Below are positions 1-64,000 of a stretch of 64,000 bases of DNA, in pieces; position 1 is the stretch's first letter, and the number at the start of each line of letters is the position of its first letter. The stretch is taken from the NCBI RefSeq assembly GCF_026109735.1, contig NZ_CP069620.1, forward strand, positions 868,001-932,000, read 5' to 3'. A program made the position numbers and the translations under genes. Origin of the DNA: Salinimicrobium tongyeongense (GTDB lineage: Bacteria; Bacteroidota; Bacteroidia; Flavobacteriales; Flavobacteriaceae). The notes below the pieces were generated by a model. The model ran no database searches and was not told where the DNA came from. It saw only the letters and a program-made list of their open reading frames with translations.

Positions 1-567
1 TGCGTTACCTGCTATTTTCTCAGCCTCGAAAGAAGCCTTTCCAATACCGGCATGAACAATACCTGTCTTATCTACTTTGAAATCGATCTTACCGGCTTTC
101 ACATCAGATACTGCCTTGGCAACATCCATAGTTACAGTTCCGGTTTTTGGGTTTGGCATTAAGCCTCTTGGCCCAAGGATACGTCCTAAAGGTCCTAATT
201 TACCCATTACGCTGGGCATAGTGATGATCACATCAACATCTGTCCACCCGCCTTTGATCTTATCAAGGTATTCATCTAAACCAACATAATCTGCACCGGC
301 TTCTTTAGCCTCTGCTTCCTTATCTGGAGTAACAAGGGCCAGCACCTTAACATCTTTACCGGTACCGTGAGGTAGAGTAACTACGCCACGCACCATTTGA
401 TTAGCCTTACGCGGATCTACGTTCAAACGAACTGCGATATCCACAGAAGGATCAAAATTCACATTGGTTATGTCTTTTATTAAAGCCGAAGCCTCTGCAA
501 CCGAATAGGTCTTGCCTTTTTCAATCTTAGATTGTGCTTCCTTTTGCTTTTTAGTCAATCTTGCCAT
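1..567 (-). CDS. rplA: 50S ribosomal protein L1 (partial, 3' end outside window)
   Basis: Ribosomal protein L1 forms the L1 stalk of the large subunit near the E site, and in many bacteria represses its own operon. The 189 codons present start MARLTKKQK and carry the family core: the N-terminal Ser/Ala-rich region, [20 protein letters not shown], and [13 protein letters not shown] near residues 140-155. The last 40 or so residues lie beyond the left edge. It follows rplK by 18 nt in the usual secE-nusG-rplK-rplA order, so cotranscription is likely. The call is firm; only the C-terminus is unseen. Confidence 0.97.
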
Positions 568-585
568 TTCTAATTTCTTTTTGGA

Positions 586-1023
586 TTAAAAAGGTGCCTG
601 TCCTTTTACAGTAATTCCCATAGATCTTGCTGTTCCAGCTACCATCTTCATTGCAGATTCTATAGTAAATGCATTTAGATCCTGCATTTTATCTTCAGCA
701 ATGGTTCTTACCTGATCCCAAGAAACACTAGCTATTTTCTTACGGTTTGGCTCGCCAGAACCCTTTTTAGCTTTTGCAGCTTCCAAAATCTGAACTGCAG
801 CCGGTGGAGTTTTAATTACAAAGTCAAAAGACTTGTCTTTGTACACTGTAATAACAACAGGCAATATTTTTCCCTGCTTATCCTGGGTTCTTCCGTTAAA
901 TTGCTTACAGAACTCCATGATATTAACTCCGGCAGCACCTAAAGCTGGTCCAACTGGTGGTGATGGGTTAGCAGCACCTCCGCGAACTTGTAACTTAACA
1001 ACCTTACTTACTTCTTTTGCCAT
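586..1023 (-). CDS. rplK: 50S ribosomal protein L11
   Basis: L11 binds the GTPase-associated centre of 23S rRNA with L10/L12 and helps factor binding and stringent-response sensing. At 145 residues it has the expected length. The N-terminal domain carries the proline-rich [25 protein letters not shown] motif region, and the C-terminal RNA-binding domain ends in the usual ARSMGI segment. It lies between nusG (77 nt upstream) and rplA in the canonical order. There is no obvious SD before the ATG, as is usual in Bacteroidota. Confidence 0.98.
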
Positions 1024-1099
1024 TTTATTAATTTTAAGATGATAGTTTTGTTAGTGGAAGCATACTAAAACTATCCAAAAATATATAGTGTAACAGTTA

Positions 1100-1651
1100 T
1101 TATACTTTTTCTACCTGCATATAGCTAAGCTCAAGCGGAGTCTTTCTACCAAAGATCTTTACCATAACTTCAAGCTTACGCTTCTCTTCATTGATCTTTT
1201 CAACTGTACCATTGAACCCGTTAAAAGGCCCGTCAATTACTTTTATGGTCTCCCCAATAGTAAATGGTATGGCAACATTATCTGCCTTGACAGAAAGTTC
1301 ATCTACCTTACCAAGCATTCTGTTAACTTCAGACTTCCTAAGCGGCACAGGATCCCCTCCTTTAGTTTCACCAAGAAATCCAATAACTCCATTGATAGAT
1401 TTGATGATGTGAGGTATCTCACCACCAATATTAGCAAGAATCATCACATAGCCCGGAAAGTAAACGCGCTCCTTATTCACCTTTTTACCATTCCTTATCT
1501 GAATGACCTTTTCGGTTGGAACAAGAACCTCTTCAATAAAATCTTCAAGGCCTTCATGAGCGATTTCCCGCTCAATATATTCTTTAACTTTATTTTCCTG
1601 TCCGCTTACGGCACGAACTACATACCATTTTTTGTCTTTCACCTCTGCCAT
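1100..1651 (-). CDS. nusG: Transcription termination/antitermination protein NusG
   Basis: NusG binds RNA polymerase and couples it to Rho or to the ribosome. The NGN domain starts with KWYVVRAVSGQENKVKEYIE. The C-terminal KOW domain is seen as FTIGETIKVIDGPFNGFNGTVEKIN (about residues 128-152). Its 183 residues match the family. It sits 11 nt downstream of secE and upstream of rplK, the classic gene order. No insertion or truncation is visible. Confidence 0.98.
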   Translation of the reverse strand: MAEVKDKKWYVVRAVSGQENKVKEYIEREIAHEGLEDFIEEVLVPTEKVIQIRNGKKVNKERVYFPGYVMILANIGGEIPHIIKSINGVIGFLGETKGGDPVPLRKSEVNRMLGKVDELSVKADNVAIPFTIGETIKVIDGPFNGFNGTVEKINEEKRKLEVMVKIFGRKTPLELSYMQVEKV

Positions 1652-1662
1652 AGCAATATTAT

Positions 1663-1860
1663 TTACGATTTAATCCACTCAAAATATTGCTCTATCGCCC
1701 CACTAAAAACAGTATCTACACCCCAGATCAACAATGCAAACACTATTGAGAACACAACCACAACTACAGTCAGTTTTTGAGCTTCAGCCCAGCTTGGCCA
1801 TGTTACGTGGTTCTTCAATTCATTATAGGACTCCGAAATGTAATTTGATATTCCTGCCAT
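1663..1860 (-). CDS. secE: Preprotein translocase subunit SecE
   Basis: SecE is the small essential clamp of the SecYEG channel. This 65-residue protein is the short single-helix form. An amphipathic stretch contains the conserved NHVTWPSWAEAQKLT segment (about residues 17-31), followed by one membrane helix (VVVVVFSIVFALLIWGVDTVF). It lies between tRNA-Trp and nusG, as in most bacteria. Confidence 0.96.
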   Translation of the reverse strand: MAGISNYISESYNELKNHVTWPSWAEAQKLTVVVVVFSIVFALLIWGVDTVFSGAIEQYFEWIKS

Positions 1861-1997
1861 GGTATTAATTTTTTCAGCTTAATAAGTCATTAAGCACCGG
1901 CCCCTCTGCAATATCACCTCCTGTTTTGGAAAGAATTTGGTGGCCATGTGGTTGATCACTATTATTAAAAAGAGGTTTATATCGACCACTCTTTATG

Positions 1998-2070
1998 CAC
2001 GGGTTGAGAGACTCGAACTCCCGACACCTGGTTTTGGAGACCAGTGCTCTACCAACTGAGCTAAACCCGT
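1998..2070 (-). tRNA. tRNA-Trp (CCA anticodon)
   Basis: The minus strand folds into a 73-nt cloverleaf. The acceptor ACGGGTT pairs with AACCCGT, the discriminator is G, the D-loop contains AGCTCAGTTGGTAGAGC, the anticodon loop CTCCAAA gives CCA, and the T-loop is GTTCGAGTC. No 3' CCA is encoded. It lies between tuf and secE, the standard place for tRNA-Trp. Confidence 0.97.
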
Positions 2071-2127
2071 AAATATAAGTCAAGGTATTCACCGGGGTGA
2101 ATACCTCAACTTTTATACTAAACTATA

Positions 2128-3315
2128 TTAGTCTAAAATTTCAGTAACCTGACCAGCACCTACAGTTCTACCACCTTCACGGATAGCGAAACGCAGACCA
2201 ACGTTCATTGCAATTGGCTGGATAAGATCTACAGTAATTGTAAGGTTATCACCTGGCATTACCATTTCAACGCCTTCAGGAAGGTTAATTGTTCCTGTTA
2301 CGTCAGTTGTACGTACGTAGAACTGAGGACGGTAGTTGTTGTGGAATGGAGTGTGACGTCCACCTTCTTCTTTCTTAAGGATATAAACCTCAGCTTTGAA
2401 TTTAGCGTGTGGAGTTACAGATCCTGGCTTAGTAATTACCATACCACGAGAGATCTGGCTCTTTTCAATACCTCTAAGAAGAAGACCAACGTTATCACCA
2501 GCCTCACCCCTATCTAGGATCTTACGGAACATCTCAACCCCTGTAATTGTAGAAGTAAGTTTTCCAGCTCCCATACCAATGATCTCAACTGGATCACCAG
2601 TGTTAGCAACACCAGTTTCGATACGACCTGTAGCAACAGTTCCACGACCAGTAATAGAGAATACATCTTCGATAGGCATTAGGAATGGCTTATCAACATC
2701 ACGCTCTGGCAATTCGATCCAGGTATCAACAGCCTCCATCAACTGAAGCACAGTATCAACCCACTGCTGCTCACCCTGAAGTGCTCCAAGAGCAGATCCA
2801 GAAATAACAGGACCATTATCTCCATCATATTCGTAGAAAGAAAGAAGATCTCTAACTTCCATCTCAACTAGCTCAAGCAGCTCCTCATCATCAACAAGGT
2901 CAACTTTGTTTAAGAACACAACAATTCTTGGAATACCTACCTGGCGACCAAGAAGGATGTGCTCACGAGTTTGTGGCATAGGACCATCTGTAGCTGCAAC
3001 CACAAGGATCGCACCGTCCATTTGAGCAGCACCAGTTACCATGTTCTTTACGTAATCGGCGTGACCAGGACAGTCAACGTGAGCGTAGTGACGCTTTTCA
3101 GTTGAATATTCAACGTGCGAAGAGTTAATAGTAATACCTCTTTCTTTTTCTTCCGGTGCGTTATCAATTTGATCAAAAGATCTAGCTTCTGAATAACCGG
3201 CATCAGCCATTACCTTAGTAATCGCTGCTGTTAAAGTTGTTTTTCCGTGATCTACGTGCCCAATTGTACCTATGTTAAGGTGCGGCTTGGACCGATCGTA
3301 AGTTTCCTTTGCCAT
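2128..3315 (-). CDS. tuf: Translation elongation factor Tu
   Basis: EF-Tu delivers aminoacyl-tRNA to the ribosome using GTP. It is 395 residues with all G motifs: G1 GHVDHGKT (about residues 19-26), the switch I region ending RGITI, G3 DCPGHADY, G4 NKVD and G5 SGSALG. Domains 2 and 3 follow with the usual [11 protein letters not shown] and [12 protein letters not shown] segments. It is flanked by tRNA-Thr and tRNA-Trp, so it is probably transcribed with the upstream tRNA cluster. Confidence 0.99.
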
Positions 3316-3373
3316 AATTAATACTTATTTAATCTTAGTTATATATTAGTGTTCAATTTTACACAAACCTCAG

Positions 3374-3445
3374 AGCCAACGACGGGAATTGAACCCGTGA
3401 CCTCTTCCTTACCAAGGAAACGCTCTACCCCTGAGCTACGTCGGC
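3374..3445 (-). tRNA. tRNA-Thr (GGT anticodon)
   Basis: A 72-nt cloverleaf on the minus strand. The acceptor GCCGACG pairs with CGTTGGC (one G-U pair), the discriminator is U, the anticodon loop TTGGTAA reads GGT, and the T-loop is GTTCAATTC. It is the last tRNA before tuf. Confidence 0.97.
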
Positions 3446-3731
3446 AAAAAAGCCCCCACCAAGCTACTTCTGGGGAGACGATTATAAGATTCAAAAATTC
3501 AGACCCAACTTCCAATTAACAGGAAAACACGCCCGCAGCGTGAGAACCCTTATTAAAAGAAGAGCCATCCTTCTTAGGTTCCCGGGTATTTAAGCCAAAA
3601 CCTTAAACCCGAAAAAATTCATGCGGAGATATTTTTTAGCTGAAAAAAAATTCTTTTCAACCACTAAAAACCTCCTCATCTTCCTCAACACAAGCTTCTT
3701 TTCAGGGAAACCAATTTTTGGAAAGATTCAG

Positions 3732-3804
3732 AGCGGGAGACCGGGTTCGAACCGGCGACATTCAGCTTGGAAGGCTGACGCTCTACCAACTGAGCTACTC
3801 CCGC
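3732..3804 (-). tRNA. tRNA-Gly (TCC anticodon)
   Basis: A 73-nt cloverleaf on the minus strand. The acceptor GCGGGAG pairs with CTCCCGC, the anticodon stem TCAGC/GCTGA encloses CTTCCAA (anticodon TCC), and the T-loop is GTTCGAACC. It belongs to the Thr-Tyr-Gly-Thr-tuf cluster. Confidence 0.97.
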
Positions 3805-3809
3805 AATTC

Positions 3810-3876
3810 TCAAATCCCAAGCCTCAAGCACCAAATCCCAATTTGGTATCTGGAATTTGTTATTTGGAATTTAAAT
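3810..3876. repeat. Low-complexity flavobacterial intergenic repeat
   Basis: The spacer between tRNA-Gly and tRNA-Tyr holds words such as AAGCACCAAATCCCAATTTGG and TTTGGAATTT that form a loose inverted repeat. Similar wording (CCAAGCACCAAAATCC) recurs at 5899-5975, suggesting a degenerate dispersed repeat family. No coding content is seen. Confidence 0.4.
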
Positions 3877-3880
3877 TTTG

Positions 3881-3963
3881 TGGGGAGAGCAGGATTCGAA
3901 CCTGCGAAGTTAAAAAACAACAGATTTACAGTCTGTCCTCGTTGGCCGCTTGAGTATCTCCCC
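3881..3963 (-). tRNA. tRNA-Tyr (GTA anticodon)
   Basis: An 83-nt class II tRNA with a long variable arm, on the minus strand. The acceptor GGGGAGA pairs with TCTCCCC, the discriminator is A, the anticodon stem CAGAC/(G)TCTG-type encloses TGTAAAT (GTA), and the T-loop is GTTCGAATC. Confidence 0.96.
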
Positions 3964-4112
3964 AATTAATTCTTTCAGTATTTCAGAGAACCATCGCTTT
4001 GGAATGGCTTATTTTTTGAAGCCGCAAATTAATAGAAAATTAATTTAGCAACCAAAGCTTTTTTTCAAAATTTCAAGAACTTTAAAAACCAAATTGAATT
4101 TGATTTTTTAAG

Positions 4113-4186
4113 AGCCGATGGAGGGACTCGAACCCACGACCTGCTGATTACAAATCAGCTGCTCTAGCCAGCTGAGCTACATCGGC
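4113..4186 (-). tRNA. tRNA-Thr (TGT anticodon)
   Basis: A 74-nt cloverleaf on the minus strand. The acceptor GCCGATG pairs with CATCGGC, the discriminator is U, the anticodon stem GCTGA/TCAGC encloses TTTGTAA (TGT), and the T-loop is GTTCGAGTC. It is the first gene of the tRNA-tuf transcript. Confidence 0.97.
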
Positions 4187-4204
4187 AAAACTCTTTCTTT
4201 TTCA

Positions 4205-4233
4205 CAAAAAAAGTCCGCTATTTCTAACGGACT
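4205..4233 (-). terminator. Intrinsic terminator after hpf
   Basis: Read on the minus strand, AGTCCG pairs with CGGACT around a 10-nt loop and is followed by a run of seven or more T. It closes the rpsU-xerC-hpf unit. The tRNA operon promoter next to it appears to start within the left arm (see the promoter at 4235). Confidence 0.75.
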
Positions 4234-4234
4234 G

Positions 4235-4263
4235 CAAATGTATAAATTAATATTTGTTCTCAA
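4235..4263 (-). promoter_or_regulatory. Putative promoter of the tRNA-tuf operon
   Basis: The minus strand carries TTG (4263-4261), an 18-nt spacer, and TACATTTG (4242-4235). This fits the Bacteroidota consensus TTG - N17-23 - TAnnTTTG. The predicted start falls in the left arm of the hpf terminator, so new transcripts should not form that hairpin. This is inferred from the motif only. Confidence 0.5.
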
Positions 4264-4283
4264 AACATTTGATGAAAAATATT

Positions 4284-4589
4284 TTAAGCTACCTGCACAT
4301 TAAATTTGCGCTTGCGTTTTTGAAGCTGCCTCTCCAGCGAACTAACACATTCATCTACACCCACTTCAAATCTCCTGCCCCTCTTTTTACAAATTATTTC
4401 ATCACCCGGAATACTGAGTAAAATTTCTGAAATTTTATTTTCCTTATCACTTGCTTTCTCCACTTTGAGGTACACATCGGCATAAATAACATTGTCGAAA
4501 TGGTTCTCCAGCTTGTCCAGCTTTTTCTGAATAAGGTTAACCAGTTTTTGATCGGCGTGGAAGTTCACGGATTGCACATTGACTTTCAT
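4284..4589 (-). CDS. hpf: Ribosome hibernation promoting factor, short form
   Basis: HPF/RaiA-type proteins bind the 30S decoding centre when growth slows and promote inactive ribosome dimers. The protein is 101 residues, the short form without the C-terminal dimerisation domain. It shows the beta-alpha-beta start KVNVQSVNFHADQKLVNLIQKKLDKLENHFDNV and the basic motif KKRGRRFEVGVDECVSSLERQLQKRKRK that contacts 16S rRNA. It lies 29 nt downstream of xerC and ends at a terminator, so it is probably cotranscribed with xerC. Confidence 0.9.
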   Translation of the reverse strand: MKVNVQSVNFHADQKLVNLIQKKLDKLENHFDNVIYADVYLKVEKASDKENKISEILLSIPGDEIICKKRGRRFEVGVDECVSSLERQLQKRKRKFNVQVA

Positions 4590-4618
4590 AAAAATTGAAG
4601 TTTTTAATTAGACAAATT

Positions 4619-5524
4619 CTATAATCCCTTCTTCTTGTTCCTTGGATGCGCATTGCGGTAGACCTTATTAAGCTCAGCCATGCTGTTGTGAGTATAAACC
4701 TGGGTGGCAGCAAGGCTGGAATGACCCAAAAGTTCTTTTACAGCATTTAAATGAGCACCCTGGTTCAATAAGTGAGTGGCAAAGGAGTGCCGCAGGATAT
4801 GCGGGCTCTTCTTTAACTTACTCGAGATACCCCTAAAGTAATTATTTATTGTGCGGTAAACAAGCGAATCATAGGTTTTAACGCCTGCTGCTGTCAAAAA
4901 TAAATACCCTTCAGAAATGCCATTTTCAACATCCTTCCTCTCTTTGAGATATAGCTTTAGTGTAGTCACAAGCCCGGGCAAAAGAGGCACAACCCGTTCT
5001 TTATCCCCCTTCCCTTTCACCTTCAGCAGGCCCGAAGTCAAATCAAGATCTTTCAGTTTAATTCCTATAAGCTCACTCCGCCTTATTCCCGTAGAATAAA
5101 AAAGCTCCACCATCAGTTTATTGCGGATTTGCTCAAAACCTTCGGCCTGCACCTGCCCCAGCGCCTTATCTATCTCGCTTTCAGAAAATGGCACCTGCAG
5201 CTTACGCGAAGTTTTTAAGGCCCTGTGTTTCGCCAAAGGCGAGACCTCCAGCTGCTTTGTCTTCAGAAGAAATCTATAAAAAGCCTTTAAAGAAGACACC
5301 TTACGGTTAATGCTGTTATTTGAAAGCCCCTGCTCTACCAGCTGCACAACCCAGCTGCGCACCTGGGAGTAACTTACCTGCTTAAGATCCTCCTGCCCAT
5401 AAGTGGCCGCAATAAAATCGGCAAAAGATAGCAGATCGGCCCTGTAGGCCGTGATCGTATGAGCCGAATTCTTTTTCTCCAGCTCCAGGTAATCAAAAAA
5501 GGAAGTGTACAAATTTTGAGGCAT
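4619..5524 (-). CDS. xerC: Tyrosine recombinase XerC-type
   Basis: XerC/XerD recombinases resolve chromosome dimers at dif. The N-terminal SAM-like domain (LELEKKNSAHTITAYRADLLSFADF) binds DNA. The catalytic domain holds R in STGIRRSELIGI, K in KVKGKGDKERVVPL, HILRHSFATH, LLGHSSLAATQVYTH and the Tyr nucleophile in that last motif. I start at the ATG for MPQNL (5524), because the next upstream Met lies inside the rpsU terminator hairpin. The rpsU-xerC-hpf order points to a housekeeping Xer rather than a mobile integrase. Confidence 0.9.
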   Translation of the reverse strand: MPQNLYTSFFDYLELEKKNSAHTITAYRADLLSFADFIAATYGQEDLKQVSYSQVRSWVVQLVEQGLSNNSINRKVSSLKAFYRFLLKTKQLEVSPLAKHRALKTSRKLQVPFSESEIDKALGQVQAEGFEQIRNKLMVELFYSTGIRRSELIGIKLKDLDLTSGLLKVKGKGDKERVVPLLPGLVTTLKLYLKERKDVENGISEGYLFLTAAGVKTYDSLVYRTINNYFRGISSKLKKSPHILRHSFATHLLNQGAHLNAVKELLGHSSLAATQVYTHNSMAELNKVYRNAHPRNKKKGL

Positions 5525-5572
5525 AAAAAAACTGTTGACAAACAAAGTTATTAAACTTTATTTACCAACAGT
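5525..5572 (-). terminator. Terminator or attenuator between rpsU and xerC
   Basis: On the minus strand ACTGTTG pairs with CAACAGT, with a nested AAAGTT/AACTTT stem inside, and a six-T run directly touches the xerC ATG. It could end rpsU transcripts or limit read-through into xerC. Confidence 0.6.
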
Positions 5573-5612
5573 TAATATTATATACCCAAGAACTCAGGCC
5601 TTGGAATTGATA

Positions 5613-5807
5613 CTAGATCTCTTCCTGATCTCTTAGATGCTGAATGTAAGCAGCTTTTTGGATTTGAGCCCTACGTTCTACTGACGGTTTTGTGAATGCC
5701 TGACGATCTCTTAACTGACGCATAGTTCCTGTGCGATCAAATTTACGCTTGAAACGCTTCAGCGCTCTATCAATATTCTCTCCGTCTTTAACTGGTATAA
5801 TTAACAT
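5613..5807 (-). CDS. rpsU: 30S ribosomal protein S21
   Basis: bS21 is the last protein to join the 30S platform, next to the 16S 3' tail. The 64-residue protein starts MLIIPVKDGENIDRALKRFKRKFD and has the basic C-terminal part with LRDRQAFTKPSVERR. It is preceded by an exceptionally long Shine-Dalgarno (separate entry). In Flavobacterium, bS21 is known to help sequester the anti-SD, and rpsU keeps a strong SD for autocontrol. That this gene behaves the same way is inference from the sequence. Confidence 0.97.
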   Translation of the reverse strand: MLIIPVKDGENIDRALKRFKRKFDRTGTMRQLRDRQAFTKPSVERRAQIQKAAYIQHLRDQEEI

Positions 5808-5811
5808 AGTG

Positions 5812-5824
5812 TCACCTCCTTTCT
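5812..5824 (-). promoter_or_regulatory. 13-nt Shine-Dalgarno of rpsU
   Basis: The minus strand reads AGAAAGGAGGTGA, then CACT, then the rpsU ATG at 5807. These 13 nt complement the usual Bacteroidota 16S 3' tail (TCACCTCCTTTCT) without mismatch, and GGAGG to ATG is 7 nt. No other start in the window has anything comparable. Confidence 0.9.
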
Positions 5825-5845
5825 TTAAAAATTATTTTCGAGCTG

Positions 5846-5875
5846 CAAAGATAATCGTTAATTACAAACTCACAA
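5846..5875 (-). promoter_or_regulatory. Putative rpsU promoter
   Basis: On the minus strand TTG (5875-5873), a 19-nt spacer, and TATCTTTG (5853-5846) match the Bacteroidota -33/-7 consensus. The transcript would start about 30 nt before the rpsU ATG, leaving a short leader made mostly of the SD. Confidence 0.6.
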
Positions 5876-5898
5876 TTTAAATTTGTTTTTATTTCTTA

Positions 5899-5974
5899 AA
5901 AATTCCAAGCACCAAAATCCAAATTCCAAGCATCAAATTTCCAAAACCTTGAACCTGGATCCTTGAACCTTGAA
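5899..5974. repeat. Low-complexity intergenic repeat
   Basis: Tandem-like words CCAAGCACCAAAATCC, CCAAGCATCAAATTTCC and CCTTGAACCTTGAAC fill the space between rpsU and the acyl-CoA dehydrogenase. Similar wording occurs at 3810-3876, 16990-17150 and 28149-28180. It is non-coding. Confidence 0.45.
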
Positions 5975-7144
5975 CTATTTGGCTGCCGGCTTGTATTCCT
6001 TCCCGTCTATCACCATTTTAGCGATGATCTCACGAAGAATTTCTGAAGTCCCGCCTCCAATAGGCCCCAGCCTGCTGTCGCGCAACAATCGCGCTAATGG
6101 ATAATCTTCCATGTACCCGTAACCGCCAAGAAACTGCAAACATTTATAGATCACCTCATCGGCGATTTTTGTAGAGAGCAGTTTAGACATACTGGCTTCT
6201 TTCACCACATAAACTCCCCGTTCCATCCTCTCGGCGATAGAATAATTGAATTCCTTTGCCATCTCCACCTCGCTGGTCATATCGGCGTAGCTGTGGCGTA
6301 AAGCCTGAAACTGGTCTATGGTCCTCCCAAAAGCTTCCCTCTCTTTCATATACTGCAAAGTGTAGCTCAAAGCATATTCTGCACGGGCGTGGGCATTAAT
6401 TCCCATTATAAGCCTTTCAAAAGCAAAGTGCTGCATGATGTAAGGAAAGCCCTTACCTTCTTCCCCCATAAGGTTTGAAGCCGGCACCTCTACATTATCA
6501 AAAGCAATTTCGGCAGTATCTGATGCCCTCCAGCCAAGTTTATTGAGTTTGGTAGCCGAAATTCCCGGCGTGTCCCTATCTATCACAAAAATACTCATGC
6601 CCTTTCCCTTTAGCTCGGGCGCAGTCTTTGCAGCCACAACCAGGTAATCTGAATACACCCCGTTTGTGATGAAGGTCTTGGAACCGTTAATAATATAATG
6701 ATCGCCTTTTTTCACGGCAGTTGTCCTCATTCCTGCAACATCACTGCCGCCTGAAGGTTCACTAATGCACAAACAGCCAATTTTTTCACCGCTAATACTC
6801 GGGGCAAGGTATTTTTGTTTAATGTGGTGATCTCCTTCCTTGGCCAGGTGGGTCATTGCGAGGTATGCATGGGCCCACATCGCCGCTGCAAACCCTCCAC
6901 TATTGATCTTCTGCAGCTCTTCAAGAAAAATCACTGAATAGAAGATATCCAGGTTCAATCCTCCGTAATCTTCGGAATAATTGAGTCCAAAATAGCCCAT
7001 TTCTCCAAATTTCTCCCAGATAAAACGCTCTATAGTTCCGGTTTCTTCCCACTTTTCAATATGCGGCACCACCTCTTTTTGTAAGAATTCCTGAAAGCTC
7101 TTGCGGAATAATTCGTGTTCTTCTGTAAAATATCTGCTGTTCAT
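5975..7144 (-). CDS. Acyl-CoA dehydrogenase family protein
   Basis: A flavoenzyme that oxidises acyl-CoA to trans-2-enoyl-CoA in beta-oxidation. The 389 residues cover the N-terminal helical domain, the middle beta domain (CLCISEPSGGSDVAGMRT, FITNG) and the C-terminal helices with FLGGYGYMEDYPL and GGGTSEI. The usual Glu of the final YEGT motif is Gly here. The catalytic base is instead likely the Glu in FAFERLIMG (about residue 243), the position used by long-chain and isovaleryl-type enzymes. The substrate cannot be fixed from sequence. It stands alone on the minus strand, with repeats downstream. Confidence 0.9.
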   Translation of the reverse strand: MNSRYFTEEHELFRKSFQEFLQKEVVPHIEKWEETGTIERFIWEKFGEMGYFGLNYSEDYGGLNLDIFYSVIFLEELQKINSGGFAAAMWAHAYLAMTHLAKEGDHHIKQKYLAPSISGEKIGCLCISEPSGGSDVAGMRTTAVKKGDHYIINGSKTFITNGVYSDYLVVAAKTAPELKGKGMSIFVIDRDTPGISATKLNKLGWRASDTAEIAFDNVEVPASNLMGEEGKGFPYIMQHFAFERLIMGINAHARAEYALSYTLQYMKEREAFGRTIDQFQALRHSYADMTSEVEMAKEFNYSIAERMERGVYVVKEASMSKLLSTKIADEVIYKCLQFLGGYGYMEDYPLARLLRDSRLGPIGGGTSEILREIIAKMVIDGKEYKPAAK

Positions 7145-7201
7145 AAAAGTTTGTTTCTGAATGTTTTTTAACCTGAAAATCTAATTGGAGATGCGAAAAA
7201 C

Positions 7202-8080
7202 TCAGTTTTTCGGGTCGGTGCTCAAATATAGGGCAATTCTGTCTAATTTTTCCACGGGAAAATTCCTAATCTGCCCAAGTTCTTCGAGATTTTTCACCTG
7301 GCCTGCCTCTTCCCTGTACCTAATTATTGCCCGCGCCTGCTCATAGTTAAAGTAAGGGATCCTGGTGAGCTGCATCAGGCTTACTTCATTAACATCAAAG
7401 CGCGCTTCTGCCCTTTTTGGCACCTCAAAACTGCGCAGCAGCCTTTTCACCACTTCTGGAGATAAACCGTAGACATCATTAAGCTGCACCTCACCTCTAA
7501 AGCCGCCAAGCGAATTACGGTACTTCACAATTCGGGCAGAAAGTCTTTCCCCAATGCCGTTCACCCGCTGCAGGTCTTCGGCTGTGGCAGTATTGAGATC
7601 AGCTTTGGGAAGAGGTGTCAAAAATGCCTTTTTTGACAACCTGTTTTCTTCGGAAGTATTTCTGCGGAAATCGGGAAACTGAAAAGAAGGCGCCAGTACC
7701 TTCAGCAAAGAATCTGAAACCCCCGTCACAGCCTGAAAATCTTCAGCTGAATTGATCCACAAATCACGCTCCCGATAATCATGAAGCCGGTCTATCTGCA
7801 CTACCGAAAGCCCCAGCAGATAGCCCTTATAATCTGAAATAAAATTCGGGTTAAATGGCGCCACAGCATCAAGATCTCTTTCGGCCTTTATTTGTTTTAA
7901 TGAATCTATGGAGCGCTGCATTTCAGCGGCGATGCGCTCCACTTCGGGATCTGGCACTTCTTCCGAAGAAAAGGGAAAAAAGAAATAAACCGCCTGGAGA
8001 ATGATGATGATCCCTACCAAAACAAAAATCCCATTTTGCTGACTTCTGGTGAAAACAAAATGGGATTTCCAGTTTTTCAT
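7202..8080 (-). CDS. Membrane-anchored helix-hairpin-helix protein (ComEA-like)
   Basis: A 292-residue protein with a basic start, one membrane helix (about residues 17-38), then a periplasmic part with three ComEA/HhH-type repeats. The clearest are LNTATAEDLQRVNGIGERLSARIVKYR and VSLMQLTRIPYFNYEQARAIIRYRE, with an earlier weaker copy near YLLGLSVVQIDRL. Such domains bind DNA non-specifically; ComEA captures DNA during natural uptake. Many Bacteroidota carry this longer triple-HhH form of unproved role. It sits 14 nt upstream of nothing coding on its own strand except the downstream dehydrogenase. Confidence 0.75.
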   Translation of the reverse strand: MKNWKSHFVFTRSQQNGIFVLVGIIIILQAVYFFFPFSSEEVPDPEVERIAAEMQRSIDSLKQIKAERDLDAVAPFNPNFISDYKGYLLGLSVVQIDRLHDYRERDLWINSAEDFQAVTGVSDSLLKVLAPSFQFPDFRRNTSEENRLSKKAFLTPLPKADLNTATAEDLQRVNGIGERLSARIVKYRNSLGGFRGEVQLNDVYGLSPEVVKRLLRSFEVPKRAEARFDVNEVSLMQLTRIPYFNYEQARAIIRYREEAGQVKNLEELGQIRNFPVEKLDRIALYLSTDPKN

Positions 8081-8094
8081 ATGTAAATAGGAAC

Positions 8095-10182
8095 TTAAGA
8101 GGCTTTTTTCACCCGCTCTTTTTGAGGCTTATGAAAAAGTTCACCTGCTTTCAGTTTTCTTGAATATTCCCTGAGGTCTTTTCTCACTTCGCCAGACATA
8201 ATGTAAAGCCCTATGATGTTAGGGAAAGACATGGCCAGGATCATCATACCTGAAAAGTCGAGTACGGCACCAAGGCTCACCGATGCCCCTACAACCACAA
8301 ACACCAGGAATAGTGCTTTGTAGAGCAGCTCCATTTTTTTGCTTTTTCCGAAGAGGAAAGTCCATGCCCTCATTCCGTAGTAAGACCAGGAGATCATTGT
8401 TGAAAATGCGAACAGGAATACCGCTGCTGCAAGCACGTAAGGGAACCACGAGATCACACTTCCAAATGCTGTAGAGGTCAATTCTACCCCTCCCACGCCT
8501 TCAACTTCGTGCATTCCGGTAAAAATAAGTACAAGTGCGGTAAGTGTACACACCACTACAGTATCAATGAAAGGTTCAAGCAGTGCCACAAAACCTTCAG
8601 ACGGCGGATTGTTGGTCTTGGCGGCCGAATGGGCGATCGCAGCAGACCCAACCCCGGCTTCGTTCGAGAAAGCTGCTCTCTGGAACCCAACGATCAAAAC
8701 CCCAATCACCCCGCCTTTTAGGGCACTCGGGCTAAACGCACCGTCCCAGATGGCTGCAAACGCAGGGCCTATATTTTCTATGTTCACACCAATCACTACC
8801 AGAGCTCCAATGATGTAAACCGCTGCCATTACCGGAACAATTTTCCCGGTTACCTTGGCTATACTGCTTATTCCCCCAATAATTACAACCCCCACAAGGA
8901 TTGCAACTACCAGCCCAAAAATGAATCCGTTACCCACAAGGGCAGGAAATTCACCTGCAAGGATCACAAAAGACTGGTTGGCCTGGAACATGTTCCCACC
9001 TCCAAAAGAGGCGCCAATAGCAAGAATGGCAAAGAACACCGCAAGGAATTTACCCAGCCCGGCCATTTTTCTCTTTTCAAGGCCGTAGCGAAGATAATTC
9101 ATAGGCCCTCCAAAGACACGGCCTTCAGAATTTATAAAACGATATTTCACCCCCAGGGTACACTCCACAAATTTGGAAGACATTCCCAGAAGACCTGCAA
9201 GGATCATCCAAAGAGTAGCTCCTGCCCCTCCGAGGGAAACAGCCACAGCCACACCAGCAATATTCCCAAGCCCCACAGTACCCGAAACCGCGGTTGCCAA
9301 AGCCTGGAAGTGGGTTACCTGCCCCGGTGCGTTTGGATCGTCATATTTACCTTTAGCAAGGTCTAAGGCATGTTTAAACCCTCTAATGTTGATAAAGCCC
9401 ATTCTTATTGTAAAGAACAATGCTCCCAAAACAAGCCAGATCACAATAAAAGGGATATCTTTTTTCTGTAAATCACCATTTGGGTGAAGCAGTGGCACCG
9501 GCTGGTCGTATCTTATCGCCGCCAGGTAATGTGCCCCCTGTTCAATAACGTGCTCAACATTTTCTGAGTTATAGATCATTCCGCCTTCCTGCACCAGGTA
9601 CTCAAGGGTTCCGGTTGCATTGGCGTAAGCTGTGCTCTCTTCCTCTCCATCCTGCAGCACAATGGCTATAGGCTCTCCTTCTTCAACCCGTTCACCTTCG
9701 GCCTTAAGCCATTCTTTAAGTACAAACGTGCCATCGGTGCGGGCTTCCCAGTTTGGGGCTGCCACCCGTTTGATGTCGGCATAAACCACCGGATCATAAA
9801 TACCTATAGCCGAAAAAGGGTCCCAAAACAGCACATTTCCCATACTTGCCACAATGGGGGCAAAGGTCCCGTTAAAATGTTCTGTAATGGCTTTCGCTGG
9901 AACTTTTACAGTTTTAGTAAGGCTGTTGTTGGCAGCATCAGTGATGGTCACAGTGTACTCTACCCCTTCAACAAGAGCTCCGGCCCTTGGAGAATCTAAG
10001 GTCACATCCTGCTTTGACCATTTATACTGATATGGTGGTGTTCCCCCCTGCACCTGCAATTCAGCAAAACCATCATTGATGACTTTTGAGGGATTTTCTA
10101 CCTGAACTTCAACATTCAGGTTTTGTGCGTAAGTAGTTAAAAAAAATACAGAGAATAATAATGAAAGTATCGACTTTCTCAT
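8095..10182 (-). CDS. AGCS-family sodium:amino-acid symporter with periplasmic N-terminal extension
   Basis: The C-terminal part (from about residue 240) is a full AGCS carrier (alanine/glycine:cation symporter). It shows VSGTVGLGNIAGVAVA, GGPMNYLRYGL, AAFSNEAGVGSAAIAHSAAKT and about ten membrane helices. The first 240 residues are unusual. A signal peptide (MRKSILSLLFSVFFLTTYA) is followed by an Ig-like/SprB-type module with GGTPPYQYKWS, then a biotinyl/lipoyl-like hammerhead around GTFVLKEWLKAEGERVEEGEPIA that lacks an obvious lipoylated Lys. Ordinary AGCS carriers are about 450-500 residues. A truncated paralogue lies at 57828-59156. The transported amino acid is not predictable. Confidence 0.85.
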   Translation of the reverse strand: MRKSILSLLFSVFFLTTYAQNLNVEVQVENPSKVINDGFAELQVQGGTPPYQYKWSKQDVTLDSPRAGALVEGVEYTVTITDAANNSLTKTVKVPAKAITEHFNGTFAPIVASMGNVLFWDPFSAIGIYDPVVYADIKRVAAPNWEARTDGTFVLKEWLKAEGERVEEGEPIAIVLQDGEEESTAYANATGTLEYLVQEGGMIYNSENVEHVIEQGAHYLAAIRYDQPVPLLHPNGDLQKKDIPFIVIWLVLGALFFTIRMGFINIRGFKHALDLAKGKYDDPNAPGQVTHFQALATAVSGTVGLGNIAGVAVAVSLGGAGATLWMILAGLLGMSSKFVECTLGVKYRFINSEGRVFGGPMNYLRYGLEKRKMAGLGKFLAVFFAILAIGASFGGGNMFQANQSFVILAGEFPALVGNGFIFGLVVAILVGVVIIGGISSIAKVTGKIVPVMAAVYIIGALVVIGVNIENIGPAFAAIWDGAFSPSALKGGVIGVLIVGFQRAAFSNEAGVGSAAIAHSAAKTNNPPSEGFVALLEPFIDTVVVCTLTALVLIFTGMHEVEGVGGVELTSTAFGSVISWFPYVLAAAVFLFAFSTMISWSYYGMRAWTFLFGKSKKMELLYKALFLVFVVVGASVSLGAVLDFSGMMILAMSFPNIIGLYIMSGEVRKDLREYSRKLKAGELFHKPQKERVKKAS

Positions 10183-10318
10183 AAATGAATTTTAGAATAA
10201 TACTAAATGGAATTTTCGGCGAAGCAAGATGCTAAAAATATTAACGTTTTCAAATTTTATGAAGTTAAATTGCAAAGAAAACGTTAACCTGTAAGACTTA
10301 AGCGATTTTCGGTTTTTT

Positions 10319-10549
10319 CTAAAGATCAAAAACAGAGGTACGCTTCGAATAAATCATATCCTTGAACCTGAGGAGAAAAGCAAATGTGAGATAAATTGCA
10401 AACCCAATCCCAAAAGTGGCAAACGAAAGGTAGATAAAAAATAATCTTACGTTTTTTGCCCGCATCCCCAGCTTATCGGCAAAGCGCGAGGAAACATAAA
10501 ATCCATGCCTCTCGAAAAAGTTCCTAATCTGGTTCACCCATTTCTGCAT
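10319..10549 (-). CDS. PspC-domain membrane protein
   Basis: A 76-residue protein with one or two hydrophobic segments (FFIYLSFATFGIGFAIYLTFAFLL) after a basic, amphipathic start with GFYVSSRFADKLGMRAKNVRLFF. This pattern fits the PspC family, linked to envelope stress in other bacteria. It starts 12 nt after the end of the DUF2851 gene and may be read from the same transcript. Its role here is unknown. Confidence 0.7.
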   Translation of the reverse strand: MQKWVNQIRNFFERHGFYVSSRFADKLGMRAKNVRLFFIYLSFATFGIGFAIYLTFAFLLRFKDMIYSKRTSVFDL

Positions 10550-10561
10550 TTTACAAAGATA

Positions 10562-11851
10562 TTAAATTTGTGGTTGCGGTTGCAGGATCTCCAATCCCAC
10601 TGCACACTTAAGGCAGGCGTTTCTGTCACAGTACTCTTTTTTCAATTGCAACAGGGCCTGTGAACCTAATGCATTCTTTACCATACCCGGCTTTAGCCTC
10701 TTAAACTTTCTTACAATTTCGTTTTCCTCGGCGGCCACTGCCTCCATAAGCGGAGCTATGATCTCAAAAGCATCTTTACCTTCGCTTTGGAGATATGCGA
10801 ATTTTACAGGAACCACCGTATTCACGATAAGAAGGTCCAAAAACTTTTTCCCGGGCTTCTTTAGCCTGGGTTTGTGCTTACGTAGAAACGTATAATGGGA
10901 ATTCCAGAAATCATTTAAACGCACCTCAAAAAGTTCATGAACCTGCTGCGGATTTTGACATTTTTGAAGCCTTGAAAAAAGCGAAGCCTGTTCAGAATAT
11001 ACAGCAGCAAGCTGCACCAATCGAATTTCTGGAAAATTATCGGGCCTGAGCCGAAAATATTTTACCGGCAACACTCCTTTCCTGCTCAGGCCAAACTTAT
11101 GCTGAAGATATAAGTAAGTATCTTTTAACTTCAAATAATAAGGCTCTTCATGATCTTTTTCGAGTAGCCCCGCCTGCCCTAACAGCAAAGCTTCAAGATT
11201 TAGGGAATTTGCCCTCACCTTTCTTATTACCGAAAAAGGAATAGATGCCGCTATACTTAAAAAAGCCTCCCCGTTTATATTAAGACCAAAGTTCTTTGCC
11301 AGCATTTGAAAGAGCACTGCTTCCCAGTCTCCGGTACTTTTTGAAAGCAGCTCTCTTAATAGAGCAGATTTTTTCTCCAGCCGTTCCACGTAAAGCCGTT
11401 CCAGCCAGCTGGTCATTGTAAAATTATCAATTGAGGGCAGGTCCTGTTCACAATTGATCCATTTGCCCTGACTTTCTTCACACAAGCGGATGTAGCTATC
11501 GAGATTTTTAGGGGAAACCAGAGACTGCAACTCCATTACCGGAAGCAGGGAATTATCTCTTCGGAAAATATCCACATCATGTATCCATACCACATGAAGC
11601 ACCACGTTATCGTAAGCAGGATCGGTTTCGTGACCGTGCATGTACCAGTCTGATGAACGAATATGGATCTCCACATTGCCTGCCCATTCCTGATCGTTAA
11701 TTCGCAGCCGGGAGTAAAAGAAATCGGGGCCGGAAAGCTCATTGTGCCGGCCCGGTGAAATAACCCTAACCCGCGCTCCATCTACAGTTTTCATTTCCTG
11801 TAGATCAAACTTCTGAAACTGCCATAGGTAATGTAAATAATCTTCCCGCAT
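10562..11851 (-). CDS. DUF2851 family protein
   Basis: A soluble 429-residue protein typical of Bacteroidota (DUF2851), of unknown function. It begins MREDYLHYLWQFQKFD and carries the family segments HNELSGPDFFYSRLRI, GNVEIHIRSSDWYMHGHE and VVLHVVWIHD near the N-terminus, which look like a restriction-endonuclease-fold core. The C-terminus has Cys residues (CDRNACLKCAVG). I start at the Met at 11851; an upstream Met would add 13 hydrophobic, poorly conserved residues. It is followed closely by the pspC-like gene. Confidence 0.8.
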   Translation of the reverse strand: MREDYLHYLWQFQKFDLQEMKTVDGARVRVISPGRHNELSGPDFFYSRLRINDQEWAGNVEIHIRSSDWYMHGHETDPAYDNVVLHVVWIHDVDIFRRDNSLLPVMELQSLVSPKNLDSYIRLCEESQGKWINCEQDLPSIDNFTMTSWLERLYVERLEKKSALLRELLSKSTGDWEAVLFQMLAKNFGLNINGEAFLSIAASIPFSVIRKVRANSLNLEALLLGQAGLLEKDHEEPYYLKLKDTYLYLQHKFGLSRKGVLPVKYFRLRPDNFPEIRLVQLAAVYSEQASLFSRLQKCQNPQQVHELFEVRLNDFWNSHYTFLRKHKPRLKKPGKKFLDLLIVNTVVPVKFAYLQSEGKDAFEIIAPLMEAVAAEENEIVRKFKRLKPGMVKNALGSQALLQLKKEYCDRNACLKCAVGLEILQPQPQI

Positions 11852-11929
11852 CAAATAAATGTATGGAATAATTCCACACCCTATTGACAATCAACAAAAT
11901 AATCTGAAAGATTAAGCTTACAAATACTG

Positions 11930-12628
11930 TTAATTTTCTACCGGTAACTTTTGATTTACCTCTTCGTAAATCTTCTCTACCCAAAGGCGGTACATTTCAC
12001 CACTGGGGTGCAGGTTGTCATCGGCAATTAATTCAGGTTGATCTACGGCCTGTCGGGAAATCGGGGTAATATCATAAAAATCTACTTCAAAGCTGGCAGC
12101 TACTTCTTTAAAAACCTCATTGAATTTATCAATCTCATGTCCAATTTCTTCAGCATTTTCGGCACCAAAGGGTGTCACCCCATAATCGGGAATGCTCACC
12201 GCAAACACTCCTTCTGTGCCATTGCCCGAATGTGCAATGGCCTGCTGAAATATCCTGTTAAGGTCTTCGCGATAAGCTGTTATGGATTTTCCCTGATACT
12301 GGTTATTCACACCAATGAGCACCGATACAAGCTCGTATTTTTCATTATTGAGTTGTGCATCCATGGCCTCCAGAAGGTTTTGGGTAGTCCAGCCGGTTGT
12401 GGCAATAATGCGCGGATCTTCGATCTCCACCCCATGGGCCCTTAGTTTTTCTACAAGCTGGACAGGCCACCTCCTACCCGGTTCCACACTTTCACCAATA
12501 GTATATGTATCTCCCAAAGCCAGGTAGCGCAACGGATTCTCTTCCACCACCATTACATTTTCCGAAGAGTTCTCTTTACAGCCAACAAGCAGCACCAGCA
12601 TGCAACCGATTAGAAAAATTTGTCTCAT
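11930..12628 (-). CDS. SGNH/GDSL-family hydrolase lipoprotein
   Basis: Probably a lipid-anchored esterase. The N-terminus MRQIFLIGCMLVLLVGCKEN is a lipoprotein signal with lipobox LVGC. Block I is altered, LALGDTYTIGES instead of GDS, and puts Asp-Thr where the Ser usually stands. Other blocks are GVNNQYQG (block III Asn) and DNLHPSGEMY (block V Asp-His). The GDT form is seen in some SGNH members; whether Thr acts as nucleophile is unknown. The start at 12628 is chosen for the signal peptide. The gene is followed 78 nt later by DUF2851 on the same strand. Confidence 0.8.
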   Translation of the reverse strand: MRQIFLIGCMLVLLVGCKENSSENVMVVEENPLRYLALGDTYTIGESVEPGRRWPVQLVEKLRAHGVEIEDPRIIATTGWTTQNLLEAMDAQLNNEKYELVSVLIGVNNQYQGKSITAYREDLNRIFQQAIAHSGNGTEGVFAVSIPDYGVTPFGAENAEEIGHEIDKFNEVFKEVAASFEVDFYDITPISRQAVDQPELIADDNLHPSGEMYRLWVEKIYEEVNQKLPVEN

Positions 12629-12710
12629 CAAATTATTTTTTATGTCACTAAAGTATAATTTTCTGCCGCTGCAGTACAAATCCTCTCGGGAAGTTTTTCA
12701 GAAATAATCT

Positions 12711-12729
12711 TCAAAAATGACATTTTTGA
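12711..12729. repeat. Dispersed palindrome, perfect copy
   Basis: TCAAAAATGACATTTTTGA: 9-bp arms around one central base. It is one of three perfect copies in the window (others at 39107 and 39626). Here it lies between the divergent SGNH hydrolase and small membrane protein genes. Confidence 0.7.
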
Positions 12730-12823
12730 GAGCTTATTATTTAGAAATCTTAATTCACGGTTAAAGCGGTTGCTGCTCGGTTTTTTTTCAGCTAATTATT
12801 TTATCTTACTCAAAACCTTGCCC

Positions 12824-13000
12824 ATGAAGCCCACACCACCCGCCCCGGGAGAGCAAAACCCTGATGACAGAACCCCGGAACTTCCAAAGAAAGACAGTAA
12901 ATTCAGTGCTATTATCAAAAAAATCGGATTTAATATCTGGCTGGCAGTAATGGTGATTGGAGGTGCGCTGGCTTTTATCACAGCCCTTTTCCTGTTATGA
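12824..13000 (+). CDS. Small single-pass membrane protein, unknown
   Basis: A 58-residue protein, from MKPTPPAPGEQNPDD, with a Pro/charged N-terminus and one C-terminal membrane helix (IWLAVMVIGGALAFITALFLL). Its TGA overlaps the next ATG (ATGA), suggesting translational coupling with the following membrane protein. An upstream in-frame Met at 12770 is less likely because it would put a hydrophobic stretch before the Pro-rich segment. I do not recognise a family. Confidence 0.6.
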   Translation: MKPTPPAPGEQNPDDRTPELPKKDSKFSAIIKKIGFNIWLAVMVIGGALAFITALFLL

Positions 13001-13371
13001 AAAAAATCTATCTCCTTTTTATCAGCTGCCTTGCGGCTTTTATCCTGAATTTGATTTTGATGAATTCGGCGGCAGATATGCCCGTATTTTTCACTTCTTA
13101 CCTCAATGACCTGTTATGCATGCCCATAGTTTTAAGCATCTGCTTATTCCTCATTAAAAGCTTCAGCAGAAAGAAAAGCATCAGAATTTCCCTTTTTTCG
13201 GCTTTTTCCCTGGCAGCACTTTATTCGGTTTACTTTGAAATTTACCTTCCGAAGGTGAACACGAGATATACCGCCGACTTTACAGATGTGCTCCTGTACT
13301 TTAGCGGAAGCTTGATTTTCTGGCTTACCCACAAATTTGACAGCCCTAAAAATATTCAGAAAACAACATAA
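12997..13371 (+). CDS. Four-helix membrane protein, unknown
   Basis: A 124-residue hydrophobic protein with about four predicted membrane helices: YLLFISCLAAFILNLILM, LLCMPIVLSICLFLI, LFSAFSLAALYSVYFEIYL, and a last one ending FSGSLIFWLTHKF. The order and the YFEIYLP segment recall small magnesium-citrate or VanZ-like membrane proteins, but I see no motif that settles it. It overlaps the preceding 58-residue gene by 4 nt and ends at a bidirectional terminator. Confidence 0.6.
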   Translation: MKKIYLLFISCLAAFILNLILMNSAADMPVFFTSYLNDLLCMPIVLSICLFLIKSFSRKKSIRISLFSAFSLAALYSVYFEIYLPKVNTRYTADFTDVLLYFSGSLIFWLTHKFDSPKNIQKTT

Positions 13372-13373
13372 AA

Positions 13374-13399
13374 AAAAGCTGCCTTTACCGGCAGCTTTT
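13374..13399. terminator. Bidirectional terminator
   Basis: AAAAGCTGCC and GGCAGCTTTT enclose a 6-nt loop, with A/T runs on both sides. It lies between the convergent membrane-protein and beta-synthase genes and can serve both strands. Confidence 0.8.
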
Positions 13400-13430
13400 C
13401 TACAATTTCGATTTAAAATGATATCGAAAA

Positions 13431-14411
13431 CTAGTCGATATATCCCATTTTTCGCATCCACTCGTCGTTGTACATTTTGCCAACATAGCGGCTGCCGTGA
13501 TCGTGGAAAAGAATTACCACAACGTCGTCTTTCTTAAAATGCTCTTTTAGCTGAAGCAGCCCTTTCATCGCAGCACCGGCACTGTTCCCAAGGAACATTC
13601 CTTCTTCTTTAGCCAGCTTTTGGGTGTAAACTGCGGCATCTTTATCGGTAACTTTTGTGAACCCGTCAATGATCCCGAAATCAACATTCTTCGGAAGGAT
13701 ATCTTCTCCAATCCCCTCTGTGACGTAAGGAAAAATCTCCTTTTCATCAAATTCGCCAGTCTCATGATATTTTTTGAACACCGAGCCATAGGTATCAACC
13801 CCCCAAACCTTTACATTGGGATTTTGCTCTTTCAGGTATTTTCCCACTCCCGAAATGGTTCCGCCGGTACCCACACCTACTACAAAATGTGTTACTTTTC
13901 CGTCGGTTTGTCTCCAGATTTCCGGCCCTGTACTTTCGTAGTGGGCTTTGGTATTGGAAAGGTTGTCATACTGGTTTACGTACCAGGAATTCGGCGTTTC
14001 TTCAGAAAGGCGTTTTGAAGTGGAATAGTAAGACTGCGGATCATCGGGCGCAACATCGGTGGGGCACACCACCACCTCACTGCCTACGGCTCGTAAAATG
14101 TCAATTTTTTCCTTTGATTGTTTATCGGCCATCACGCAGACCATCCGGTAACCCTTTACTATGGCTGCAAGAGCGAGGCCCATCCCTGTATTTCCGGAAG
14201 TTCCTTCAATAATGGTTCCTCCCGGTTTAAGGAGGCCGGCAGCTTCGGCATCTTCGATCATTTTCACGGCCATCCGGTCTTTCACCGAATTTCCGGGGTT
14301 AAAGGTTTCATATTTTGCCAGTACCAGAGCGTCTATACCTTCCGTAAGCTTATTGATCTTAACAAGAGGCGTATTCCCAATGGTACCTAGTATATTTTCA
14401 GCGTATTCCAT
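13431..14411 (-). CDS. PLP-dependent cystathionine beta-synthase / cysteine synthase family
   Basis: A fold-type II PLP enzyme of 326 residues. The start LGTIGNTPLVKINKL, the PLP lysine in NPGNSVKDR (about residue 43), the Asn loop EGTSGNTGMGLA and the phosphate-binding GVGTGGTISGVGKYL are all present. DPQSYYSTSKRL and YVTEGIGEDILP match the cystathionine beta-synthase branch better than CysK. It lacks the C-terminal CBS regulatory domains. It probably acts in sulfur amino-acid metabolism. A TAnnTTTG-like element (TACCTTTG, 14437-14430) lies just upstream. Confidence 0.88.
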   Translation of the reverse strand: MEYAENILGTIGNTPLVKINKLTEGIDALVLAKYETFNPGNSVKDRMAVKMIEDAEAAGLLKPGGTIIEGTSGNTGMGLALAAIVKGYRMVCVMADKQSKEKIDILRAVGSEVVVCPTDVAPDDPQSYYSTSKRLSEETPNSWYVNQYDNLSNTKAHYESTGPEIWRQTDGKVTHFVVGVGTGGTISGVGKYLKEQNPNVKVWGVDTYGSVFKKYHETGEFDEKEIFPYVTEGIGEDILPKNVDFGIIDGFTKVTDKDAAVYTQKLAKEEGMFLGNSAGAAMKGLLQLKEHFKKDDVVVILFHDHGSRYVGKMYNDEWMRKMGYID

Positions 14412-14504
14412 ATCTCAATTTTTCGGCTGCAAAGGTAAGAAAAAAAGCAGCTTTAGAAAGATTGCAAAAGAGGTGCCTAAAATGACCTATTTGACTCCTC
14501 TTTC

Positions 14505-15740
14505 TTAATCGAATTTCATGGCCTTTACCGGAGAAATCCTGGTAATGATAAAAGAAGGAATAAGCAGCATTAGCATACACAACAAGAGGGTACCCAAATT
14601 AACAGCCACAATGTACTCCCAGCCAATGTACACTGGTGCCTCTGTAACGTAATAGGTTTCAGGGTTAAGCGGAATAAGCTTAAGGTATTTTTGGGCAAAC
14701 AACAGCCCCAGCCCTATTAAATTTCCCCAAAAGAGCCCGAGCAGGATTAAATATCCGGCGTTGTACAAAAAGATCTTTCTCACACTCCAGTCACTGCTGC
14801 CAAGGGCTTTCAAAATCCCGATCATTTGAGTGCGCTCCAGGATGAGCACCAAAAGAGCCGTGATCATGTTGATGCCGGCCACCAGGATCATGATCCCGAT
14901 GATAAGCGCCACGTTGAAATCGAAGAGCGACAGCCATTCAAAAAGCGAATAATACTGCTGCTTAATGGTACGGGTGTCAAGAAATGAACCTGTATTCTCA
15001 TAGATCTCCTGCCCTTTCTCTTCCAGCTGATCAAAATCTTCAAGAAAAACCTCGAAATTGCCTACCTCGTTCTTTTCCCAGCGGTTAATTCGCTGCACAT
15101 GCCTAATATCGGCCAGCATATAAAGCTCATCAAACTCCTGAAAACCCGAATCGTAAATCCCGGTAATTTCAAAAGCCCGTATTAGTGGGGTCCTGCTGCT
15201 TTCATCTCTCAAAAAATAGGTGATCGCCTTATCTCCCACTTCCAAACCAAGCCTGTTTGCAGTATATCGGGAAATAAGCACTTCATTATTAAGACCTTCA
15301 CTAACATCTGGCATTTTTCCCGCCACCAGAAAATCTTCGAAATAATTCCAGTTAAAGTCGGGCCCTATGCCTTTTACGATAATGCCCTCAAAATCGGTTT
15401 CAGTGCGAATCACCCCTCCCAGGTAAGCGGTTGCCTGAATGTGCTCAATACCCGCTACACTGTCAAATTCAGGATAGAAATCCTGGTCAGTCGAAATAGG
15501 CGTTAAAGAAACCTGAGAATTGTTGTTGTCATAGCTCGAAATGGTGATATGTCCGGTAAAAGCCGACATCTTTTCCCTTATCTTTTGCTGCAAGCCAAGG
15601 CTGGTTGCAAAGGCTACCAGCATCATAATCACCCCAATAGCAATTGCCACAATGGCAATTTTTATTATAGGGGCCGATATGCTATTTTTATGCTGTTTTG
15701 CGCTAATAAGGCGCCTTGCGATAAACAATTCCAGATTCAA
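14505..15740 (-). CDS. ABC transporter permease, LolC/LolE (MacB/FtsX) family
   Basis: Inner-membrane subunit of a lipoprotein-release or related ABC system. The 411 residues start LELFIARRLIS and have one N-terminal helix (IIKIAIVAIAIGVIMMLVAFATSLGL). A large periplasmic domain follows, then three C-terminal helices with the FtsX motif (ERTQMIGILKALGSSDWSVRKIFL). The start codon is TTG at 15740. The divergent namZ-like gene starts only 8 bp away, so each promoter must lie inside the other gene or upstream of a longer leader. No ATPase partner is adjacent. Confidence 0.85.
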   Translation of the reverse strand: MNLELFIARRLISAKQHKNSISAPIIKIAIVAIAIGVIMMLVAFATSLGLQQKIREKMSAFTGHITISSYDNNNSQVSLTPISTDQDFYPEFDSVAGIEHIQATAYLGGVIRTETDFEGIIVKGIGPDFNWNYFEDFLVAGKMPDVSEGLNNEVLISRYTANRLGLEVGDKAITYFLRDESSRTPLIRAFEITGIYDSGFQEFDELYMLADIRHVQRINRWEKNEVGNFEVFLEDFDQLEEKGQEIYENTGSFLDTRTIKQQYYSLFEWLSLFDFNVALIIGIMILVAGINMITALLVLILERTQMIGILKALGSSDWSVRKIFLYNAGYLILLGLFWGNLIGLGLLFAQKYLKLIPLNPETYYVTEAPVYIGWEYIVAVNLGTLLLCMLMLLIPSFIITRISPVKAMKFD

Positions 15741-15748
15741 GAGTAGCT

Positions 15749-16978
15749 ATGAGTTTAAGATTTCTCAAAAGTACATTTTTATTACTACTTATTACCGCCA
15801 CCGCCTGCGGAAACAAATCAGATAAATCATCTGGTAATTTTGCTGAAGCTGAAAAAGATTCAGCCCCTGTAATTACTAAAAATCTGAAGCTTGCAGCCGA
15901 AAGAACAGCCCATTATTTGCCACTTTTGGAAGGTAAGAAAGTGGGGCTTGTAGGAAACCAGACAAGCATTATTCCCACGGAAGCAGGGAACGTACATCTT
16001 GTAGACACGCTCCTGGCCCTCAACGTTGACCTGGTGAAAGTTTTTGCCCCAGAACATGGGTTTCGTGGCACAGCCGATGCCGGCGAAGCAGTTGAAGACG
16101 GAAAGGACCCCAACACCGGGCTTCCGGTAATATCTTTGTATGGAGACAACAAAAAACCTTCCGCTCAGCAACTGGAAGGCCTTGATGTTTTGATCTTTGA
16201 CCTTCAGGATGTGGGAGTGAGGTTCTACACTTACATTTCTACCCTGCATTACGTCATGGAAGCCGCTGCCGAAAATGACATTACAGTCATCATTTTTGAC
16301 AGGCCAAACCCCAACGGCCATTACCTTGACGGTCCCGTTCTTGACCCTCAACACAAGAGTTTTGTGGGAATGCACCCTATTCCCGTAGTTCACGGAATGA
16401 CTATTGGGGAATATGCGAAAATGACCAATGGCGAGAAATGGTTGAAGAACGGTGTACAAACCGATCTAAAAGTGATTGAAATGGAGAATTACAACCACAA
16501 TATGCCTTATGACCTTCCTATTAAACCTTCTCCCAACCTTCCTAATGCGAAGTCAATCAACCTATATCCCAGCTTGTGCTTTTTTGAAGGCACCAATGTA
16601 AATGCCGGCCGTGGAACCAACAAGCAGTTCCAGGTCTTTGGATCGCCTTATCTTTCCCAGGAAGTGTTTCCGTTCACCTACGTACCCGAGCCTAACGAAG
16701 GTGCAAAATCTCCGAAGCACTTAAACAAAACCTGCTACGGAAGAGATCTTACAAACAGCCCTCAGCTTGACTACCTAAACCTGGAATGGCTTATCGAAGC
16801 TTACAACCACAGTTCCCAAAAAGAGGAATTTTTCAATGCATTTTTCACCAAACTCGCCGGTACCCAAGAACTTCAGAAGCAGATTGAAAAAGGAATGAGC
16901 GCTGAAGAAATTCGTGAAACCTGGAAACCTGGCCTTGAAGATTTTAAAATAGTTAGGGAGAAGTATTTGTTGTATTGA
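15749..16978 (+). CDS. namZ: DUF1343 lipoprotein, NamZ-type exo-beta-N-acetylmuramidase
   Basis: DUF1343 proteins such as B. subtilis NamZ cleave N-acetylmuramic acid from peptidoglycan fragment ends. The protein is 409 residues with a lipoprotein signal (LITATACGN). Family signatures are VGLVGNQTSI, VFAPEHGFRG, DLQDVGVRFYTYISTL, DRPNPNG and FEGTNVNAGRGTNKQF. It probably works in the periplasm or outer membrane in cell-wall recycling or scavenging. A low-complexity spacer follows it. Confidence 0.88.
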   Translation: MSLRFLKSTFLLLLITATACGNKSDKSSGNFAEAEKDSAPVITKNLKLAAERTAHYLPLLEGKKVGLVGNQTSIIPTEAGNVHLVDTLLALNVDLVKVFAPEHGFRGTADAGEAVEDGKDPNTGLPVISLYGDNKKPSAQQLEGLDVLIFDLQDVGVRFYTYISTLHYVMEAAAENDITVIIFDRPNPNGHYLDGPVLDPQHKSFVGMHPIPVVHGMTIGEYAKMTNGEKWLKNGVQTDLKVIEMENYNHNMPYDLPIKPSPNLPNAKSINLYPSLCFFEGTNVNAGRGTNKQFQVFGSPYLSQEVFPFTYVPEPNEGAKSPKHLNKTCYGRDLTNSPQLDYLNLEWLIEAYNHSSQKEEFFNAFFTKLAGTQELQKQIEKGMSAEEIRETWKPGLEDFKIVREKYLLY

Positions 16979-16984
16979 TTTAAA

Positions 16985-17160
16985 GAGTTACGGGTTGGGG
17001 ATTGTATGATACGGGTGAAATTACCAAAGTTGCAGGTTGCAGGCTTGACAGGTTGAAGGTTTTCCTGCCGGAAGTAAGTATGTTATAGTTTCAAATTCCG
17101 TGATGCAGGTTGAAATTACAGAAGTTGTAAGTTGAACAATTTGAAGGTTATTATAGATTC
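16985..17160. repeat. Low-complexity spacer
   Basis: Words like GTTGCAGGTTGCAGGCTTGACAG and GATGCAGGTTGAAATTACAGAAG-type phrases repeat between the convergent namZ-like and YkgJ-type genes. They resemble other degenerate repeats at 5899 and 28149. No ORF or hairpin stands out. Confidence 0.35.
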
Positions 17161-17180
17161 TATTATTTCTATCTAAAATC

Positions 17181-17672
17181 TTAAGGCAATCTCTTCTTCA
17201 TCTCCTCTACTATCCTGAATGCTGCCGGGCAAATGGCGACATTTTTAATGGTGAGCCTGGAGATTTTATGGAAATCTTTGCGGTTGGTGTGGGGGAATTC
17301 ACTGCAGGCTTTTGGCCGTACATCATAGATGAGGCAGTAATTATCGGGGGCCAGAAAGGCACATGGCACTTCCTGGAGCACGTAATCATTGTCTTCATCT
17401 ATGTGTAAATATTGGTCTATGAACTGCTGGGGCTTTAAGCGCAGGTGCTTTGAAATTCGCTCAATATCTTTATTGGTAAAAAGAGGGCCGGTAGTTTTAC
17501 AGCAGTTAGCGCAGCTAAGACAATCGGTACGACTAAATTCCTCCTCGTGCAGCTCCTGCATTTGCAGGTCAAGATGCCGCGGTGGCTTCTTTTTAAGACG
17601 CGAAAAAAACTTCTTATTCTCTGTATGTTTATCTTTGGCCCGCTGCGGAAGCCCACTTAATTCATCCTGCAT
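17181..17672 (-). CDS. YkgJ-family cysteine cluster protein
   Basis: A 163-residue protein with the YkgJ (CxxCxxCC) pattern. It has CLSCANCC near residue 54, then PCAFLAPDNYCLIYDVRPKACSEFPH and a final Cys in ICPAA. These Cys residues likely bind a metal or Fe-S cluster; the biochemical role is unknown. I start at the Met at 17672, because the upstream extension would overlap the divergent methyltransferase start. The two starts are 26 bp apart. Confidence 0.82.
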   Translation of the reverse strand: MQDELSGLPQRAKDKHTENKKFFSRLKKKPPRHLDLQMQELHEEEFSRTDCLSCANCCKTTGPLFTNKDIERISKHLRLKPQQFIDQYLHIDEDNDYVLQEVPCAFLAPDNYCLIYDVRPKACSEFPHTNRKDFHKISRLTIKNVAICPAAFRIVEEMKKRLP

Positions 17673-17698
17673 GCCGCAAAGATAAACAGAACCAACAC

Positions 17699-18427
17699 GT
17701 GAACAAGCCAAAAAATACGCCCGATATCTTCGGAAAAGCATTTATCGCCTACTTCGAAAATGGAGATAATACCGATATTGTTGTGCATTCGCCCGACTTT
17801 GATGATGATGTGATCCCCGTGCCTTATCTCTTTCGAAAGTATAAGGAAATGCCCAGACTGGAACAAAAAGCCCTGCAATTGTGCCGCGGCAAGGTGCTGG
17901 ATGTGGGTTGTGGGGCCGGCAGCCATGCACTATACCTTCAGCAGGAGCGCAAACTTGCTGTGACGGCCATAGATACTTCGGGCGGAGCTATAGAAGTATG
18001 TCGCAAACGCGGAATTTCGGATGCCAGAAATATTGCTTTTGAAGATCTTTCCGAAGAAAAATACGACACAATTTTACTGCTGATGAATGGAACTGGAATC
18101 GTGGGAAAAATGAAGTTCCTGGATGCATTTTTTGAGCAGCTAAAAAAGCTTCTTTCTGAAAAGGGACAGGTGCTGATAGATTCTTCAGATTTGATCTACC
18201 TGTTTGATGCCGATGAAGACGGGGGCGTGTGGGTAGATTCTTCACAGGGATATTACGGCGAACTAACTTACCGGTTAAGCTATAAGGCAGAAACCTCCAG
18301 TAGTTTTGACTGGTTGTATCTTGATTTTGAATCCTTATCTTTAGCAGCTGGAAAAAACAGCTTTAAGTGCGAAAAAATATTTGAAGGCGAACATTATGAT
18401 TATCTCGCAAGGCTTACTGTAAAATGA
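17699..18427 (+). CDS. Class I SAM-dependent methyltransferase
   Basis: A 242-residue protein with a GTG start. Motif I is VLDVGCGAGSHALYL (about residues 66-80), the acidic loop is AIDTSGGAIEV, and a motif II-like segment DTILLLMNGTG follows. The substrate is unknown. It is read with the downstream lipoprotein protease-like gene (4-nt gap), which hints at an operon. Confidence 0.82.
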   Translation: MNKPKNTPDIFGKAFIAYFENGDNTDIVVHSPDFDDDVIPVPYLFRKYKEMPRLEQKALQLCRGKVLDVGCGAGSHALYLQQERKLAVTAIDTSGGAIEVCRKRGISDARNIAFEDLSEEKYDTILLLMNGTGIVGKMKFLDAFFEQLKKLLSEKGQVLIDSSDLIYLFDADEDGGVWVDSSQGYYGELTYRLSYKAETSSSFDWLYLDFESLSLAAGKNSFKCEKIFEGEHYDYLARLTVK

Positions 18428-18431
18428 CAGA

Positions 18432-19199
18432 ATGAAGAAAAATTTCCATTGGGCCTGCATCCTGTTGTTACTCCTTTTTACCGGTTGTAGCACAGAGGAG
18501 AGCGAGAAAAAACCTTCGGCACATAGAAATGATCTCGTGCTGGGAGCCTCAGCAAGAGATTTTTTAAGCGACGAAACCTTCACCCGCCTTGAACTCGAAG
18601 TGGTTTACGTGACGGGGCACAAACCTGAAGACCAGGTACTGCAAAGCCTTACCAGCTTTTTGAAGAGTTATACCCACAAACCCGGCGGCATTAGCATTAA
18701 AAGCAGGGCAATTGTGAGCCCCGAAATGGGTTCTTATTCCATCAAAGAAATTAAAACAGTTGAAAAACAGCACCGCAGCGTTTTTTCTGAAGATGATAAA
18801 TTAGGAGTATTTATCTTTTTTGCCGACAATAAAAGTGAAGACAGCAAAACCAATAACCGCATTCTTGGAAAAGCTTACCTCAACACTTCCGTGGTAATTT
18901 TTGATAACAGGGAACTGAGCCAGATGACCGGCAGTGTCTCTCAAAATGAGATTCAGACGGTGACGCTTCATCACGAATTTGGGCACCTGTTTGGGCTGGT
19001 GAACAATGGCAGCCCCGCCCAAAGCGAACATGAAGACCTCAATAAAGAATCCAGGGCACATTGTAAGGTTGAAGGCTGTTTGATGGCCGCCGCTATCGAG
19101 TTTAGCTCCTCCCCCATCAGCCTTCTTGAAGACGACCAGAATACACTTGATTTTGATGAACACTGCAAGCTGGACCTAAAAGCAAACGGAGGCAAGTAA
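18432..19199 (+). CDS. Putative zinc metalloprotease lipoprotein
   Basis: A 255-residue lipoprotein (LLLLFTGCSTEE lipobox). The zinc-binding HHEFGHLFGL motif (HExxHxxG) lies near residue 178. A later segment CKVEGCLM resembles the Met-turn of archaemetzincin-type peptidases, though the third ligand position after HExxHxxGxx is Asn. Bacteroidota often carry such membrane metalloproteases. It follows the methyltransferase by 4 nt. The target is unknown. Confidence 0.72.
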   Translation: MKKNFHWACILLLLLFTGCSTEESEKKPSAHRNDLVLGASARDFLSDETFTRLELEVVYVTGHKPEDQVLQSLTSFLKSYTHKPGGISIKSRAIVSPEMGSYSIKEIKTVEKQHRSVFSEDDKLGVFIFFADNKSEDSKTNNRILGKAYLNTSVVIFDNRELSQMTGSVSQNEIQTVTLHHEFGHLFGLVNNGSPAQSEHEDLNKESRAHCKVEGCLMAAAIEFSSSPISLLEDDQNTLDFDEHCKLDLKANGGK

Positions 19200-19300
19200 A
19201 GCTTGGGGTTCAAAACCATGTTCCCTGGAAAAAAGGACCAAGATCATTTCGCCTGCCTTTGGCAATTCGTGGTGCCCTTAGCTCCTGTTTAATTTACTTA
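19200..19300. repeat. Degenerate dispersed repeat
   Basis: TTCGCCTGCCTTTGGCA and CCTTAGCTCCTGTTT here also appear, spread further apart, at 39705-39869 (TTCGCCTGCCTAACGGCA, CCTTAGCTCCTGTTT). They are probably remnants of one repeated element. No coding sequence is seen. Confidence 0.4.
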
Positions 19301-19370
19301 ATCAGTAAACTCTTCAAAGTTTAGATTCAAACAGAGTATTAAGCACTACTGAATTTCTGAAAGAATTTTC

Positions 19371-19407
19371 CACAAAAAACCCCTCAAAAATGTGCTTTTA
19401 AGGGGTT
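19371..19407 (-). terminator. Terminator of the amidohydrolase gene
   Basis: AACCCCT pairs with AGGGGTT around a 16-nt loop, and on the minus strand a T6 run follows. It sits 24 nt after the amidohydrolase stop. Confidence 0.7.
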
Positions 19408-19430
19408 CCTATTGCGCCACTTTCAAAGTT

Positions 19431-21068
19431 TTAGTTACCGTACACTTTTTTCCCGTTAAGGTAAGTTGCACTAGCTTTCATATCTGGGATCTGTTCTTCA
19501 GAAACCTTCATGATATCCCTGTCTAAAATGACAAAATCGGCGTACTTTCCAGGCTCGATAGATCCTTTTTCCTCTTCTTCAAAATTGCTGTAAGCTGCCC
19601 AAATGGTCATGCCCCGCAAAGCTTCTTCCCGCGAAAGGGCCTGCTGGGGCATGTAGCCTCCTTCAGGATAATTTTTGGTATCCTTTCGTGCCACTGCGGC
19701 ATAAAAGGTAAGGAACGGGCTTACCTGCTCCACGGGAAAATCGGTTCCCAAGGCGATTATTCCGGCTTCTTCAAGCAGTTTTTTATAGGCATAAGCACCT
19801 TTTTCCCGCTCTTCGCCCAGCCTTTCCCCTGCCCAGTACATGTCACTAGTAGCATGGGTAGGCTGAACTGAAGGAATGATATTTTTACTGAAATATTTAA
19901 AATCTTCGGGAGCGATGATTTGCGAATGTTCTACTTTCCAACGGCGATCTCGGGTGTTTGAAAGCAGGGAATCATAAGTCTTTAGCACCACGACATTAGC
20001 CGAATCGCCAATGGCATGCGTGTTCATTTGATAAGTCGAATTTGCGATTCGGCCGGCGGTCTTTTTGAAATCGGCTACTGAAGAAAGCAGAGCTCCGTAA
20101 TGGTTGTGCTTGTCGGAATATGGTTCCTTTAGTGCAGCTCCTCGGGACCCCAGGGCACCATCGGCATAGAATTTTACCGATCGCACATTTAACCGGGGAG
20201 TTTTTAAAGGCTCCCTGTCAAGGTAATAATCCAGGTTCTCTTTGGTGTTGCTTATCATCGCATAGATGCGCACATCAAGTTCCCCGGCCTGCTGAAGGCT
20301 ATCAATCAGTTCTATGGTAGCACGATCTAATCCTGCATCATTAACTGTCGTTAAACCGTACTGAAAAACCTCTTTTTGAGCATCCAGTAAAGCTTCGGTT
20401 TGATCTTTAACACTGGCTACGGGCACAGCGTTTTCTACCAATGCCATAGGATTATCGATAAGGATCCCGGTAAGCTTACCGTCTTTTTTCTCGATCTCCC
20501 CGCCTTCGGCAGGAGTATCTACGCTAATATTCGCGGCGTCTAGAGCCGCCTGGTTGGCAAGTAAGGCATGGCCATCAATTCGTGTGATGGCAACAGGAGT
20601 ATCGGGAAACAAAAGATCGAGAGTATCTTTTACGGGAAATTCCTGAACTTCCCAGTCGTTCTGATCCCAGCCGCGGCCTACAATAAAATCGGAATTTTTT
20701 TCCTGCTGAAATTCCGTTATTCTTGCCACTACTTCTTCAAAACTGGTAGTTCCGGTAAGGTTCACAGCCTGCATTGTACTGCCAAGGCCGTAGAAATGGG
20801 CGTGTGCATCAATTAACCCGGGCAGGATGGTCTTTCCCTGAGCATCTACTACTTCGGAAGCTTTGTATTTCTCCTGCATTTCGGCAGAAGTACCAACAGC
20901 AAGGAACTTTCCGTCTTTAACTACAAAGGCTTCTGCGGTAGAAAACTCTTCGTTTACCGTGTAGATATTGGCGTTGACCACCAGAAGATCGGCCTCTTCC
21001 TTCCCGGCATCATCACAACCAAGGAACATTCCGAAGCAAAGTATAAGAAATAATATTTTTTTGATCAT
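19431..21068 (-). CDS. Amidohydrolase (YtcJ-like) lipoprotein
   Basis: A metal-dependent hydrolase of the amidohydrolase 3/YtcJ branch, 545 residues. The N-terminus MIKKILFLILCFGMFLGCDD is a lipoprotein signal. The barrel starts with GLIDAHAHFYGLG and has VGRGWDQNDW, RIDGHALLANQAAL, QMNTHAIGDSANV, KVEHSQI, LGTDFPVE and SIEPGKYADFVILD at the end. The substrate is unknown. I use the Met at 21068, since it gives a clean signal peptide. Confidence 0.87.
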   Translation of the reverse strand: MIKKILFLILCFGMFLGCDDAGKEEADLLVVNANIYTVNEEFSTAEAFVVKDGKFLAVGTSAEMQEKYKASEVVDAQGKTILPGLIDAHAHFYGLGSTMQAVNLTGTTSFEEVVARITEFQQEKNSDFIVGRGWDQNDWEVQEFPVKDTLDLLFPDTPVAITRIDGHALLANQAALDAANISVDTPAEGGEIEKKDGKLTGILIDNPMALVENAVPVASVKDQTEALLDAQKEVFQYGLTTVNDAGLDRATIELIDSLQQAGELDVRIYAMISNTKENLDYYLDREPLKTPRLNVRSVKFYADGALGSRGAALKEPYSDKHNHYGALLSSVADFKKTAGRIANSTYQMNTHAIGDSANVVVLKTYDSLLSNTRDRRWKVEHSQIIAPEDFKYFSKNIIPSVQPTHATSDMYWAGERLGEEREKGAYAYKKLLEEAGIIALGTDFPVEQVSPFLTFYAAVARKDTKNYPEGGYMPQQALSREEALRGMTIWAAYSNFEEEEKGSIEPGKYADFVILDRDIMKVSEEQIPDMKASATYLNGKKVYGN

Positions 21069-21142
21069 AAGAACAGATTTGGGGTAAAAATAGAAAATGC
21101 GCTCCAAACAAGAACGCATTTCTATACTTTTGAGTGAGGCGT

Positions 21143-22276
21143 TTAAAACCAGTTCATGATGGCCTCGCCAATGGCCCTGCGAATATCGGCATTGGCACCG
21201 GCGGCAAGGGCGATAGATACAAACAATCCAATCATGGCGTAAGAGAAATCCCTGAAGATCATCTTTCCGGCTTTCTTACGGTGCTTCCTGCCTTTTTTGG
21301 TACGGGCGAAACTTACCGCAATCTCCCTACCTCCAATTACCCCCAGGAAAACCCAGGTGGTAGACATGGGGACCGTACTAATAAACAGCTTATAAATCAA
21401 GAGGACTACATAAGTAGCATCAATTAAGGTTGCTGCCCGTACATCTGAAATCCGTGCTTTTTCACTTACCACTTTTTGAATTTTATCGCCGCGCAGGTAG
21501 AACAACAGCCCGAGACCTGCAAAAATGGTTAGCGCGAAAATGACAAATTGAAGGAAATCGAGTTGTCTTGGAAGGAATACAGCGATATTGGCGCCATCCT
21601 GCATCACCCAGACCCCCCATAGCGTACCACTCACCACCCATTGTACTATGTTCCAGCTCTTGTTGAACTTTCGGCTCTTAAAGTACTTTTTAATGGTGTT
21701 GTATGACAGGTACCACACCAGGAATGACAGGATAAAAGCCATGATGTAGCCGGTCCAGGATTTCCAGACCACGGAAGTAATCCCCGAAGTATCGGCACTA
21801 AACACACTCAGAATAAGAAAGGTGGTAGAGACCGGCATTCTTAAACGGGTAAGGATAAGAAGCACAAGGGGCGCAATGATCTGGAAAAAGCTGAAATTCT
21901 CGGGGTGCGGATATTTTGTGGTGCCATCGGGGTTTAGAAGGCGTTGATAGGTGACATCCCCGTCAAAATAGATCCAGCTAAAGGTGACCACCGCCAGGAA
22001 GATACTGCCAATGAAGATCCACATTACCCACCATTTCCTGTTTTTATTACTTTCAATAAAGGTACCAAGTGACTGTATACTGTCATTTGCCACGGTGGCG
22101 TAGGCAGCGAAAAAGAACCCCAGCCACATCCCTGCCTGCCCATAACCGGTGAGGATTCCCGCCAGGACAAGCCCTACTATTACTATGGCAAGAAAAGTCT
22201 TTTCCTGTACCATAAAATCGAGCACGTTAAGGTACGGTCGATTCCTTTTTATCCTTTTAAATTTAGTTTTTGCCAT
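21143..22276 (-). CDS. PiT-like inorganic phosphate transporter family permease
   Basis: A polytopic membrane protein of about 377 residues. Two related halves carry degenerate PiT signatures: ATVANDSIQSLGTFI in place of GANDVANAFG, and VMQDGANIAVFLPRQ; PMSTTWVFLGVIGGREIA resembles the PiT C-terminal PVSTTH(I/V) segment. The residues usual for phosphate/cation binding are partly changed, so substrate specificity may differ. A second Met at 22297 would add 7 residues. It lies 74 nt downstream of the amidohydrolase start on the same strand. Confidence 0.72.
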   Translation of the reverse strand: MAKTKFKRIKRNRPYLNVLDFMVQEKTFLAIVIVGLVLAGILTGYGQAGMWLGFFFAAYATVANDSIQSLGTFIESNKNRKWWVMWIFIGSIFLAVVTFSWIYFDGDVTYQRLLNPDGTTKYPHPENFSFFQIIAPLVLLILTRLRMPVSTTFLILSVFSADTSGITSVVWKSWTGYIMAFILSFLVWYLSYNTIKKYFKSRKFNKSWNIVQWVVSGTLWGVWVMQDGANIAVFLPRQLDFLQFVIFALTIFAGLGLLFYLRGDKIQKVVSEKARISDVRAATLIDATYVVLLIYKLFISTVPMSTTWVFLGVIGGREIAVSFARTKKGRKHRKKAGKMIFRDFSYAMIGLFVSIALAAGANADIRRAIGEAIMNWF

Positions 22277-22435
22277 TTGATAAATATAGGTTTTCAAAAA
22301 TTGCCAAAAAATGCGAATAAAACCTCTTTTTCAGCATTTTTTTGCGCTGCAAAATTATACACTTCCAAAAGACCTCTTTTTATTCCAATGTTATCTAATT
22401 GTTAAGATTGTTTAAAATTGATGAGATCCTTTTCA

Positions 22436-22467
22436 TAAAAAAAAGCCGGTCAAAAAACCGGCTTTTT
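22436..22467 (-). terminator. Terminator of the outer-membrane barrel gene
   Basis: AAAAGCCGGT pairs with ACCGGCTTTT around a 6-nt loop, with an A8 run on the plus strand that gives a T-tract on the minus strand. It is 25 nt after the stop of the gene at 22492. Confidence 0.85.
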
Positions 22468-22491
22468 AGGACATTATGATTTTTGATCAAT

Positions 22492-24222
22492 TTATCTTCC
22501 GAAGTCAAATTTGTAAGTAGCACCTGCCATTACCTGCATTCCGAGGACAGGATAATCTACCCATCTCTCGTAGTTATCTCCCAAAAGGTTGTGCCCCCTG
22601 GCAAAGATGGAAAGTTTGTCGTTAAACCTGTACCCAACATTCAGGTTCAGGTCAAAGTAATTATCCAGGTTCACTATTTCTGTTCTTACCGAATTGATTA
22701 CATCACTGGTCTGGTATATGCCAAAATCTTTACGCTCGCCCACAAAGTAAATATTTGCCCCGGCAAACCACTTTTCGGTGATCTGGTAATCCCCAATTAA
22801 ATTGGCTCTAAAGGCCGGCAGGTTCCAGGCTTCCTCCTCATCACTGGTATCATAAACGAAAAACTCTCCGTTGACCCTCAAATTGAAGGCGCTGTTAACA
22901 TCAAAATCAAGCTCCCCAAATACAGAGATAGTACTCACGTGATCATACACAATTCCGAAGGAATTCCCATAAGCATATACGGGTTGCACCTGCTCTGTCA
23001 CTTCTACAGGGTTAGACCTGAAAAGGGGTTTATAATCTTCAACCATATATTTAAGCCGGGTATTGTACCCCATATTAGATGACAATTTCCCTTTGGCACC
23101 AACATATGCATTGTACTGCTGGTCTGTAGGGGCTATGTTCACTGCGGGTGACAGAAAAGGGTTCTCTTTGGTAAATTGGTAATAAGAATTTTGTCGCAAC
23201 TCGCCTTCCAGCCCTGCATAGGCGATAAAATAATCGCCCGCAGCACGGTAGCTGGCCGTTACCTGAGGATAGACGTAAATTCCGCTGTCACTGTTCTCTG
23301 AATCATAGCTGTAGTAAATTGCCGCACCAAGGTTAAGAGTAAGGTCATCGCGTAAAATAACAAGGCCAGACGCCAAACCTAAGTTCATGTAGCTGTAATT
23401 GAGATCTTCGCCTTCTTCATAATAGGGAGCAAAAGACCCCTTGAGGTAATCAAAAATAATATTGGTATGGAACAACTCTCCCCCAATAGGAATTTCAAGA
23501 GTAGGCTTAAAAGTAAGGCGGTGCTCGACAGATTCAAAATCGTCTCCAAAATACCTGTACTTAGCCTCTGCCCTGTCAAAAAAGGACTTTTCCCAGTTAA
23601 TTTCCCCGCCGGCATATACGCTGTAATAGTTGTGTTGAGGGTCGAGATTATTTATAACCTCCTGGCTCACTTCATCGCTGGCAACTCCATACCAGTTGAA
23701 CAACCTGTGCTCCACACCAAAATCTGTGTTCCAGACAAGGTTTCTCTTTCGGGAAGAATAGTTAAGATTTAGTTCGGTATCGTAGTAGTGGTCATCGAGT
23801 TCTACACCGTCAATCCCTCCCTGTGCCGAATTATGGATTAGAAAAACCCCAAAATTATCGCTGCGGGTAACTTCGATATTGCTGTAAAATTCTGCGAGGG
23901 CACTGGTATAGGTTCCAAAGCCAAGGGTGATGTAATTGTCGTACAACTTGGGCGGGCGCTGACGTTCTACCGTTGTTGCCCTGCCTTTTGCAGGTGTAAA
24001 AGTAGAAGCCACAGGCACTGAAAAAATGCTGTACTGTACAGGCCTCTTCTGCAGGTTTACAGAATCTGAGATCTTTGGCGTCTCTTTTATCTTAAAAGCG
24101 TCACTAACTGTGGGGGTATAGGGTTTTACCACTTCTACCATCTCGCTCCCAAGATCCTGGGCATACGAGAAGCCGGTGAAAACCAGAAACATGATAAAAA
24201 CACCTAACGATTTAATTTTCAT
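22492..24222 (-). CDS. TonB-dependent-receptor-like outer-membrane beta-barrel, plug not evident
   Basis: A 576-residue secreted protein (signal MKIKSLGVFIMFLVFTGFSYA). It has no clear plug domain and no CarboxypepD-like start. From about residue 95 it shows alternating amphipathic strands with aromatic ends, and it ends VMAGATYKFDFGR, a typical barrel C-terminus. The early segment MVEVVKPYTPTVSDAFKIKETP recurs in a conserved Bacteroidota family next to TPR proteins. It is 22 nt downstream of a large TPR gene, so the two probably work together in the outer membrane. The substrate is unknown. Confidence 0.75.
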   Translation of the reverse strand: MKIKSLGVFIMFLVFTGFSYAQDLGSEMVEVVKPYTPTVSDAFKIKETPKISDSVNLQKRPVQYSIFSVPVASTFTPAKGRATTVERQRPPKLYDNYITLGFGTYTSALAEFYSNIEVTRSDNFGVFLIHNSAQGGIDGVELDDHYYDTELNLNYSSRKRNLVWNTDFGVEHRLFNWYGVASDEVSQEVINNLDPQHNYYSVYAGGEINWEKSFFDRAEAKYRYFGDDFESVEHRLTFKPTLEIPIGGELFHTNIIFDYLKGSFAPYYEEGEDLNYSYMNLGLASGLVILRDDLTLNLGAAIYYSYDSENSDSGIYVYPQVTASYRAAGDYFIAYAGLEGELRQNSYYQFTKENPFLSPAVNIAPTDQQYNAYVGAKGKLSSNMGYNTRLKYMVEDYKPLFRSNPVEVTEQVQPVYAYGNSFGIVYDHVSTISVFGELDFDVNSAFNLRVNGEFFVYDTSDEEEAWNLPAFRANLIGDYQITEKWFAGANIYFVGERKDFGIYQTSDVINSVRTEIVNLDNYFDLNLNVGYRFNDKLSIFARGHNLLGDNYERWVDYPVLGMQVMAGATYKFDFGR

Positions 24223-24244
24223 GGGAAGGTTTTTATGTAATATT

Positions 24245-27200
24245 TTAATTGTTGGTTTCTACAGAAGCATTTGTTTTAGCCTCCTCTGCTTTAATACGGG
24301 CAAGTTCCTGTCTGGCCTCTTTTACCACTTCGGGGAACTGCGCGAAATTGTTGATCACGTTATCCAGGATATAGGTTGCCTGGTAAGCATCACCCAGGGC
24401 GTAAAAGTTCCTGGCCATGAGCACCAGCCCCTTAGCCCCATATAATTTATAACCCGAATAATCTCTGGCCAGCCTTTGAACCACGTCATTAGAAGCCTGA
24501 TAGTTTCCTGCTTTATTTTTAAAATAAGCATCATAATAGAGCGCTTCGGCAGCCAGTTCCCCGGTGGCCGATTTCTGTACCTCGGCATAAGCGCGTTTGG
24601 CACGATCCTCATTTCCTGTGCGCATGGCCGCACGGGCTATGATTACCTGCGCATCATTCTTTGCATCGGTCTCGGCATCAGGATTTGACAATACCTTTTC
24701 GGCATAGGCTACTGCTTCGCTGTAACTGCCTTCTTCCAGGTAAGACTTCATCAGGTTAGACTGGGCAAAAATGGTGTTTTGAGCAAAGGATGCCTCAGCC
24801 TCCAATCGCTTTAACAGCGGTATTGCTTCGGAATAATTCCTGTTCTCCAAATAGATTTCAGAAAGCCTTGCCAATGACTGCTCAAGATATTCTGAAGCCG
24901 ATCTCTGAACCACGTACTTGTAATACGGAATACTCTTCTGCTTATTTCCTTCACGGAAATGTAGCTGCCCCAGGTAGAAATTCGCCTGCACGGCATGAAT
25001 TCCGTTAGGGAAAGAATTGAGATATTTCTCAAGAGCTGTAATGGCTGCGGAAATATTATTGTTCTGATACTGCTTCTCAGCCGACTCAAAGGTGGTATTG
25101 TCAAGGTCTACATCGGTCACTTCAACAAAATCGAGGTCTTTCACCCAGTTGGCGTATTCATCGGTCCTGCCCATATCCACATAGATAAGACGCGCAGTAC
25201 TTACCGCCTGAATTGCTTCAGGCGAATTAGGATAATTGGCCACCACTTTTTTCATTTTCTCCAAAGCCTGTGCCGACTGGTCATTGTTGTAATAGATCAA
25301 ACCCTGCTTCAGTAAAGCCTGCGGAACAAAAGCACTCCCGGGAACATCCCTAATAAGCCTGTCATAAGCCTGCATTCCCTGGCTGGTATTCTGCATGGCA
25401 ACATACGTATTCCCCAGCTCGTAAGCAGCATCGTCACGATAAGAGGAACGCGGATACTTCCGAAGAAACTCGTTCAACGCCTCCACTTTGGTCTCATTTC
25501 TCTGAACAAAACCGTAGCTGATGGCCTTTTGAAAAGCGGCGTAATCATTCTCGCTTCCGTTTAAAGCAATGGCCGAATTATAGGCCTCCATAGCCGGCCA
25601 GTAAGTGCTGTTTACAAAGTAGCTGTCTCCCAAACGCACAAAAGCGTCATTCCTTCTTGCCCTGTCATGGGCTGTATTGTTGGCGTAACGCTTAAAATAT
25701 TCTATCGCACGATCGTAATCGCGTTGCTTAAAATAAGCATAACCAATATTATAATCTAAATTCTCCTTTTCTGAAGCTCCCTGCGCCCCGCTCATGCCCG
25801 CAAATTCGCGGTAACCTACAAGTGCATCCTGGAAGTTGCGAAGGTTGAAATCACTTTCGGCTTTCCAGAAAGTGGCCAGAGCAGTAAATCGCGGGTCGCG
25901 TCTTTCACTTAGAGCCAGGTCAAAATACTCTTCGGCTTCCCGGTAATTTCCTTCTTTGTATAATTCGAGTCCGCGGTAGAAAGCCACCTGCTGGTAGACC
26001 ACGTTATTCTGGAAATTGCGATTCCCTTTAAGCAAGCGCATCGCTTCCTCGTAATTTTTTGAGGTAATGAAAGAATTGATAAGCAGTTCATTGATCTCAT
26101 CTCTGGCCGGCGAATTAGGGTAGGCCTCCAGGTAATTCATCAAAACCTGCGGTGTGCTGGCATAGCTGTTTCCAATCTCATAGCTTAATTTGGCATAATT
26201 AAGGGCAGCGTCGGCTTTTATTTCGGCATTGAAATCCATCTCACTTGCATTTTTAAATGCATTGAGGGCCTGTTGTTTTTTATCGGTCTTTAAATAAGAC
26301 TGGGCCAGATGATAGTAAGCATTTTGCGCAACGGCATTTTTCCCATCTATGATCTTGTTGAATTCGGAAATGGCAGATTCATAATCTCCCTGCTGAAAAT
26401 AAGCGTAACCCAACTGATAGTAATCGGTATTATTCCACTTACCTCTTTCGCCCTGGTACTCCTTTAAATAAGGAATAGCTTTATCATACTGCCCCAGGTT
26501 GAAGTAGCTCTCCCCTATGATCTTATTGAGTTCAGACCTGTCGCGGCGGTCGGCGCGGGGCAATTGTTCCAGCCCAAGCTCAATGGCCTTTTCAAAATTC
26601 CCCTGCTTAAAATTCATATCGGCCTGAAAGTAAGACAGGTCTTCTTCATAGCGTTCGGTATCTTCCACCTCTTCAAAAAGGGCATTTGCCTGCTCATAAT
26701 CATCACCTTCATAAGCCATGAAGCCCAGGTAATATTTTGCCTGACTTCCGTATTTCCTCGATTCTTTAACCCTGTTCAGGTAATCTCTGGCCTCATCATA
26801 CTGGTTGGCCCTAAAATAGGCGTAGCCGTTATTGAAGTTAAATCGTTCTTTTTCGGCTTTGCTCAGGTTTCTCTGGTCTACAGTGTCGTACCACTTGCGG
26901 GCAAGAGAATATTTTCCTGTTTCAAAATAGTAATCGGCAACATCGAGGTAGGCAGCATTTGTTTTGGTGCTGGTAGGATATCGCTGCACAAAATCTTCCA
27001 TGAGCGCATCGGCCCCAGGATGGTTCAGGCGAATCGCGGCATTGGCGATATAATAAGCGGCATTGGCTTTAACCCTTTCATCTTCCACTTCATCCTGTAC
27101 TTCATCAAATAGGGTTTGTGCGGCAAGGTATTGCCCGTTGTTGTATAATTCCAGCGCACGGTTATAATCGGCCAGAGCATTTGTTTGAATGGCAGATTGT

Positions 27201-27265
27201 TGAGAAAAACCGGAAACTGAAAAGAAAACAAAAACAACAAAAAGGCAGATTTTGCAATGTTTCAT
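24245..27265 (-). CDS. Large periplasmic TPR-repeat protein
   Basis: A 1006-residue exported protein (signal to about residue 22, VFFSVSGFSQQ). It is made almost wholly of tetratricopeptide repeats: many ALxxYxxGxYxxA-type units such as YDKAIPYLKEY, YESAISEFNKII and YSEAIPLLKRLEAEA. TPR arrays bind partners rather than act as enzymes. It precedes the barrel protein on the same strand (22-nt gap), so a scaffold or assembly role for that barrel is plausible. A TATCTTTG element lies 27 nt before the start. Confidence 0.85.
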   Translation of the reverse strand: MKHCKICLFVVFVFFSVSGFSQQSAIQTNALADYNRALELYNNGQYLAAQTLFDEVQDEVEDERVKANAAYYIANAAIRLNHPGADALMEDFVQRYPTSTKTNAAYLDVADYYFETGKYSLARKWYDTVDQRNLSKAEKERFNFNNGYAYFRANQYDEARDYLNRVKESRKYGSQAKYYLGFMAYEGDDYEQANALFEEVEDTERYEEDLSYFQADMNFKQGNFEKAIELGLEQLPRADRRDRSELNKIIGESYFNLGQYDKAIPYLKEYQGERGKWNNTDYYQLGYAYFQQGDYESAISEFNKIIDGKNAVAQNAYYHLAQSYLKTDKKQQALNAFKNASEMDFNAEIKADAALNYAKLSYEIGNSYASTPQVLMNYLEAYPNSPARDEINELLINSFITSKNYEEAMRLLKGNRNFQNNVVYQQVAFYRGLELYKEGNYREAEEYFDLALSERRDPRFTALATFWKAESDFNLRNFQDALVGYREFAGMSGAQGASEKENLDYNIGYAYFKQRDYDRAIEYFKRYANNTAHDRARRNDAFVRLGDSYFVNSTYWPAMEAYNSAIALNGSENDYAAFQKAISYGFVQRNETKVEALNEFLRKYPRSSYRDDAAYELGNTYVAMQNTSQGMQAYDRLIRDVPGSAFVPQALLKQGLIYYNNDQSAQALEKMKKVVANYPNSPEAIQAVSTARLIYVDMGRTDEYANWVKDLDFVEVTDVDLDNTTFESAEKQYQNNNISAAITALEKYLNSFPNGIHAVQANFYLGQLHFREGNKQKSIPYYKYVVQRSASEYLEQSLARLSEIYLENRNYSEAIPLLKRLEAEASFAQNTIFAQSNLMKSYLEEGSYSEAVAYAEKVLSNPDAETDAKNDAQVIIARAAMRTGNEDRAKRAYAEVQKSATGELAAEALYYDAYFKNKAGNYQASNDVVQRLARDYSGYKLYGAKGLVLMARNFYALGDAYQATYILDNVINNFAQFPEVVKEARQELARIKAEEAKTNASVETNN

Positions 27266-27464
27266 TCGTAGAGTTTATTTTGTTGATGATTCAAAGATAT
27301 AAGAAAGTCTAAGGTAATAACGCCTTTGAGCTAAGATAAATTATGCGTTATAGTTAAATGAAACCTAAAATTTAGTTGAAAAAAATTCAGCAGAAGAAAA
27401 GCAACTCAGGCTCTCATATTTACGTTCTCTTTCTTACTTTTACCTCTCTAAAATGTCAATTTTC

Positions 27465-28148
27465 ATGTCAAATACTGTTCTGTATCTAAAAGACGCTGCC
27501 ATCTATCAACGGGAGACCCTTATTCTTTCTGAAGTCAACATCGAGATTGAAAAAGGGGAATTTGTTTACCTTATTGGTAAGACCGGCACAGGAAAAAGTA
27601 GCTTCATGAAAACCCTGTATGGCGACCTGCCCCTTACCGAAGGGGAAGGAAACATTGTAGATTACGACCTGCGTACCCTGCGCGAAAAAGATATCCCCTT
27701 TCTCCGAAGAAAACTCGGAGTAGTGTTCCAGGATTTTAAGCTGCTGAATGACCGCAATGTGAATGACAATTTACTTTTTGTGCTCAAAGCTACTGGCTGG
27801 AAAGACAAAGCCGCCATGGATGCGAAAATTGAGGAAGTGCTCAAAAAGGTGGGAATGGGCACCAAAGGTTTTAAAAACCCCTACCAGTTATCGGGTGGGG
27901 AGCAGCAACGCATCGCCATTGCCCGTGCCCTCCTCAATGATCCCGAACTCATCCTGGCCGATGAGCCTACCGGAAACCTCGACCCACAAACTTCTGTGGA
28001 AGTCATGGAAGTACTGCAACAAATCTCCAAAAACGGGAAGACCATTCTCATGGCCACCCATGATTACGCCCTCCTGCTGAAGTACCCTTCAAAAACCCTG
28101 AAATGCGACGGACAAAAAGTATTCGAGGTGGTTCAAAAAACTGTATAA
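27465..28148 (+). CDS. ftsE: Cell-division ABC ATPase FtsE
   Basis: FtsE is the ATPase of the FtsEX complex, which controls peptidoglycan hydrolases at the septum. At 227 residues it has Walker [10 protein letters not shown], signature [15 protein letters not shown], Walker [13 protein letters not shown] and H-loop MATHD. The stretch [18 protein letters not shown] is typical of FtsE. FtsX is not adjacent, as is common in Bacteroidota. An in-frame Met lies 12 nt upstream. Confidence 0.85.
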
Positions 28149-28280
28149 TTCAAGGTTTAAGGTTTAAGATTTTTGAATAATACAACCTAAACCTGTTCAT
28201 AATTGTTATGGCGTACGTAGAGCGACTGTAGTAATCCTTCTACTTTGAACCTTATGGTGCATTTTTAATTCACCTCGTTT

Positions 28281-28571
28281 TTATTTCCTCTTTTTTCTGG
28301 GATCCTGCCAGGTATTAAAAACAGAATATACAATTATCCTGTCCTCAATAATTTCGTAAACAACCAAAAATGGAAATCGTTTCAGGAAAGCTTCCCTATA
28401 GGGCTTTCTTTTCTGCGGAAAATGTTCAGGGTGAGAAGCAATTCTATTGAAATAAATATTTAAATGATCTAAAAATTCTTCCCCAAAGCCATATCGTTTT
28501 TCCTGATAGTACAGATAAACTTTCGCTATTTCAAGTGCTGCTTCTTCTTTTATTTCTAAATGAAACTCCAT
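28281..28571 (-). CDS. RelE/ParE-superfamily toxin
   Basis: A 96-residue protein with the family core: EAALEIAKVYLYYQEKRYGFGEEFLDHL, then RIASHPEHFPQK, and the final beta part FPFLVVYEIIEDRIIVYSVFNTWQDPRKKR. ParE-type proteins target gyrase, and RelE-type proteins cut mRNA on the ribosome; the sequence does not decide which. Its ATG directly follows the antitoxin stop. The spacing and order make a toxin-antitoxin pair the best reading. Confidence 0.82.
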   Translation of the reverse strand: MEFHLEIKEEAALEIAKVYLYYQEKRYGFGEEFLDHLNIYFNRIASHPEHFPQKRKPYREAFLKRFPFLVVYEIIEDRIIVYSVFNTWQDPRKKRK

Positions 28572-28808
28572 TTAGGAATTAGCTGACTTAATTTTTCGCT
28601 TTACTTCTTCCCAGGAAAGAGACTTACTTTCGCCTTTTAGATGCGCCTCTCTCCGTGAATCTAAAATTTGATAGTCACCCTCGTCAAGAATGGGCTCATT
28701 TGCTTCATTTTCATATGTTTCCGCTATAGCTTCAAGCATTTTTAGAAGCCTTACATCTGCTGTGTCAACATATTCTCTTACCTTATTTCTCAAATCTCCT
28801 GAAGTCAT
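28572..28808 (-). CDS. Antitoxin of a ParE/RelE-type pair
   Basis: A 78-residue acidic/basic protein immediately upstream of the toxin (stop and start abut). It has a helical N-terminal part (DLRNKVREYVDTADVRLLKMLEAIAETYE) and a C-terminal segment with LSWEEVKRKIKS, as in addiction-module antitoxins that bind the toxin with a loose tail. The DNA-binding fold is not clear. Its promoter should lie at 28809-28870. Confidence 0.75.
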   Translation of the reverse strand: MTSGDLRNKVREYVDTADVRLLKMLEAIAETYENEANEPILDEGDYQILDSRREAHLKGESKSLSWEEVKRKIKSANS

Positions 28809-28908
28809 AGCTTATTATTTTATATTAAAGTTACCACTTTTGTTACTTACTTATTATAAATGCTTCAGATTATGATGATTTAACACCTTCCAAAAATGCC
28901 ATTTTAAG

Positions 28909-28980
28909 AGGGAATATAAATTCGCACTTCTAAAATCGTACTTCGTAAGTCTAATTTCGCAAATCTACCTTCGTGCTTCT
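28909..28980. repeat. Degenerate tandem words (TCGnACTTCTAA)
   Basis: A 70-bp stretch reads as imperfect repeats of TTCGCACTTCTAA, TCGTACTTCGTAAG, TTTCGCAAATCT and TTCGTGCTTCTAA between the toxin-antitoxin pair and a small membrane gene. It is non-coding. A partial copy of the dispersed palindrome lies just left, at 28890-28907. Confidence 0.35.
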
Positions 28981-29245
28981 AACTTTCCTTCGGTTTAATA
29001 AAAAGATAATAGATGTTAATAAGAACAATAGCACCATTAGTTATAATAAGCGGCCAGGAATTCAGTAAAATTCCGTAGGCAACGAAGAACAAACATCCAA
29101 GGCTGTTGATGTACCTAAGGGTGGTTATATTTCTCATGAGGAAGGACAACAGCAGGAAGAAAGATGCCAGATACCCAACCCATTCAATATATGATATTCC
29201 TAATATTTCCATTTCTGAAGGAAGTTTAAGTTGAAAGTTTTTCAA
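28979..29245 (-). CDS. Small three-helix membrane protein (YgjV/SemiSWEET-like)
   Basis: An 88-residue protein with three hydrophobic helices (WVGYLASFFLLLSFLM, YINSLGCLFFVAYGILL, LIITNGAIVLINIYYLF). The NSLGCLFFVAYGILLNSWPL and TNGAIVLINIYYL words match the YgjV-type membrane family; the 3-helix size also resembles SemiSWEET sugar transporters. Residues 1-11 may be untranslated, since a Met at 29212 is also possible. It starts next to the typA terminator. Function is unproved. Confidence 0.62.
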   Translation of the reverse strand: MKNFQLKLPSEMEILGISYIEWVGYLASFFLLLSFLMRNITTLRYINSLGCLFFVAYGILLNSWPLIITNGAIVLINIYYLFIKPKES

Positions 29246-29284
29246 AAAAAAGGGCTGTCAAAAATTGTTTTTTTGACAGCCCTT
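29243..29284 (-). terminator. Terminator of typA
   Basis: A long near-perfect stem, AAGGGCTGTCAAAAA with TTTTTGACAGCCCTT, with an A8 run on the plus strand giving the T-tract for the minus strand. It lies 22 nt after the typA stop. Confidence 0.85.
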
Positions 29285-29305
29285 AAGATATAAATTTATT
29301 TCAGC

Positions 29306-31105
29306 TTAAACGATCTTATTCCTTTTTCGATCATTTTCGGTAAGGTAGATCTTTCTAAGGCGCAGGTGCTTTGGAGTTACCTCAACATATTCGTCTTTCT
29401 GGATATATTCCAAAGCCTCTTCCAGAGAGAATTTTATTGCCGGAACGATCTTCGCCTTATCATCGGCTCCCGAAGAGCGTACGTTTGAAAGCTTTTTAGT
29501 CTTGGTGATGTTCACTACCAGGTCATCCTGGCGAGAGTTCTCTCCAATTACCTGCCCTTCATAGATGTCTTCTCCCGGATCAACAAAGAACTTCCCTCTG
29601 TCCTGAAGTTTATCTATAGAGTAAGGAATGGCTTTCCCGGTTTCCATAGAAACCAACGAACCATTCTGTCTCTCGGGAATTCCTCCTTTTAGCGGCTGAT
29701 ATTCCTTGTAGCGGTGTGCCATAATGGCTTCTCCCGCCGTAGCAGTAAGTAACTGGTTTCTTAGCCCAATGATTCCACGGGAAGGGATCTGGAACTGGAT
29801 GGTCATCCTTTCCCCTTTTCCTTCCATGCTCAACATTTCCCCTTTTCTCATGGTCACCATCTCTACTGCTTTTCCCGAAACTTCTTCAGGAAGATCTATG
29901 GTCAGCTCTTCAACTGGCTCGCATTTCACACCATCAATTTCTTTGATGATCACCTGCGGCTGCCCAATTTGAAGTTCGTAACCTTCGCGGCGCATGGTCT
30001 CGATAAGCACCGATAAGTGAAGAACACCACGGCCAAAAACCATGAATTTATCGGCACTATCGGTCTCCTCTACCCTAAGGGCAAGGTTCTTTTCAAGCTC
30101 CTTCATAAGGCGCTCCTTAATATGTCTTGAGGTCACAAACTTTCCGTCTTTTCCGAAGAAAGGGGAATCGTTAATGGTGAAGAGCATACTCATTGTTGGC
30201 TCATCAATAGCGATGGTTTTTAGCCCTTCAGGATTTTCAAAATCGGCTACAGTGTCACCAATTTCAAATCCTTCAAGACCTACCAAAGCACAAATATCTC
30301 CTGCCTGCACCTCTTCCACTTTTCTACGGCCAAGGCCTTCAAAAGTGTGCAATTCTTTAATCCTTGTCTTTTTGACGCTCCCATCCCTTTTTACCAAAGC
30401 AACAGGCATACCTTCTTTTAAAATTCCGCGTTGAAGACGGCCAATGGCGATCCTTCCGGTAAAGGAAGAAAAGTCAAGAGAAGTGATCAACATTTGCGGA
30501 GAACCGGCTTCTATTTTTGGAGACGGGACATGTTCAATAACCATATCCAAAAGCGGTTCAATGCTATCGGTTGGGTTCTTCCAGTCGTCGCTCATCCAGT
30601 TATTCTTGGCAGAGCCATACACTGAAGGAAAATCAAGCTGCCATTCTTCGGCACCCAGTTCAAACATGAGATCAAATACCTTTTCATGCACTTCTTCGGG
30701 CGTACAGTTTTCCTTATCAACTTTATTAATTACCACACATGGCTTTAAACCAAGGTCAATGGCTTTTTGAAGCACAAAACGGGTTTGCGGCATAGGGCCT
30801 TCAAAGGCATCAACCAAAAGCAGCACCCCATCGGCCATGTTCAATACCCTTTCAACCTCTCCCCCAAAGTCGGCGTGACCGGGAGTATCGATGATATTGA
30901 TCTTTGTATCCTTGTAAACTACAGATACGTTTTTGGAAGTAATAGTGATGCCCCGCTCCCTTTCAAGGTCATTGTTGTCCAGGATAAGATCTCCGGTGTT
31001 TTCGTTTTCCCTGAAAAGTCTGCAGTGGTACATAATTTTGTCCACCAATGTAGTTTTTCCATGGTCAACGTGTGCGATGATCGCGATATTCTTGATAGCT
31101 GTCAT
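29306..31105 (-). CDS. typA: Translational GTPase TypA/BipA
   Basis: TypA binds ribosomes and is needed under stress or low temperature in many bacteria. It is 599 residues with G1 [13 protein letters not shown], switch [11 protein letters not shown]3 [15 protein letters not shown] and G4 NKVDKE. Elongation-factor-like domains follow, with [22 protein letters not shown] and the C-terminal [18 protein letters not shown] region. It is a single gene with its own terminator. Confidence 0.96.
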
Positions 31106-31409
31106 ATAAACGCCTGATTTTTAAAGGCTGCAAAGGTACGTTTATTTTTTCCATTTAAAACAGCAAGACTTTGAATAAAATTTTTATTTCAAATAAACAT
31201 AAGTACCTGTAGTTAAGAATGATAGCATATAATTTAAACCTGAAAGGTGAATAAATGGTTCAAAAAAGCTTCAACAAATACCTGCAACCTGCCTTAAAAC
31301 TGAGCTTTCTCATATTTTAAGAATCTGAAATTCCTTTTGCGCTTACAAATGCTTAAATTTAAGTAATTAATATTCAGTGTATTAAACAATTCAACTTAAA
31401 ATAACAGCT
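31106..31409. other. Intergenic spacer, typA / secreted protein
   Basis: A divergent 304-bp spacer. A TACCTTTG element (31138-31131, minus strand) is a possible typA -7 box, though no TTG lies at the normal distance. No ORF, hairpin or repeat was found. Confidence 0.4.
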
Positions 31410-32006
31410 ATGAGAACGAACCTAAGAATGAAGAAGCGATTGCTGTTGTGCCTGTGCTTTCTTTTGGGAATTGCCAATGCACAGCTTAGCATGGGGCAGG
31501 TAGATGGCAGGCCAAGCCTTGACTTTCCAATGCAGGACGAGTTGATAAAGACGGCCAAAGAGACTGTGAAAGCCTATGAGACCGGGAACTGGGAAAACCT
31601 TCGGAAAAACACTACTGAAAATGCCATTTTTCACAACCTGGGCAGCTATGACAGCCTCACGCTCGACCAAACCATAAAGTACTGGAAAAAAGGCCGGGAA
31701 TCGGCTACTCCTGTACTGGCTGAAGACGGGGTGTGGCTGGGAGTAGCTATTCCCGAAGGGGCCAGGAAAGGCAACTGGGTTTTGCACTGGGGCACCAACA
31801 GCCTTAGCTACCCAAATGGCGAAACCATTAGCTTTCCATATCATGTAGCACTCAAATTCGAGGAAAATAAGGTAGATGCGGCTCATTTCTACTATGACAA
31901 CAACAGGATTATAAGGGCTCTGGGTTATGAAATCCAGCCGCCATTTGAGGAAGAAGAGAACGAAGATCCTTCCGCAGAAGCAGACGAAAATAAAAATGGG
32001 TCCTAA
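31410..32006 (+). CDS. Secreted SnoaL/NTF2-like protein
   Basis: A 198-residue exported protein; the signal is MKKRLLLCLCFLLGIANA, if translation starts at the second Met, 18 nt in. The middle part has the NTF2/SnoaL pattern: a helical start LIKTAKETVKAYETGNWENLRKNTTENAIFHNLG, then strands with GNWVLHWGTNS and KVDAAHFYYDNNRI. The tail is acidic (EEEENEDPSAEADENKNGS). Such folds bind small ligands; function is unknown. kdsA starts 57 nt downstream. Confidence 0.65.
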   Translation: MRTNLRMKKRLLLCLCFLLGIANAQLSMGQVDGRPSLDFPMQDELIKTAKETVKAYETGNWENLRKNTTENAIFHNLGSYDSLTLDQTIKYWKKGRESATPVLAEDGVWLGVAIPEGARKGNWVLHWGTNSLSYPNGETISFPYHVALKFEENKVDAAHFYYDNNRIIRALGYEIQPPFEEEENEDPSAEADENKNGS

Positions 32007-32039
32007 AAAAGGCATTTCGGCATAACGTTTCAAAAAAGG

Positions 32040-32047
32040 TATCTTTG
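32040..32047 (+). promoter_or_regulatory. Possible kdsA -7 element
   Basis: TATCTTTG lies 17 nt before the kdsA ATG and matches TAnnTTTG. No good TTG is placed at -33, so it is a weak call. Confidence 0.3.
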
Positions 32048-32063
32048 CTTTAAAATTTTTTCT

Positions 32064-32882
32064 ATGCAACTCGATAAGATACCTCTGATAAAGCACAGCG
32101 ACTCCGGGAATTTTTTCCTGCTCGCCGGCCCCTGCGCCATTGAAGGAGAAGATATGGCTTTGCGTATTGCCGAAACTATTGTGGGCATTACCGATAAACT
32201 TCAAATCCCCTATATATTTAAAGGTTCCTTTAAAAAAGCCAATCGCAGCCGGATTGACAGCTTTACCGGAATTGGAGATGAAAAGGCCTTAAAAATTCTT
32301 CGGAAGGTTTCTGAAACTTTTGGCGTTCCCACAGTCACCGACATTCACGAGCGCGAAGATGCTACTTTGGCGGCAGAATATGTAGATGTACTTCAAATTC
32401 CCGCATTTTTGGTCCGCCAAACCGATTTGGTGGTGGCGGCCGCCGAGACAGGCAAAGTCGTGAACCTTAAGAAAGGCCAATTTATGAGCCCCGAAAGCAT
32501 GAAACACGCGGTAAATAAAGTGGAGGATTGCAATAACGAACAGGTGATGGTGACCGACAGAGGAACCATGTTTGGCTACCAGGACATGATCGTGGATTTC
32601 CGCGGAATTCCTACCATGCGCCAGTTCGCACCAACTGTACTTGATGTAACGCATTCTTTGCAACAGCCCAACCAGAGCAGCGGTGTTACCGGCGGAAGGC
32701 CAGATATGATCGAAACCATTGCCCGCGCTGGAATTGCTACCGGAGCCGACGGAATTTTTATCGAAACCCACTTCGACCCTGCCAACGCAAAGAGTGACGG
32801 GGCAAATATGCTTGATATTCAGTATTTAGAGAGATTATTAAGCAACCTTACAGCGATTAGAAAGACTATAAATTCTTTTTAA
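32064..32882 (+). CDS. kdsA: 3-deoxy-8-phosphooctulonate synthase
   Basis: KdsA joins phosphoenolpyruvate and arabinose-5-phosphate to make KDO-8-phosphate for lipopolysaccharide. It is 272 residues with the family words LAGPCAIEGEDMALRIAE, YIFKGSFKKANRSRIDSFTG, VTDIHEREDA, LKKGQFMSP, TDRGTMFGY and FIETHFDPANAKSDGANM. This indicates a Gram-negative envelope with LPS. A strong terminator follows. Confidence 0.96.
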   Translation: MQLDKIPLIKHSDSGNFFLLAGPCAIEGEDMALRIAETIVGITDKLQIPYIFKGSFKKANRSRIDSFTGIGDEKALKILRKVSETFGVPTVTDIHEREDATLAAEYVDVLQIPAFLVRQTDLVVAAAETGKVVNLKKGQFMSPESMKHAVNKVEDCNNEQVMVTDRGTMFGYQDMIVDFRGIPTMRQFAPTVLDVTHSLQQPNQSSGVTGGRPDMIETIARAGIATGADGIFIETHFDPANAKSDGANMLDIQYLERLLSNLTAIRKTINSF

Positions 32883-32890
32883 GATTAACC

Positions 32891-32932
32891 TCGTCGCGGA
32901 TTATAAATCCGCGCCATCTAAGAGATACTTTA
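32891..32932. repeat. REP-like palindromic repeat, copy 1
   Basis: CGCGGATTATAAATCCGCG forms a short palindrome followed by CCATCTAAGAGATACTTT. A diverged copy lies at 33041-33082 (ACCGATTAAAAATCCGCGCCATC). They look like REP-type repeats beside terminators. Confidence 0.5.
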
Positions 32933-32968
32933 GACCTCACAGGTTTCAAAAACCTGTGAGGTCTTTTA
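32932..32968 (+). terminator. Terminator of kdsA
   Basis: AGACCTCACAGGTT and AACCTGTGAGGTCT make a 14-bp stem with a 5-nt loop, then TTTATT. It lies 50 nt after the kdsA stop. Confidence 0.85.
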
Positions 32969-33040
32969 TTTAACACCTCTTATTATTCTTTCGGTTTCCC
33001 GATTAAGAATTGGGCGATTTCAATTCTTTAGTACATGAAG

Positions 33041-33082
33041 TCGGCACCGATTAAAAATCCGCGCCATCGGGGGAGACCTTTG
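33041..33082. repeat. REP-like palindromic repeat, copy 2
   Basis: ACCGATTAAAAATCCGCGCCATCGGGGGAGACCTTT aligns with copy 1 at 32891 in the shared AATCCGCGCCATC core and in GAGA(T/C)(A/C)(C/T)TT. The palindrome arms have decayed. Confidence 0.4.
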
Positions 33083-33095
33083 GATTTATAAAATA

Positions 33096-33127
33096 AAAAC
33101 CCCGCTCCTTTATAGAAGCGGGGTTTT
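33096..33127. terminator. Terminator of nrdJ (works on both strands)
   Basis: AAAACCCCGCT and AGCGGGGTTTT form an 11-bp stem with A/T runs at both ends. On the minus strand it follows the nrdJ stop by 29 nt. Confidence 0.85.
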
Positions 33128-33155
33128 CCTATTTACCGGGGGACAAAATTAAATT

Positions 33156-35711
33156 TTAACCACACTTGGAGTAGCCACAGCTCTTACAAACCAGGCAGCC
33201 TTCAGAAAAAATAATTCCTTCAGGATCTCCACACTCGGCACATTCTTTATCGGCGGCAGGAGTGCCGTCGGGTACAAACTGCTTAAGGGCACGAACCACA
33301 CCGGCTTTCCAGGTGTTGATGCTTTCATCGAGCAGGTTCAGGTTATTAATAAGATCTACCACATATGGGATTGGCATTCCGTGGCGAAGCACACCCGAGA
33401 TAAGCTTCGCATAGTTCCAGTATTCTTCATTAAACGATCTTGACAATCCTTCAATAGTCACTTTATAACCATGCTTATCGCAGAACTGGAAGTCGTATCT
33501 TGAATTCCCGTCTTCATCCCTGTTCTTGATCACATAGCCTTTATCTACCCAGTTTGGCAGGTTGAAAACATCTTCCATTTTACCGGTGAAGATCTCGTAA
33601 GGACGATCATTCAGAATTCCGACAACGGCAAGCCATTTTTCACTTTCGTTATTGAAACGAATGATCCTGGATTCAAGTTTCTTCGGGCGTTTTGGTGCAT
33701 AGGTTTCAGCAAATACATTTTGAACATCCGATTTTTTATCTTTTTTATCTTCCGAAGAGACTAAAATTCCGCTGCGGGAACCGTCGCGATAAACCGTAAT
33801 TCCTTTAAGGCCTTTTCTCCATGATTCAATATAGATATCGCTCACTTTCTCCTGACTCACATCGGTAGGAAGGTTGATGGTCGAGCTGATGGAGTGCGTG
33901 GTGTATTTCTGAACCAGCGCCTGCATCTCCACACGCTTTTGCCAGTTAATTTCTGAAGCAGTGGCACCGGCATATGGGCTTTCCTCTATGGCTTCTTTTC
34001 CTGAAGCATCCATCCAGGTTTTCACTTTTGGATGGTAAACCGTAAATTCTTCAAAAGCATCTCCTGTATCATCAACAAAAGCAACTTTCGCCTTGTTTTC
34101 AGAAGCATTTACTTTTCTTCTTCTTTTGTAAGACAGCATGAAAACAGGTTCGATTCCCGAAGAAGTTTGCGCCAGCATACTCAAACTACCTGTTGGGGCC
34201 ACGGTGCTAATGGAGATGTTCCTTCTTCCATGCTGCATCATACGGCTGTACTGCGCAGGGAATTCCCTCTTCATCATTTGTATGAAATCTGACTTTTCTT
34301 CAACTGCAGGATCGAATACTTTGAAGGGTTCTCTGGTGATCGCCATGTCAATACTACTGTCAAACTCTCCTTTTAGTTTTGTTTGCATGATCTCGTCAAC
34401 CACTTCAAGGGCTTCATCGGTATCGAATTTTACGCCCAGGGCGGCAACAGCATCGGCAAGGGCGGTGAAGCCAAGGCCGGTACGCCTTCCGTTTTTGCCA
34501 TTTTCGGCAAGTAACTTCCAGGTATCGATCTCATTCTTCTTGATAAAGTCTGGCTCTTCATCTTGGTTTATTTTCGCAAGGATTTTATCTACGGCCTCCA
34601 GCTCAAGGTCTACAAGATCATCCATCAAACGCTGGGTTTCATAGATCACTTTATAGAACTTCTCATGATTGAAAGAAGCATTTTCGGTAAATGGGTTGTC
34701 TACAAAATTGTAGAGGTTCACAGCGATCAATCGGCAGGAATCCCCTCCCTGCATAGCGATCTCTGAACATGGGTTTGTAGAGCTGTTTTTGAAGCCGGGA
34801 TAAAAAGACGAGGTTGAATAAGTGTGCTGCTTATCCCAGAAGATCAATCCGGGTTCGGCGGTGTTGTGCGCACATTTTATAATGGTATCCCAAAGTTCTT
34901 TGGCCCTTACTTTTTTGGTGTATTTAGGATCTGGGCTGTCAATTGGCCAGCGCAGGGTAAAATCGGCATCATCGGTCACTGCTTTCATGAATTCATCTGA
35001 AAGCCTCAGAGAAATGTTTGCCCCGGTTACCTTTTTAAGATCCTGCTTAATGGTAATGAAATCTTCAACATCGGGGTGTGCCACATCAATGGTAAGCATC
35101 AAAGCTCCGCGACGGCCATTTTGCGCTACTTCCCTGGTGGTGTTAGAGAACCGTTCCATAAAGGAAACTGCCCCGGTAGTGGTTCCGGCTGCATTTGAAA
35201 CCTGTGCATTCTTGGGGCGCAGGCCAGAAAGGTCAACTCCTACCCCACAACGCCTTTTGAATAATTGCACCAGTTGCTGGTCTGTGTGAAGAATTCCGCC
35301 GTAAGAATCATAGACCGGTGGCACCACAACACAGTTAGACAAAGATGCTATCATCTGGTCATTCCCAAGGGCCGCCATGACACTACCCTGCGGAATGCTG
35401 TATTTAAAATCTTTAAAAAGCTGAAAAATTCGCTCTTCACTCAGGAATTCCCTTGTCTTTCCATATTCCGAAAGATTTTCCTTTCCCGCTGCACGATCGG
35501 CATATTTTGCCTCCATTCGGGCAAATTCCCTCGCCATCCTCCTGTGCATATCATCGGGTGTCAATTCAAAAAATTTTCCTGTTTTGTCTTTTACTGCATA
35601 CTTATTTATCCAGGTAGTGGCTGCAAGCTCGTCATTTTTAAAATATTTTAAACATGCTTGCAGTACCTCATCATAGGTATAAGTCTGGGTACTAAATAAT
35701 TCTTCAACCAT
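33156..35711 (-). CDS. nrdJ: Adenosylcobalamin-dependent ribonucleotide reductase (class II)
   Basis: Makes deoxyribonucleotides with coenzyme B12, so it needs no oxygen for radical generation. It is 851 residues. The catalytic barrel has SLSNCVVVPPVYDSYGG (substrate Cys), RRCGVGVDLSGLRP, the radical-Cys/Glu motif NPCSEIAMQGGDSC (about residues 315-328) and PTGSLSMLAQTSSGIEPVF. The C-terminus carries a zinc-ribbon-like CAECGDPEGII...CLVCKSCGYSKCG, typical of this NrdJ type, with the final Cys pair for thioredoxin-type reduction. This implies a cobalamin supply; the BtuB-like receptor at 49194 could provide it. The N-terminal ATP-cone seems short. Confidence 0.95.
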   Translation of the reverse strand: MVEELFSTQTYTYDEVLQACLKYFKNDELAATTWINKYAVKDKTGKFFELTPDDMHRRMAREFARMEAKYADRAAGKENLSEYGKTREFLSEERIFQLFKDFKYSIPQGSVMAALGNDQMIASLSNCVVVPPVYDSYGGILHTDQQLVQLFKRRCGVGVDLSGLRPKNAQVSNAAGTTTGAVSFMERFSNTTREVAQNGRRGALMLTIDVAHPDVEDFITIKQDLKKVTGANISLRLSDEFMKAVTDDADFTLRWPIDSPDPKYTKKVRAKELWDTIIKCAHNTAEPGLIFWDKQHTYSTSSFYPGFKNSSTNPCSEIAMQGGDSCRLIAVNLYNFVDNPFTENASFNHEKFYKVIYETQRLMDDLVDLELEAVDKILAKINQDEEPDFIKKNEIDTWKLLAENGKNGRRTGLGFTALADAVAALGVKFDTDEALEVVDEIMQTKLKGEFDSSIDMAITREPFKVFDPAVEEKSDFIQMMKREFPAQYSRMMQHGRRNISISTVAPTGSLSMLAQTSSGIEPVFMLSYKRRRKVNASENKAKVAFVDDTGDAFEEFTVYHPKVKTWMDASGKEAIEESPYAGATASEINWQKRVEMQALVQKYTTHSISSTINLPTDVSQEKVSDIYIESWRKGLKGITVYRDGSRSGILVSSEDKKDKKSDVQNVFAETYAPKRPKKLESRIIRFNNESEKWLAVVGILNDRPYEIFTGKMEDVFNLPNWVDKGYVIKNRDEDGNSRYDFQFCDKHGYKVTIEGLSRSFNEEYWNYAKLISGVLRHGMPIPYVVDLINNLNLLDESINTWKAGVVRALKQFVPDGTPAADKECAECGDPEGIIFSEGCLVCKSCGYSKCG

Positions 35712-36020
35712 GGCCGTTTGTTTTTGTTTTAACTTGAAAGAGGAGTAAAGTTATTTTAATTCATCAGTTTTAAAAGAGGGCCGGCAGCTTTCTTATTAAC
35801 TAAAGACTGTTGAAAAAATTTTTGAGATTTTTTCTGAAATCTGGCATTTCCTTTCAGCCCTTGCCACATCTAATTTTGTCCCATTTTCTTCTTCAGTTTT
35901 CACATAAAAAAATATTAACAATAAGACTAAAATTTATTTTAAACTCTTGTTAAGTAACTGTGGCATAAGCGCTTTTTGATCTACCTTCAAGTACTAACCA
36001 TCTTAAAAAAAGAATAAATT
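35712..36020. other. Intergenic spacer, nrdJ / mechanosensitive channel
   Basis: A 309-bp divergent, AT-rich spacer with an imperfect A/T hairpin near 35815-35840. I find no cobalamin-riboswitch-like B12 box, no TAnnTTTG with a matched TTG, and no ORF. Confidence 0.4.
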
Positions 36021-37400
36021 ATGGAAACACAATTAGAAAACATAGGAGACCGCATAGCCTATTTTCTGCCCAACTTACTGGGAGCGCTGCTGGTACTTCT
36101 CATTGGCTGGTTAATTGCAAAAGGCATCAAAGTAATGGTGGTAAAACTGCTTCGGAAAACCTCCTGGGATGAACGCATTTTTGGCGGGGATAATGTTGAT
36201 GACACCAACGTATTTGTCGGCAATATCTTCTACTATTTAATAATGATCATCGTGCTGCTTATTGCCTTAGAAGTGTTAGGGATAAGTGAAGTGCTCGCCC
36301 CGCTGGAAAATATGCTCAACGAGTTCCTGCTGTTTATTCCCAACCTCATTGGCGCACTGCTCATTGGGTTTATTGGGTATGTGCTCGCAAAATTTGTTGC
36401 CAACCTTGTTCATATTGGCGGCGGACTCATTGACAGAATGGTTGACAAAACCGGATTTAAAGACACAGACCAGCTGGTGAATATCTTACGCAAACTGGTA
36501 TTTATCATTATTTTCATTCCGTTTTTAATCCAGGCCTTCAACACCCTTCGCCTGGATGCCATTTCTGAACCCGCTAACGACATACTGTACGGCTTCACCG
36601 AGCTCATCGGCGAAATTGTCATTGCCGCAGTCATACTATTAGTATTTGTTTGGGGCGGAAGGTACCTGGCCAACTTCCTGGAAGACCTTTTTAAAAGCAT
36701 GGGGCTTGATCGTACTGCCGAAAAAATCCAGATCCACAACATGATTGGCGCAGGCCAATCCCTTTCAAAGATCGTGGCAAACCTCATCTATTTCTTCCTG
36801 GTTTTCTTCGGAATTATTACAGCGGTTGAAATTCTGGGGCTTTCAAGGTTAACCGAAATCCTTCATCAAATCCTTGAAGTTACCGGCCAAATTTTATTCG
36901 GGCTCGTTATTCTTGCCATAGGAAATTACATCTCGCTGCTCATTTACAACACCATGACCCGCTCCAGCAAGAACCATTTTATTGCGGGCGTTGTTCGCTG
37001 GGCGTCTCTTGCCCTTTTCATTGCAATTGCCCTGCGAACCATGGGTATTGCCAATGAAATTGTAGAACTGGCCTTTGGGTTGATCCTTGGAGCCATTGCG
37101 GTTGCAGTTGCCTTAAGTTACGGGCTTGGTGGCCGGGAGGCCGCCGGTGAGCATTTTAGGGATATTATCCAGAAATTTAGGAGCGAAGCCGCCGATGCAC
37201 GAGACCCTAACAATAATAATCCCGATGTTTCTGGCGCAGGAAAGAATTTTCCTCCCAAAGGCACCGGTGCCGGAAATGCCAGTACTCCAAAAACTTCTGG
37301 TGACACTTCAGCCAATCCTTCAAAACCCAACCCTCCAAGGAACCCCGATAAAAACGGGCCGGCAGGCGCAGGGCCAAATGATCCTGTCAACCCGACATAG
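36021..37400 (+). CDS. Mechanosensitive ion channel family protein (TM-helix repeats)
   Basis: A 459-residue polytopic protein with several copies of a pore-lining helix pattern: LPNLLGALLVLLIGWLIAKGIK, IPNLIGALLIGFIGYVLAKFVANL and EVTGQILFGLVILAIGNYISLLIYN. The final AFGLILGAIAVAVALSYGLGGREAA is like the MscS TM3/pore segment. The cytosolic beta domain of MscS is missing. The last 80 residues are a low-complexity Asn/Gly/Pro/Ser tail that ends NDPVNPT, probably disordered. It likely protects against osmotic downshock. It is monocistronic with a terminator. Confidence 0.82.
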   Translation: METQLENIGDRIAYFLPNLLGALLVLLIGWLIAKGIKVMVVKLLRKTSWDERIFGGDNVDDTNVFVGNIFYYLIMIIVLLIALEVLGISEVLAPLENMLNEFLLFIPNLIGALLIGFIGYVLAKFVANLVHIGGGLIDRMVDKTGFKDTDQLVNILRKLVFIIIFIPFLIQAFNTLRLDAISEPANDILYGFTELIGEIVIAAVILLVFVWGGRYLANFLEDLFKSMGLDRTAEKIQIHNMIGAGQSLSKIVANLIYFFLVFFGIITAVEILGLSRLTEILHQILEVTGQILFGLVILAIGNYISLLIYNTMTRSSKNHFIAGVVRWASLALFIAIALRTMGIANEIVELAFGLILGAIAVAVALSYGLGGREAAGEHFRDIIQKFRSEAADARDPNNNNPDVSGAGKNFPPKGTGAGNASTPKTSGDTSANPSKPNPPRNPDKNGPAGAGPNDPVNPT

Positions 37401-37415
37401 AAAAGACAGTACCTG

Positions 37416-37434
37416 TCAAAAATGTCATTTTAGA
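37416..37434. repeat. Dispersed palindrome, one mismatch
   Basis: TCAAAAATGTCATTTTAGA, in the spacer after the channel gene; it differs from the consensus at one base. Confidence 0.5.
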
Positions 37435-37469
37435 AGCTTCTTCGGAATTTTCAGAAATGCTATTCACCT

Positions 37470-37506
37470 ACAAAGAGGGCTTTAATGGAGCCCTCTTTGT
37501 TGTTTT
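37470..37506 (+). terminator. Terminator after the channel gene
   Basis: ACAAAGAGGGCT and AGCCCTCTTTGT form a 12-bp stem, followed by TGTTTT. It lies between convergent genes and could serve both. Confidence 0.8.
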
Positions 37507-37519
37507 GGGCTGGAAAAAC

Positions 37520-38353
37520 TTATTTCAATTCCAGTTCAACCATCACCGGAAGGTGATCTGAAAAATAACGCAAATCCCGTGAATCGCTCAGCACGGCATA
37601 CTTGTTCACCTGCACATCGCCACCGGTAAAAATGTAATCTATCCGAGTGGCGACAGGTTTATGAAATTCATAGGCATTAAAAGTACCTTGAGGCCCAAAA
37701 GTGTGTTTTGCATGCTTTTTTGAATCCCGGTAGTGAGAAGCCAGATATTTTACTTCTTCGGAATCTGGTTCCAGATTGAGGTCTCCCATTAAAACCACCG
37801 GAAGTTCCTCTGTATTTATTTCTGAAATTTTATTGTGGATCAACCGAACGCTCTGGCGCCTCGCCTCGTCCCCTACGTGATCAAAATGCGTATTAAAGAC
37901 CCAGAATTCTTTTCCTGAATCCTTTACTTTGAACTTTCCGTAAGTGCAAACCCTGGGATATGCCGCATCCCAGCCTTTGCCGGGAGTTTCGGGCGTTGAT
38001 GAAAGCCAGAAAGTTCCCTGTTCCAAAAGCTGAAGCGCTTCAGTTTTAAAAAAGAGGGCACTAAATTCCCCTTTTTGGCCACCATCGTCACGCCCCTTTC
38101 CGAAGAATTCGTATTCATCATCGAGCTCCTTTTTCAGAAATTCCAGCTGGCTTTGCAATGCCTCCTGCACCCCAAAAATATGCGGCTCGTAGAACCTGAG
38201 CTGGGCAGCCAGGTCTTCTTTTCTGTTTGACCAGCTGTTCTCCCCATCATTTTCGTTGGCATATTTAATATTATAGCTCATCACCTGGAGCTGTGCTTTT
38301 ACCGGGATTGCTGCGAACAGCAGGATCATTAGGCTCATGGTATATTTTTTCAT
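37520..38353 (-). CDS. Secreted endonuclease/exonuclease/phosphatase family protein
   Basis: A 277-residue exported EEP-fold enzyme (signal YTMSLMILLFAAIPVKAQ). The metal and catalytic motifs are present: MSYNIKYAN, FGVQEAL, FNTHFDHVG, VLMGDLNLEPD, RIDYIFTGG and the final SDHLPVMVELEL. It could act on phosphodiesters such as sphingolipids, sugars or nucleic acids; the substrate is not evident. Its ATG overlaps the stop of the upstream oxidoreductase (4 nt), so the two are translated together. Confidence 0.88.
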   Translation of the reverse strand: MKKYTMSLMILLFAAIPVKAQLQVMSYNIKYANENDGENSWSNRKEDLAAQLRFYEPHIFGVQEALQSQLEFLKKELDDEYEFFGKGRDDGGQKGEFSALFFKTEALQLLEQGTFWLSSTPETPGKGWDAAYPRVCTYGKFKVKDSGKEFWVFNTHFDHVGDEARRQSVRLIHNKISEINTEELPVVLMGDLNLEPDSEEVKYLASHYRDSKKHAKHTFGPQGTFNAYEFHKPVATRIDYIFTGGDVQVNKYAVLSDSRDLRYFSDHLPVMVELELK

Positions 38354-39567
38354 ATTTCTGATTCTTCTCTTTTTACGTAATCTTTGAGATAACTAAACCG
38401 CGGAGTCAAACTGCCATTTTTGGTCATTTGTGCCCTTTGTAAAATTCCGTCTTTATCGCCATTAAAAAAAGCGGGCAGCACGTTTTCCAGGAACATCTGG
38501 CCAAAACCTTCACTGGCATCCCGTGGCAATTCACAGGGCAGGTTATCTACCGCCATGACCAGGATCGCATGCTCACTTCTGAAATCTACCTCTCTTTCTT
38601 CCTGCGCATCATAACCGTAAAAAGGTTCGGCAATTGTTGAAGGACGAATTGTACTGGCTACAGGGCCTGCAATATCGCATGAAATATCAGAAATGTATTT
38701 TATCCTGAAGTCGGGAGATTTTGCATCTTCAGCAGTAAAGAAAACGGGGGCACCCTCGCCGTAGAAATGGCCGGCGATGAAAAAATCGGCAGCCTTGGCA
38801 AACCTCCTGAAGTTGCCTTCATAAAGTTCGGGGTGATCGTAAAAATCCCTGTTGCTGCCCCTGCTGCCGTCTTTGCGTTTATTGTAATCGAGCACATCAA
38901 CCTGGCAGTAAACCGGGTGGTCAAATTCGGTGTTCAGGAACTCATCAACCTCCACTTTCTGAATTTTAAGGTGATCGAGAATTTCCCTGGCTCCCTGGCT
39001 CACTTTCCCGCTTCCGGAAAGTACGATCTTAAGAGGCGGGATTGAAATTTTATCGAGCTCCTGCTGAATGGCATTCAGGTGGGGCAGGTTTTCAGCTTTA
39101 GGGAGTTCAAAAATGCCATTTTTGAGACCTATTCCGCGAAATCCGTTGTAGGCGCCCACAATTCCGGCATATCTTCCGAAGCCAATGAGTCGGCCGCCAG
39201 TTTCATTTATAATGACCTCGTGGTCGTAAAGTTCAATATTTTTTTTAAGGATCTCCCTGAGTAAATCTCGGTTGTAAGGCTGCTTTTTTATGGTATGGGA
39301 AAAGAAAAAGTACTTTTTACCGGCAATAAGATGAGGCAGCGGCACTTCTTTCACGCCGAGCATCACGTCACAACCGGAAATATCTTCTACCACTTCAAAA
39401 CCTGCCTGCCTGTACTCCTCGTCGCTAAAGATCCTGATATCTGAACTTTCTATCTTAAAACTGGCATCGGGAAATTGCTTTACGGCTTCCCGGAGTTCTT
39501 CAGGAGAGAATACTACACGACGATCTGGGGGAGTTTTTCGCTCTTTTATAAGGGCAAATTTTATCAT
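38350..39567 (-). CDS. LKR/AlaDH-PNT-type NAD(P) oxidoreductase
   Basis: A 405-residue protein resembling the lysine-ketoglutarate reductase half of saccharopine/aminoadipate-semialdehyde enzymes. The N-terminal AlaDH/PNT motif is ALIKERKTPPDRRVVFSPEELREA. KKYFFFSHTIKKQPYNRDLLREIL, IGFGRYAGIVGAYNG, the nucleotide-binding LKIVLSGSGKVSQGA and ISCDIAGPVASTIRPSTIAEPFYGYD complete it. No saccharopine dehydrogenase half follows. The reaction is probably reductive or oxidative amino-acid metabolism; the substrate is not certain. It is coupled to the EEP gene by ATGA overlap. A perfect dispersed palindrome lies inside at 39107-39125. Confidence 0.8.
   Translation of the reverse strand: MIKFALIKERKTPPDRRVVFSPEELREAVKQFPDASFKIESSDIRIFSDEEYRQAGFEVVEDISGCDVMLGVKEVPLPHLIAGKKYFFFSHTIKKQPYNRDLLREILKKNIELYDHEVIINETGGRLIGFGRYAGIVGAYNGFRGIGLKNGIFELPKAENLPHLNAIQQELDKISIPPLKIVLSGSGKVSQGAREILDHLKIQKVEVDEFLNTEFDHPVYCQVDVLDYNKRKDGSRGSNRDFYDHPELYEGNFRRFAKAADFFIAGHFYGEGAPVFFTAEDAKSPDFRIKYISDISCDIAGPVASTIRPSTIAEPFYGYDAQEEREVDFRSEHAILVMAVDNLPCELPRDASEGFGQMFLENVLPAFFNGDKDGILQRAQMTKNGSLTPRFSYLKDYVKREESEI
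39107..39125. repeat. Dispersed palindrome, perfect copy inside a CDS
   Basis: TCAAAAATGCCATTTTTGA within the LKR-like gene, where it encodes K-N-G-I-F-E. The same element is intergenic elsewhere, so the protein code alone does not explain it. Confidence 0.7.
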
Positions 39568-39625
39568 ACTAGAACAGCTTTTTAAAGGGTTTGGATTTTC
39601 TCAAATATAAGAATTATAAAGGCTG

Positions 39626-39644
39626 TCAAAAATGCCATTTTTGA
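39626..39644. repeat. Dispersed palindrome, perfect copy
   Basis: TCAAAAATGCCATTTTTGA, 58 nt upstream of the LKR-like gene start and 500 bp from the copy within that gene. Confidence 0.7.
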
Positions 39645-39907
39645 AAAGACTTTGAGATGGCTGTGCTCCAGGAATTAAAAACTTTGTTGTTTGTCGAAAG
39701 AGGCAAGATGGCTTCGCCTGCCTAACGGCAAACAGGCTGCAAGAACATGGAGTCAAAACTTTGCTCAGAAAACTGATTAACAGGGATTTAAAATCTTATT
39801 TTATAAATTGAGATCAAAATTTATTCAGCAACTGTATTAGTTGTGTATTCGCGGCCTTAGCTCCTGTTTTATTGAATGGACCACACTGAATCAAAAACCG
39901 GATTTGC

Positions 39908-39936
39908 TTGTAATGTCACAAATTTTCCTATTTTTG
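39908..39936 (+). promoter_or_regulatory. Putative ssrA promoter
   Basis: TTG (39908-39910), an 18-nt spacer and TATTTTTG (39929-39936) match the Bacteroidota consensus. The start would be about 75 nt before the mature tmRNA 5' end, leaving a leader for RNase P to remove. Confidence 0.45.
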
Positions 39937-40015
39937 TTCCTCTTGTGCAAAACCTGTTTCAGAACTGGTTTTGGCATGAAAAGTGCAATAATATTGCAGA
40001 AGTTCTTTACATATT

Positions 40016-40412
40016 GGGGTCGACTTGGTTTTGACAGCGAGTCTAATTGAGTTGTAAGCACGTCGAGCGCTGGGAAATAGCTCGTAAATCTCATTTTTCA
40101 TACTTTTTAAACGGCGAGAATAACTACGCCTTGGCTGCATAATCTGAATCATAGTAGGATATGCTTAGTCCCTACAAGGTAGGGAGCCGAGATGTCTCGC
40201 GGGAGCCTTGATTTACGGCGCCCGCACCAGAGGCACCGACAAAGTAAATATAGGAACTGCAGGGCCTTGATGCAGTTTTGAAGCTTAATTGAGGATACGT
40301 GTAAAGTTGGTGGTTTTCGGCCGGCTTTGCATCGACAACCAAGCGAAAACTAAGCGTGTAGAATGCAGCTGAATTGCTTGTTTGGACGAGGGTTCGAACC
40401 CCTCCGACTCCA
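40016..40412 (+). ncRNA. ssrA: Transfer-messenger RNA (tmRNA)
   Basis: tmRNA rescues stalled ribosomes and tags the nascent protein. The tRNA-like part is closed by GGGGTCG (40016-40022) and CGACTCC (40405-40411), discriminator A; the T-arm is GAGGGTTCGAACCCCTC. The tag frame runs from GGC at 40113 to TAA at 40142 and reads GENNYALAA, the Bacteroidota-type degradation tag. The 3' CCA is not encoded. The 3' end is the integration site of the 7-kb element, and its sequence is kept intact. Confidence 0.96.
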
Positions 40413-40413
40413 C
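40401..40413. repeat. attL: 13-bp direct repeat at the ssrA 3' end
   Basis: CCTCCGACTCCAC ends the tmRNA gene. The same 13 bp recur at 47440-47452, and the tyrosine integrase gene lies just inside that far copy. This is the expected att core for tmRNA-targeting elements. Confidence 0.88.
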
Positions 40414-40417
40414 TATT

Positions 40418-40466
40418 AAAAGCCGTATTTCCTTTATCAATAAGGGTTTACGGCTTTTTTGTTTTC
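40418..40466 (+). terminator. ssrA terminator supplied by the element
   Basis: AAAGCCGTA pairs with TACGGCTTT, extended by an inner CCTTTAT/ATAAGG stem, then T6-G-T4. It begins 5 nt after the att core, so it belongs to the inserted DNA. The chromosome's own terminator is now at 47487. Confidence 0.8.
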
Positions 40467-40470
40467 TAAT

Positions 40471-40511
40471 TTGTACGGTTTCTGTACGGTAACTGAAAAT
40501 TAACTTCAGAT
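40471..40511. repeat. Arm-site-like repeat, left end
   Basis: Two TGTACGGT octamers spaced 13 bp (40472-40479 and 40483-40490 region), followed by AACTGAAAATTAACTTCA. The right end has a matching block at 47280-47321. Integrases with an Arm-DNA-bind domain use such paired sites. Confidence 0.7.
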
Positions 40512-40531
40512 CAGGTAAGGAAAATTTAATT

Positions 40532-40539
40532 TATCTTTG
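40532..40539 (+). promoter_or_regulatory. Possible -7 box of a small RNA
   Basis: TATCTTTG matches TAnnTTTG and lies 7 nt before the first hairpin of the candidate RNA. No well placed TTG is seen. Confidence 0.35.
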
Positions 40540-40545
40540 TTGGTG

Positions 40546-40611
40546 TTAGCATTTAGCCGTGCTAATAATTTGAACAGAAAAAGGGCGTTCCGTTGAGGTT
40601 CGCCCTTTTTT
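40546..40611 (+). ncRNA. Candidate small RNA of the element
   Basis: About 66 nt with two hairpins. TTAGCA/TGCTAA surrounds TTTAGCCG. AAAAAGGGCG/CGCCCTTTTT surrounds a 13-nt loop and ends in a T-run, an intrinsic terminator. A TATCTTTG box lies just upstream. No ORF is present. It could be a regulatory RNA, or only a terminator for weak read-through from ssrA. Confidence 0.4.
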
Positions 40612-40644
40612 ATGGTTTCGGAAAACTCGTCTTGCCAACTCCCT

Positions 40645-40661
40645 AACCCTCGTCCAAACAA
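40645..40661 (-). repeat. Inverted 17-nt copy of the tmRNA 3' region
   Basis: AACCCTCGTCCAAACAA is the exact reverse complement of tmRNA 40378-40394 (TTGTTTGGACGAGGGTT). Confidence 0.65.
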
Positions 40662-40664
40662 TAG

Positions 40665-40729
40665 AAAATTCCTTTTTAGCGTTCGAATAACAATAAATAA
40701 AATTCCTTTTTAGTGTTTGAGTAACAATA
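40665..40729. repeat. Two 31-bp direct repeats (34-bp period)
   Basis: Copies at 40665-40695 and 40699-40729 share AAAATTCCTTTTTAG, GTT, GA and TAACAATA, with three mismatches. They may be iteron- or protein-binding sites near the left end. Confidence 0.65.
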
Positions 40730-40802
40730 GGTTCTAACTTGTAACAGATACTCGAATATTACGCGCGTAAGACTTCCAAAAAACCTTGTACTAACCTTGT
40801 AC

Positions 40803-41051
40803 TTATTCCTGTTCAAGTGGTTCAATAACGTTTAAATCAAGTCCTAAAAATAAAGGGCGTTCCTTAGTATGTTTAAAACGTTTCCAGTACTCCTTAAATT
40901 CCTGAATTAATACTTCAGGTGGTTTCGTTTCATCTGCAAAGAGAATTAACGCCCTGTACAATATTTCACAAATTTGGGTGCTGTTCAGGTTTTGGGTTTC
41001 CATTAATTGAATTAACTCTTCGCCTGTGGAAATTCTAAATTCTTTATTCAT
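40803..41051 (-). CDS. Small element protein, unknown
   Basis: An 82-residue protein from MNKEFRISTGEELIQLMETQNLNSTQ. It is helical, acidic at the end (NVIEPLEQE), with a central ILYRALILFADETKPPEVLIQEFKEYWKRF segment. I recognise no family. It overlaps the upstream gene by 8 nt, so coupling is likely. It is the last gene before the non-coding left arm. Confidence 0.6.
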   Translation of the reverse strand: MNKEFRISTGEELIQLMETQNLNSTQICEILYRALILFADETKPPEVLIQEFKEYWKRFKHTKERPLFLGLDLNVIEPLEQE

Positions 41052-41343
41052 CTGCTTCAGGATTAATACCACTACCTAAATTGATAACGATAGGTTGAAA
41101 ATCTTTTTCGCTTGCCTTTAGTTCCGTTGATCTTAAAGTAGGTAATACAAATTTTGCCAAATCTAAAAGGGCTTTAATACGTTGTTCAGGTGCTAACTGT
41201 TCCAGGTCTTCTTGTATCTTATCAAAATTAGCTTCTAACAAGTCTTTAAAACGCTCCCTTGTTTCTTCGGTTGTTCTGTTCTTTTTCCCGGCTCTTGTTG
41301 ATCTTTTCCCGGCTTCTTTTGCTGTTTCACTTGTAAAACTCAT
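41044..41343 (-). CDS. Small element protein, phage-like, unknown
   Basis: A 99-residue protein. A basic N-terminus, TAKEAGKRSTRAGKKNRTTEETRERF, is followed by a helix LLEANFDKIQEDLEQLAPEQRIKALLDLAKFVLPTLRSTEL. This layout (Gly/Lys/Arg-rich start, then LAKFVLP.LRSTEL) recurs in phage and island proteins and loosely resembles small-terminase-like proteins. I infer DNA binding; packaging function is only a guess. It lies 14 nt downstream of the primase-like gene. Confidence 0.6.
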   Translation of the reverse strand: MSFTSETAKEAGKRSTRAGKKNRTTEETRERFKDLLEANFDKIQEDLEQLAPEQRIKALLDLAKFVLPTLRSTELKASEKDFQPIVINLGSGINPEADE

Positions 41344-41357
41344 AATGTTAGTTTGTG

Positions 41358-42749
41358 TTAGTTTAACGTGGTTCTTAATTGTTGTAATCGGTTCAGGTAA
41401 GGTAAAAACCTATTGTTCCCGTTGTGGCTTTTAACCGTTTGCAGGTGGCTTTTAAGGAATTGAGAAACGTTAGTTATTACCGTGCATTGATTAAGCCGTA
41501 CTGGTTCGGGTGGTAACCTCATCTTTTCAAAATACCTTTCCAATTCTGAAATATCGGTTTGCCAGTCTTCAGGCTCTTTTTTTATGGTTTCCGAAAATTC
41601 AAAATCTTCTGTTTCCTTTTTAGGCTGTCTAATCTTTCTAACTTCGGTAACAGGTTCTTTAATTTCGGGTACTGGTTCGGGTGGTTTTTGTTTAGGTTTC
41701 CTTTTTCTAAAGTTCTGCCAGTCCTGCTTAATTAAATAGTCTGCAATATCGTTTCCCTCTTTTTTATCTGCTTCAGGTGCTAACTGTTCCAGTAGATCAG
41801 AAAAAATAAACCGCGTTCCCGGTAACCTGCTTTCTATTCCTGTGGCTTTCTGCTTCCATTCTTTAAAGGTTTGCCCGTCTTTTGATAAGTCAGGAAAGGT
41901 TAAAACTGTTCTGCCTTTTAATACCTTTAGTTTATCAAATTTGAAACTGCTCTTGTTGTAAACCGCTAACCAAATAAGGTCTTCAGGTTGTTCAGGAAAT
42001 CCAAAATACAACGTACCGTAAAAAGCCGTTTTAGGGGCTTCTACTAACGCAACAGGGTTTAACGGGTACTTACTTAATAAATGTTCCCCAAATAGGCAGG
42101 AAACCTTTAATTCATTCTTATTATACGCCTGTAACCAGTTCGGCAAAGGTTCATTTCTTTTACTGTGGTGCTTATCAATAATAGAGTGTAAAAAGTCCGT
42201 TCCTGTGGTGTGGTTGCTTTTATTAAATTGTTTTACCTGTACGGCTCTAATATTGCCTTTAAGATCAATAAAAGGAAAGGTGACCGCGCCTTTTCTGTAA
42301 CCTGCTTTAATAGTGCCTATCTTGTAAAGTTCAACGGCTTTAGTAACATCTGAAACCTCAAAAGGATAAGGAACGTTATTAAACAGGTTCTGAATAAAAA
42401 CGTTCTGTTCGTACCTGTCAGGCTCTAACGTCTGTTTAAGTACCTCAACAGGAATAAAGGCAGGTTTAGACTTTAAAGGTTTTTTGATAGTCACTACGCG
42501 CGCGTATTGGTCGGGTTTCCAGTTCCCGTTAAACGTTCCCTGTTCCTGTTCTTTTATCATTTGAGAATAGCCGTTTTTATACGGGTTCAGGTGGTAACCG
42601 CATTTACTTTCACGGTCGCAACGTCCGTACTGGTTCGGCAAATATTCCCCTGTTTCGGTATCTACATAATGAACAAAACGTTTTTTATTACAAGCCGGGC
42701 AAAAGTCTTTTTTACTGCCTTTCTCTAAAGTGTATCGGTGCTGTTCCAT
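41358..42749 (-). CDS. Zinc-finger/Toprim-like primase protein (DUF6371-type)
   Basis: A 463-residue protein. The N-terminal zinc ribbon has CPACNKKRFVHYVD (about residues 17-30) and CDRESKCGYHL, typical of the DUF6371/primase zinc domain. A Toprim-like part includes PVALVEAPKTAFYGTL and TVLTFPDLSKDGQTFKEWK. A Pro/Lys/Glu-rich linker leads to a helical C-terminus. It likely primes element replication with the DUF3987 protein. I start at the Met at 42749; residues upstream look non-native. Confidence 0.75.
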   Translation of the reverse strand: MEQHRYTLEKGSKKDFCPACNKKRFVHYVDTETGEYLPNQYGRCDRESKCGYHLNPYKNGYSQMIKEQEQGTFNGNWKPDQYARVVTIKKPLKSKPAFIPVEVLKQTLEPDRYEQNVFIQNLFNNVPYPFEVSDVTKAVELYKIGTIKAGYRKGAVTFPFIDLKGNIRAVQVKQFNKSNHTTGTDFLHSIIDKHHSKRNEPLPNWLQAYNKNELKVSCLFGEHLLSKYPLNPVALVEAPKTAFYGTLYFGFPEQPEDLIWLAVYNKSSFKFDKLKVLKGRTVLTFPDLSKDGQTFKEWKQKATGIESRLPGTRFIFSDLLEQLAPEADKKEGNDIADYLIKQDWQNFRKRKPKQKPPEPVPEIKEPVTEVRKIRQPKKETEDFEFSETIKKEPEDWQTDISELERYFEKMRLPPEPVRLNQCTVITNVSQFLKSHLQTVKSHNGNNRFLPYLNRLQQLRTTLN

Positions 42750-42852
42750 TTTTTTAGAAATTACCTGTGGCATTTGGCACAAGCGGCATTTGTGGCATTA
42801 ATAAACCTTAGTTTGTGCCGTTAGTGCCGTTAGTGCCTTGTGCCAATAGAGG

Positions 42853-44262
42853 TTAAAACCTTTTTTCGTATTCCCCTCTTTTGTAGTTGTTGAATAATTC
42901 CCGGTTTGCCAAAAGGCGTTTATACGTCCTTTCTGCTATTCCGAAATCATTTGCTAACTCTAACCCCTCGCTTGTGGTAAACTCTTCAGGTAAGGCGTTG
43001 TAAAGGTTCTTTTTGTCGCCCGGTAATTTATCTACGGGGCTTGTATTGGTTAAGATCGTGTGTACTTTTAAAGCCGAATTTTTAAAGTACTCAACAAGTT
43101 TTAACGCTCCCTTTACGGCTTCAACGGTAACCGCTTGTTTGTTACTTTCTCCACAAGCGTAACGCAATAATTCAAGGTTTAAAGCCAGTCGCAAGGCGTA
43201 TTGTTCAAACTTTGCATAAATTCCGCTCAAGGCTTCATTATCTGCCTTATTGCTCAAGTCTGTTACTGTCTTTTGCCATTCAAATAATAATTGTTTGGCT
43301 TCAGGTGTAAACTTTAGAACGGTGGGTTTAGGGTTGAGGTTCTCATCTTGTTCAAGGTCTAAATCCAAAAGGTTATTTATAACAGCGTTCCAATTTTGAA
43401 TTATTACTTCATCTAACTGGTTTTCGCTCCAATACTCCTTTTTAAGATCGTCAGGAATAACAAATAAAATCCTGTCAAGAAACCCGTTTTCGGTTCTGTC
43501 TTTTGCCAGTTCATTTAGTACGCCCGGTTGTATTGTTCCTGCAACAGAAATAAAGGGTTCAGGTATGTAAATAGGCTCGCTTGTTTTCCTGTTAATCCTT
43601 AAAGGTTTTCCGCTCCATACGCTTAACCAAAATTGCTCTTCGCTCCCTTTGTTGTATCGGTTGAAGTTTTTAAACCAGCTTGCTAACTCATCTGCATAAA
43701 CTCCAATACCTCTTTTATTGAATTTATGAACGTCTGTAAGTGCTTCGGGTGTAAAATCAGTTATAAGGTGCTGTTCCCAAATAGGCTGTACTGGTTCGTC
43801 ATAACCTTGCGCCTCCCTTTCCTTTTTGTTTAGACTGCTAACAAGATCGTATTCCTGCTTTAGTTCCTGGTAACCTTTAAAACGCTGTTTGTCGCGCTCT
43901 TCAATAGGCTTTAAAGCAAAGGTTAAAGGGTGGCTTTTATTTGTTCCTGCTCTTCCAACAATTGAAAGGTATAAAACGGCTGTTTGCTCAAATACTCCAT
44001 TATGTATTTTGTGAGTGTTACCGACTGCAACAGAAACAGCGTAAAGCATTGACGCGCCAATAAAGTCAGTAGGATAATTTAAACTTCGGTTTGTTGCTGT
44101 TATTATTTCCTGTACTGGTTTAGGGAATACTTCAACCGGGAAAGGGTTTTTCTTTGCCTCCTTTTCCTTAGTTGTTACGCTCTTTAATTTCTCTACGTGG
44201 TCAATAATCTTTTTAGGCTCAAAGAGATCGTTAAACTCCGGGTTCAATTTTCTTGCTTCCAT
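42853..44262 (-). CDS. DUF3987 helicase-like protein
   Basis: A 469-residue protein of the DUF3987 group, common in phages and islands and related to primase-associated P-loop ATPases. Near residue 100 it has LSIVGRAGTNKSHPLTFA (Walker A). GIGVYADELASWFKNFNRY has the Walker-B-like acidic residues, and ISVAGTIQPGVLNELAKD matches sensor-type segments. The C-terminal TTSEGLELANDFGIAERTYKRLL looks like a winged HTH. It starts 2 nt after the small HTH gene stop if the Met at 44262 is used. Confidence 0.78.
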   Translation of the reverse strand: MEARKLNPEFNDLFEPKKIIDHVEKLKSVTTKEKEAKKNPFPVEVFPKPVQEIITATNRSLNYPTDFIGASMLYAVSVAVGNTHKIHNGVFEQTAVLYLSIVGRAGTNKSHPLTFALKPIEERDKQRFKGYQELKQEYDLVSSLNKKEREAQGYDEPVQPIWEQHLITDFTPEALTDVHKFNKRGIGVYADELASWFKNFNRYNKGSEEQFWLSVWSGKPLRINRKTSEPIYIPEPFISVAGTIQPGVLNELAKDRTENGFLDRILFVIPDDLKKEYWSENQLDEVIIQNWNAVINNLLDLDLEQDENLNPKPTVLKFTPEAKQLLFEWQKTVTDLSNKADNEALSGIYAKFEQYALRLALNLELLRYACGESNKQAVTVEAVKGALKLVEYFKNSALKVHTILTNTSPVDKLPGDKKNLYNALPEEFTTSEGLELANDFGIAERTYKRLLANRELFNNYKRGEYEKRF

Positions 44263-44264
44263 TC

Positions 44265-44558
44265 CTAAAAAAGTTTTAATTGGTTCGACTGTGGAAACAA
44301 GTTCGGGTTTGTAGTCAACTCCTGTACGTAAGGATAACCAGTAATAGAACAACGTCTAATTTTTCTAACAGCTATTTTGTTTGCCGTCTTTAATCGACTT
44401 ACATAACGGCAAATACTTTCACGTCTAACGCCCGTTATTTGTTCTGCTTCAAACATTGTCATTGACTTAGCGTTTAAAGCCTCATAAACACGGGTAAATT
44501 GTGTATCTTTGCCTTGTCCGTCGCCAAAAGGATTAAGGCTATTAGTGTAACTGCTCAT
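44265..44558 (-). CDS. Small winged-HTH protein of the element
   Basis: A 97-residue protein. QFTRVYEALNAKSMTMFEAEQITGVRRESICRYVSRLKTANKIAVRKIRRC is a helix-turn-helix with a wing-like end. It may control element genes or replication. It lies 4 nt after the excisionase-like gene and just before the DUF3987 gene. Confidence 0.65.
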   Translation of the reverse strand: MSSYTNSLNPFGDGQGKDTQFTRVYEALNAKSMTMFEAEQITGVRRESICRYVSRLKTANKIAVRKIRRCSITGYPYVQELTTNPNLFPQSNQLKLF

Positions 44559-44562
44559 AGCC

Positions 44563-44844
44563 TTATTTTTTTAGTTCGGTTAAACTTCCTAAAATTTCGC
44601 TTCGCTTGTAGTACCTTTTCCCTGCAATGCTATAAGCTTTCACCTTGGACTTATTAGTCCAATGCCAAAGGGTTGTTTCGTGAATTTGCAGTAGGTTTGC
44701 GGCTTGTTCTCTTGTTAAAAGGTCATCTTGTGCCTCCTTGTTGTGAAGATCCTTTTTAAACGCCTCTAATTGCGTTTTTACGCCCTCTGTAATTAGTTCC
44801 GCTAATTGTTCCGGGCTTGTTTGTAGAAATTGAATTGTACTCAT
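44563..44844 (-). CDS. Excisionase-like HTH_17 protein
   Basis: A 93-residue protein. The C-terminal HTH, LLTREQAANLLQIHETTLWHWTNKSKVKAYSIAGKRYYKRSEIL, matches the excisionase/MerR-type fold that binds att DNA; the N-terminus is a helix. It probably steers excision or acts as a regulator. It is the first gene of the replication block. Confidence 0.75.
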   Translation of the reverse strand: MSTIQFLQTSPEQLAELITEGVKTQLEAFKKDLHNKEAQDDLLTREQAANLLQIHETTLWHWTNKSKVKAYSIAGKRYYKRSEILGSLTELKK

Positions 44845-44934
44845 AAGATGTTATTTTGATTATCTGAAACCAAAATTGCATCTAATGATTTGGTACTCTT
44901 TGCGTTACTGGTATCGTTTCAGTAACATTTTATT

Positions 44935-45966
44935 TTAGGTTGTTTTAGTTAGTTGTTTTTTAAAGTCTTCAGCTACTTCAATATCGTATTTTTGGCAGTA
45001 TTGGTAAATTTCCTTTAGCTTATCAGGTTGAGAATAAATATTTTTATTGTCCGTTACCTTTTCAGAATTTGCAAAAGTTCGAGCAAAGTAATTTCTGTAA
45101 CTACTATCAAAACCTAATTTACGTGCTACTTCTGAATAATTCTTACAGTCTTTATAAATTTTTTGGGCTTTCCCAGTGGCAAAAGTTAATCCAATTTTAA
45201 ACCAAATATTCTCTTCTACTGGTTTTGTTTCTTTTTCTACTTGTGGAAAATTGAAATTAATTTCCTCCTTTAAAATTGGTAACTGGTTCTTTAGATCAAA
45301 GTATTTTTTTAGTAGCTTATGTATGTTCCAAAATTCATTTATTGTACCTGCTTCTTTTTCTGCAAAAAAATAGATATTATTTAGGTCTTCTTTAGTTGCA
45401 GTAAACTTATTGTTCTTGTAAATATTGGAAATATCGTATTTATAAATTTTCCTAAAGTGGCTTTCTGTTTTTCTAATTTCCTCTGAAGTTGAATTAAATT
45501 TCTTCTTTAAATATTCCGCTCTACTTGTTGAAGTGTTTAAAGTAAATTCCTGAAGTTCTTGTTCTAACTCCTCTTTATAAGCCTTAATCTGTTCCTGCTT
45601 CCATTTGTACTCCTCTTTTTGAATAAATCTTTCATTACAAGATGTTCGAAACTCTATTTCTTCAAAACAATTTTTTACCCATTCAGGAACATCAATTTTA
45701 AAGGCTTCAAACTGTTCTTGCAAATAATCCTTTTCACTTAACCTGTGCAAAGTGCCTTGTGATCTTAGAAAACCTAAATGATAAATAAAAGCGTCTAAAT
45801 CTGCTTTTTCATTCCTTTCTTGTATTGCTTTTAGTACCTCTGAATAATTATCATAAAAAGGATTTTTATAATTCTTATTCCTGAAGTTTTTACGCGCCTT
45901 TTTGTCTTCAATATTGTAAGCATCAACAATTAATAAAAGTGCTTCGCCTGGGCTTAAATTTGTCAT
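44935..45966 (-). CDS. Element protein of unknown function (343 residues)
   Basis: A Lys/Glu-rich, largely helical protein. The centre (EYKWKQEQIKAYKEELEQELQEF) is coiled-coil-like. The C-terminus, YKDCKNYSEVARKLGFDSSYRNYFARTFANS, resembles a small helix-turn-helix or homeodomain-like unit. No catalytic motif stands out. It lies between integrase and excisionase, a spot often used for cargo. I do not recognise a family; it could be a regulator, a defence or an anti-helper gene. Confidence 0.6.
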   Translation of the reverse strand: MTNLSPGEALLLIVDAYNIEDKKARKNFRNKNYKNPFYDNYSEVLKAIQERNEKADLDAFIYHLGFLRSQGTLHRLSEKDYLQEQFEAFKIDVPEWVKNCFEEIEFRTSCNERFIQKEEYKWKQEQIKAYKEELEQELQEFTLNTSTSRAEYLKKKFNSTSEEIRKTESHFRKIYKYDISNIYKNNKFTATKEDLNNIYFFAEKEAGTINEFWNIHKLLKKYFDLKNQLPILKEEINFNFPQVEKETKPVEENIWFKIGLTFATGKAQKIYKDCKNYSEVARKLGFDSSYRNYFARTFANSEKVTDNKNIYSQPDKLKEIYQYCQKYDIEVAEDFKKQLTKTT

Positions 45967-45980
45967 TTTGAAAAAGGTGT

Positions 45981-47243
45981 TTATTCAAAGTAATTAAAGG
46001 CGTCAAGGGCTAAATCTTTGTTGCTCTTCTTAATGTAGTTGAGAAACATTTTTTCGCTCCCGTGTCCTGTAATGTTTATTAGATAAGTTGTAGGTACTTT
46101 GCCGTAAAAGTTAGTCGCAAATGAACGTCTGCCAATGTGAGAAGATACTAACTCCCATTTTTCAAAAGTGTCTAATACGTCCCGGTAGTCGTTTTTAGTT
46201 GGTTTAACGCCCTTTGGTGCTATTGAAACGCGCCTTTTGCCCTTAACCTCATCTTTTATCTTTGCCTCTTTACAAACTTCTTTAATGTAGTCGTTATACC
46301 GTTGATCGGAAATAGGGCGTGGAAACTTGCCGTTCCTTTTCTCTAAAATTTCCCGTACCTCCTTTACAACAGGAATAGACATTTCTTTTTTGGTCTTCTT
46401 TTGTCTAAACTCTAATAAGGGTTTGCCGTTTTCGGTTCTTATCATTTCAGGCTTAAACCTCATAAAATCAGAAACCCTTTGCCCGGTGTAACAGCTAATT
46501 AAAAGCCAGTCGCGCGCATTGTCTAAATAGTCCTGTTTTAGATCAGCTTTTTTAACCTTTTCCAGTTCCTCAAGGTTTAAGTAAATGTGGTTCGCCTCTT
46601 CGCGCTGTAAGGTTATGCCGTCAAGTTGGTGGTGTGTTTTTACTCCTAAATACCGGGCGTGGAAACAGATCGTTTTTATTAGTACAAATTCCCGGTGTTG
46701 TGTATTTTGAGAATAGGCATTTTTATTGCTAAAATCTACATACGCCTTTTTAAAGTCTTCATTTACTTCATTGATTAAAATAGGCTTTCCCAGTTCCTTT
46801 TGTAACCGTAACATCTTGTTTTTGGTAACCTTTACTTTTTTCCTGTTTGCTTCGGTTATCTCATTTTTACGGTGCTCTAAATAGTAATCAATGTAACTAA
46901 CAAGATCAGTAGGAATTATCTTTTGTTGTGGTGGGTTGTAATAATGTTCTATTGTGGTTTTTAACCAGTCCTTATTAACCTTTCCCGGTTGAGTAGAATT
47001 AAAGGCTTTTAATATGTGGTTTTCTAACGCTGCTAACTTGTTGTTTACTTCAGTTTGCAGGTTCTTAACTTCAATATCTTTTAAACGCTGTTTGCTGTGG
47101 TGGTTGTTCCAGTAATCCCGTGTAACCTCCAATTTAGTTTTACCTCCAATAGCAAAATCTTTGTCATTGTGGCGAAATAGTAAACGTAAGTTTAAAGGTG
47201 CTTTTTCCCGTGTAGATCGGTAAAGAAAATTAACAGTAGCCAT
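45981..47243 (-). CDS. int: Tyrosine integrase with Arm-DNA-binding domain
   Basis: A 420-residue phage-type integrase. The N-terminal Arm-DNA-bind part is VNFLYRSTREKAPLNLRLLFRHNDKDFAIGG. The core-binding SAM-like domain follows. The catalytic residues lie in SCYTGQRVSDFMRF (Arg I), KKTKKEMSIPV (Lys), HIGRRSFATNFY (His-x-x-Arg) and TGHGSEKMFLNYIK (His and the Tyr nucleophile). It is next to attR and reads away from it. The arm-site-like block at 47280 sits 37 nt before its start. Confidence 0.92.
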   Translation of the reverse strand: MATVNFLYRSTREKAPLNLRLLFRHNDKDFAIGGKTKLEVTRDYWNNHHSKQRLKDIEVKNLQTEVNNKLAALENHILKAFNSTQPGKVNKDWLKTTIEHYYNPPQQKIIPTDLVSYIDYYLEHRKNEITEANRKKVKVTKNKMLRLQKELGKPILINEVNEDFKKAYVDFSNKNAYSQNTQHREFVLIKTICFHARYLGVKTHHQLDGITLQREEANHIYLNLEELEKVKKADLKQDYLDNARDWLLISCYTGQRVSDFMRFKPEMIRTENGKPLLEFRQKKTKKEMSIPVVKEVREILEKRNGKFPRPISDQRYNDYIKEVCKEAKIKDEVKGKRRVSIAPKGVKPTKNDYRDVLDTFEKWELVSSHIGRRSFATNFYGKVPTTYLINITGHGSEKMFLNYIKKSNKDLALDAFNYFE

Positions 47244-47279
47244 ACTTGTAATAATTTGAACAATACAAATCTATTAAAT

Positions 47280-47321
47280 TTGTACGGTAGTTGTACGGTA
47301 AACTGCAATTAATTTCAAAGG
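47280..47321. repeat. Arm-site-like repeat, right end
   Basis: Two TGTACGGT octamers with the same spacing and orientation as the left block, followed by AAACTGCAATTAATTTCA. 19 of the first 22 bp match the left copy, and similarity continues about 20 bp further. It overlaps the integrase upstream region, so it may also regulate int. Confidence 0.7.
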
Positions 47322-47439
47322 ATTAAAAACTTTAATAAAAAGTTAATTACCTTTAAACCCTTATAAATACTGAATTTATAAATAACTTTACAGGAAATTA
47401 GGGCGTTTAGAAAAGTTGAGGTTTTGCGCTTTAGTGTTG

Positions 47440-47452
47440 CCTCCGACTCCAC
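47440..47452. repeat. attR: 13-bp direct repeat
   Basis: CCTCCGACTCCAC, identical to the ssrA 3' end at 40401-40413. The next chromosome bases hold the original ssrA terminator. Confidence 0.85.
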
Positions 47453-47486
47453 AATCAAATGCAGCTAAGCTGCCAATTAAAACGGG

Positions 47487-47526
47487 AAAAACCTGCCAGG
47501 CTTTTTAGCTTGAGCAGGTTTTTTTC
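47487..47526 (+). terminator. Original ssrA terminator, displaced by the insertion
   Basis: AAAACCTGC pairs with GCAGGTTTT around an 18-nt loop, followed by a T-run. It starts 35 nt after attR, the place where ssrA would have ended before insertion. Confidence 0.7.
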
Positions 47527-47629
47527 GTTTAAAGACGCTTGTCCCTTCGGCACAGTATAGTTAGCTGCATTTGCAGGACTGGATTCATTGAGGGAAGGCG
47601 CAGGCAAATTTAAACTTCTAATTATTCCT

Positions 47630-49123
47630 TTATCCTTGCAGCGAAACCTCAGAAACCAATTCTCCATATGCTTCAGCAAGTAATCTTACAGCTTCTCCCA
47701 TTTCATTTTTGCTGAGATGGCCAAATCCCAATCTTAAAGCAATAAGATTTTGGTTTTGATAAAGACATGTACCGGGAATCAGGAGTCCCTTTTTCCTTGC
47801 TTTTTTTTGAAGATGATTCAATGAAAATGATTGATTAAACTGAATCCAGAAAGCCAGGCCTGATAAAGGTACACTAAATGTAATTTCACTTTTAAAGTGA
47901 GTATGGAGTAATTGGGCAAAGAATTTTTTTCTTTCACTAATTACATTGTGAAATTTCCTTTGATACCGATGCACGTCCCCCTGATGAATAATATCTCCCA
48001 GTGTCTTTTCCATCAAGAAATTGGGCCTGCCAAAAATATTAAGGTACTTTTTTCCTTCTTCCAAAAAGTCTTTTGGGGCGATTAAAAAGTGCATTTGAAA
48101 CCCGGGGGTGAGGAACCTTCCAAATGCTCCGATATAGATGACCCGATTTCCGCCGTCCTTTCTATAGAGTGATGCCGACCTATCTTTTGGGAGGGAAAAT
48201 TCAAAGTCGTCATCATCTTCAATCACAATAAAGTTGTATTGTTCCGCTAATTGGAGCAAAGCTGCCTTTCGCTCTTCAGAAAGAGGAACTGTAGTGGGGT
48301 ACTGGCAACGAGGGTTGAGGTAAACGGCCCTAATCTCACCGGCTTTAAAGTGTTCCCTGATAAAATCAACCCTCATCCCGTCTTTATCAACAGGAATCGT
48401 CCTTAGCTGTGCACCTGCCTGACCAAAAATCATATTTGGCAGAAAATAACTCAGGTTCTCCACCAAAACAATATCCCCGGTTTTTATAAGTAACTGCGAT
48501 AAGATGGAAAAAACCTGCTCCCTTCCCGAAATGGGCAACAAAAATTTTCTGGAAAGATGAAATCCCCTGGTGATATTCAGGTAATAACTGAGCTGGTCTC
48601 TAAAAAACAGATTTCCTTCGGTTGCCTGCTGCAATACATTGAACCAATTGGCCCTTTTAAGGACCGAGGCGAAAAAACGAGCCAATTCTTGCCCTTTGAT
48701 AATCCCATAATCGGGTGTTCCATCGGTGAAATAAAGATCTTCACGATGCTCCAAGAAGGGAGTATCCAGAATAAATTCTTTCCTGAAAGTAAAGGCAGCC
48801 TTTTCGGGGGGTGACTTAAAAGCTCCGGAGCCGGTGGCCGCTACCGAAGACAGCTCCGCATTTTTTACAAAAGTACCTATGTTGGGAATGCTATTTATCC
48901 ATCCCTGCTCTTGCAGCTCCACCAGGGAAGCCATAATTGTTTTTCTGTGAACTTGCAGGTCTTCTGCGATTTTCCTGCTTCCGGGGAGTTGATCGCCATC
49001 TTCCAGAAGGTTTGTTTTAACCGCATTAATAAACTGATACACTATTTGCAAATAGACCGGATCTTTCTTACTGCGATCTATTTTGATAAATGAATGAAAA
49101 GCAATGTTAACCGGACTACTCAT
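47630..49123 (-). CDS. MocR/PdxR-type GntR regulator with degenerate aminotransferase domain
   Basis: A 497-residue protein. The N-terminal winged HTH (DPVYLQIVYQFINAVKTNLLEDGDQLPGSRKIAEDL) is joined to an aminotransferase-like domain. In MocR proteins the PLP Lys lies in a (S/T)K motif; here the place reads YIGAFGRFLTPGF, with Arg near residue 336. The usual EDDYDSEF is EDDDDFEF, and the HQFPTG loop is RCQYPTTV. PLP binding is therefore doubtful. It is divergent from the TonB receptor gene (70 bp), its probable target. Confidence 0.85.
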   Translation of the reverse strand: MSSPVNIAFHSFIKIDRSKKDPVYLQIVYQFINAVKTNLLEDGDQLPGSRKIAEDLQVHRKTIMASLVELQEQGWINSIPNIGTFVKNAELSSVAATGSGAFKSPPEKAAFTFRKEFILDTPFLEHREDLYFTDGTPDYGIIKGQELARFFASVLKRANWFNVLQQATEGNLFFRDQLSYYLNITRGFHLSRKFLLPISGREQVFSILSQLLIKTGDIVLVENLSYFLPNMIFGQAGAQLRTIPVDKDGMRVDFIREHFKAGEIRAVYLNPRCQYPTTVPLSEERKAALLQLAEQYNFIVIEDDDDFEFSLPKDRSASLYRKDGGNRVIYIGAFGRFLTPGFQMHFLIAPKDFLEEGKKYLNIFGRPNFLMEKTLGDIIHQGDVHRYQRKFHNVISERKKFFAQLLHTHFKSEITFSVPLSGLAFWIQFNQSFSLNHLQKKARKKGLLIPGTCLYQNQNLIALRLGFGHLSKNEMGEAVRLLAEAYGELVSEVSLQG

Positions 49124-49193
49124 TATTTTTAAATCGGACTAGCAAAGTTACCCCTTAAACCTCAATCTTTGTACCCCAATTGAATATTATCAA

Positions 49194-51086
49194 ATGAAAA
49201 ATATAATTTTTACAGTGGGTCTCTTATGCAGCCTCCCCTTATTTGCACAACAACAGGAGACATCTCCTGAACACGACAATGAGGGAAACCCACAAAATGA
49301 GCTAAAGGAAGTAGTGATTCACGGGAACAGGATCAGGATTCCTTTCAGCCAGGCGGCACGGGATATACAGGTGGTCACCCAGGAACAAATTAAAATGCTC
49401 CCGGCCAAATCTATCAATGAAGTTTTGTCTTACATAAGCGGAGTTGACGTAAGACAGCGGGGACCTTTCGGCACTCAGACCGATATTTCTATTGACGGCG
49501 GCACTTCCGAACAAACCATTGTGCTTATTAATGGCGTAAAAATGATTGATGCGCAAACTGCCCACAACATGATGAATATCCCCATTCCGCTAAGTGCAAT
49601 AGATCACATTGAGGTGCTTAGAGGTGCGGCAGCAAGGGTTTTCGGGATTAATGCCCTTACGGGAGCCATTAATATTGTCACCAAAAAAGAACGCCATTCC
49701 TCTATTACAGCCATTGCGCAGGCAGGAAGCTCTTTTAAACAAAAAGAAGAGGGCGACGGATCGGGTATTTACGCTGGGGGGCGGGCAGAAGTTACCGCTA
49801 ACTTCGGAAATGAAAATCAAAGCCACCTTTTATCCCTGGCCCAGACCAACTACAACGGGCAACGTTACAATTCGGCCTCGAAAAACACCCGGATTTTCTA
49901 CAATGGAGAAATAGACCTTGATCCCAACAACAAACTGCAGGCTATGGCGGGATATGCAGACAGCCGTTTTGGCGCCAATGGCTTTTACGCCGCACCCGGC
50001 GACAGTAATTCGGAAGAGCTTGTAACATCTTCTATTTTCAGCCTTTCATCAAGGCACCAGTGGGGCGACTTTATGATCTCACCCCGAATAAGTAACCGCT
50101 ACGGTGAAGATGATTACAGGTACTTTAAAGATGATTTGAGCAGAGGCCGCTCCATACATTACACCAATGCCCTCATGCTCGAACTTAACAGCAGCCTCCA
50201 AACCAATATAGGAACTTTTGGTTTTGGCTGGGAATCGCGCCTGGAAACCATTAATAGTTCAAATATCGGGGAACATAAACGCGATAACCACGGCTTTTAT
50301 ACCGAATTAAGGAGCCAGCTGGGCGAAAAATTAACCGGATCGGCTGGAGTTTACGCCAACTACAATACGGTTTTTGGCTGGCAGGTATACCCCGGAATAG
50401 ACCTGGCTTATGAAATCAATGGTCGTTGGACGCTCTCTACCAGCATAGGGTCTGGTCAAAGAATCCCTTCCTTCACAGATCTATACCTCGATCAACGTCC
50501 GGGAAATATTGGAAATGAATTGCTGCAGCCCGAAGATGCCTGGAACTACGAAGGGAACATCTCTTACCAGAAGAATGCGCTCAACCTGCAAGTGGGATAT
50601 TTTTACCGCGAAATAACCGATTTCATAGACTGGGTAAGAGAAAATGCGTCAGAGCCTTATTCCCCAATTAACTTTGGCGATAACACCACCCAGGGCATAT
50701 ACGCCAGGATTCAGCAGAATGTTTACTTGAAAAACAACCAGTCTCTGGGGTACCGCCTTAGTTATAACCATTTAGACCCCACCATCAAAAGTTCTGATGT
50801 GATCCAATCCAAATATGTACTGGAGTCCCTAAAACATCAATTTATTGCAGGAATTTCCTACCAAATTGACAAGCTGTCGCTTCAGGTAGAAAACCGATGG
50901 CTACAGCGGGAACTCGCCGATGCCTATAATATTACCGATTTACAGGTGAATTACAACTGGCAAAACTTTCTTGTGTTCACAGAGGTAACCAACATTTTTG
51001 ATGCTGAATATACCGAAGCAGGCGCTGTGCCCATGCCTACACGTTGGTTCAGTTTAGGATTAAGGTACGAGTGGGATAAATTTTAA
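49194..51086 (+). CDS. BtuB-like TonB-dependent outer-membrane receptor
   Basis: A 630-residue receptor. Signal MKNIIFTVGLLCSLPLFA; a TonB-box-like ELKEVVIHGNRI; a plug with LPAKSINEVLSYISGVDVRQRGPFGTQTDISIDGG and IEVLRGAAARVFGINALTGAINIVTK; and a barrel that ends WFSLGLRYEWDKF. The style is BtuB/vitamin-type, so cobalamin or a similar cofactor is plausible but not shown. No B12 riboswitch is visible upstream. Control by the divergent MocR-like gene is likely. Confidence 0.88.
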   Translation: MKNIIFTVGLLCSLPLFAQQQETSPEHDNEGNPQNELKEVVIHGNRIRIPFSQAARDIQVVTQEQIKMLPAKSINEVLSYISGVDVRQRGPFGTQTDISIDGGTSEQTIVLINGVKMIDAQTAHNMMNIPIPLSAIDHIEVLRGAAARVFGINALTGAINIVTKKERHSSITAIAQAGSSFKQKEEGDGSGIYAGGRAEVTANFGNENQSHLLSLAQTNYNGQRYNSASKNTRIFYNGEIDLDPNNKLQAMAGYADSRFGANGFYAAPGDSNSEELVTSSIFSLSSRHQWGDFMISPRISNRYGEDDYRYFKDDLSRGRSIHYTNALMLELNSSLQTNIGTFGFGWESRLETINSSNIGEHKRDNHGFYTELRSQLGEKLTGSAGVYANYNTVFGWQVYPGIDLAYEINGRWTLSTSIGSGQRIPSFTDLYLDQRPGNIGNELLQPEDAWNYEGNISYQKNALNLQVGYFYREITDFIDWVRENASEPYSPINFGDNTTQGIYARIQQNVYLKNNQSLGYRLSYNHLDPTIKSSDVIQSKYVLESLKHQFIAGISYQIDKLSLQVENRWLQRELADAYNITDLQVNYNWQNFLVFTEVTNIFDAEYTEAGAVPMPTRWFSLGLRYEWDKF

Positions 51087-51147
51087 GGTTCAGGGGCACA
51101 ATAATATTGATTGTATTCAGGGCATTGCACCTGCCCCTTGAAATATT

Positions 51148-51197
51148 AAAACGGAATCGGGAAAGTCACTGTGATGATTTTCCCGATTCCGTTTTTT
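51148..51197. terminator. Bidirectional terminator
   Basis: AAAACGGAATCGGGAAA and TTTCCCGATTCCGTTTT form a 17-bp stem with a 14-nt loop and T/A runs at both ends. It separates convergent receptor and TolC-type genes. Confidence 0.88.
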
Positions 51198-51198
51198 G

Positions 51199-52617
51199 TT
51201 ATTGCTGAATTTCTGCTTCGACATCCGGTATTACCCCTAGGCTGCGATATAGTTGAGCCCTGGTGGTTAGAAATTTTGTAAAAAGCTCGGTTTGTTTTAA
51301 CCGGGCTTGTATTAGCTTTGTCTCCCTTGAATTGATCAGAAAAAGGGAACTTTCTCCAAAACTGAATTTTCGCTCTTCGGCATTTAACAGTCGCTCGTAG
51401 TTTTCTACCATTTCTGAAGTTAACCTTATTTGCTCTACATAAGAATCCAGTTCCTGCATTAATCCGTCGACTTTATTTTCTATTTGCCGGCGGTTCAATT
51501 CCAGTTCAAGGGAAGCATCTTCAATTTTGTATTCGGCCAACTTCAGCTCACCGCGCTCCTTCCGAAGAAAAAGTGGAAAACTTACATTTAGACCGGCTTT
51601 ATAGTTTGAAGTATCAATATGATCAATGAGTTCAGGTTCCGGAGTAATGAAGTTATATTCCAAATCTATTTTTGGCAAAAGCTTATTAACCTTCAAACGC
51701 CGCTCCACTCTTAGTGCTTTCAGTTTTGCCTCCAGGGCCCTTAATTTAGGATGCCCTTCAAAAATGGCATTTTTCACACCCTTTTCTGTTTGCACCTCAA
51801 GAACTTCATCCTGCAAGAAATCAACTTCAGGCACAGTTCCAGGCTGTAATTCTACCGGCACATTATTGTCCAGCCAAAGAAAGGTGGAAACTTCAAGCTT
51901 TTGTTTTAGCAGTTTAACCTTTGTCTGCTCTAACTGAAGCAGGCGTTCCTGAAGCGCAATACCTGCTTCAACAGTATCTATAGCTGCGATCTCCCCAAAG
52001 TCAGCACTCCTCCCAATCCCATCTGATCTTTGCCGGGGGTTGGCCACAAATTCCTGGTACACTTCAAGTTCTTTTTGAAGCCTTGCCCAGTTGAGATATG
52101 CCAGGGAAGCTTCAAAGAGCACTTCGGCTATCATAAGGTTTTTTTCTGCTTCAGTTTGCTCCTTTAAGGCCCTGGCTGAACGAAGTGCCGCCCGTCTTTT
52201 GTCCATAATCAAGCCCTGGGCGATAGATAATGATACTCCGGCAGCAAACAGGCCTTCGGGAGGAACTTTGCGTTGAGGATTCAGGTATGCACCTTTATTC
52301 TGCTCAAAGCCGGCCTTTAATTCCACACCATACCAGGTGGGAATTTTAAAAGTGGAATTTAAGACATCATAATATTCGGTGCCTTTAAACTCCTTACGAC
52401 TGTAGTCTACTTCCAGCTTGGGATCAAAAGCCCCTCTTGCTTTTAAAAGTTCGGCTTCGCCCATTTCAAGCTGAAGGTTTACCTGTCTCACCATAGGATG
52501 ATACTGCTTCACGTAGGCTAAAAATTCCGGATAGCTCAAAACCTGGGTTGGGGTTTCCTGTGCGTTTAAAATCAAAACCTGCAGGAATAATACACCGGCC
52601 AAAATAAGTCTCATCAC
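51199..52617 (-). CDS. TolC-family outer-membrane factor
   Basis: A 472-residue exported protein (signal ILAGVLFLQVLILNA). It has the long helical pairs of TolC-type efflux channels: VNLQLEMGEAELLKARGAFDPKLEVDYSRKEF and LNAEERKFSFGESSLFLINSRETKLIQARLKQTEL. It is the last gene of the TetR-ABC-HlyD-TolC operon; its start overlaps the HlyD stop by 4 nt. A near-perfect palindrome copy is inside (51758-51776). Confidence 0.87.
   Translation of the reverse strand: MMRLILAGVLFLQVLILNAQETPTQVLSYPEFLAYVKQYHPMVRQVNLQLEMGEAELLKARGAFDPKLEVDYSRKEFKGTEYYDVLNSTFKIPTWYGVELKAGFEQNKGAYLNPQRKVPPEGLFAAGVSLSIAQGLIMDKRRAALRSARALKEQTEAEKNLMIAEVLFEASLAYLNWARLQKELEVYQEFVANPRQRSDGIGRSADFGEIAAIDTVEAGIALQERLLQLEQTKVKLLKQKLEVSTFLWLDNNVPVELQPGTVPEVDFLQDEVLEVQTEKGVKNAIFEGHPKLRALEAKLKALRVERRLKVNKLLPKIDLEYNFITPEPELIDHIDTSNYKAGLNVSFPLFLRKERGELKLAEYKIEDASLELELNRRQIENKVDGLMQELDSYVEQIRLTSEMVENYERLLNAEERKFSFGESSLFLINSRETKLIQARLKQTELFTKFLTTRAQLYRSLGVIPDVEAEIQQ
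51758..51776. repeat. Dispersed palindrome, one mismatch, in a CDS
   Basis: TCAAAAATGGCATTTTTCA within the TolC-type gene, encoding K-N-A-I-F-E. Confidence 0.45.
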
Positions 52618-53969
52618 TTCTGCTTTTTCTGGTTTTCAACAACTACTTCAGGCTGGTAATAATCTGGTGGAAAGCCGTTAAGGTTTCTCCATATTTCATA
52701 CCAGATAGGCACCTCATCGAGCAGGGCCAGGGTTGTAGCCCCCGAACCAATTCTCAGCCCTCGGGGCCAGGGCTCATCTTCGGGATCTGGTGCCAACAGA
52801 ACACGGTATTTTCCATTCTGACTTATAAAATTATCTACGGCAACAATCTTTGCACCATAAGTTCCGTAGGAAAGGTTTTCCCAACCGCTAAACACTATGG
52901 AAGGCCAGCCTTCAAATTGCACCCTAACCTTCTCGCCCTCGTGCATTAGAGGCACATCAAGCGGTCTCACGTAAGTCTCTACCGCCAAATCAAAATCGGC
53001 CGGCATAATCTCCACCAGCCTCTCCCCTTCCTTGAAAGTTTCACCCAAACCTGCTTTTAATACCTTATTAATATAGCCTTTTTGAGGGGCCAGTACATAG
53101 TACATCTGGTTGCGAATAGCGTAATTGCTATAGTCGTTTTGCAACTTGCTCACCTGGGCCGCAGCATCATACTGGCTGGAACGCGCCGTATGCAAATCGC
53201 TTTGCGCCTTGGAAACCTTATCGCTGTATTCGGCGGCTATCCTGTTAATTTCAAGCTGGGCATTGATAACCTCATTCCGGCTCGCCAGCAATTTATTTTC
53301 CTGAGAAATTAGTTTGGCCCTGGAATCCTGCAGCTTTTGCCTTTTTTCCTCAACATCGGGCAGTGCTTTTAGCCCTTCCTGCTGCAGCTGTTGTGTTCGC
53401 TCAAACTGAGCCTGTGCAATATCCAGGTTAGCCTTTACAGCTTCAAGATCTATGCTGTCACTTTCCAGCTTTAGCCGGGCCTGCCGCAGTTTGTTCAAAG
53501 CCTGCTGCCTTTTTAACTCCCTTTCATTTCCCAGTGCATTAATTTGAGAGGAAAGTGCCTTAATTTTTTCGGCATAGGACTCCACGGAACCCGATTTTGC
53601 AGATAACTGCTCGGCGGTTCTTTCTACCAGTAAAGGGTCAAAATATTCCCCTTTTACTTCGGAAATATGAAGAATTGTATCTCCTTTTTGCACGAACTCC
53701 CCCTCCTGCACATACCATTTTTCAATCTTCCCCGGAATTGGGGATTGAATGGTTTGGGGCCGATGTTCGGGCATAAGAGTGGTGACATAGCCTTTGCCAC
53801 TTACATTTTGCGTCCAGGGCAGAAAGAGGATGATCAACAAGGCTATAAAAGCGGCTAACAAAAACCTATTGAAGTATTTATAGTGCCTTTTGTGAAGCGC
53901 CCTTTTTCCTGCTTCAAACTTCTCAAGGTCTACCTCATTGCCTACAGGATATTTTGATATATTAAGCAT
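52614..53969 (-). CDS. HlyD-family membrane fusion protein
   Basis: A 451-residue periplasmic adaptor. One N-terminal helix (FLLAAFIALLIILFLPW), a lipoyl-like half (GKIEKWYVQEGEFVQKGDTILHI), a long coiled coil (about residues 125-285) and the second lipoyl half (LAPQKGYINKVLKAGLGETFKEGERLVEI). It links the ABC protein to the TolC-type channel; its genes overlap on both sides. The exported substrate is unknown. Confidence 0.88.
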   Translation of the reverse strand: MLNISKYPVGNEVDLEKFEAGKRALHKRHYKYFNRFLLAAFIALLIILFLPWTQNVSGKGYVTTLMPEHRPQTIQSPIPGKIEKWYVQEGEFVQKGDTILHISEVKGEYFDPLLVERTAEQLSAKSGSVESYAEKIKALSSQINALGNERELKRQQALNKLRQARLKLESDSIDLEAVKANLDIAQAQFERTQQLQQEGLKALPDVEEKRQKLQDSRAKLISQENKLLASRNEVINAQLEINRIAAEYSDKVSKAQSDLHTARSSQYDAAAQVSKLQNDYSNYAIRNQMYYVLAPQKGYINKVLKAGLGETFKEGERLVEIMPADFDLAVETYVRPLDVPLMHEGEKVRVQFEGWPSIVFSGWENLSYGTYGAKIVAVDNFISQNGKYRVLLAPDPEDEPWPRGLRIGSGATTLALLDEVPIWYEIWRNLNGFPPDYYQPEVVVENQKKQK

Positions 53970-55644
53970 GTTCTAACTCTATTGTTTCTTTGATCCTTCC
54001 GTTTTCCAGAATGATCTTTCTACTACATACATTTTCCCAAAGTTCATTTCTGCTGGCCACTACTATAGACCAGCTGTGTTTTTTATCGGCTAAAAACCCA
54101 ATAAGCCTTACAGCCTCTTCTCTATTGAAAAGCTCAAGAGGTTCTTTGAGAATAAGGAGTTCAGGTTTTTTAAGAATAGCCCGCGCCAGGATGATCTTTT
54201 TTCGCTCCAGGTTTGACATAAATTTTCCTTCAGGATAGATCACGCTGTTGAGGCCGTTTGACTGCAGCTTTAAAAATTGAGAAAGCCCCACCACCTTTAT
54301 CACCTCCATCACTTCCTTTTCACTTACACCGGGATTGCCAAAACTGAGGTTTTCAAGCAGGCTTCCCTCAAAGGGTACTTCTTCGGGAAAGTAGACCCCC
54401 ACCCTGCTCCTAAAGCCATTGATCTGAAGGCTTTTAATTGAAAGGTCATTAACATACACATGGCCTGAAGAGGCTTCGGTAACACCCGAAACCAGCTTTA
54501 AAAGACTGGTTTTTCCGCTTCCGTTACTACCAGATACAATAAGTTTTTCCCCCGGAAGTATCTTCAGGTTGATATCCTTCAGAATCACCAGGTCTGAATC
54601 TTCAGCTCGATAATCAACATTAGAAAGTTCAATGCAAAGCGGTTCATCCAGAGAAAGCTTATTCTCTGCCGTTTGTTTCTCAATTTTCATATCCAGCACC
54701 CCTCCAAGTTTTTCCAGGGAAGTGAGCACGTCGTAAATAGATTCGAGTCCGCGGGTAAGTTTTTCAACAGAGCTCATTATCAAAAGAATGATGATCTCGG
54801 CTGCCACAAACTGCCCGATATTCATTTCCTGATTAAGTACCAGGAGCCCTCCCACTGCAAGAAGGCCACCGGTTACCAGCACTTTGAATACGATCATTTT
54901 AATATACTGAATGCGCAGCACCCCAAAATGACCTTCGCGGGCCGCCAAATATTTCATGGTATATTTGTCATTTTTGACGAGTGAAAGACTGGTATTCCCC
55001 GAAAGTTTGAAGCTGAGCAGAGAACGCGCGATTTCCTGAAGCCAGTGCGCCACCTTATACTTGCTCTTTGATTCCTCAAGACTGGTCTCCATGCCGCGGC
55101 GAGCCGTAAACCTAAACACAAGGTAAATAAGACTTACCAGCAGAAGTCCAAAAATGATAAAAAGAGGATGGTACAGCGACAGCAGAATAAGCCCGAAAAT
55201 AATTTGAACCAGGGCCGCAGGAAAATCGAGTAACAACTTCGAAATTCCCTTTTGAACTGAAAGAATATCAAAAAAACGATTGGCCTGCTCTGGGGGATAA
55301 GAATTCTTAAACTCGTTCATTTTTATCTTCGGAAACCTGTAGGCAAATTCAAAAGAGCCACGGGTAAATATCTTTTGCTGAATGTTCTCCACAATCCGGA
55401 GCTGCATGAGTTCAAGAACCCCTACAAAACCCACTGCGACAGTTACGAGCACCACGAGAATTATCCAGGAAGTACTAATTCTTCCGCCCTGAATAAAATT
55501 AACTATAGCCTGGATTCCCAGGGGAACCGAGAGGTTGAGAAGTCCGGCAAAAATGGCATAATAGAAGGTTTGTAAAATATCCCTTCTGTCAAGTTTGAGT
55601 AATCCCTGCAGGCGCTTTAAAGGGGAGGCTGATTCTTTAGCCAT
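53962..55644 (-). CDS. HlyB-like ABC transporter with degenerate ATPase domain
   Basis: A 560-residue fusion of an ABC exporter membrane domain (about residues 1-310) and a nucleotide-binding domain. Walker A (GSNGSGKTS, about 372-380) is intact. Other motifs are changed: Q-loop YFPEE, signature MSNLERKK in place of LSGGQ, Walker B LLILKEP with Lys for Asp (about 500), and VASRNELW in place of the H-loop His (about 530). There is no peptidase C39 domain. It may hydrolyse ATP poorly, or not at all, or rely on altered residues. It is in an operon with HlyD and TolC. Confidence 0.85.
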   Translation of the reverse strand: MAKESASPLKRLQGLLKLDRRDILQTFYYAIFAGLLNLSVPLGIQAIVNFIQGGRISTSWIILVVLVTVAVGFVGVLELMQLRIVENIQQKIFTRGSFEFAYRFPKIKMNEFKNSYPPEQANRFFDILSVQKGISKLLLDFPAALVQIIFGLILLSLYHPLFIIFGLLLVSLIYLVFRFTARRGMETSLEESKSKYKVAHWLQEIARSLLSFKLSGNTSLSLVKNDKYTMKYLAAREGHFGVLRIQYIKMIVFKVLVTGGLLAVGGLLVLNQEMNIGQFVAAEIIILLIMSSVEKLTRGLESIYDVLTSLEKLGGVLDMKIEKQTAENKLSLDEPLCIELSNVDYRAEDSDLVILKDINLKILPGEKLIVSGSNGSGKTSLLKLVSGVTEASSGHVYVNDLSIKSLQINGFRSRVGVYFPEEVPFEGSLLENLSFGNPGVSEKEVMEVIKVVGLSQFLKLQSNGLNSVIYPEGKFMSNLERKKIILARAILKKPELLILKEPLELFNREEAVRLIGFLADKKHSWSIVVASRNELWENVCSRKIILENGRIKETIELEHA

Positions 55645-56323
55645 TATTTTTCAGGTTTAAAACATTTAGAACCATGTGAGTAAAATAGTCTGAAGGCAGA
55701 ATAGTTTCACTACACTCTGTCAATGAAGGAAAGTGTTCTTTCAGAAAAAACTGGTGAAGAGAACCCTCGAGAATTGTACTTGCAAGAGATGAAGGATAAG
55801 GATAATCGCTTCTCACCTCCAGGATCATCTCCCTAAGCCTTAACACAAGCCGATGGTGAACTGCAAAAAAGCCTTCTTTATTCTCCCTGTCTACCTCCTT
55901 GGTAAGATAGGATTTTGAAAATTCGTTCACCACTACCCTGCTAAGCACAACCTCATCTATATGAGAGATCACAGCATCTTTTTCTACCTGCCGGGTGAGC
56001 ACCTGCACGGCCTTTTGAAGCTTTGCAGAGGCATCGGCAATATTGGCGGTAGAAAAAACCAGTTGATATTCTTTCCATGCCCAATACCAGGAAGTAAGGT
56101 ACAAGAGAAGTTTATGTTTATTCTCAAAGTACCTGTAAACAGAACTTTCGTTAGAATTTATTTCTTTTCCTAACTTTTTAAAAGTGAATTGTTCAAAGCC
56201 CATGCGATCAATAAGCAGGATACTCTGTTGAATAATTCTCCTGCCCAGGTCTGTAGATTCGGGGTCTTTAAGATAAAGCTTATCATTGACCTCAATTTTT
56301 ATTTGAGAAAGTAAGTGCTTCAT
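55637..56323 (-). CDS. TetR-family regulator
   Basis: A 228-residue regulator from MKHLLSQIKIEVNDK. The HTH is IIQQSILLIDRMGFEQFTFKKLGKEINSNESSVYRYFENKHKLLLYL. The C-terminal ligand domain is typical. It overlaps the ABC gene by 8 nt and likely controls the export operon that it heads. The Met at 56344 is an alternative start. Confidence 0.85.
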   Translation of the reverse strand: MKHLLSQIKIEVNDKLYLKDPESTDLGRRIIQQSILLIDRMGFEQFTFKKLGKEINSNESSVYRYFENKHKLLLYLTSWYWAWKEYQLVFSTANIADASAKLQKAVQVLTRQVEKDAVISHIDEVVLSRVVVNEFSKSYLTKEVDRENKEGFFAVHHRLVLRLREMILEVRSDYPYPSSLASTILEGSLHQFFLKEHFPSLTECSETILPSDYFTHMVLNVLNLKNNG

Positions 56324-56869
56324 AAATAAATTTTTAGCCTGCAAATTAATAGTAAAACTTTCAAATATAAAAGCACTACTATTTTAAATAGAGGCTTTAC
56401 AATTATCCTGCCATTATCAGCAGTTAACCTGAAAATATTGATGAGCGAGATCTAAAAACCCGGAAGAAGGAAATTAACGCAACTAGTATAAAATTGTTTT
56501 GCCCGTAAAGCTAAAGGAGAAGAAATGTTTTTCAAGGATTCACCTATGCCCCTTGGAAACCCCACCATCATTTTTGATTAGCTACCAAAAAGGGCAAAAT
56601 TCATCGCTGTTATTTATGTCGATGGGAAGGATGCCAGCCATGACAAAAACCTGAAACGCTACAGTAGTAAAAAAGTAACAGGAGATCCAAATCCAAATTA
56701 TCTTCTGGCAGCAGAGTCGCAATTACAATAAAACCTGCCAAAAAAGCTGAAATAAGCACCTATTTCCTGAACCCTAATTAAAAGCAGAATGAAAAAAGCA
56801 ACCTTTCTTAGCATAAGGCTAAATTTTAGAGTTGAACCATTGTGAATCGATAAACCGGAAGCAGAAATA
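56324..56869. other. Intergenic region with possible gene remnant
   Basis: 546 bp. It should contain the TetR operon promoter, though no clear TAnnTTTG is placed. The right part has an interrupted reading frame (56525-56731). No strong hairpin is seen. Confidence 0.4.
56525..56731 (+). pseudogene. Possible gene remnant with internal stop
   Basis: An ATG at 56525 opens 18 codons to a TAG at 56579, then the same frame continues 49 codons (FIAVIYVDGKDASHDKNLKRY) to TAA at 56729. One nonsense codon in an otherwise protein-like frame suggests a decayed gene fragment. I do not recognise the family, and it may be chance. Confidence 0.3.
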
Positions 56870-57325
56870 TTACTTTTTCGGGTTCATGTACTCATAATTT
56901 TCCCAATTGCCGGGCAATTGATTGGTTACCTCCAGTTTATTGGAAGAAATTGTGGGTTTAACCCTTATCACTTTCAGTGAATCTGTAACCGTGACCACAT
57001 GTTCACTGCGCATATTCACCAAATCAAGATGCCTAAGCTTAAATATATGCTTTCCGTTTTCCAGTCGAATAATCACGTAATCTTTTGCCCTTAACTGGCC
57101 TAAATTCTTATCATCCAGAACAATGTTCAATTGAGAAGTATTGTCACTGGTATGAAGAATGTTAGCATCGTTATAAATTAGCACTGTCCCATTGCCAAGA
57201 CGCTCCAAATTAACCTCTTCGTTTTTGGTTTGAACCAAATTATATTCTGAAGGAATAGGCTTTAAAGCACAGGAGGACAACATTACGGCTGCAAAAATTG
57301 CAGTGGCAGAAGTGAGGTATTTCAT
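56870..57325 (-). CDS. Lipoprotein, unknown
   Basis: A 151-residue lipoprotein (AAVMLSSCALKP lipobox). The mature part is beta-rich: TVLIYNDANILHTSDNTSQLNIVLDDKNLGQLRAKDYVIIRLENGKHIFKLRH, the pattern of DUF2846-like proteins, where a short carrier domain sits in the periplasm. It is monocistronic. Function is unknown. Confidence 0.65.
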   Translation of the reverse strand: MKYLTSATAIFAAVMLSSCALKPIPSEYNLVQTKNEEVNLERLGNGTVLIYNDANILHTSDNTSQLNIVLDDKNLGQLRAKDYVIIRLENGKHIFKLRHLDLVNMRSEHVVTVTDSLKVIRVKPTISSNKLEVTNQLPGNWENYEYMNPKK

Positions 57326-57827
57326 TTTTCTAATCCTGATTGATTAAACATGAGCATTAACAGCATCTTAAAAATGCCATTTTTGAGAAGGTATTCAACA
57401 CACGAAAATTTCTTATTGCGACTATGTCAAAAAACCAAAACTATAGCCCCACAAAAACCACCTGTATTAATGTTAACTTTATCTTAAAAATAGAAAAAAT
57501 CTGAAACATTTTGAAGTCTTCAGTAAAAATTTAAAAAATGAAGTTCTAATATTTAACAGCTTTTATCTCAGAGTTAACCTAAAACGAAAAATCTCAAAAT
57601 GCGGAATTGGACTCCAAATTACCCAGCCTCATTTCAAAGTAAGGTTTCAAAAATGACATTTTTTGGGCAGCCTTTCTCAAGTTTGTTACAGGAAATTACT
57701 CCTCAGCCTGCTACTTCAGCCTAAGTCCAAAAGTTTCAATTCCCATAAAAATCTTCAGAAACTAACTTTTCATAAAATCCCTGGTCAGCATTAAAAGATT
57801 CAGCAAAATTCCAAATACAACATCAAA
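57326..57827. other. Intergenic spacer with two palindrome copies
   Basis: 502 bp, AT-rich. Copies of the dispersed palindrome lie at 57368-57386 (one mismatch) and 57647-57665 (two mismatches). No ORF or terminator was found. It follows the truncated symporter on the minus strand. Confidence 0.45.
57368..57386. repeat. Dispersed palindrome, one mismatch
   Basis: TTAAAAATGCCATTTTTGA in the spacer upstream of the lipoprotein gene. Confidence 0.5.
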
Positions 57828-59156
57828 TTAAGCCGCTTTAGAAACCGGTTTTTCTTTATTTCTTCGGAAGAGTTCCCCGGCCTTCAGCTTTCGGTTATAT
57901 TCCTGCAGGTCATTTTTCACCTCGCCCGACATAATATACAAACCGATAATATTAGGAAATGACATGGTTAAGATCAACATGTCTGAAAAATTGAGCACAG
58001 CTCCTAATCCCACAGAAGCTCCAATGACCACAAAAATTAAAAAAATCACTTTGTAGATCACTTCACTTTTTACGCTTTTTCCGAAGAGGTAAGTCCACGC
58101 GCGCATTCCGTAGTAAGACCAGGAGATCATGGTAGAAAAAGCGAAGAGGAAGACCACCAGCGATAAAAGGTACGGGAACCAGGAAATTACGCTTGCAAAG
58201 GCATCTGATGTCAGCTGCACTCCTCCCACCCCCTGTACTTCGTGCATCCCGGTAAAGATCAACACCAGGGCCGTAAGCGTACAAATCACCACCGTATCAA
58301 TAAACGGCTCCAGCAGGGCGACATAACCTTCGGAAGCGGGATGATGTGTTTTGCCCGCACTGTGGGCAATAGCCGCAGAACCAACCCCCGATTCACTCGA
58401 AAAGGCTGCCCGCTGAAAGCCCACTACCATCACGCCTATAATACCACCTTTGAGAGCCGTCGCGTTAAAAGCTCCGTCGTAAATGGCAGTAAGCGCAGGA
58501 CCAAGATTTTCAATATTCACAAAAATAACCACAAAGGCAGCAATTACATAGATCGCGGCCATCAATGGCACCACCCGCCCGGTAAATTTGCCAATTCTCT
58601 CTATGCCCCCCAGGATCACCGCCCCCACTAAAAGTGCTACCGCCACTCCAAACCAAAAGCCGTAGCCTTCTAAAAATGCGAATTGGCCGGCAAGAATCTC
58701 GTAAGACTGGTTTGACTGGAACATGGTGCCGCCCCCAAAAGTGGCCCCTATACACAGCAGGGCGAAAAGTGCTGCCAAAAATTTGCCCAGTCCTTTGAGG
58801 TTTCGTTTTTCAAGGCCGTACCGCAAATAATTCATGGGGCCGCCAAAGATGCGTCCCTGGCGGTTAATAACCCGGTATTTTAGACCCAGGGTACACTCCA
58901 CGAACTTGGAAGCCATTCCTAAAAGTCCGGCAATGATCATCCAGAAGGTAGCTCCTGCCCCACCCATTGAAATGGCAATCGCGACCCCGGCAATATTACC
59001 CAGCCCAACCGTGGCCGACACCGCAGTAGCCATAGTTTGAAAATGCGTGATCTTTCCGGGTGCATCGGGGTCGTCAAATTTTCCGCTGGCAAGCTGCAGG
59101 GAATGTTTAAATCCGCGAAAATTGATAAACCCCATTTTTAAAAAGCTCAAAACCAT
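57828..59156 (-). pseudogene. Truncated AGCS symporter (5' deletion)
   Basis: 442 codons that match the AGCS carrier at 8095-10182 closely (MGFINFRGFKHSLQLASGKFDDPDAPGK against MGFINIRGFKHALDLAKGKYDDPNAPGQ), but begin there. The periplasmic N-terminus and the first membrane helix are gone. The first few codons (MVLSFLK) are the response-regulator reading frame shifted by deletion. With TM1 lost the carrier is probably inactive, though the frame is otherwise intact, hence a recent event. The paralogue at 8 kb may make it dispensable. Confidence 0.75.
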
Positions 59157-59343
59157 TCTTTTCAGGCATTTGAATATCCAGAAAAACTAGCTCCGGCTCA
59201 TGGTTCCTAATTGCCGCCACCCCTGCATCTACCGAATTGCATTTCTCCACAATATTTACCCGGTTGGGAAAATACCTGTCAAGGGTCTTCTCCAGCAAAT
59301 CGCGGGCTTTAAGCTCATCATCGATAATTACTGCTTTTATCAT
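59107..59343 (-). pseudogene. Truncated response regulator (LytTR-type receiver)
   Basis: Only the first two thirds of a CheY-like receiver: MIKAVIIDDELKARDLLEKTL, then the phospho-acceptor Asp in LVFLDIQMPEKNGFELFK. After FELFK the frame enters symporter sequence and stops. Switch Thr, Lys and the output domain are missing. The IDDE.KAR.LL start is typical of LytTR regulators. It overlaps the truncated symporter in another frame. Confidence 0.78.
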
Positions 59344-59438
59344 ATAACAATATTACATTTTGTATGATTTTGTTAAGGTATCAAAAATGTCAAAATCGGG
59401 CAGCTTTTTTCTTCGGAAGTTTTTTGCTTCAGCCTTAA

Positions 59439-59485
59439 ACAACAACAATCTGCCGGATATTCCTATCACGGCAGATTGTTGTTTT
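59439..59485. terminator. Terminator after the PorP/SprF gene
   Basis: A 16-bp stem (AACAACAATCTGCCG with CGGCAGATTGTTGTT) with a 13-nt loop. It is 51 nt after the stop of the gene at 59536 and separates it from the truncated regulator. Confidence 0.7.
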
Positions 59486-59535
59486 ATTACTTCTGAAATA
59501 AATCCTGAAGGGTAATCAAGATCAGAAGCTTTCTT

Positions 59536-60441
59536 CTAATCCTTCAGCGTAAACCTTACGAACAGCTCATGGGTGCCGTTGCTTGTATTTTGTAATTCTG
59601 AACGCAGGGAAGATTCGTAGGCGTACCCAAAGTCAAACCAGTCGATCACCTTGATCAGGGCAAGGCCGCTTATGGCCTCATCGGTCCGGTAAGCTGCTCC
59701 CACTTCAAAGTTGTTATGAATGTTCATAAGGGCCGTAAAATCTACGGAAACCGGGGCTCCATTTACGTAGCGCAGCATCACAGAAGGTTTTAACTCCAGG
59801 GTGCTGTTCAGCCTGAAGTCGTATCCTCCGCTTAAATACATATGCACCCTGTCTGCCGCCGTGGTTACTATGCCTTCCTCTTCGCGGGCCCGCTTGGTCT
59901 CCAGGATCTTTGGGGCCGACAGAGAAATATAGTATTTCTCATGCCTTAAATAAGCCCCCACCCCTACGTTGGGGTTGAACCGGCTAAGGCCAACCAGCGA
60001 AGGATCCAGGTCGTAATTCCAGGTCTCAAGTTCGGAGGTTTTCACATCATAAAAGTTCCCACCTGCTTTCAGGCCAAGAAAAAGATCGAGTTGCTCGTTC
60101 ATGGGCAGCCTGTAAGAAAAGTCGGCAGTTACAAAGGTTTGCTTTTCCACAAAAGTGCGGTCATTTTCTACCGAAAGGCCCACACCCACTCTTTTCCCGG
60201 CATAGGTGCCAAAGGAAAAAGCCTGGGCCTCGGGGGCATTTTTCACCCCACTCCACTGACTCCTGAAAATACCTGCAAAAGTGGTATTCCCATCGGCCCC
60301 GGCATAAGCCGGGTTCACGATGTTCATGTTCTGGCGGTAAAAAGTGTACGAATTCTGTTGTTGCGCATAAAAAGTTGTTCCGGTGAATATCAGGAACAAT
60401 ACGGTAATTTTATTGATATATCTTTTCATTGTGAGCTTCAT
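59536..60441 (-). CDS. PorP/SprF-family type IX secretion membrane protein
   Basis: A 301-residue outer-membrane protein. Signal ITVLFLIFTGTTFYA, then QQNSYTFYRQNMNIVNPAYAG, the hallmark of PorP/SprF proteins that partner T9SS adhesins. The rest is a beta barrel ending LFVRFTLKD. The adhesin stop (TAA) overlaps this ATG (TAATG), so they are translated together; a second Met 12 nt later would also give the signal peptide. It probably anchors or exports the upstream adhesin. Confidence 0.9.
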   Translation of the reverse strand: MKLTMKRYINKITVLFLIFTGTTFYAQQQNSYTFYRQNMNIVNPAYAGADGNTTFAGIFRSQWSGVKNAPEAQAFSFGTYAGKRVGVGLSVENDRTFVEKQTFVTADFSYRLPMNEQLDLFLGLKAGGNFYDVKTSELETWNYDLDPSLVGLSRFNPNVGVGAYLRHEKYYISLSAPKILETKRAREEEGIVTTAADRVHMYLSGGYDFRLNSTLELKPSVMLRYVNGAPVSVDFTALMNIHNNFEVGAAYRTDEAISGLALIKVIDWFDFGYAYESSLRSELQNTSNGTHELFVRFTLKD

Positions 60442-63400
60442 TATTTAGTTAAGTACAACCATCCGTCTTTATCCAGGTTCTTTCCGTCTAGGTAGATCTG
60501 GAAATAATAGGAGCCTTCGGGCAGTGCATCGCCGTTGTACGTACCGTCCCATTCATTCTGGTAAGCCGACTGTCTAAAGATCTCTTTGCCCCAGCGGTTG
60601 TAAATGATCACAAGGGAATTGGAATGATTCTCAATATTTACCACCCTCCAGGTGTCGTTAATACCGTCACCGTTTGGCGTCATGGCTTCAGAAGCAAGGA
60701 TCTCAACCGTATCACAGGCATCACCTTTTCCGTCTTTATCGATGTCTTCCTGACCAGGATTGTAAGCCAGCGGACAGTTGTCACCTTCATCTAGAATTCC
60801 GTCGCCGTCATCGTCTGGGTCAATGATATCTCCCAGGCCATCGCCATCGGTATCTGTCTGATCGGGGTTTGGAACTAAGGGTGCATTGTCAGCATCATCA
60901 GGAATACCATCATTGTCATCGTCATCATCACAGTTGTCTTTCATGCCGTCGGAATCATTGTCTCCAAAGCTGTTTCGAACCTCTACAATGGCTTCGGCAG
61001 TTCCAACATTTCCGCTGTGATCGGTAACACTAAGCAAGACGAAGTTCATCCCTTCATTGTCACATCCAAAGCTGGTCACATCCAGGCTCATGGAAGCAAT
61101 TCCGCAGTTATCAAACACCTCATCATAGACATCTTCGGCCATGATACTGGCCAGGCCATTTTCGTCAAGCTCTAGCACGATGTCTTTCGCAATCACCACG
61201 GGAGCGGTTTCATCAAGAATGGTCACCGTTGCCACGCTGGCGGTGATATTGCCGTTCACATCGGTTACCGTCACCGTCACATCTTTTGTGGCACCGGTTG
61301 CACAGTCAAAGCGGGTCTCACCTAACGTAATGCTGCCAACAGCGCAGTTATCGGTAGCACTTTCCACCACATCTTCAGTGGTGATAGTCACCTTCCCGTC
61401 ATCATCAAGCTGTACGCTAATGTTTTTGACCACAACTACAGGAGCAATGTTGTCTTCAACAGTCACAACTGCTTCGGAAGAAGCTGTATTTCCATTGTTG
61501 TCTTCAACACTAAGCACCACAGTGTTCTCTCCAACATTTGAGCAGTCAAAAATGGCATTATCAAGAGACATTTCTGAAATTCCGCAGGCATCTGAAGAGC
61601 CGTTGTCGATCATCGCCGGAGTGATGGTCGCGTTTCCTTCAGCATCAAGCTGCACGCTGATGTTTTGGGTTACCACAACCGGAGCTACATTATCTTCGAC
61701 AGTTACAACTGCTTCGGAAGAAGCCCTATTGCCATTGTTGTCTTCAACACTAAGCACCACCGTATTCTCCCCGACATTAGAGCAGTCAAAAGTGTCATTA
61801 TCAAGAGTCATTTCTGAAATTCCGCAGGCATCTGATGAACCGTTGTCGATCATTTCAGGAGTGATTGTTGCATTTCCTGAGGCATCAAGCTGTACAGTGA
61901 TGTTTTGGGTCAGCACCACAGGAGCTACTTTATCTTCAATAGTTACAACTGCTTCGGAAGAAGCTGTATTTCCATTATTGTCTTCAACTGTTAGAACTAC
62001 AGTATTCTCCCCGACATTTGAGCAGTCAAAAGTGGCATTATCAAGGGACATTTCTGAAATTCCACAGGCATCTGATGAACCGTTGTCGATCATTTCAGGA
62101 GTGATAGTTGCATTTCCTGAGGCATCAAGCTGTACAGTGATGTTTTGGGTCAGCACCACAGGAGCTACTTTATCTTCAACAGTTACAACTGCTTCGGAAG
62201 AAGCTGTATTTCCATTATTGTCTTCAACTGTTAGAACTACAGTATTCTCCCCGACATTTGAGCAGTCAAAAGTGGCAATATCAAGAGACATTTCTGAAAT
62301 TCCGCAGGCATCTGATGAACCGTTGTCGATATCTTCAGGAGTGATGGCCCCGTTTCCTTCAGCATCAAGCTGCACGGTGATGTTTTGAGTGACCACAACC
62401 GGAGCTACGTTATCTTCAACAGTCACAACTGCTTCGGAAGAAGCTGTATTTCCATTGTTGTCTTCAACGGTAAGCACTACAGTATTCTCCCCAACATTTG
62501 AGCAGTCAAAAGTGGCAATATCAAGGGACATTTCTGAAATTCCGCAGGCATCAGATGAACCGTTGTCGATCATTTCCGGAGTGATGGTCGCGTTTCCTTC
62601 AGCATCCAATTGCACGGTGATGTTTTGAGTGACCACAACCGGAGCAACATTATCTTCTACAGTTACTATAGCTTCCGCAGAAGTTGTGTTTCCGTTATTA
62701 TCTTCAACAGTAAGCACTACCGTATTCTCTCCAACATTTGAGCAGTCAAAAATGGCATTATCCAGAGTCATTTCTGAAATCCCGCAGGCATCGGCAGAGC
62801 CGTTATCGATCATCGCCGGAGTGATGGTTGCGTTTCCTTCAGCATCAAGTTGAACTGTGATCTCTTGGGTAATTACCACCGGCGCAACATTGTCTTCAAC
62901 AGTGACTATGGCTTCAGAAGAACTGATGTTCCCATTGTTGTCTTCAACAGTAAGCGTTACCGTATTCTCCCCAACATGAGAGCAGTCAAAAGTGGCATTA
63001 TCCAAAGTCATTTCTGAAATTCCGCAGGCATCGGATGAACCGTTGTCGATATCTTCAGGAGTGATGGTCGCATTTCCTTCAGCATCAAGCTGCACGGTGA
63101 TGTTTTGGGTCAGCACCACAGGAGCTACTTTATCTTCAACAGTTACAACTGCTTCGGAAGAAGCTGTATTTCCATTGTTGTCTTCAACTGTTAGAACTAC
63201 AGTATTCTCCCCGACATTTGAGCAGTCAAAAGTGGCAATATCAAGAGACATTTCTGAAATTCCGCAGGCATCTGATGAACCGTTGTCGATATCTTCAGGA
63301 GTGATGGCCGCGTTTCCTTCAGCATCAAGCTGCACGCTGATGTTTTGAGTGACGACAACAGGTGCAACGTTGTCTTCAACAGTTACAACTGCTTCGGAAG

Positions 63401-64000
63401 AAGCCGTATTTCCATTGTTGTCTTCTAGAGTAAGCACTACCATGTTCTCCCCGACATTTGAGCAGTCAAAAATGGCATTATCAAGCGTCATTTCTGAAAT
63501 TCCGCAGGCATCTGAAGAACCGTTGTCAATCATCGTCGGAGTGATGGTTGCGTTTCCTTCAGCATCCAATTGCACGGTGATGTTTTGAGTGACGACAACC
63601 GGAGTAACATTGTCTTCAACAGTCACGGTTGCTTCAGAAGAAGCCGTATTTCCATTGTTATCTTCAACGATAAGTACCACCGTGTTCTCCCCCACATTTG
63701 AGCAGTCAAAAGTGGCAATATCAAGCGTCATTTCTGAAATCCCACAGGCATCTGATGAACCGTTGTCGATATCTTCAGGAGTTATGGTTGCGTTTCCTTC
63801 AGCATCAAGCTGCAAGGTGATGTTTTGGGTCAGCACCACAGGAGCTACTTTATCTTCAACAGTTACAACTGCTTCGGAAGAAGCTGTATTTCCATTATTG
63901 TCTTCAACTGTTAGAACTACAGTATTCTCCCCGACATTTGAGCAGTCAAAAGTGGCAATATCAAGAGACATTTCTGAAATTCCGCAGGCATCGGAAGAAC
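60441..64000 (-). CDS. Giant T9SS type B repeat adhesin (5' end outside window)
   Basis: The open frame runs through the right edge. The C-terminus is a gliding-motility-associated (CHU_C, type B) sorting domain: [20 protein letters not shown] and [25 protein letters not shown]. Before it lies a calcium-binding TSP3 stretch rich in DxDxDG (near 60720-60960), two diverged HYR-like Ig modules (60960-61430), then 80-residue units (240 bp) that recur exactly in phase from about 61430 to 64000. Each unit has VAPVV(V/L)[29 protein letters not shown] and [13 protein letters not shown]. It is surface-exposed, probably for adhesion or gliding. SprF follows at once. Confidence 0.92.
61430..64000 (-). 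repeat. 240-bp tandem repeat array (about 10.7 copies visible)
   Basis: The marker TTCAACAGT or close variants recurs at 240-bp steps (about 61450, 61690, 61930 and so on to 63850). Unit length is constant and copies are very similar, with some adjacent ones almost identical. The array continues past the edge. Confidence 0.95.

Follow-up and report, generated by a model that had tools for sequence, protein, structure and literature searches.

A likely TerS-carrying phage satellite integrated in ssrA of Salinimicrobium tongyeongense

What is the small element at the end of ssrA in Salinimicrobium tongyeongense, and how does it pass between cells? We analyzed the whole stretch of 64,000 nucleotides around it (the window; contig NZ_CP069620.1, positions 868,001 to 932,000). 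We suggest that the element is likely a phage satellite carrying a small terminase (TerS), and that it probably joins a PICMI-like protein core to a PICI-like TerS. It likely spreads within another virus's particles; this is inferred and not yet shown. Its excision, replication and packaging are also inferred.

Boundaries, genes and movement between hosts

The element, an exact insertion of 7,039 bp in ssrA, occupies window positions 40414-47452. It is bounded by the 13-bp repeat CCTCCGACTCCAC, which has exactly two copies in the window (40401-40413 and 47440-47452) and appeared in 0 of 100 shuffles of the window sequence. The att core is the 3' end of ssrA, and from its sequence the gene is left whole by insertion there. 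A preliminary description, made without database searches, had proposed an element in ssrA with 13-bp att repeats and all genes pointing one way, and this held. The empty ssrA that it suggested looking for was found in a congener (G398), where the element is absent. The element has a copy number of one in its own genome. Near each element end lies a TGTACGGT-NNN-TGTACGGT pair (two in the window versus none in 100 shuffles), and we infer that these pairs are integrase arm sites. The hairpin on the attL side is inferred to be a terminator.

40016 to 40413, plus strand: ssrA (tmRNA), the integration target (ARAGORN; Rfam RF00023, 137.3 bits, extending to 40415)
40401 to 40413, plus strand: attL core, 13 bp, ssrA 3' end (exact repeat; empty site in G398)
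40418 to 40458, no strand: hairpin directly inside attL (inverted repeat I2)
40472 to 40490, plus strand: left TGTACGGT pair, sites 11 bp apart (motif search; equivalent pairs in the related element L051)
47281 to 47299, plus strand: right TGTACGGT pair (motif search)
47440 to 47452, plus strand: attR core (exact repeat)

A role of the 31-bp tandem repeat at 40665-40729 as essential origin or pac site was considered and rejected, since the repeat sits in a stretch missing from L051. No pac site has been identified on the element.

The element has eight genes, all on the minus strand.

45981 to 47243, minus strand: tyrosine integrase (PF00589, Phage_integrase, 1.6e-8; PF13102, Phage_int_SAM_5, 1.4e-6; phrog_1 integrase, 2.8e-21)
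44935 to 45966, minus strand: orf343, in a variable slot between the integrase and HTH genes
44563 to 44844, minus strand: HTH_17 protein, AlpA/excisionase-like (Pfam 1e-8; phrog_66 excisionase and regulator, 1.5e-6)
44265 to 44558, minus strand: orf97, with only weak Pfam matches (HTH_Crp_2, 0.064)
42853 to 44259, minus strand: DUF3987 replication helicase/primase (Pfam 6.9e-61; phrog_2373 DNA helicase, 1.8e-55)
41358 to 42749, minus strand: Zn_ribbon_16, DUF6371 and DUF6965 protein (Pfam 3.6e-24, 1.7e-37 and 2.6e-21)
41044 to 41343, minus strand: orf99, TerS candidate, with relatives directly 5' of the large terminase (TerL) gene
40803 to 41072, minus strand: orf89, whose start overlaps the end of orf99

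The excisionase-like HTH, DUF3987 and zinc-finger primase proteins proposed earlier correspond to the HTH_17, DUF3987 and Zn_ribbon_16 families found with Pfam. The integrase held as well; its proposed Arm-DNA-bind domain failed, with no Pfam match at E<=0.1. Two gene starts were picked by comparison with L051 proteins, namely those of the DUF3987 gene (L051 protein of 468 aa; longest ORF from 44352) and the Zn-ribbon gene (461 aa; longest ORF from 42782). The Zn-ribbon/DUF6371 protein is likely a primase, a role that is inferred. The HTH_17 protein also has a weak PHROG match to 'terminase small subunit' (0.049). It is possible that orf97, which lies between the HTH and helicase genes in many relatives too, is a DNA-binding regulator. 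Family searches with orf343 (Pfam, PHROG, PADLOC and others) gave no match, and L051 has another gene at this position. orf89 is 84.5% identical to its L051 counterpart and has no family match, only two weak PHROGs (0.069 and 0.085). None of the eight proteins matched capsid, portal or TerL families in Pfam or PHROG.

In Gramella sp. KN1008 there is a copy of the element that is 91-93% identical, while the host flank is far more diverged. Thus, sequence comparison shows that the element moved between hosts. The dS of the element is 0.14-0.64, against a saturated flank gene, and each of the seven genes compared with L051 has a dN/dS below 0.35.

The TerS candidate and the related elements

We suggest that orf99 is most likely a TerS, because in five loci its relatives lie directly 5' of, or overlap, a TerL gene. 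These loci are on two metagenomic viral contigs, in a Myoviridae record and in two Bacteroidota genomes. The assignment rests on homology and position only, and the function of orf99 and packaging are inferred. In the viral contigs, the TerS relatives (E 3e-26 in L148 and 3e-22 in L149, taking the better result from a profile and a single-sequence search) adjoin TerL genes (phrog_2 4.7e-25 and Terminase_3 2.2e-19 in L148; phrog_2 7.4e-28 in L149). Myoviridae ct2t2046 (L145) has its relative at TerL (profile match 96.9%, 1.3e-10). A TerS-family gene is directly 5' of TerL in L014 (phrog_2, 4.5e-30), and a relative in L173 overlaps TerL (8e-65) by 4 bp. The suggestion of the preliminary description that the 99-residue protein may be packaging-related is supported by these loci. 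The dN/dS of orf99 versus L051 is 0.028.

For orf99 itself there was no PHROG match at 0.1, nothing meaningful among PDB sequences (one match, E 0.99) and no tblastn match in 50,697 phage records, where other family members did match. The predicted model is poor (mean pLDDT 61.5, a helical hairpin) and gives no fold support for TerS. In one phage-record search with another family member, at least 36 of 293 records matched over no more than 20-25% of the query and were set aside. The family has other uses besides TerS, because 15 of the 26 loci fetched for TerS hits were neither satellite-like (9) nor TerS-TerL pairs (2). Relatives in Bacteroides phage BF1-TP2 and in L170, whose neighbours are phage-like by eye, are not beside TerL.

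Further candidates were set aside. In Rhizobium phage RHph_N3_2 the gene overlaps TerL, but the profile match is only 19 columns (51.8%). In Pseudomonas phage phiPMW the gene is three genes 5' of TerL, without a profile comparison. The TerL of G215 is 53% identical to that of L014, but another TerS lies upstream (phrog_606), unrelated by profile (0.9%).

The integrase-TerS arrangement without a recognised TerL is found in 13 elements across 12 genomes. Eleven of them carry att repeats, located at ssrA or a tRNA, 11 a labelled HTH gene and six the Zn-ribbon protein. This supports the earlier guess of a flavobacterial satellite, for which a search of relatives for the same gene order had been suggested. 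Only single decayed copies, or larger ICEs of which this was a fragment, would have refuted that guess. Neither was met in the loci examined: their genes are open, 11/13 have att repeats and they span 4.5-10.7 kb.

Most Zn-ribbon cores lie outside integrase-TerS elements. Of 32 further Zn-ribbon loci, only one has TerS, and in many core elements no TerS and no PF03432 relaxase were found. In one IMG/VR contig (L072), a related HTH - DUF3987 - Zn-ribbon core is followed within ~1 kb by a PF03432 relaxase (9e-32), with a small gene between the two that we take to be MobA-like. Four pattern-limited scans turned up no viral contig bearing the element. No relative came from viral-contig scans that used the Zn-ribbon protein, orf99 or the L014 TerS as query. 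Scanning with the DUF3987 protein returned five loci (L068, L069, L070, L071 and L072; all but L071 examined), and with the integrase a single contig, L150, with a TerL of its own.

The satellite reading and its rivals

In our proposed cycle, a helper phage would infect a carrier cell and the HTH and orf97 regulators would respond to it. The integrase and HTH protein, perhaps with orf343, would excise a circle, which the DUF3987 and Zn-ribbon proteins would replicate, probably to concatemers. orf99 would then pair with the helper TerL, recognise a pac site within the element and direct the element into helper heads. Filling by headful is proposed because none of the genes was recognised as capsid-remodelling. 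The particle would carry the element to the next cell, where it would integrate into ssrA. A search for a helper phage in the genome had been suggested earlier; no Terminase_6N, Terminase_3 or Phage_portal, the three families searched, was found there.

The strongest rival, which we regard as unlikely, is an integrative element mobilised conjugatively in trans. It would contribute only an oriT, and an ICE at another place in the cell would supply the relaxase and mating pore. In its favor, the related L072 core precedes a relaxase gene, many core elements lack both TerS and a PF03432 relaxase, and a single PF03432 relaxase is present in the element's own genome, at 2,074,488, ~1.16 Mb away. 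Against it, none of 27 PF03432 matches in 37 genomes is inside the examined loci (one relaxase family, no oriT; genomes of L051, L169 and L171 excluded), and the conserved TerS relative (dN/dS 0.028) is left unexplained. There is also no PF03432 match within the element. Thus, the alternative of an IME, raised in the preliminary description, is weakened but not excluded, since only this relaxase family was searched.

A decayed prophage that retains an integrase, replication genes and TerS is very unlikely. The integrase and helicase do match phage families, and the 12.3-kb element L014 has a TerS-TerL pair and, among the scanned ORFs, no recognised capsid gene. However, compact integrase-TerS elements are present in 12 genomes, with att repeats in 11/13, and all seven genes compared with L051 have low dN/dS. 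Moreover, none of the families examined for 55 further ORFs from the window and eight relatives (25 of the 27 matching PHROG families among them) is a terminase, portal or capsid family, and the sole structural-type match was one 'tail protein' match in one ORF. These ORFs come from a list of 73, which excludes ORFs <65 aa and those labelled integrase, TerS, Zn-ribbon or DUF3987, after removal of L062 (6), HTH (6), integrase (3), orf97 (1) and doubtful (5) ORFs and addition of three window ORFs.

It is also very unlikely that the element is a mobile defence island and orf99 a decoy blocking the terminase of an invading phage instead of packaging the element: the integrase-HTH slot and the region 3' of the Zn-ribbon gene vary among relatives and many satellites encode defence systems (PMC11389934), but 10 slot and end genes of the window and five relatives had no PADLOC match, and such an island would still need a transfer route. 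Separately, a decoy function could be a second role of orf99 alongside packaging.

Significance and comparison with known systems

The TerS-carrying satellite also permits a bolder reading, which could as easily prove wrong as right. There may be an undescribed family of Bacteroidota phage satellites, across several families, on a modular integration-replication chassis common to conjugatively mobilised elements, with the transfer module 3' of the primase gene (small terminase or relaxase) as the main difference. One chassis may possibly use either transfer route, because the related core in L072 precedes a relaxase instead. Named satellite families include P4-like, PICI, cfPICI, PLE, PICMI, VEIMEs, tycheposons and soil elements, and recent new types are from Cyanobacteria and Actinobacteria (PMC11389934, a 2024 review). 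In the literature searched, no satellite with a PICMI-like core and a PICI-like TerS is described in Bacteroidota. If our reading is correct, a TerS-bearing Bacteroidota family extends satellites to another phylum, orf99 becomes a search profile for more of them, and the switching of one chassis between phage and conjugative transfer could be tested directly. Bacteroidota are prominent in gut and marine communities.

Compared with a phage, the element has no recognised particle genes, as expected of a satellite. PICIs carry an integrase, a regulator, replication genes and terS, without terL or capsid genes. The element resembles them in that it has a TerS candidate, assigned only from homology and position, and neither TerL nor capsid genes. 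PICIs also have a divergent master-repressor module and phage induction. The element differs in that its genes all share one direction and no divergent repressor module was recognised among them (Pfam, PHROG), its TerS has no PHROG match at 0.1 and its host is probably Bacteroidota.

PICMIs are satellites with shown transfer, defined by an integrase, AlpA/PF12728, DUF3987/DUF5906 and fis (PMC10803314). The element meets the protein criteria (integrase PF00589; AlpA PF05930 or PF12728; primase PF13148 or PF19263) with PF00589, PF12728 (HTH_17) and PF13148 (DUF3987). PICMIs of Vibrionaceae are small (PICMI115 is 6,110 bp) and without capsid-remodelling genes, and in many the gene directly 3' of the integrase is iolg, which is needed for excision (PMC10803314). 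The element is likewise small with no capsid-remodelling gene recognised, and orf343 is in the iolg position. However, PICMIs adjoin fis whereas the element is in ssrA, and the hosts differ in phylum (Vibrionaceae versus Bacteroidota). The word 'terminase' is absent from the main text of PMC10803314, whereas the element encodes a TerS relative as well as a Zn-ribbon/DUF6371 protein. The IME-like L072 shares the HTH - DUF3987 - Zn-ribbon order, with a DUF3987 protein 40% identical to that of the window, but has a PF03432 relaxase where the element has TerS and orf89.

Insertion site and gene content

The preliminary description placed the element in ssrA between 13-bp repeats, and this held in a repeat search, against shuffles and at the empty site of a congener. 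The 13 terminal bases of ssrA are found again in the whole window only at 47440-47452, and in 0 of 100 shuffles. In G398, a genome of the same genus, the sequence 3' of attR here directly adjoins the ssrA 3' end (identity is 91.7% across 96 bp on the right flank and 90.3% across 487 bp on the left), and element sequence is unmatched in its 3,074-bp stretch around ssrA. Because G398 has the flanks joined without the element, the insertion is exact and leaves ssrA intact. The 3.5-Mb genome holds one copy. The target and the genes, in order from attR, are:

40016-40413/40415: ssrA, integration target
First, minus strand: integrase (PF00589, PF13102)
Second, minus strand: orf343, no family match; it occupies the slot, a variable position between the integrase and HTH genes
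Third, minus strand: HTH_17 protein, PHROG matches of excisionase type
Fourth, minus strand: orf97
Fifth, minus strand: DUF3987 protein, probable start 44259
Sixth, minus strand: Zn_ribbon_16/DUF6371/DUF6965 protein, probable start 42749
Seventh and eighth, minus strand: orf99, then orf89

Both starts are likely, having been chosen via proteins of 468 and 461 residues in L051, the copy in Gramella sp. KN1008. That copy is also the basis for inferring a flavobacterial host. Neither a particle gene nor a PF03432 relaxase gene was recognised in the element. Paired TGTACGGT sites, 11 bp apart, lie near both ends, and L051 carries identical pairs; we infer that these are probably integrase arm sites. 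Just inside attL there is a hairpin (40418-40458), which could conceivably stand in for the ssrA terminator displaced by insertion. A full-length relative of the integrase (34% identical) sits on a viral contig, L150 (296-11259), with its own large terminase (TerL), so the integrase family is shared with phages.

Homology of orf99 to proteins beside large terminases

Family searches do not identify orf99. Its four Pfam matches are all weak, the strongest being DUF4455 at 0.004, and none passes the cut-off; it has no PHROG match at 0.1 and no NCBIfam match at 0.01, and its structure model is too poor for use. It is, though, homologous to TerL-adjacent proteins, and we name it a small terminase (TerS) from this homology, not from fold or function. 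Small-terminase genes usually lie directly before TerL or overlap it. The orf99 relative overlaps the start of the TerL gene in locus L014; in L173, which comes from a different family of the phylum, the overlap with TerL is 4 bp. A scan of viral contigs with four satellite TerS versions (A2) found L148 and L149, where the relative is 40-46% identical to the query and 2-3 bp upstream of TerL. In Myoviridae sp. ct2t2046 it overlaps a "phage terminase", followed by a "head to tail connecting protein" and a "scaffolding protein". Some findings speak against TerS: the relative in Bacteroides phage BF1-TP2 sits in the integrase-repressor region, and that in L170 is away from any recognised TerL, with neighbours that look phage-like by eye.

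In a 17-row tree the viral-contig proteins (L148, L149) group with L013 and L015, and L014 groups with one TerS of L053; the satellite versions are therefore mixed in with the TerL-linked ones. Good support is limited to 4 of the 14 inner branches, and three terminal branches are very long. Among 397 genomes of the family searched with an eight-row profile (A1, window's row included), 32 gave a match, one of them being the genome of the window. A further point against TerS is the make-up of the 26 loci fetched for TerS hits, in batches of 6, 15 and 5: they comprise 9 that are satellite-like, 2 TerS-TerL pairs (L014, L173) and 15 that are neither or have no recognised TerS ORF, most of these being weaker hits.

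The L014 element (3041-15474) spans 12.3 kb at tRNA-Leu between 20-bp repeats and has an integrase, an HTH gene and the TerS-TerL pair; the ORFs scanned gave no match to a capsid or portal family. It could be a satellite that carries a complete terminase, or else a prophage in decay.

Recurrence of the arrangement, and the chassis without TerS

The integrase-TerS arrangement recurs: 13 elements in 12 genomes, with L062 and L117 in the same genome, have both genes and no recognised TerL. They were picked via TerS or the Zn-ribbon domain and are not a random sample.

Attachment sites of the 13 integrase-TerS elements
ssrA: window, L011, L012, L051, L054, L169
tRNA: Leu (L010), Ala (L013), Met (L052), Pro (L053), Arg (L171)
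tRNA sought, not found: L062
Outside the repeat test: L117

Repeats of 13-49 bp were found in 11 of the 13, with spans of 4.5-10.7 kb. In a control, 7 of 5000 draws of a fixed window 13-mer gave a second copy within 14 kb; the repeat search itself covered numerous offsets and lengths, which puts the chance rate for the shortest repeats somewhat above this figure. In L012, L054 and L169 both att copies share a variant spelling absent from the window. Replication genes are of DUF3987, D5/DUF5906, AAA_25 and DEAD types, a labelled HTH is present in 11/13 and a Zn-ribbon protein in 6/13; the L117 TerS is a weak member on a long branch. Among the hosts are further genera of the same family, a different family within the order (L169), a different one within the class (L171) and Algoriphagus (L052, Cyclobacteriaceae).

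The tRNA-Arg element of L171 (6216-10781) has 18-bp repeats, an integrase, TerS and few other genes, and at 4.5 kb would be very small for a satellite. Three genomes have an integrase tail-to-tail with a TerS-family gene (L061 8730-10032, L064 8601-9855, L065 8082-9644), with no other obvious element genes.

The chassis (HTH, DUF3987 and Zn-ribbon genes) is alone no proof of a satellite, because an IMG/VR contig, L072, has the same order and, roughly 1 kb beyond it, a PF03432 relaxase, and because TerS occurs in only 1 of 32 further Zn-ribbon loci, drawn from 40 matches (P194, a family of about 195 residues, in 6/32). It is TerS that points to phage packaging. The 37 genomes searched for PF03432 (those of L051, L169 and L171 not among them) gave 27 matches, none of which falls inside the loci read there, window included; the three in the L052 genome are all at positions beyond L052's contig.

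Other variants were seen. Conserved P194 lies past the core genes in L062, L113, L116, L117, L118, L127, L138 and L169, together with TerS in L062, L117 and L169; members tested gave no confident family match. Second-type core elements (L124, L126, L130) have a different small gene where HTH would be and, past the Zn-ribbon gene, a trio of 1022, 541 and 409-446 residues, which by size only might recall type I restriction systems. A 6.6-kb core in ssrA (L115, 1886-8939) has a 16-bp repeat, a D5-type helicase and a Zn-ribbon gene, without TerS.

Movement, helper and comparison with known satellites

The element has been transferred between hosts. DNA identity with L051 is 93.1% across the stretch that begins with the HTH gene and ends with orf89, and 91.1% in the integrase and right end, versus 69.2% for the neighbouring host gene; seven element genes have dS values of 0.14-0.64, and the host gene is saturated (pS 0.79). 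These seven are under purifying selection (dN/dS 0.03-0.35), with the minimum in TerS (8 synonymous changes, 1 non-synonymous). Two stretches are replaced in L051, the slot and the region past orf89, which there holds a DUF4468 gene.

Excision, regulation, replication mode, pac recognition, helper and packaging are all inferred. Since Terminase_6N, Terminase_3 and Phage_portal have no match in this genome, a helper would have to arrive from outside, as virulent phages do for PICMI, or be of families beyond those three.

Our search of open-access literature (titles and abstract starts, subscription journals mostly uncovered) found no described phage satellites of Bacteroidota, which is weak evidence of novelty. 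The elements of PMC12324425 are without terminases. PICMI are defined by int, AlpA (PF05930 or PF12728), a primase (DUF3987 or DUF5906) and fis, and their packaging as head-length concatemers has been demonstrated (PMC10803314). Our element satisfies the three protein criteria but fails that of the fis site. The PICMI gene iolg, required for excision, overlaps int (PMC10803314). The slot gene here begins 14 bp past the integrase; among relatives the two genes range from overlapping by 44 bp to lying 380 bp apart, and in L010, L109 and L111 they overlap by 14 bp. We do not file the element as a PICMI. PICIs carry TerS, and the element resembles them in that respect; the label "PICI-like" refers to its supposed mode of action and claims no membership.
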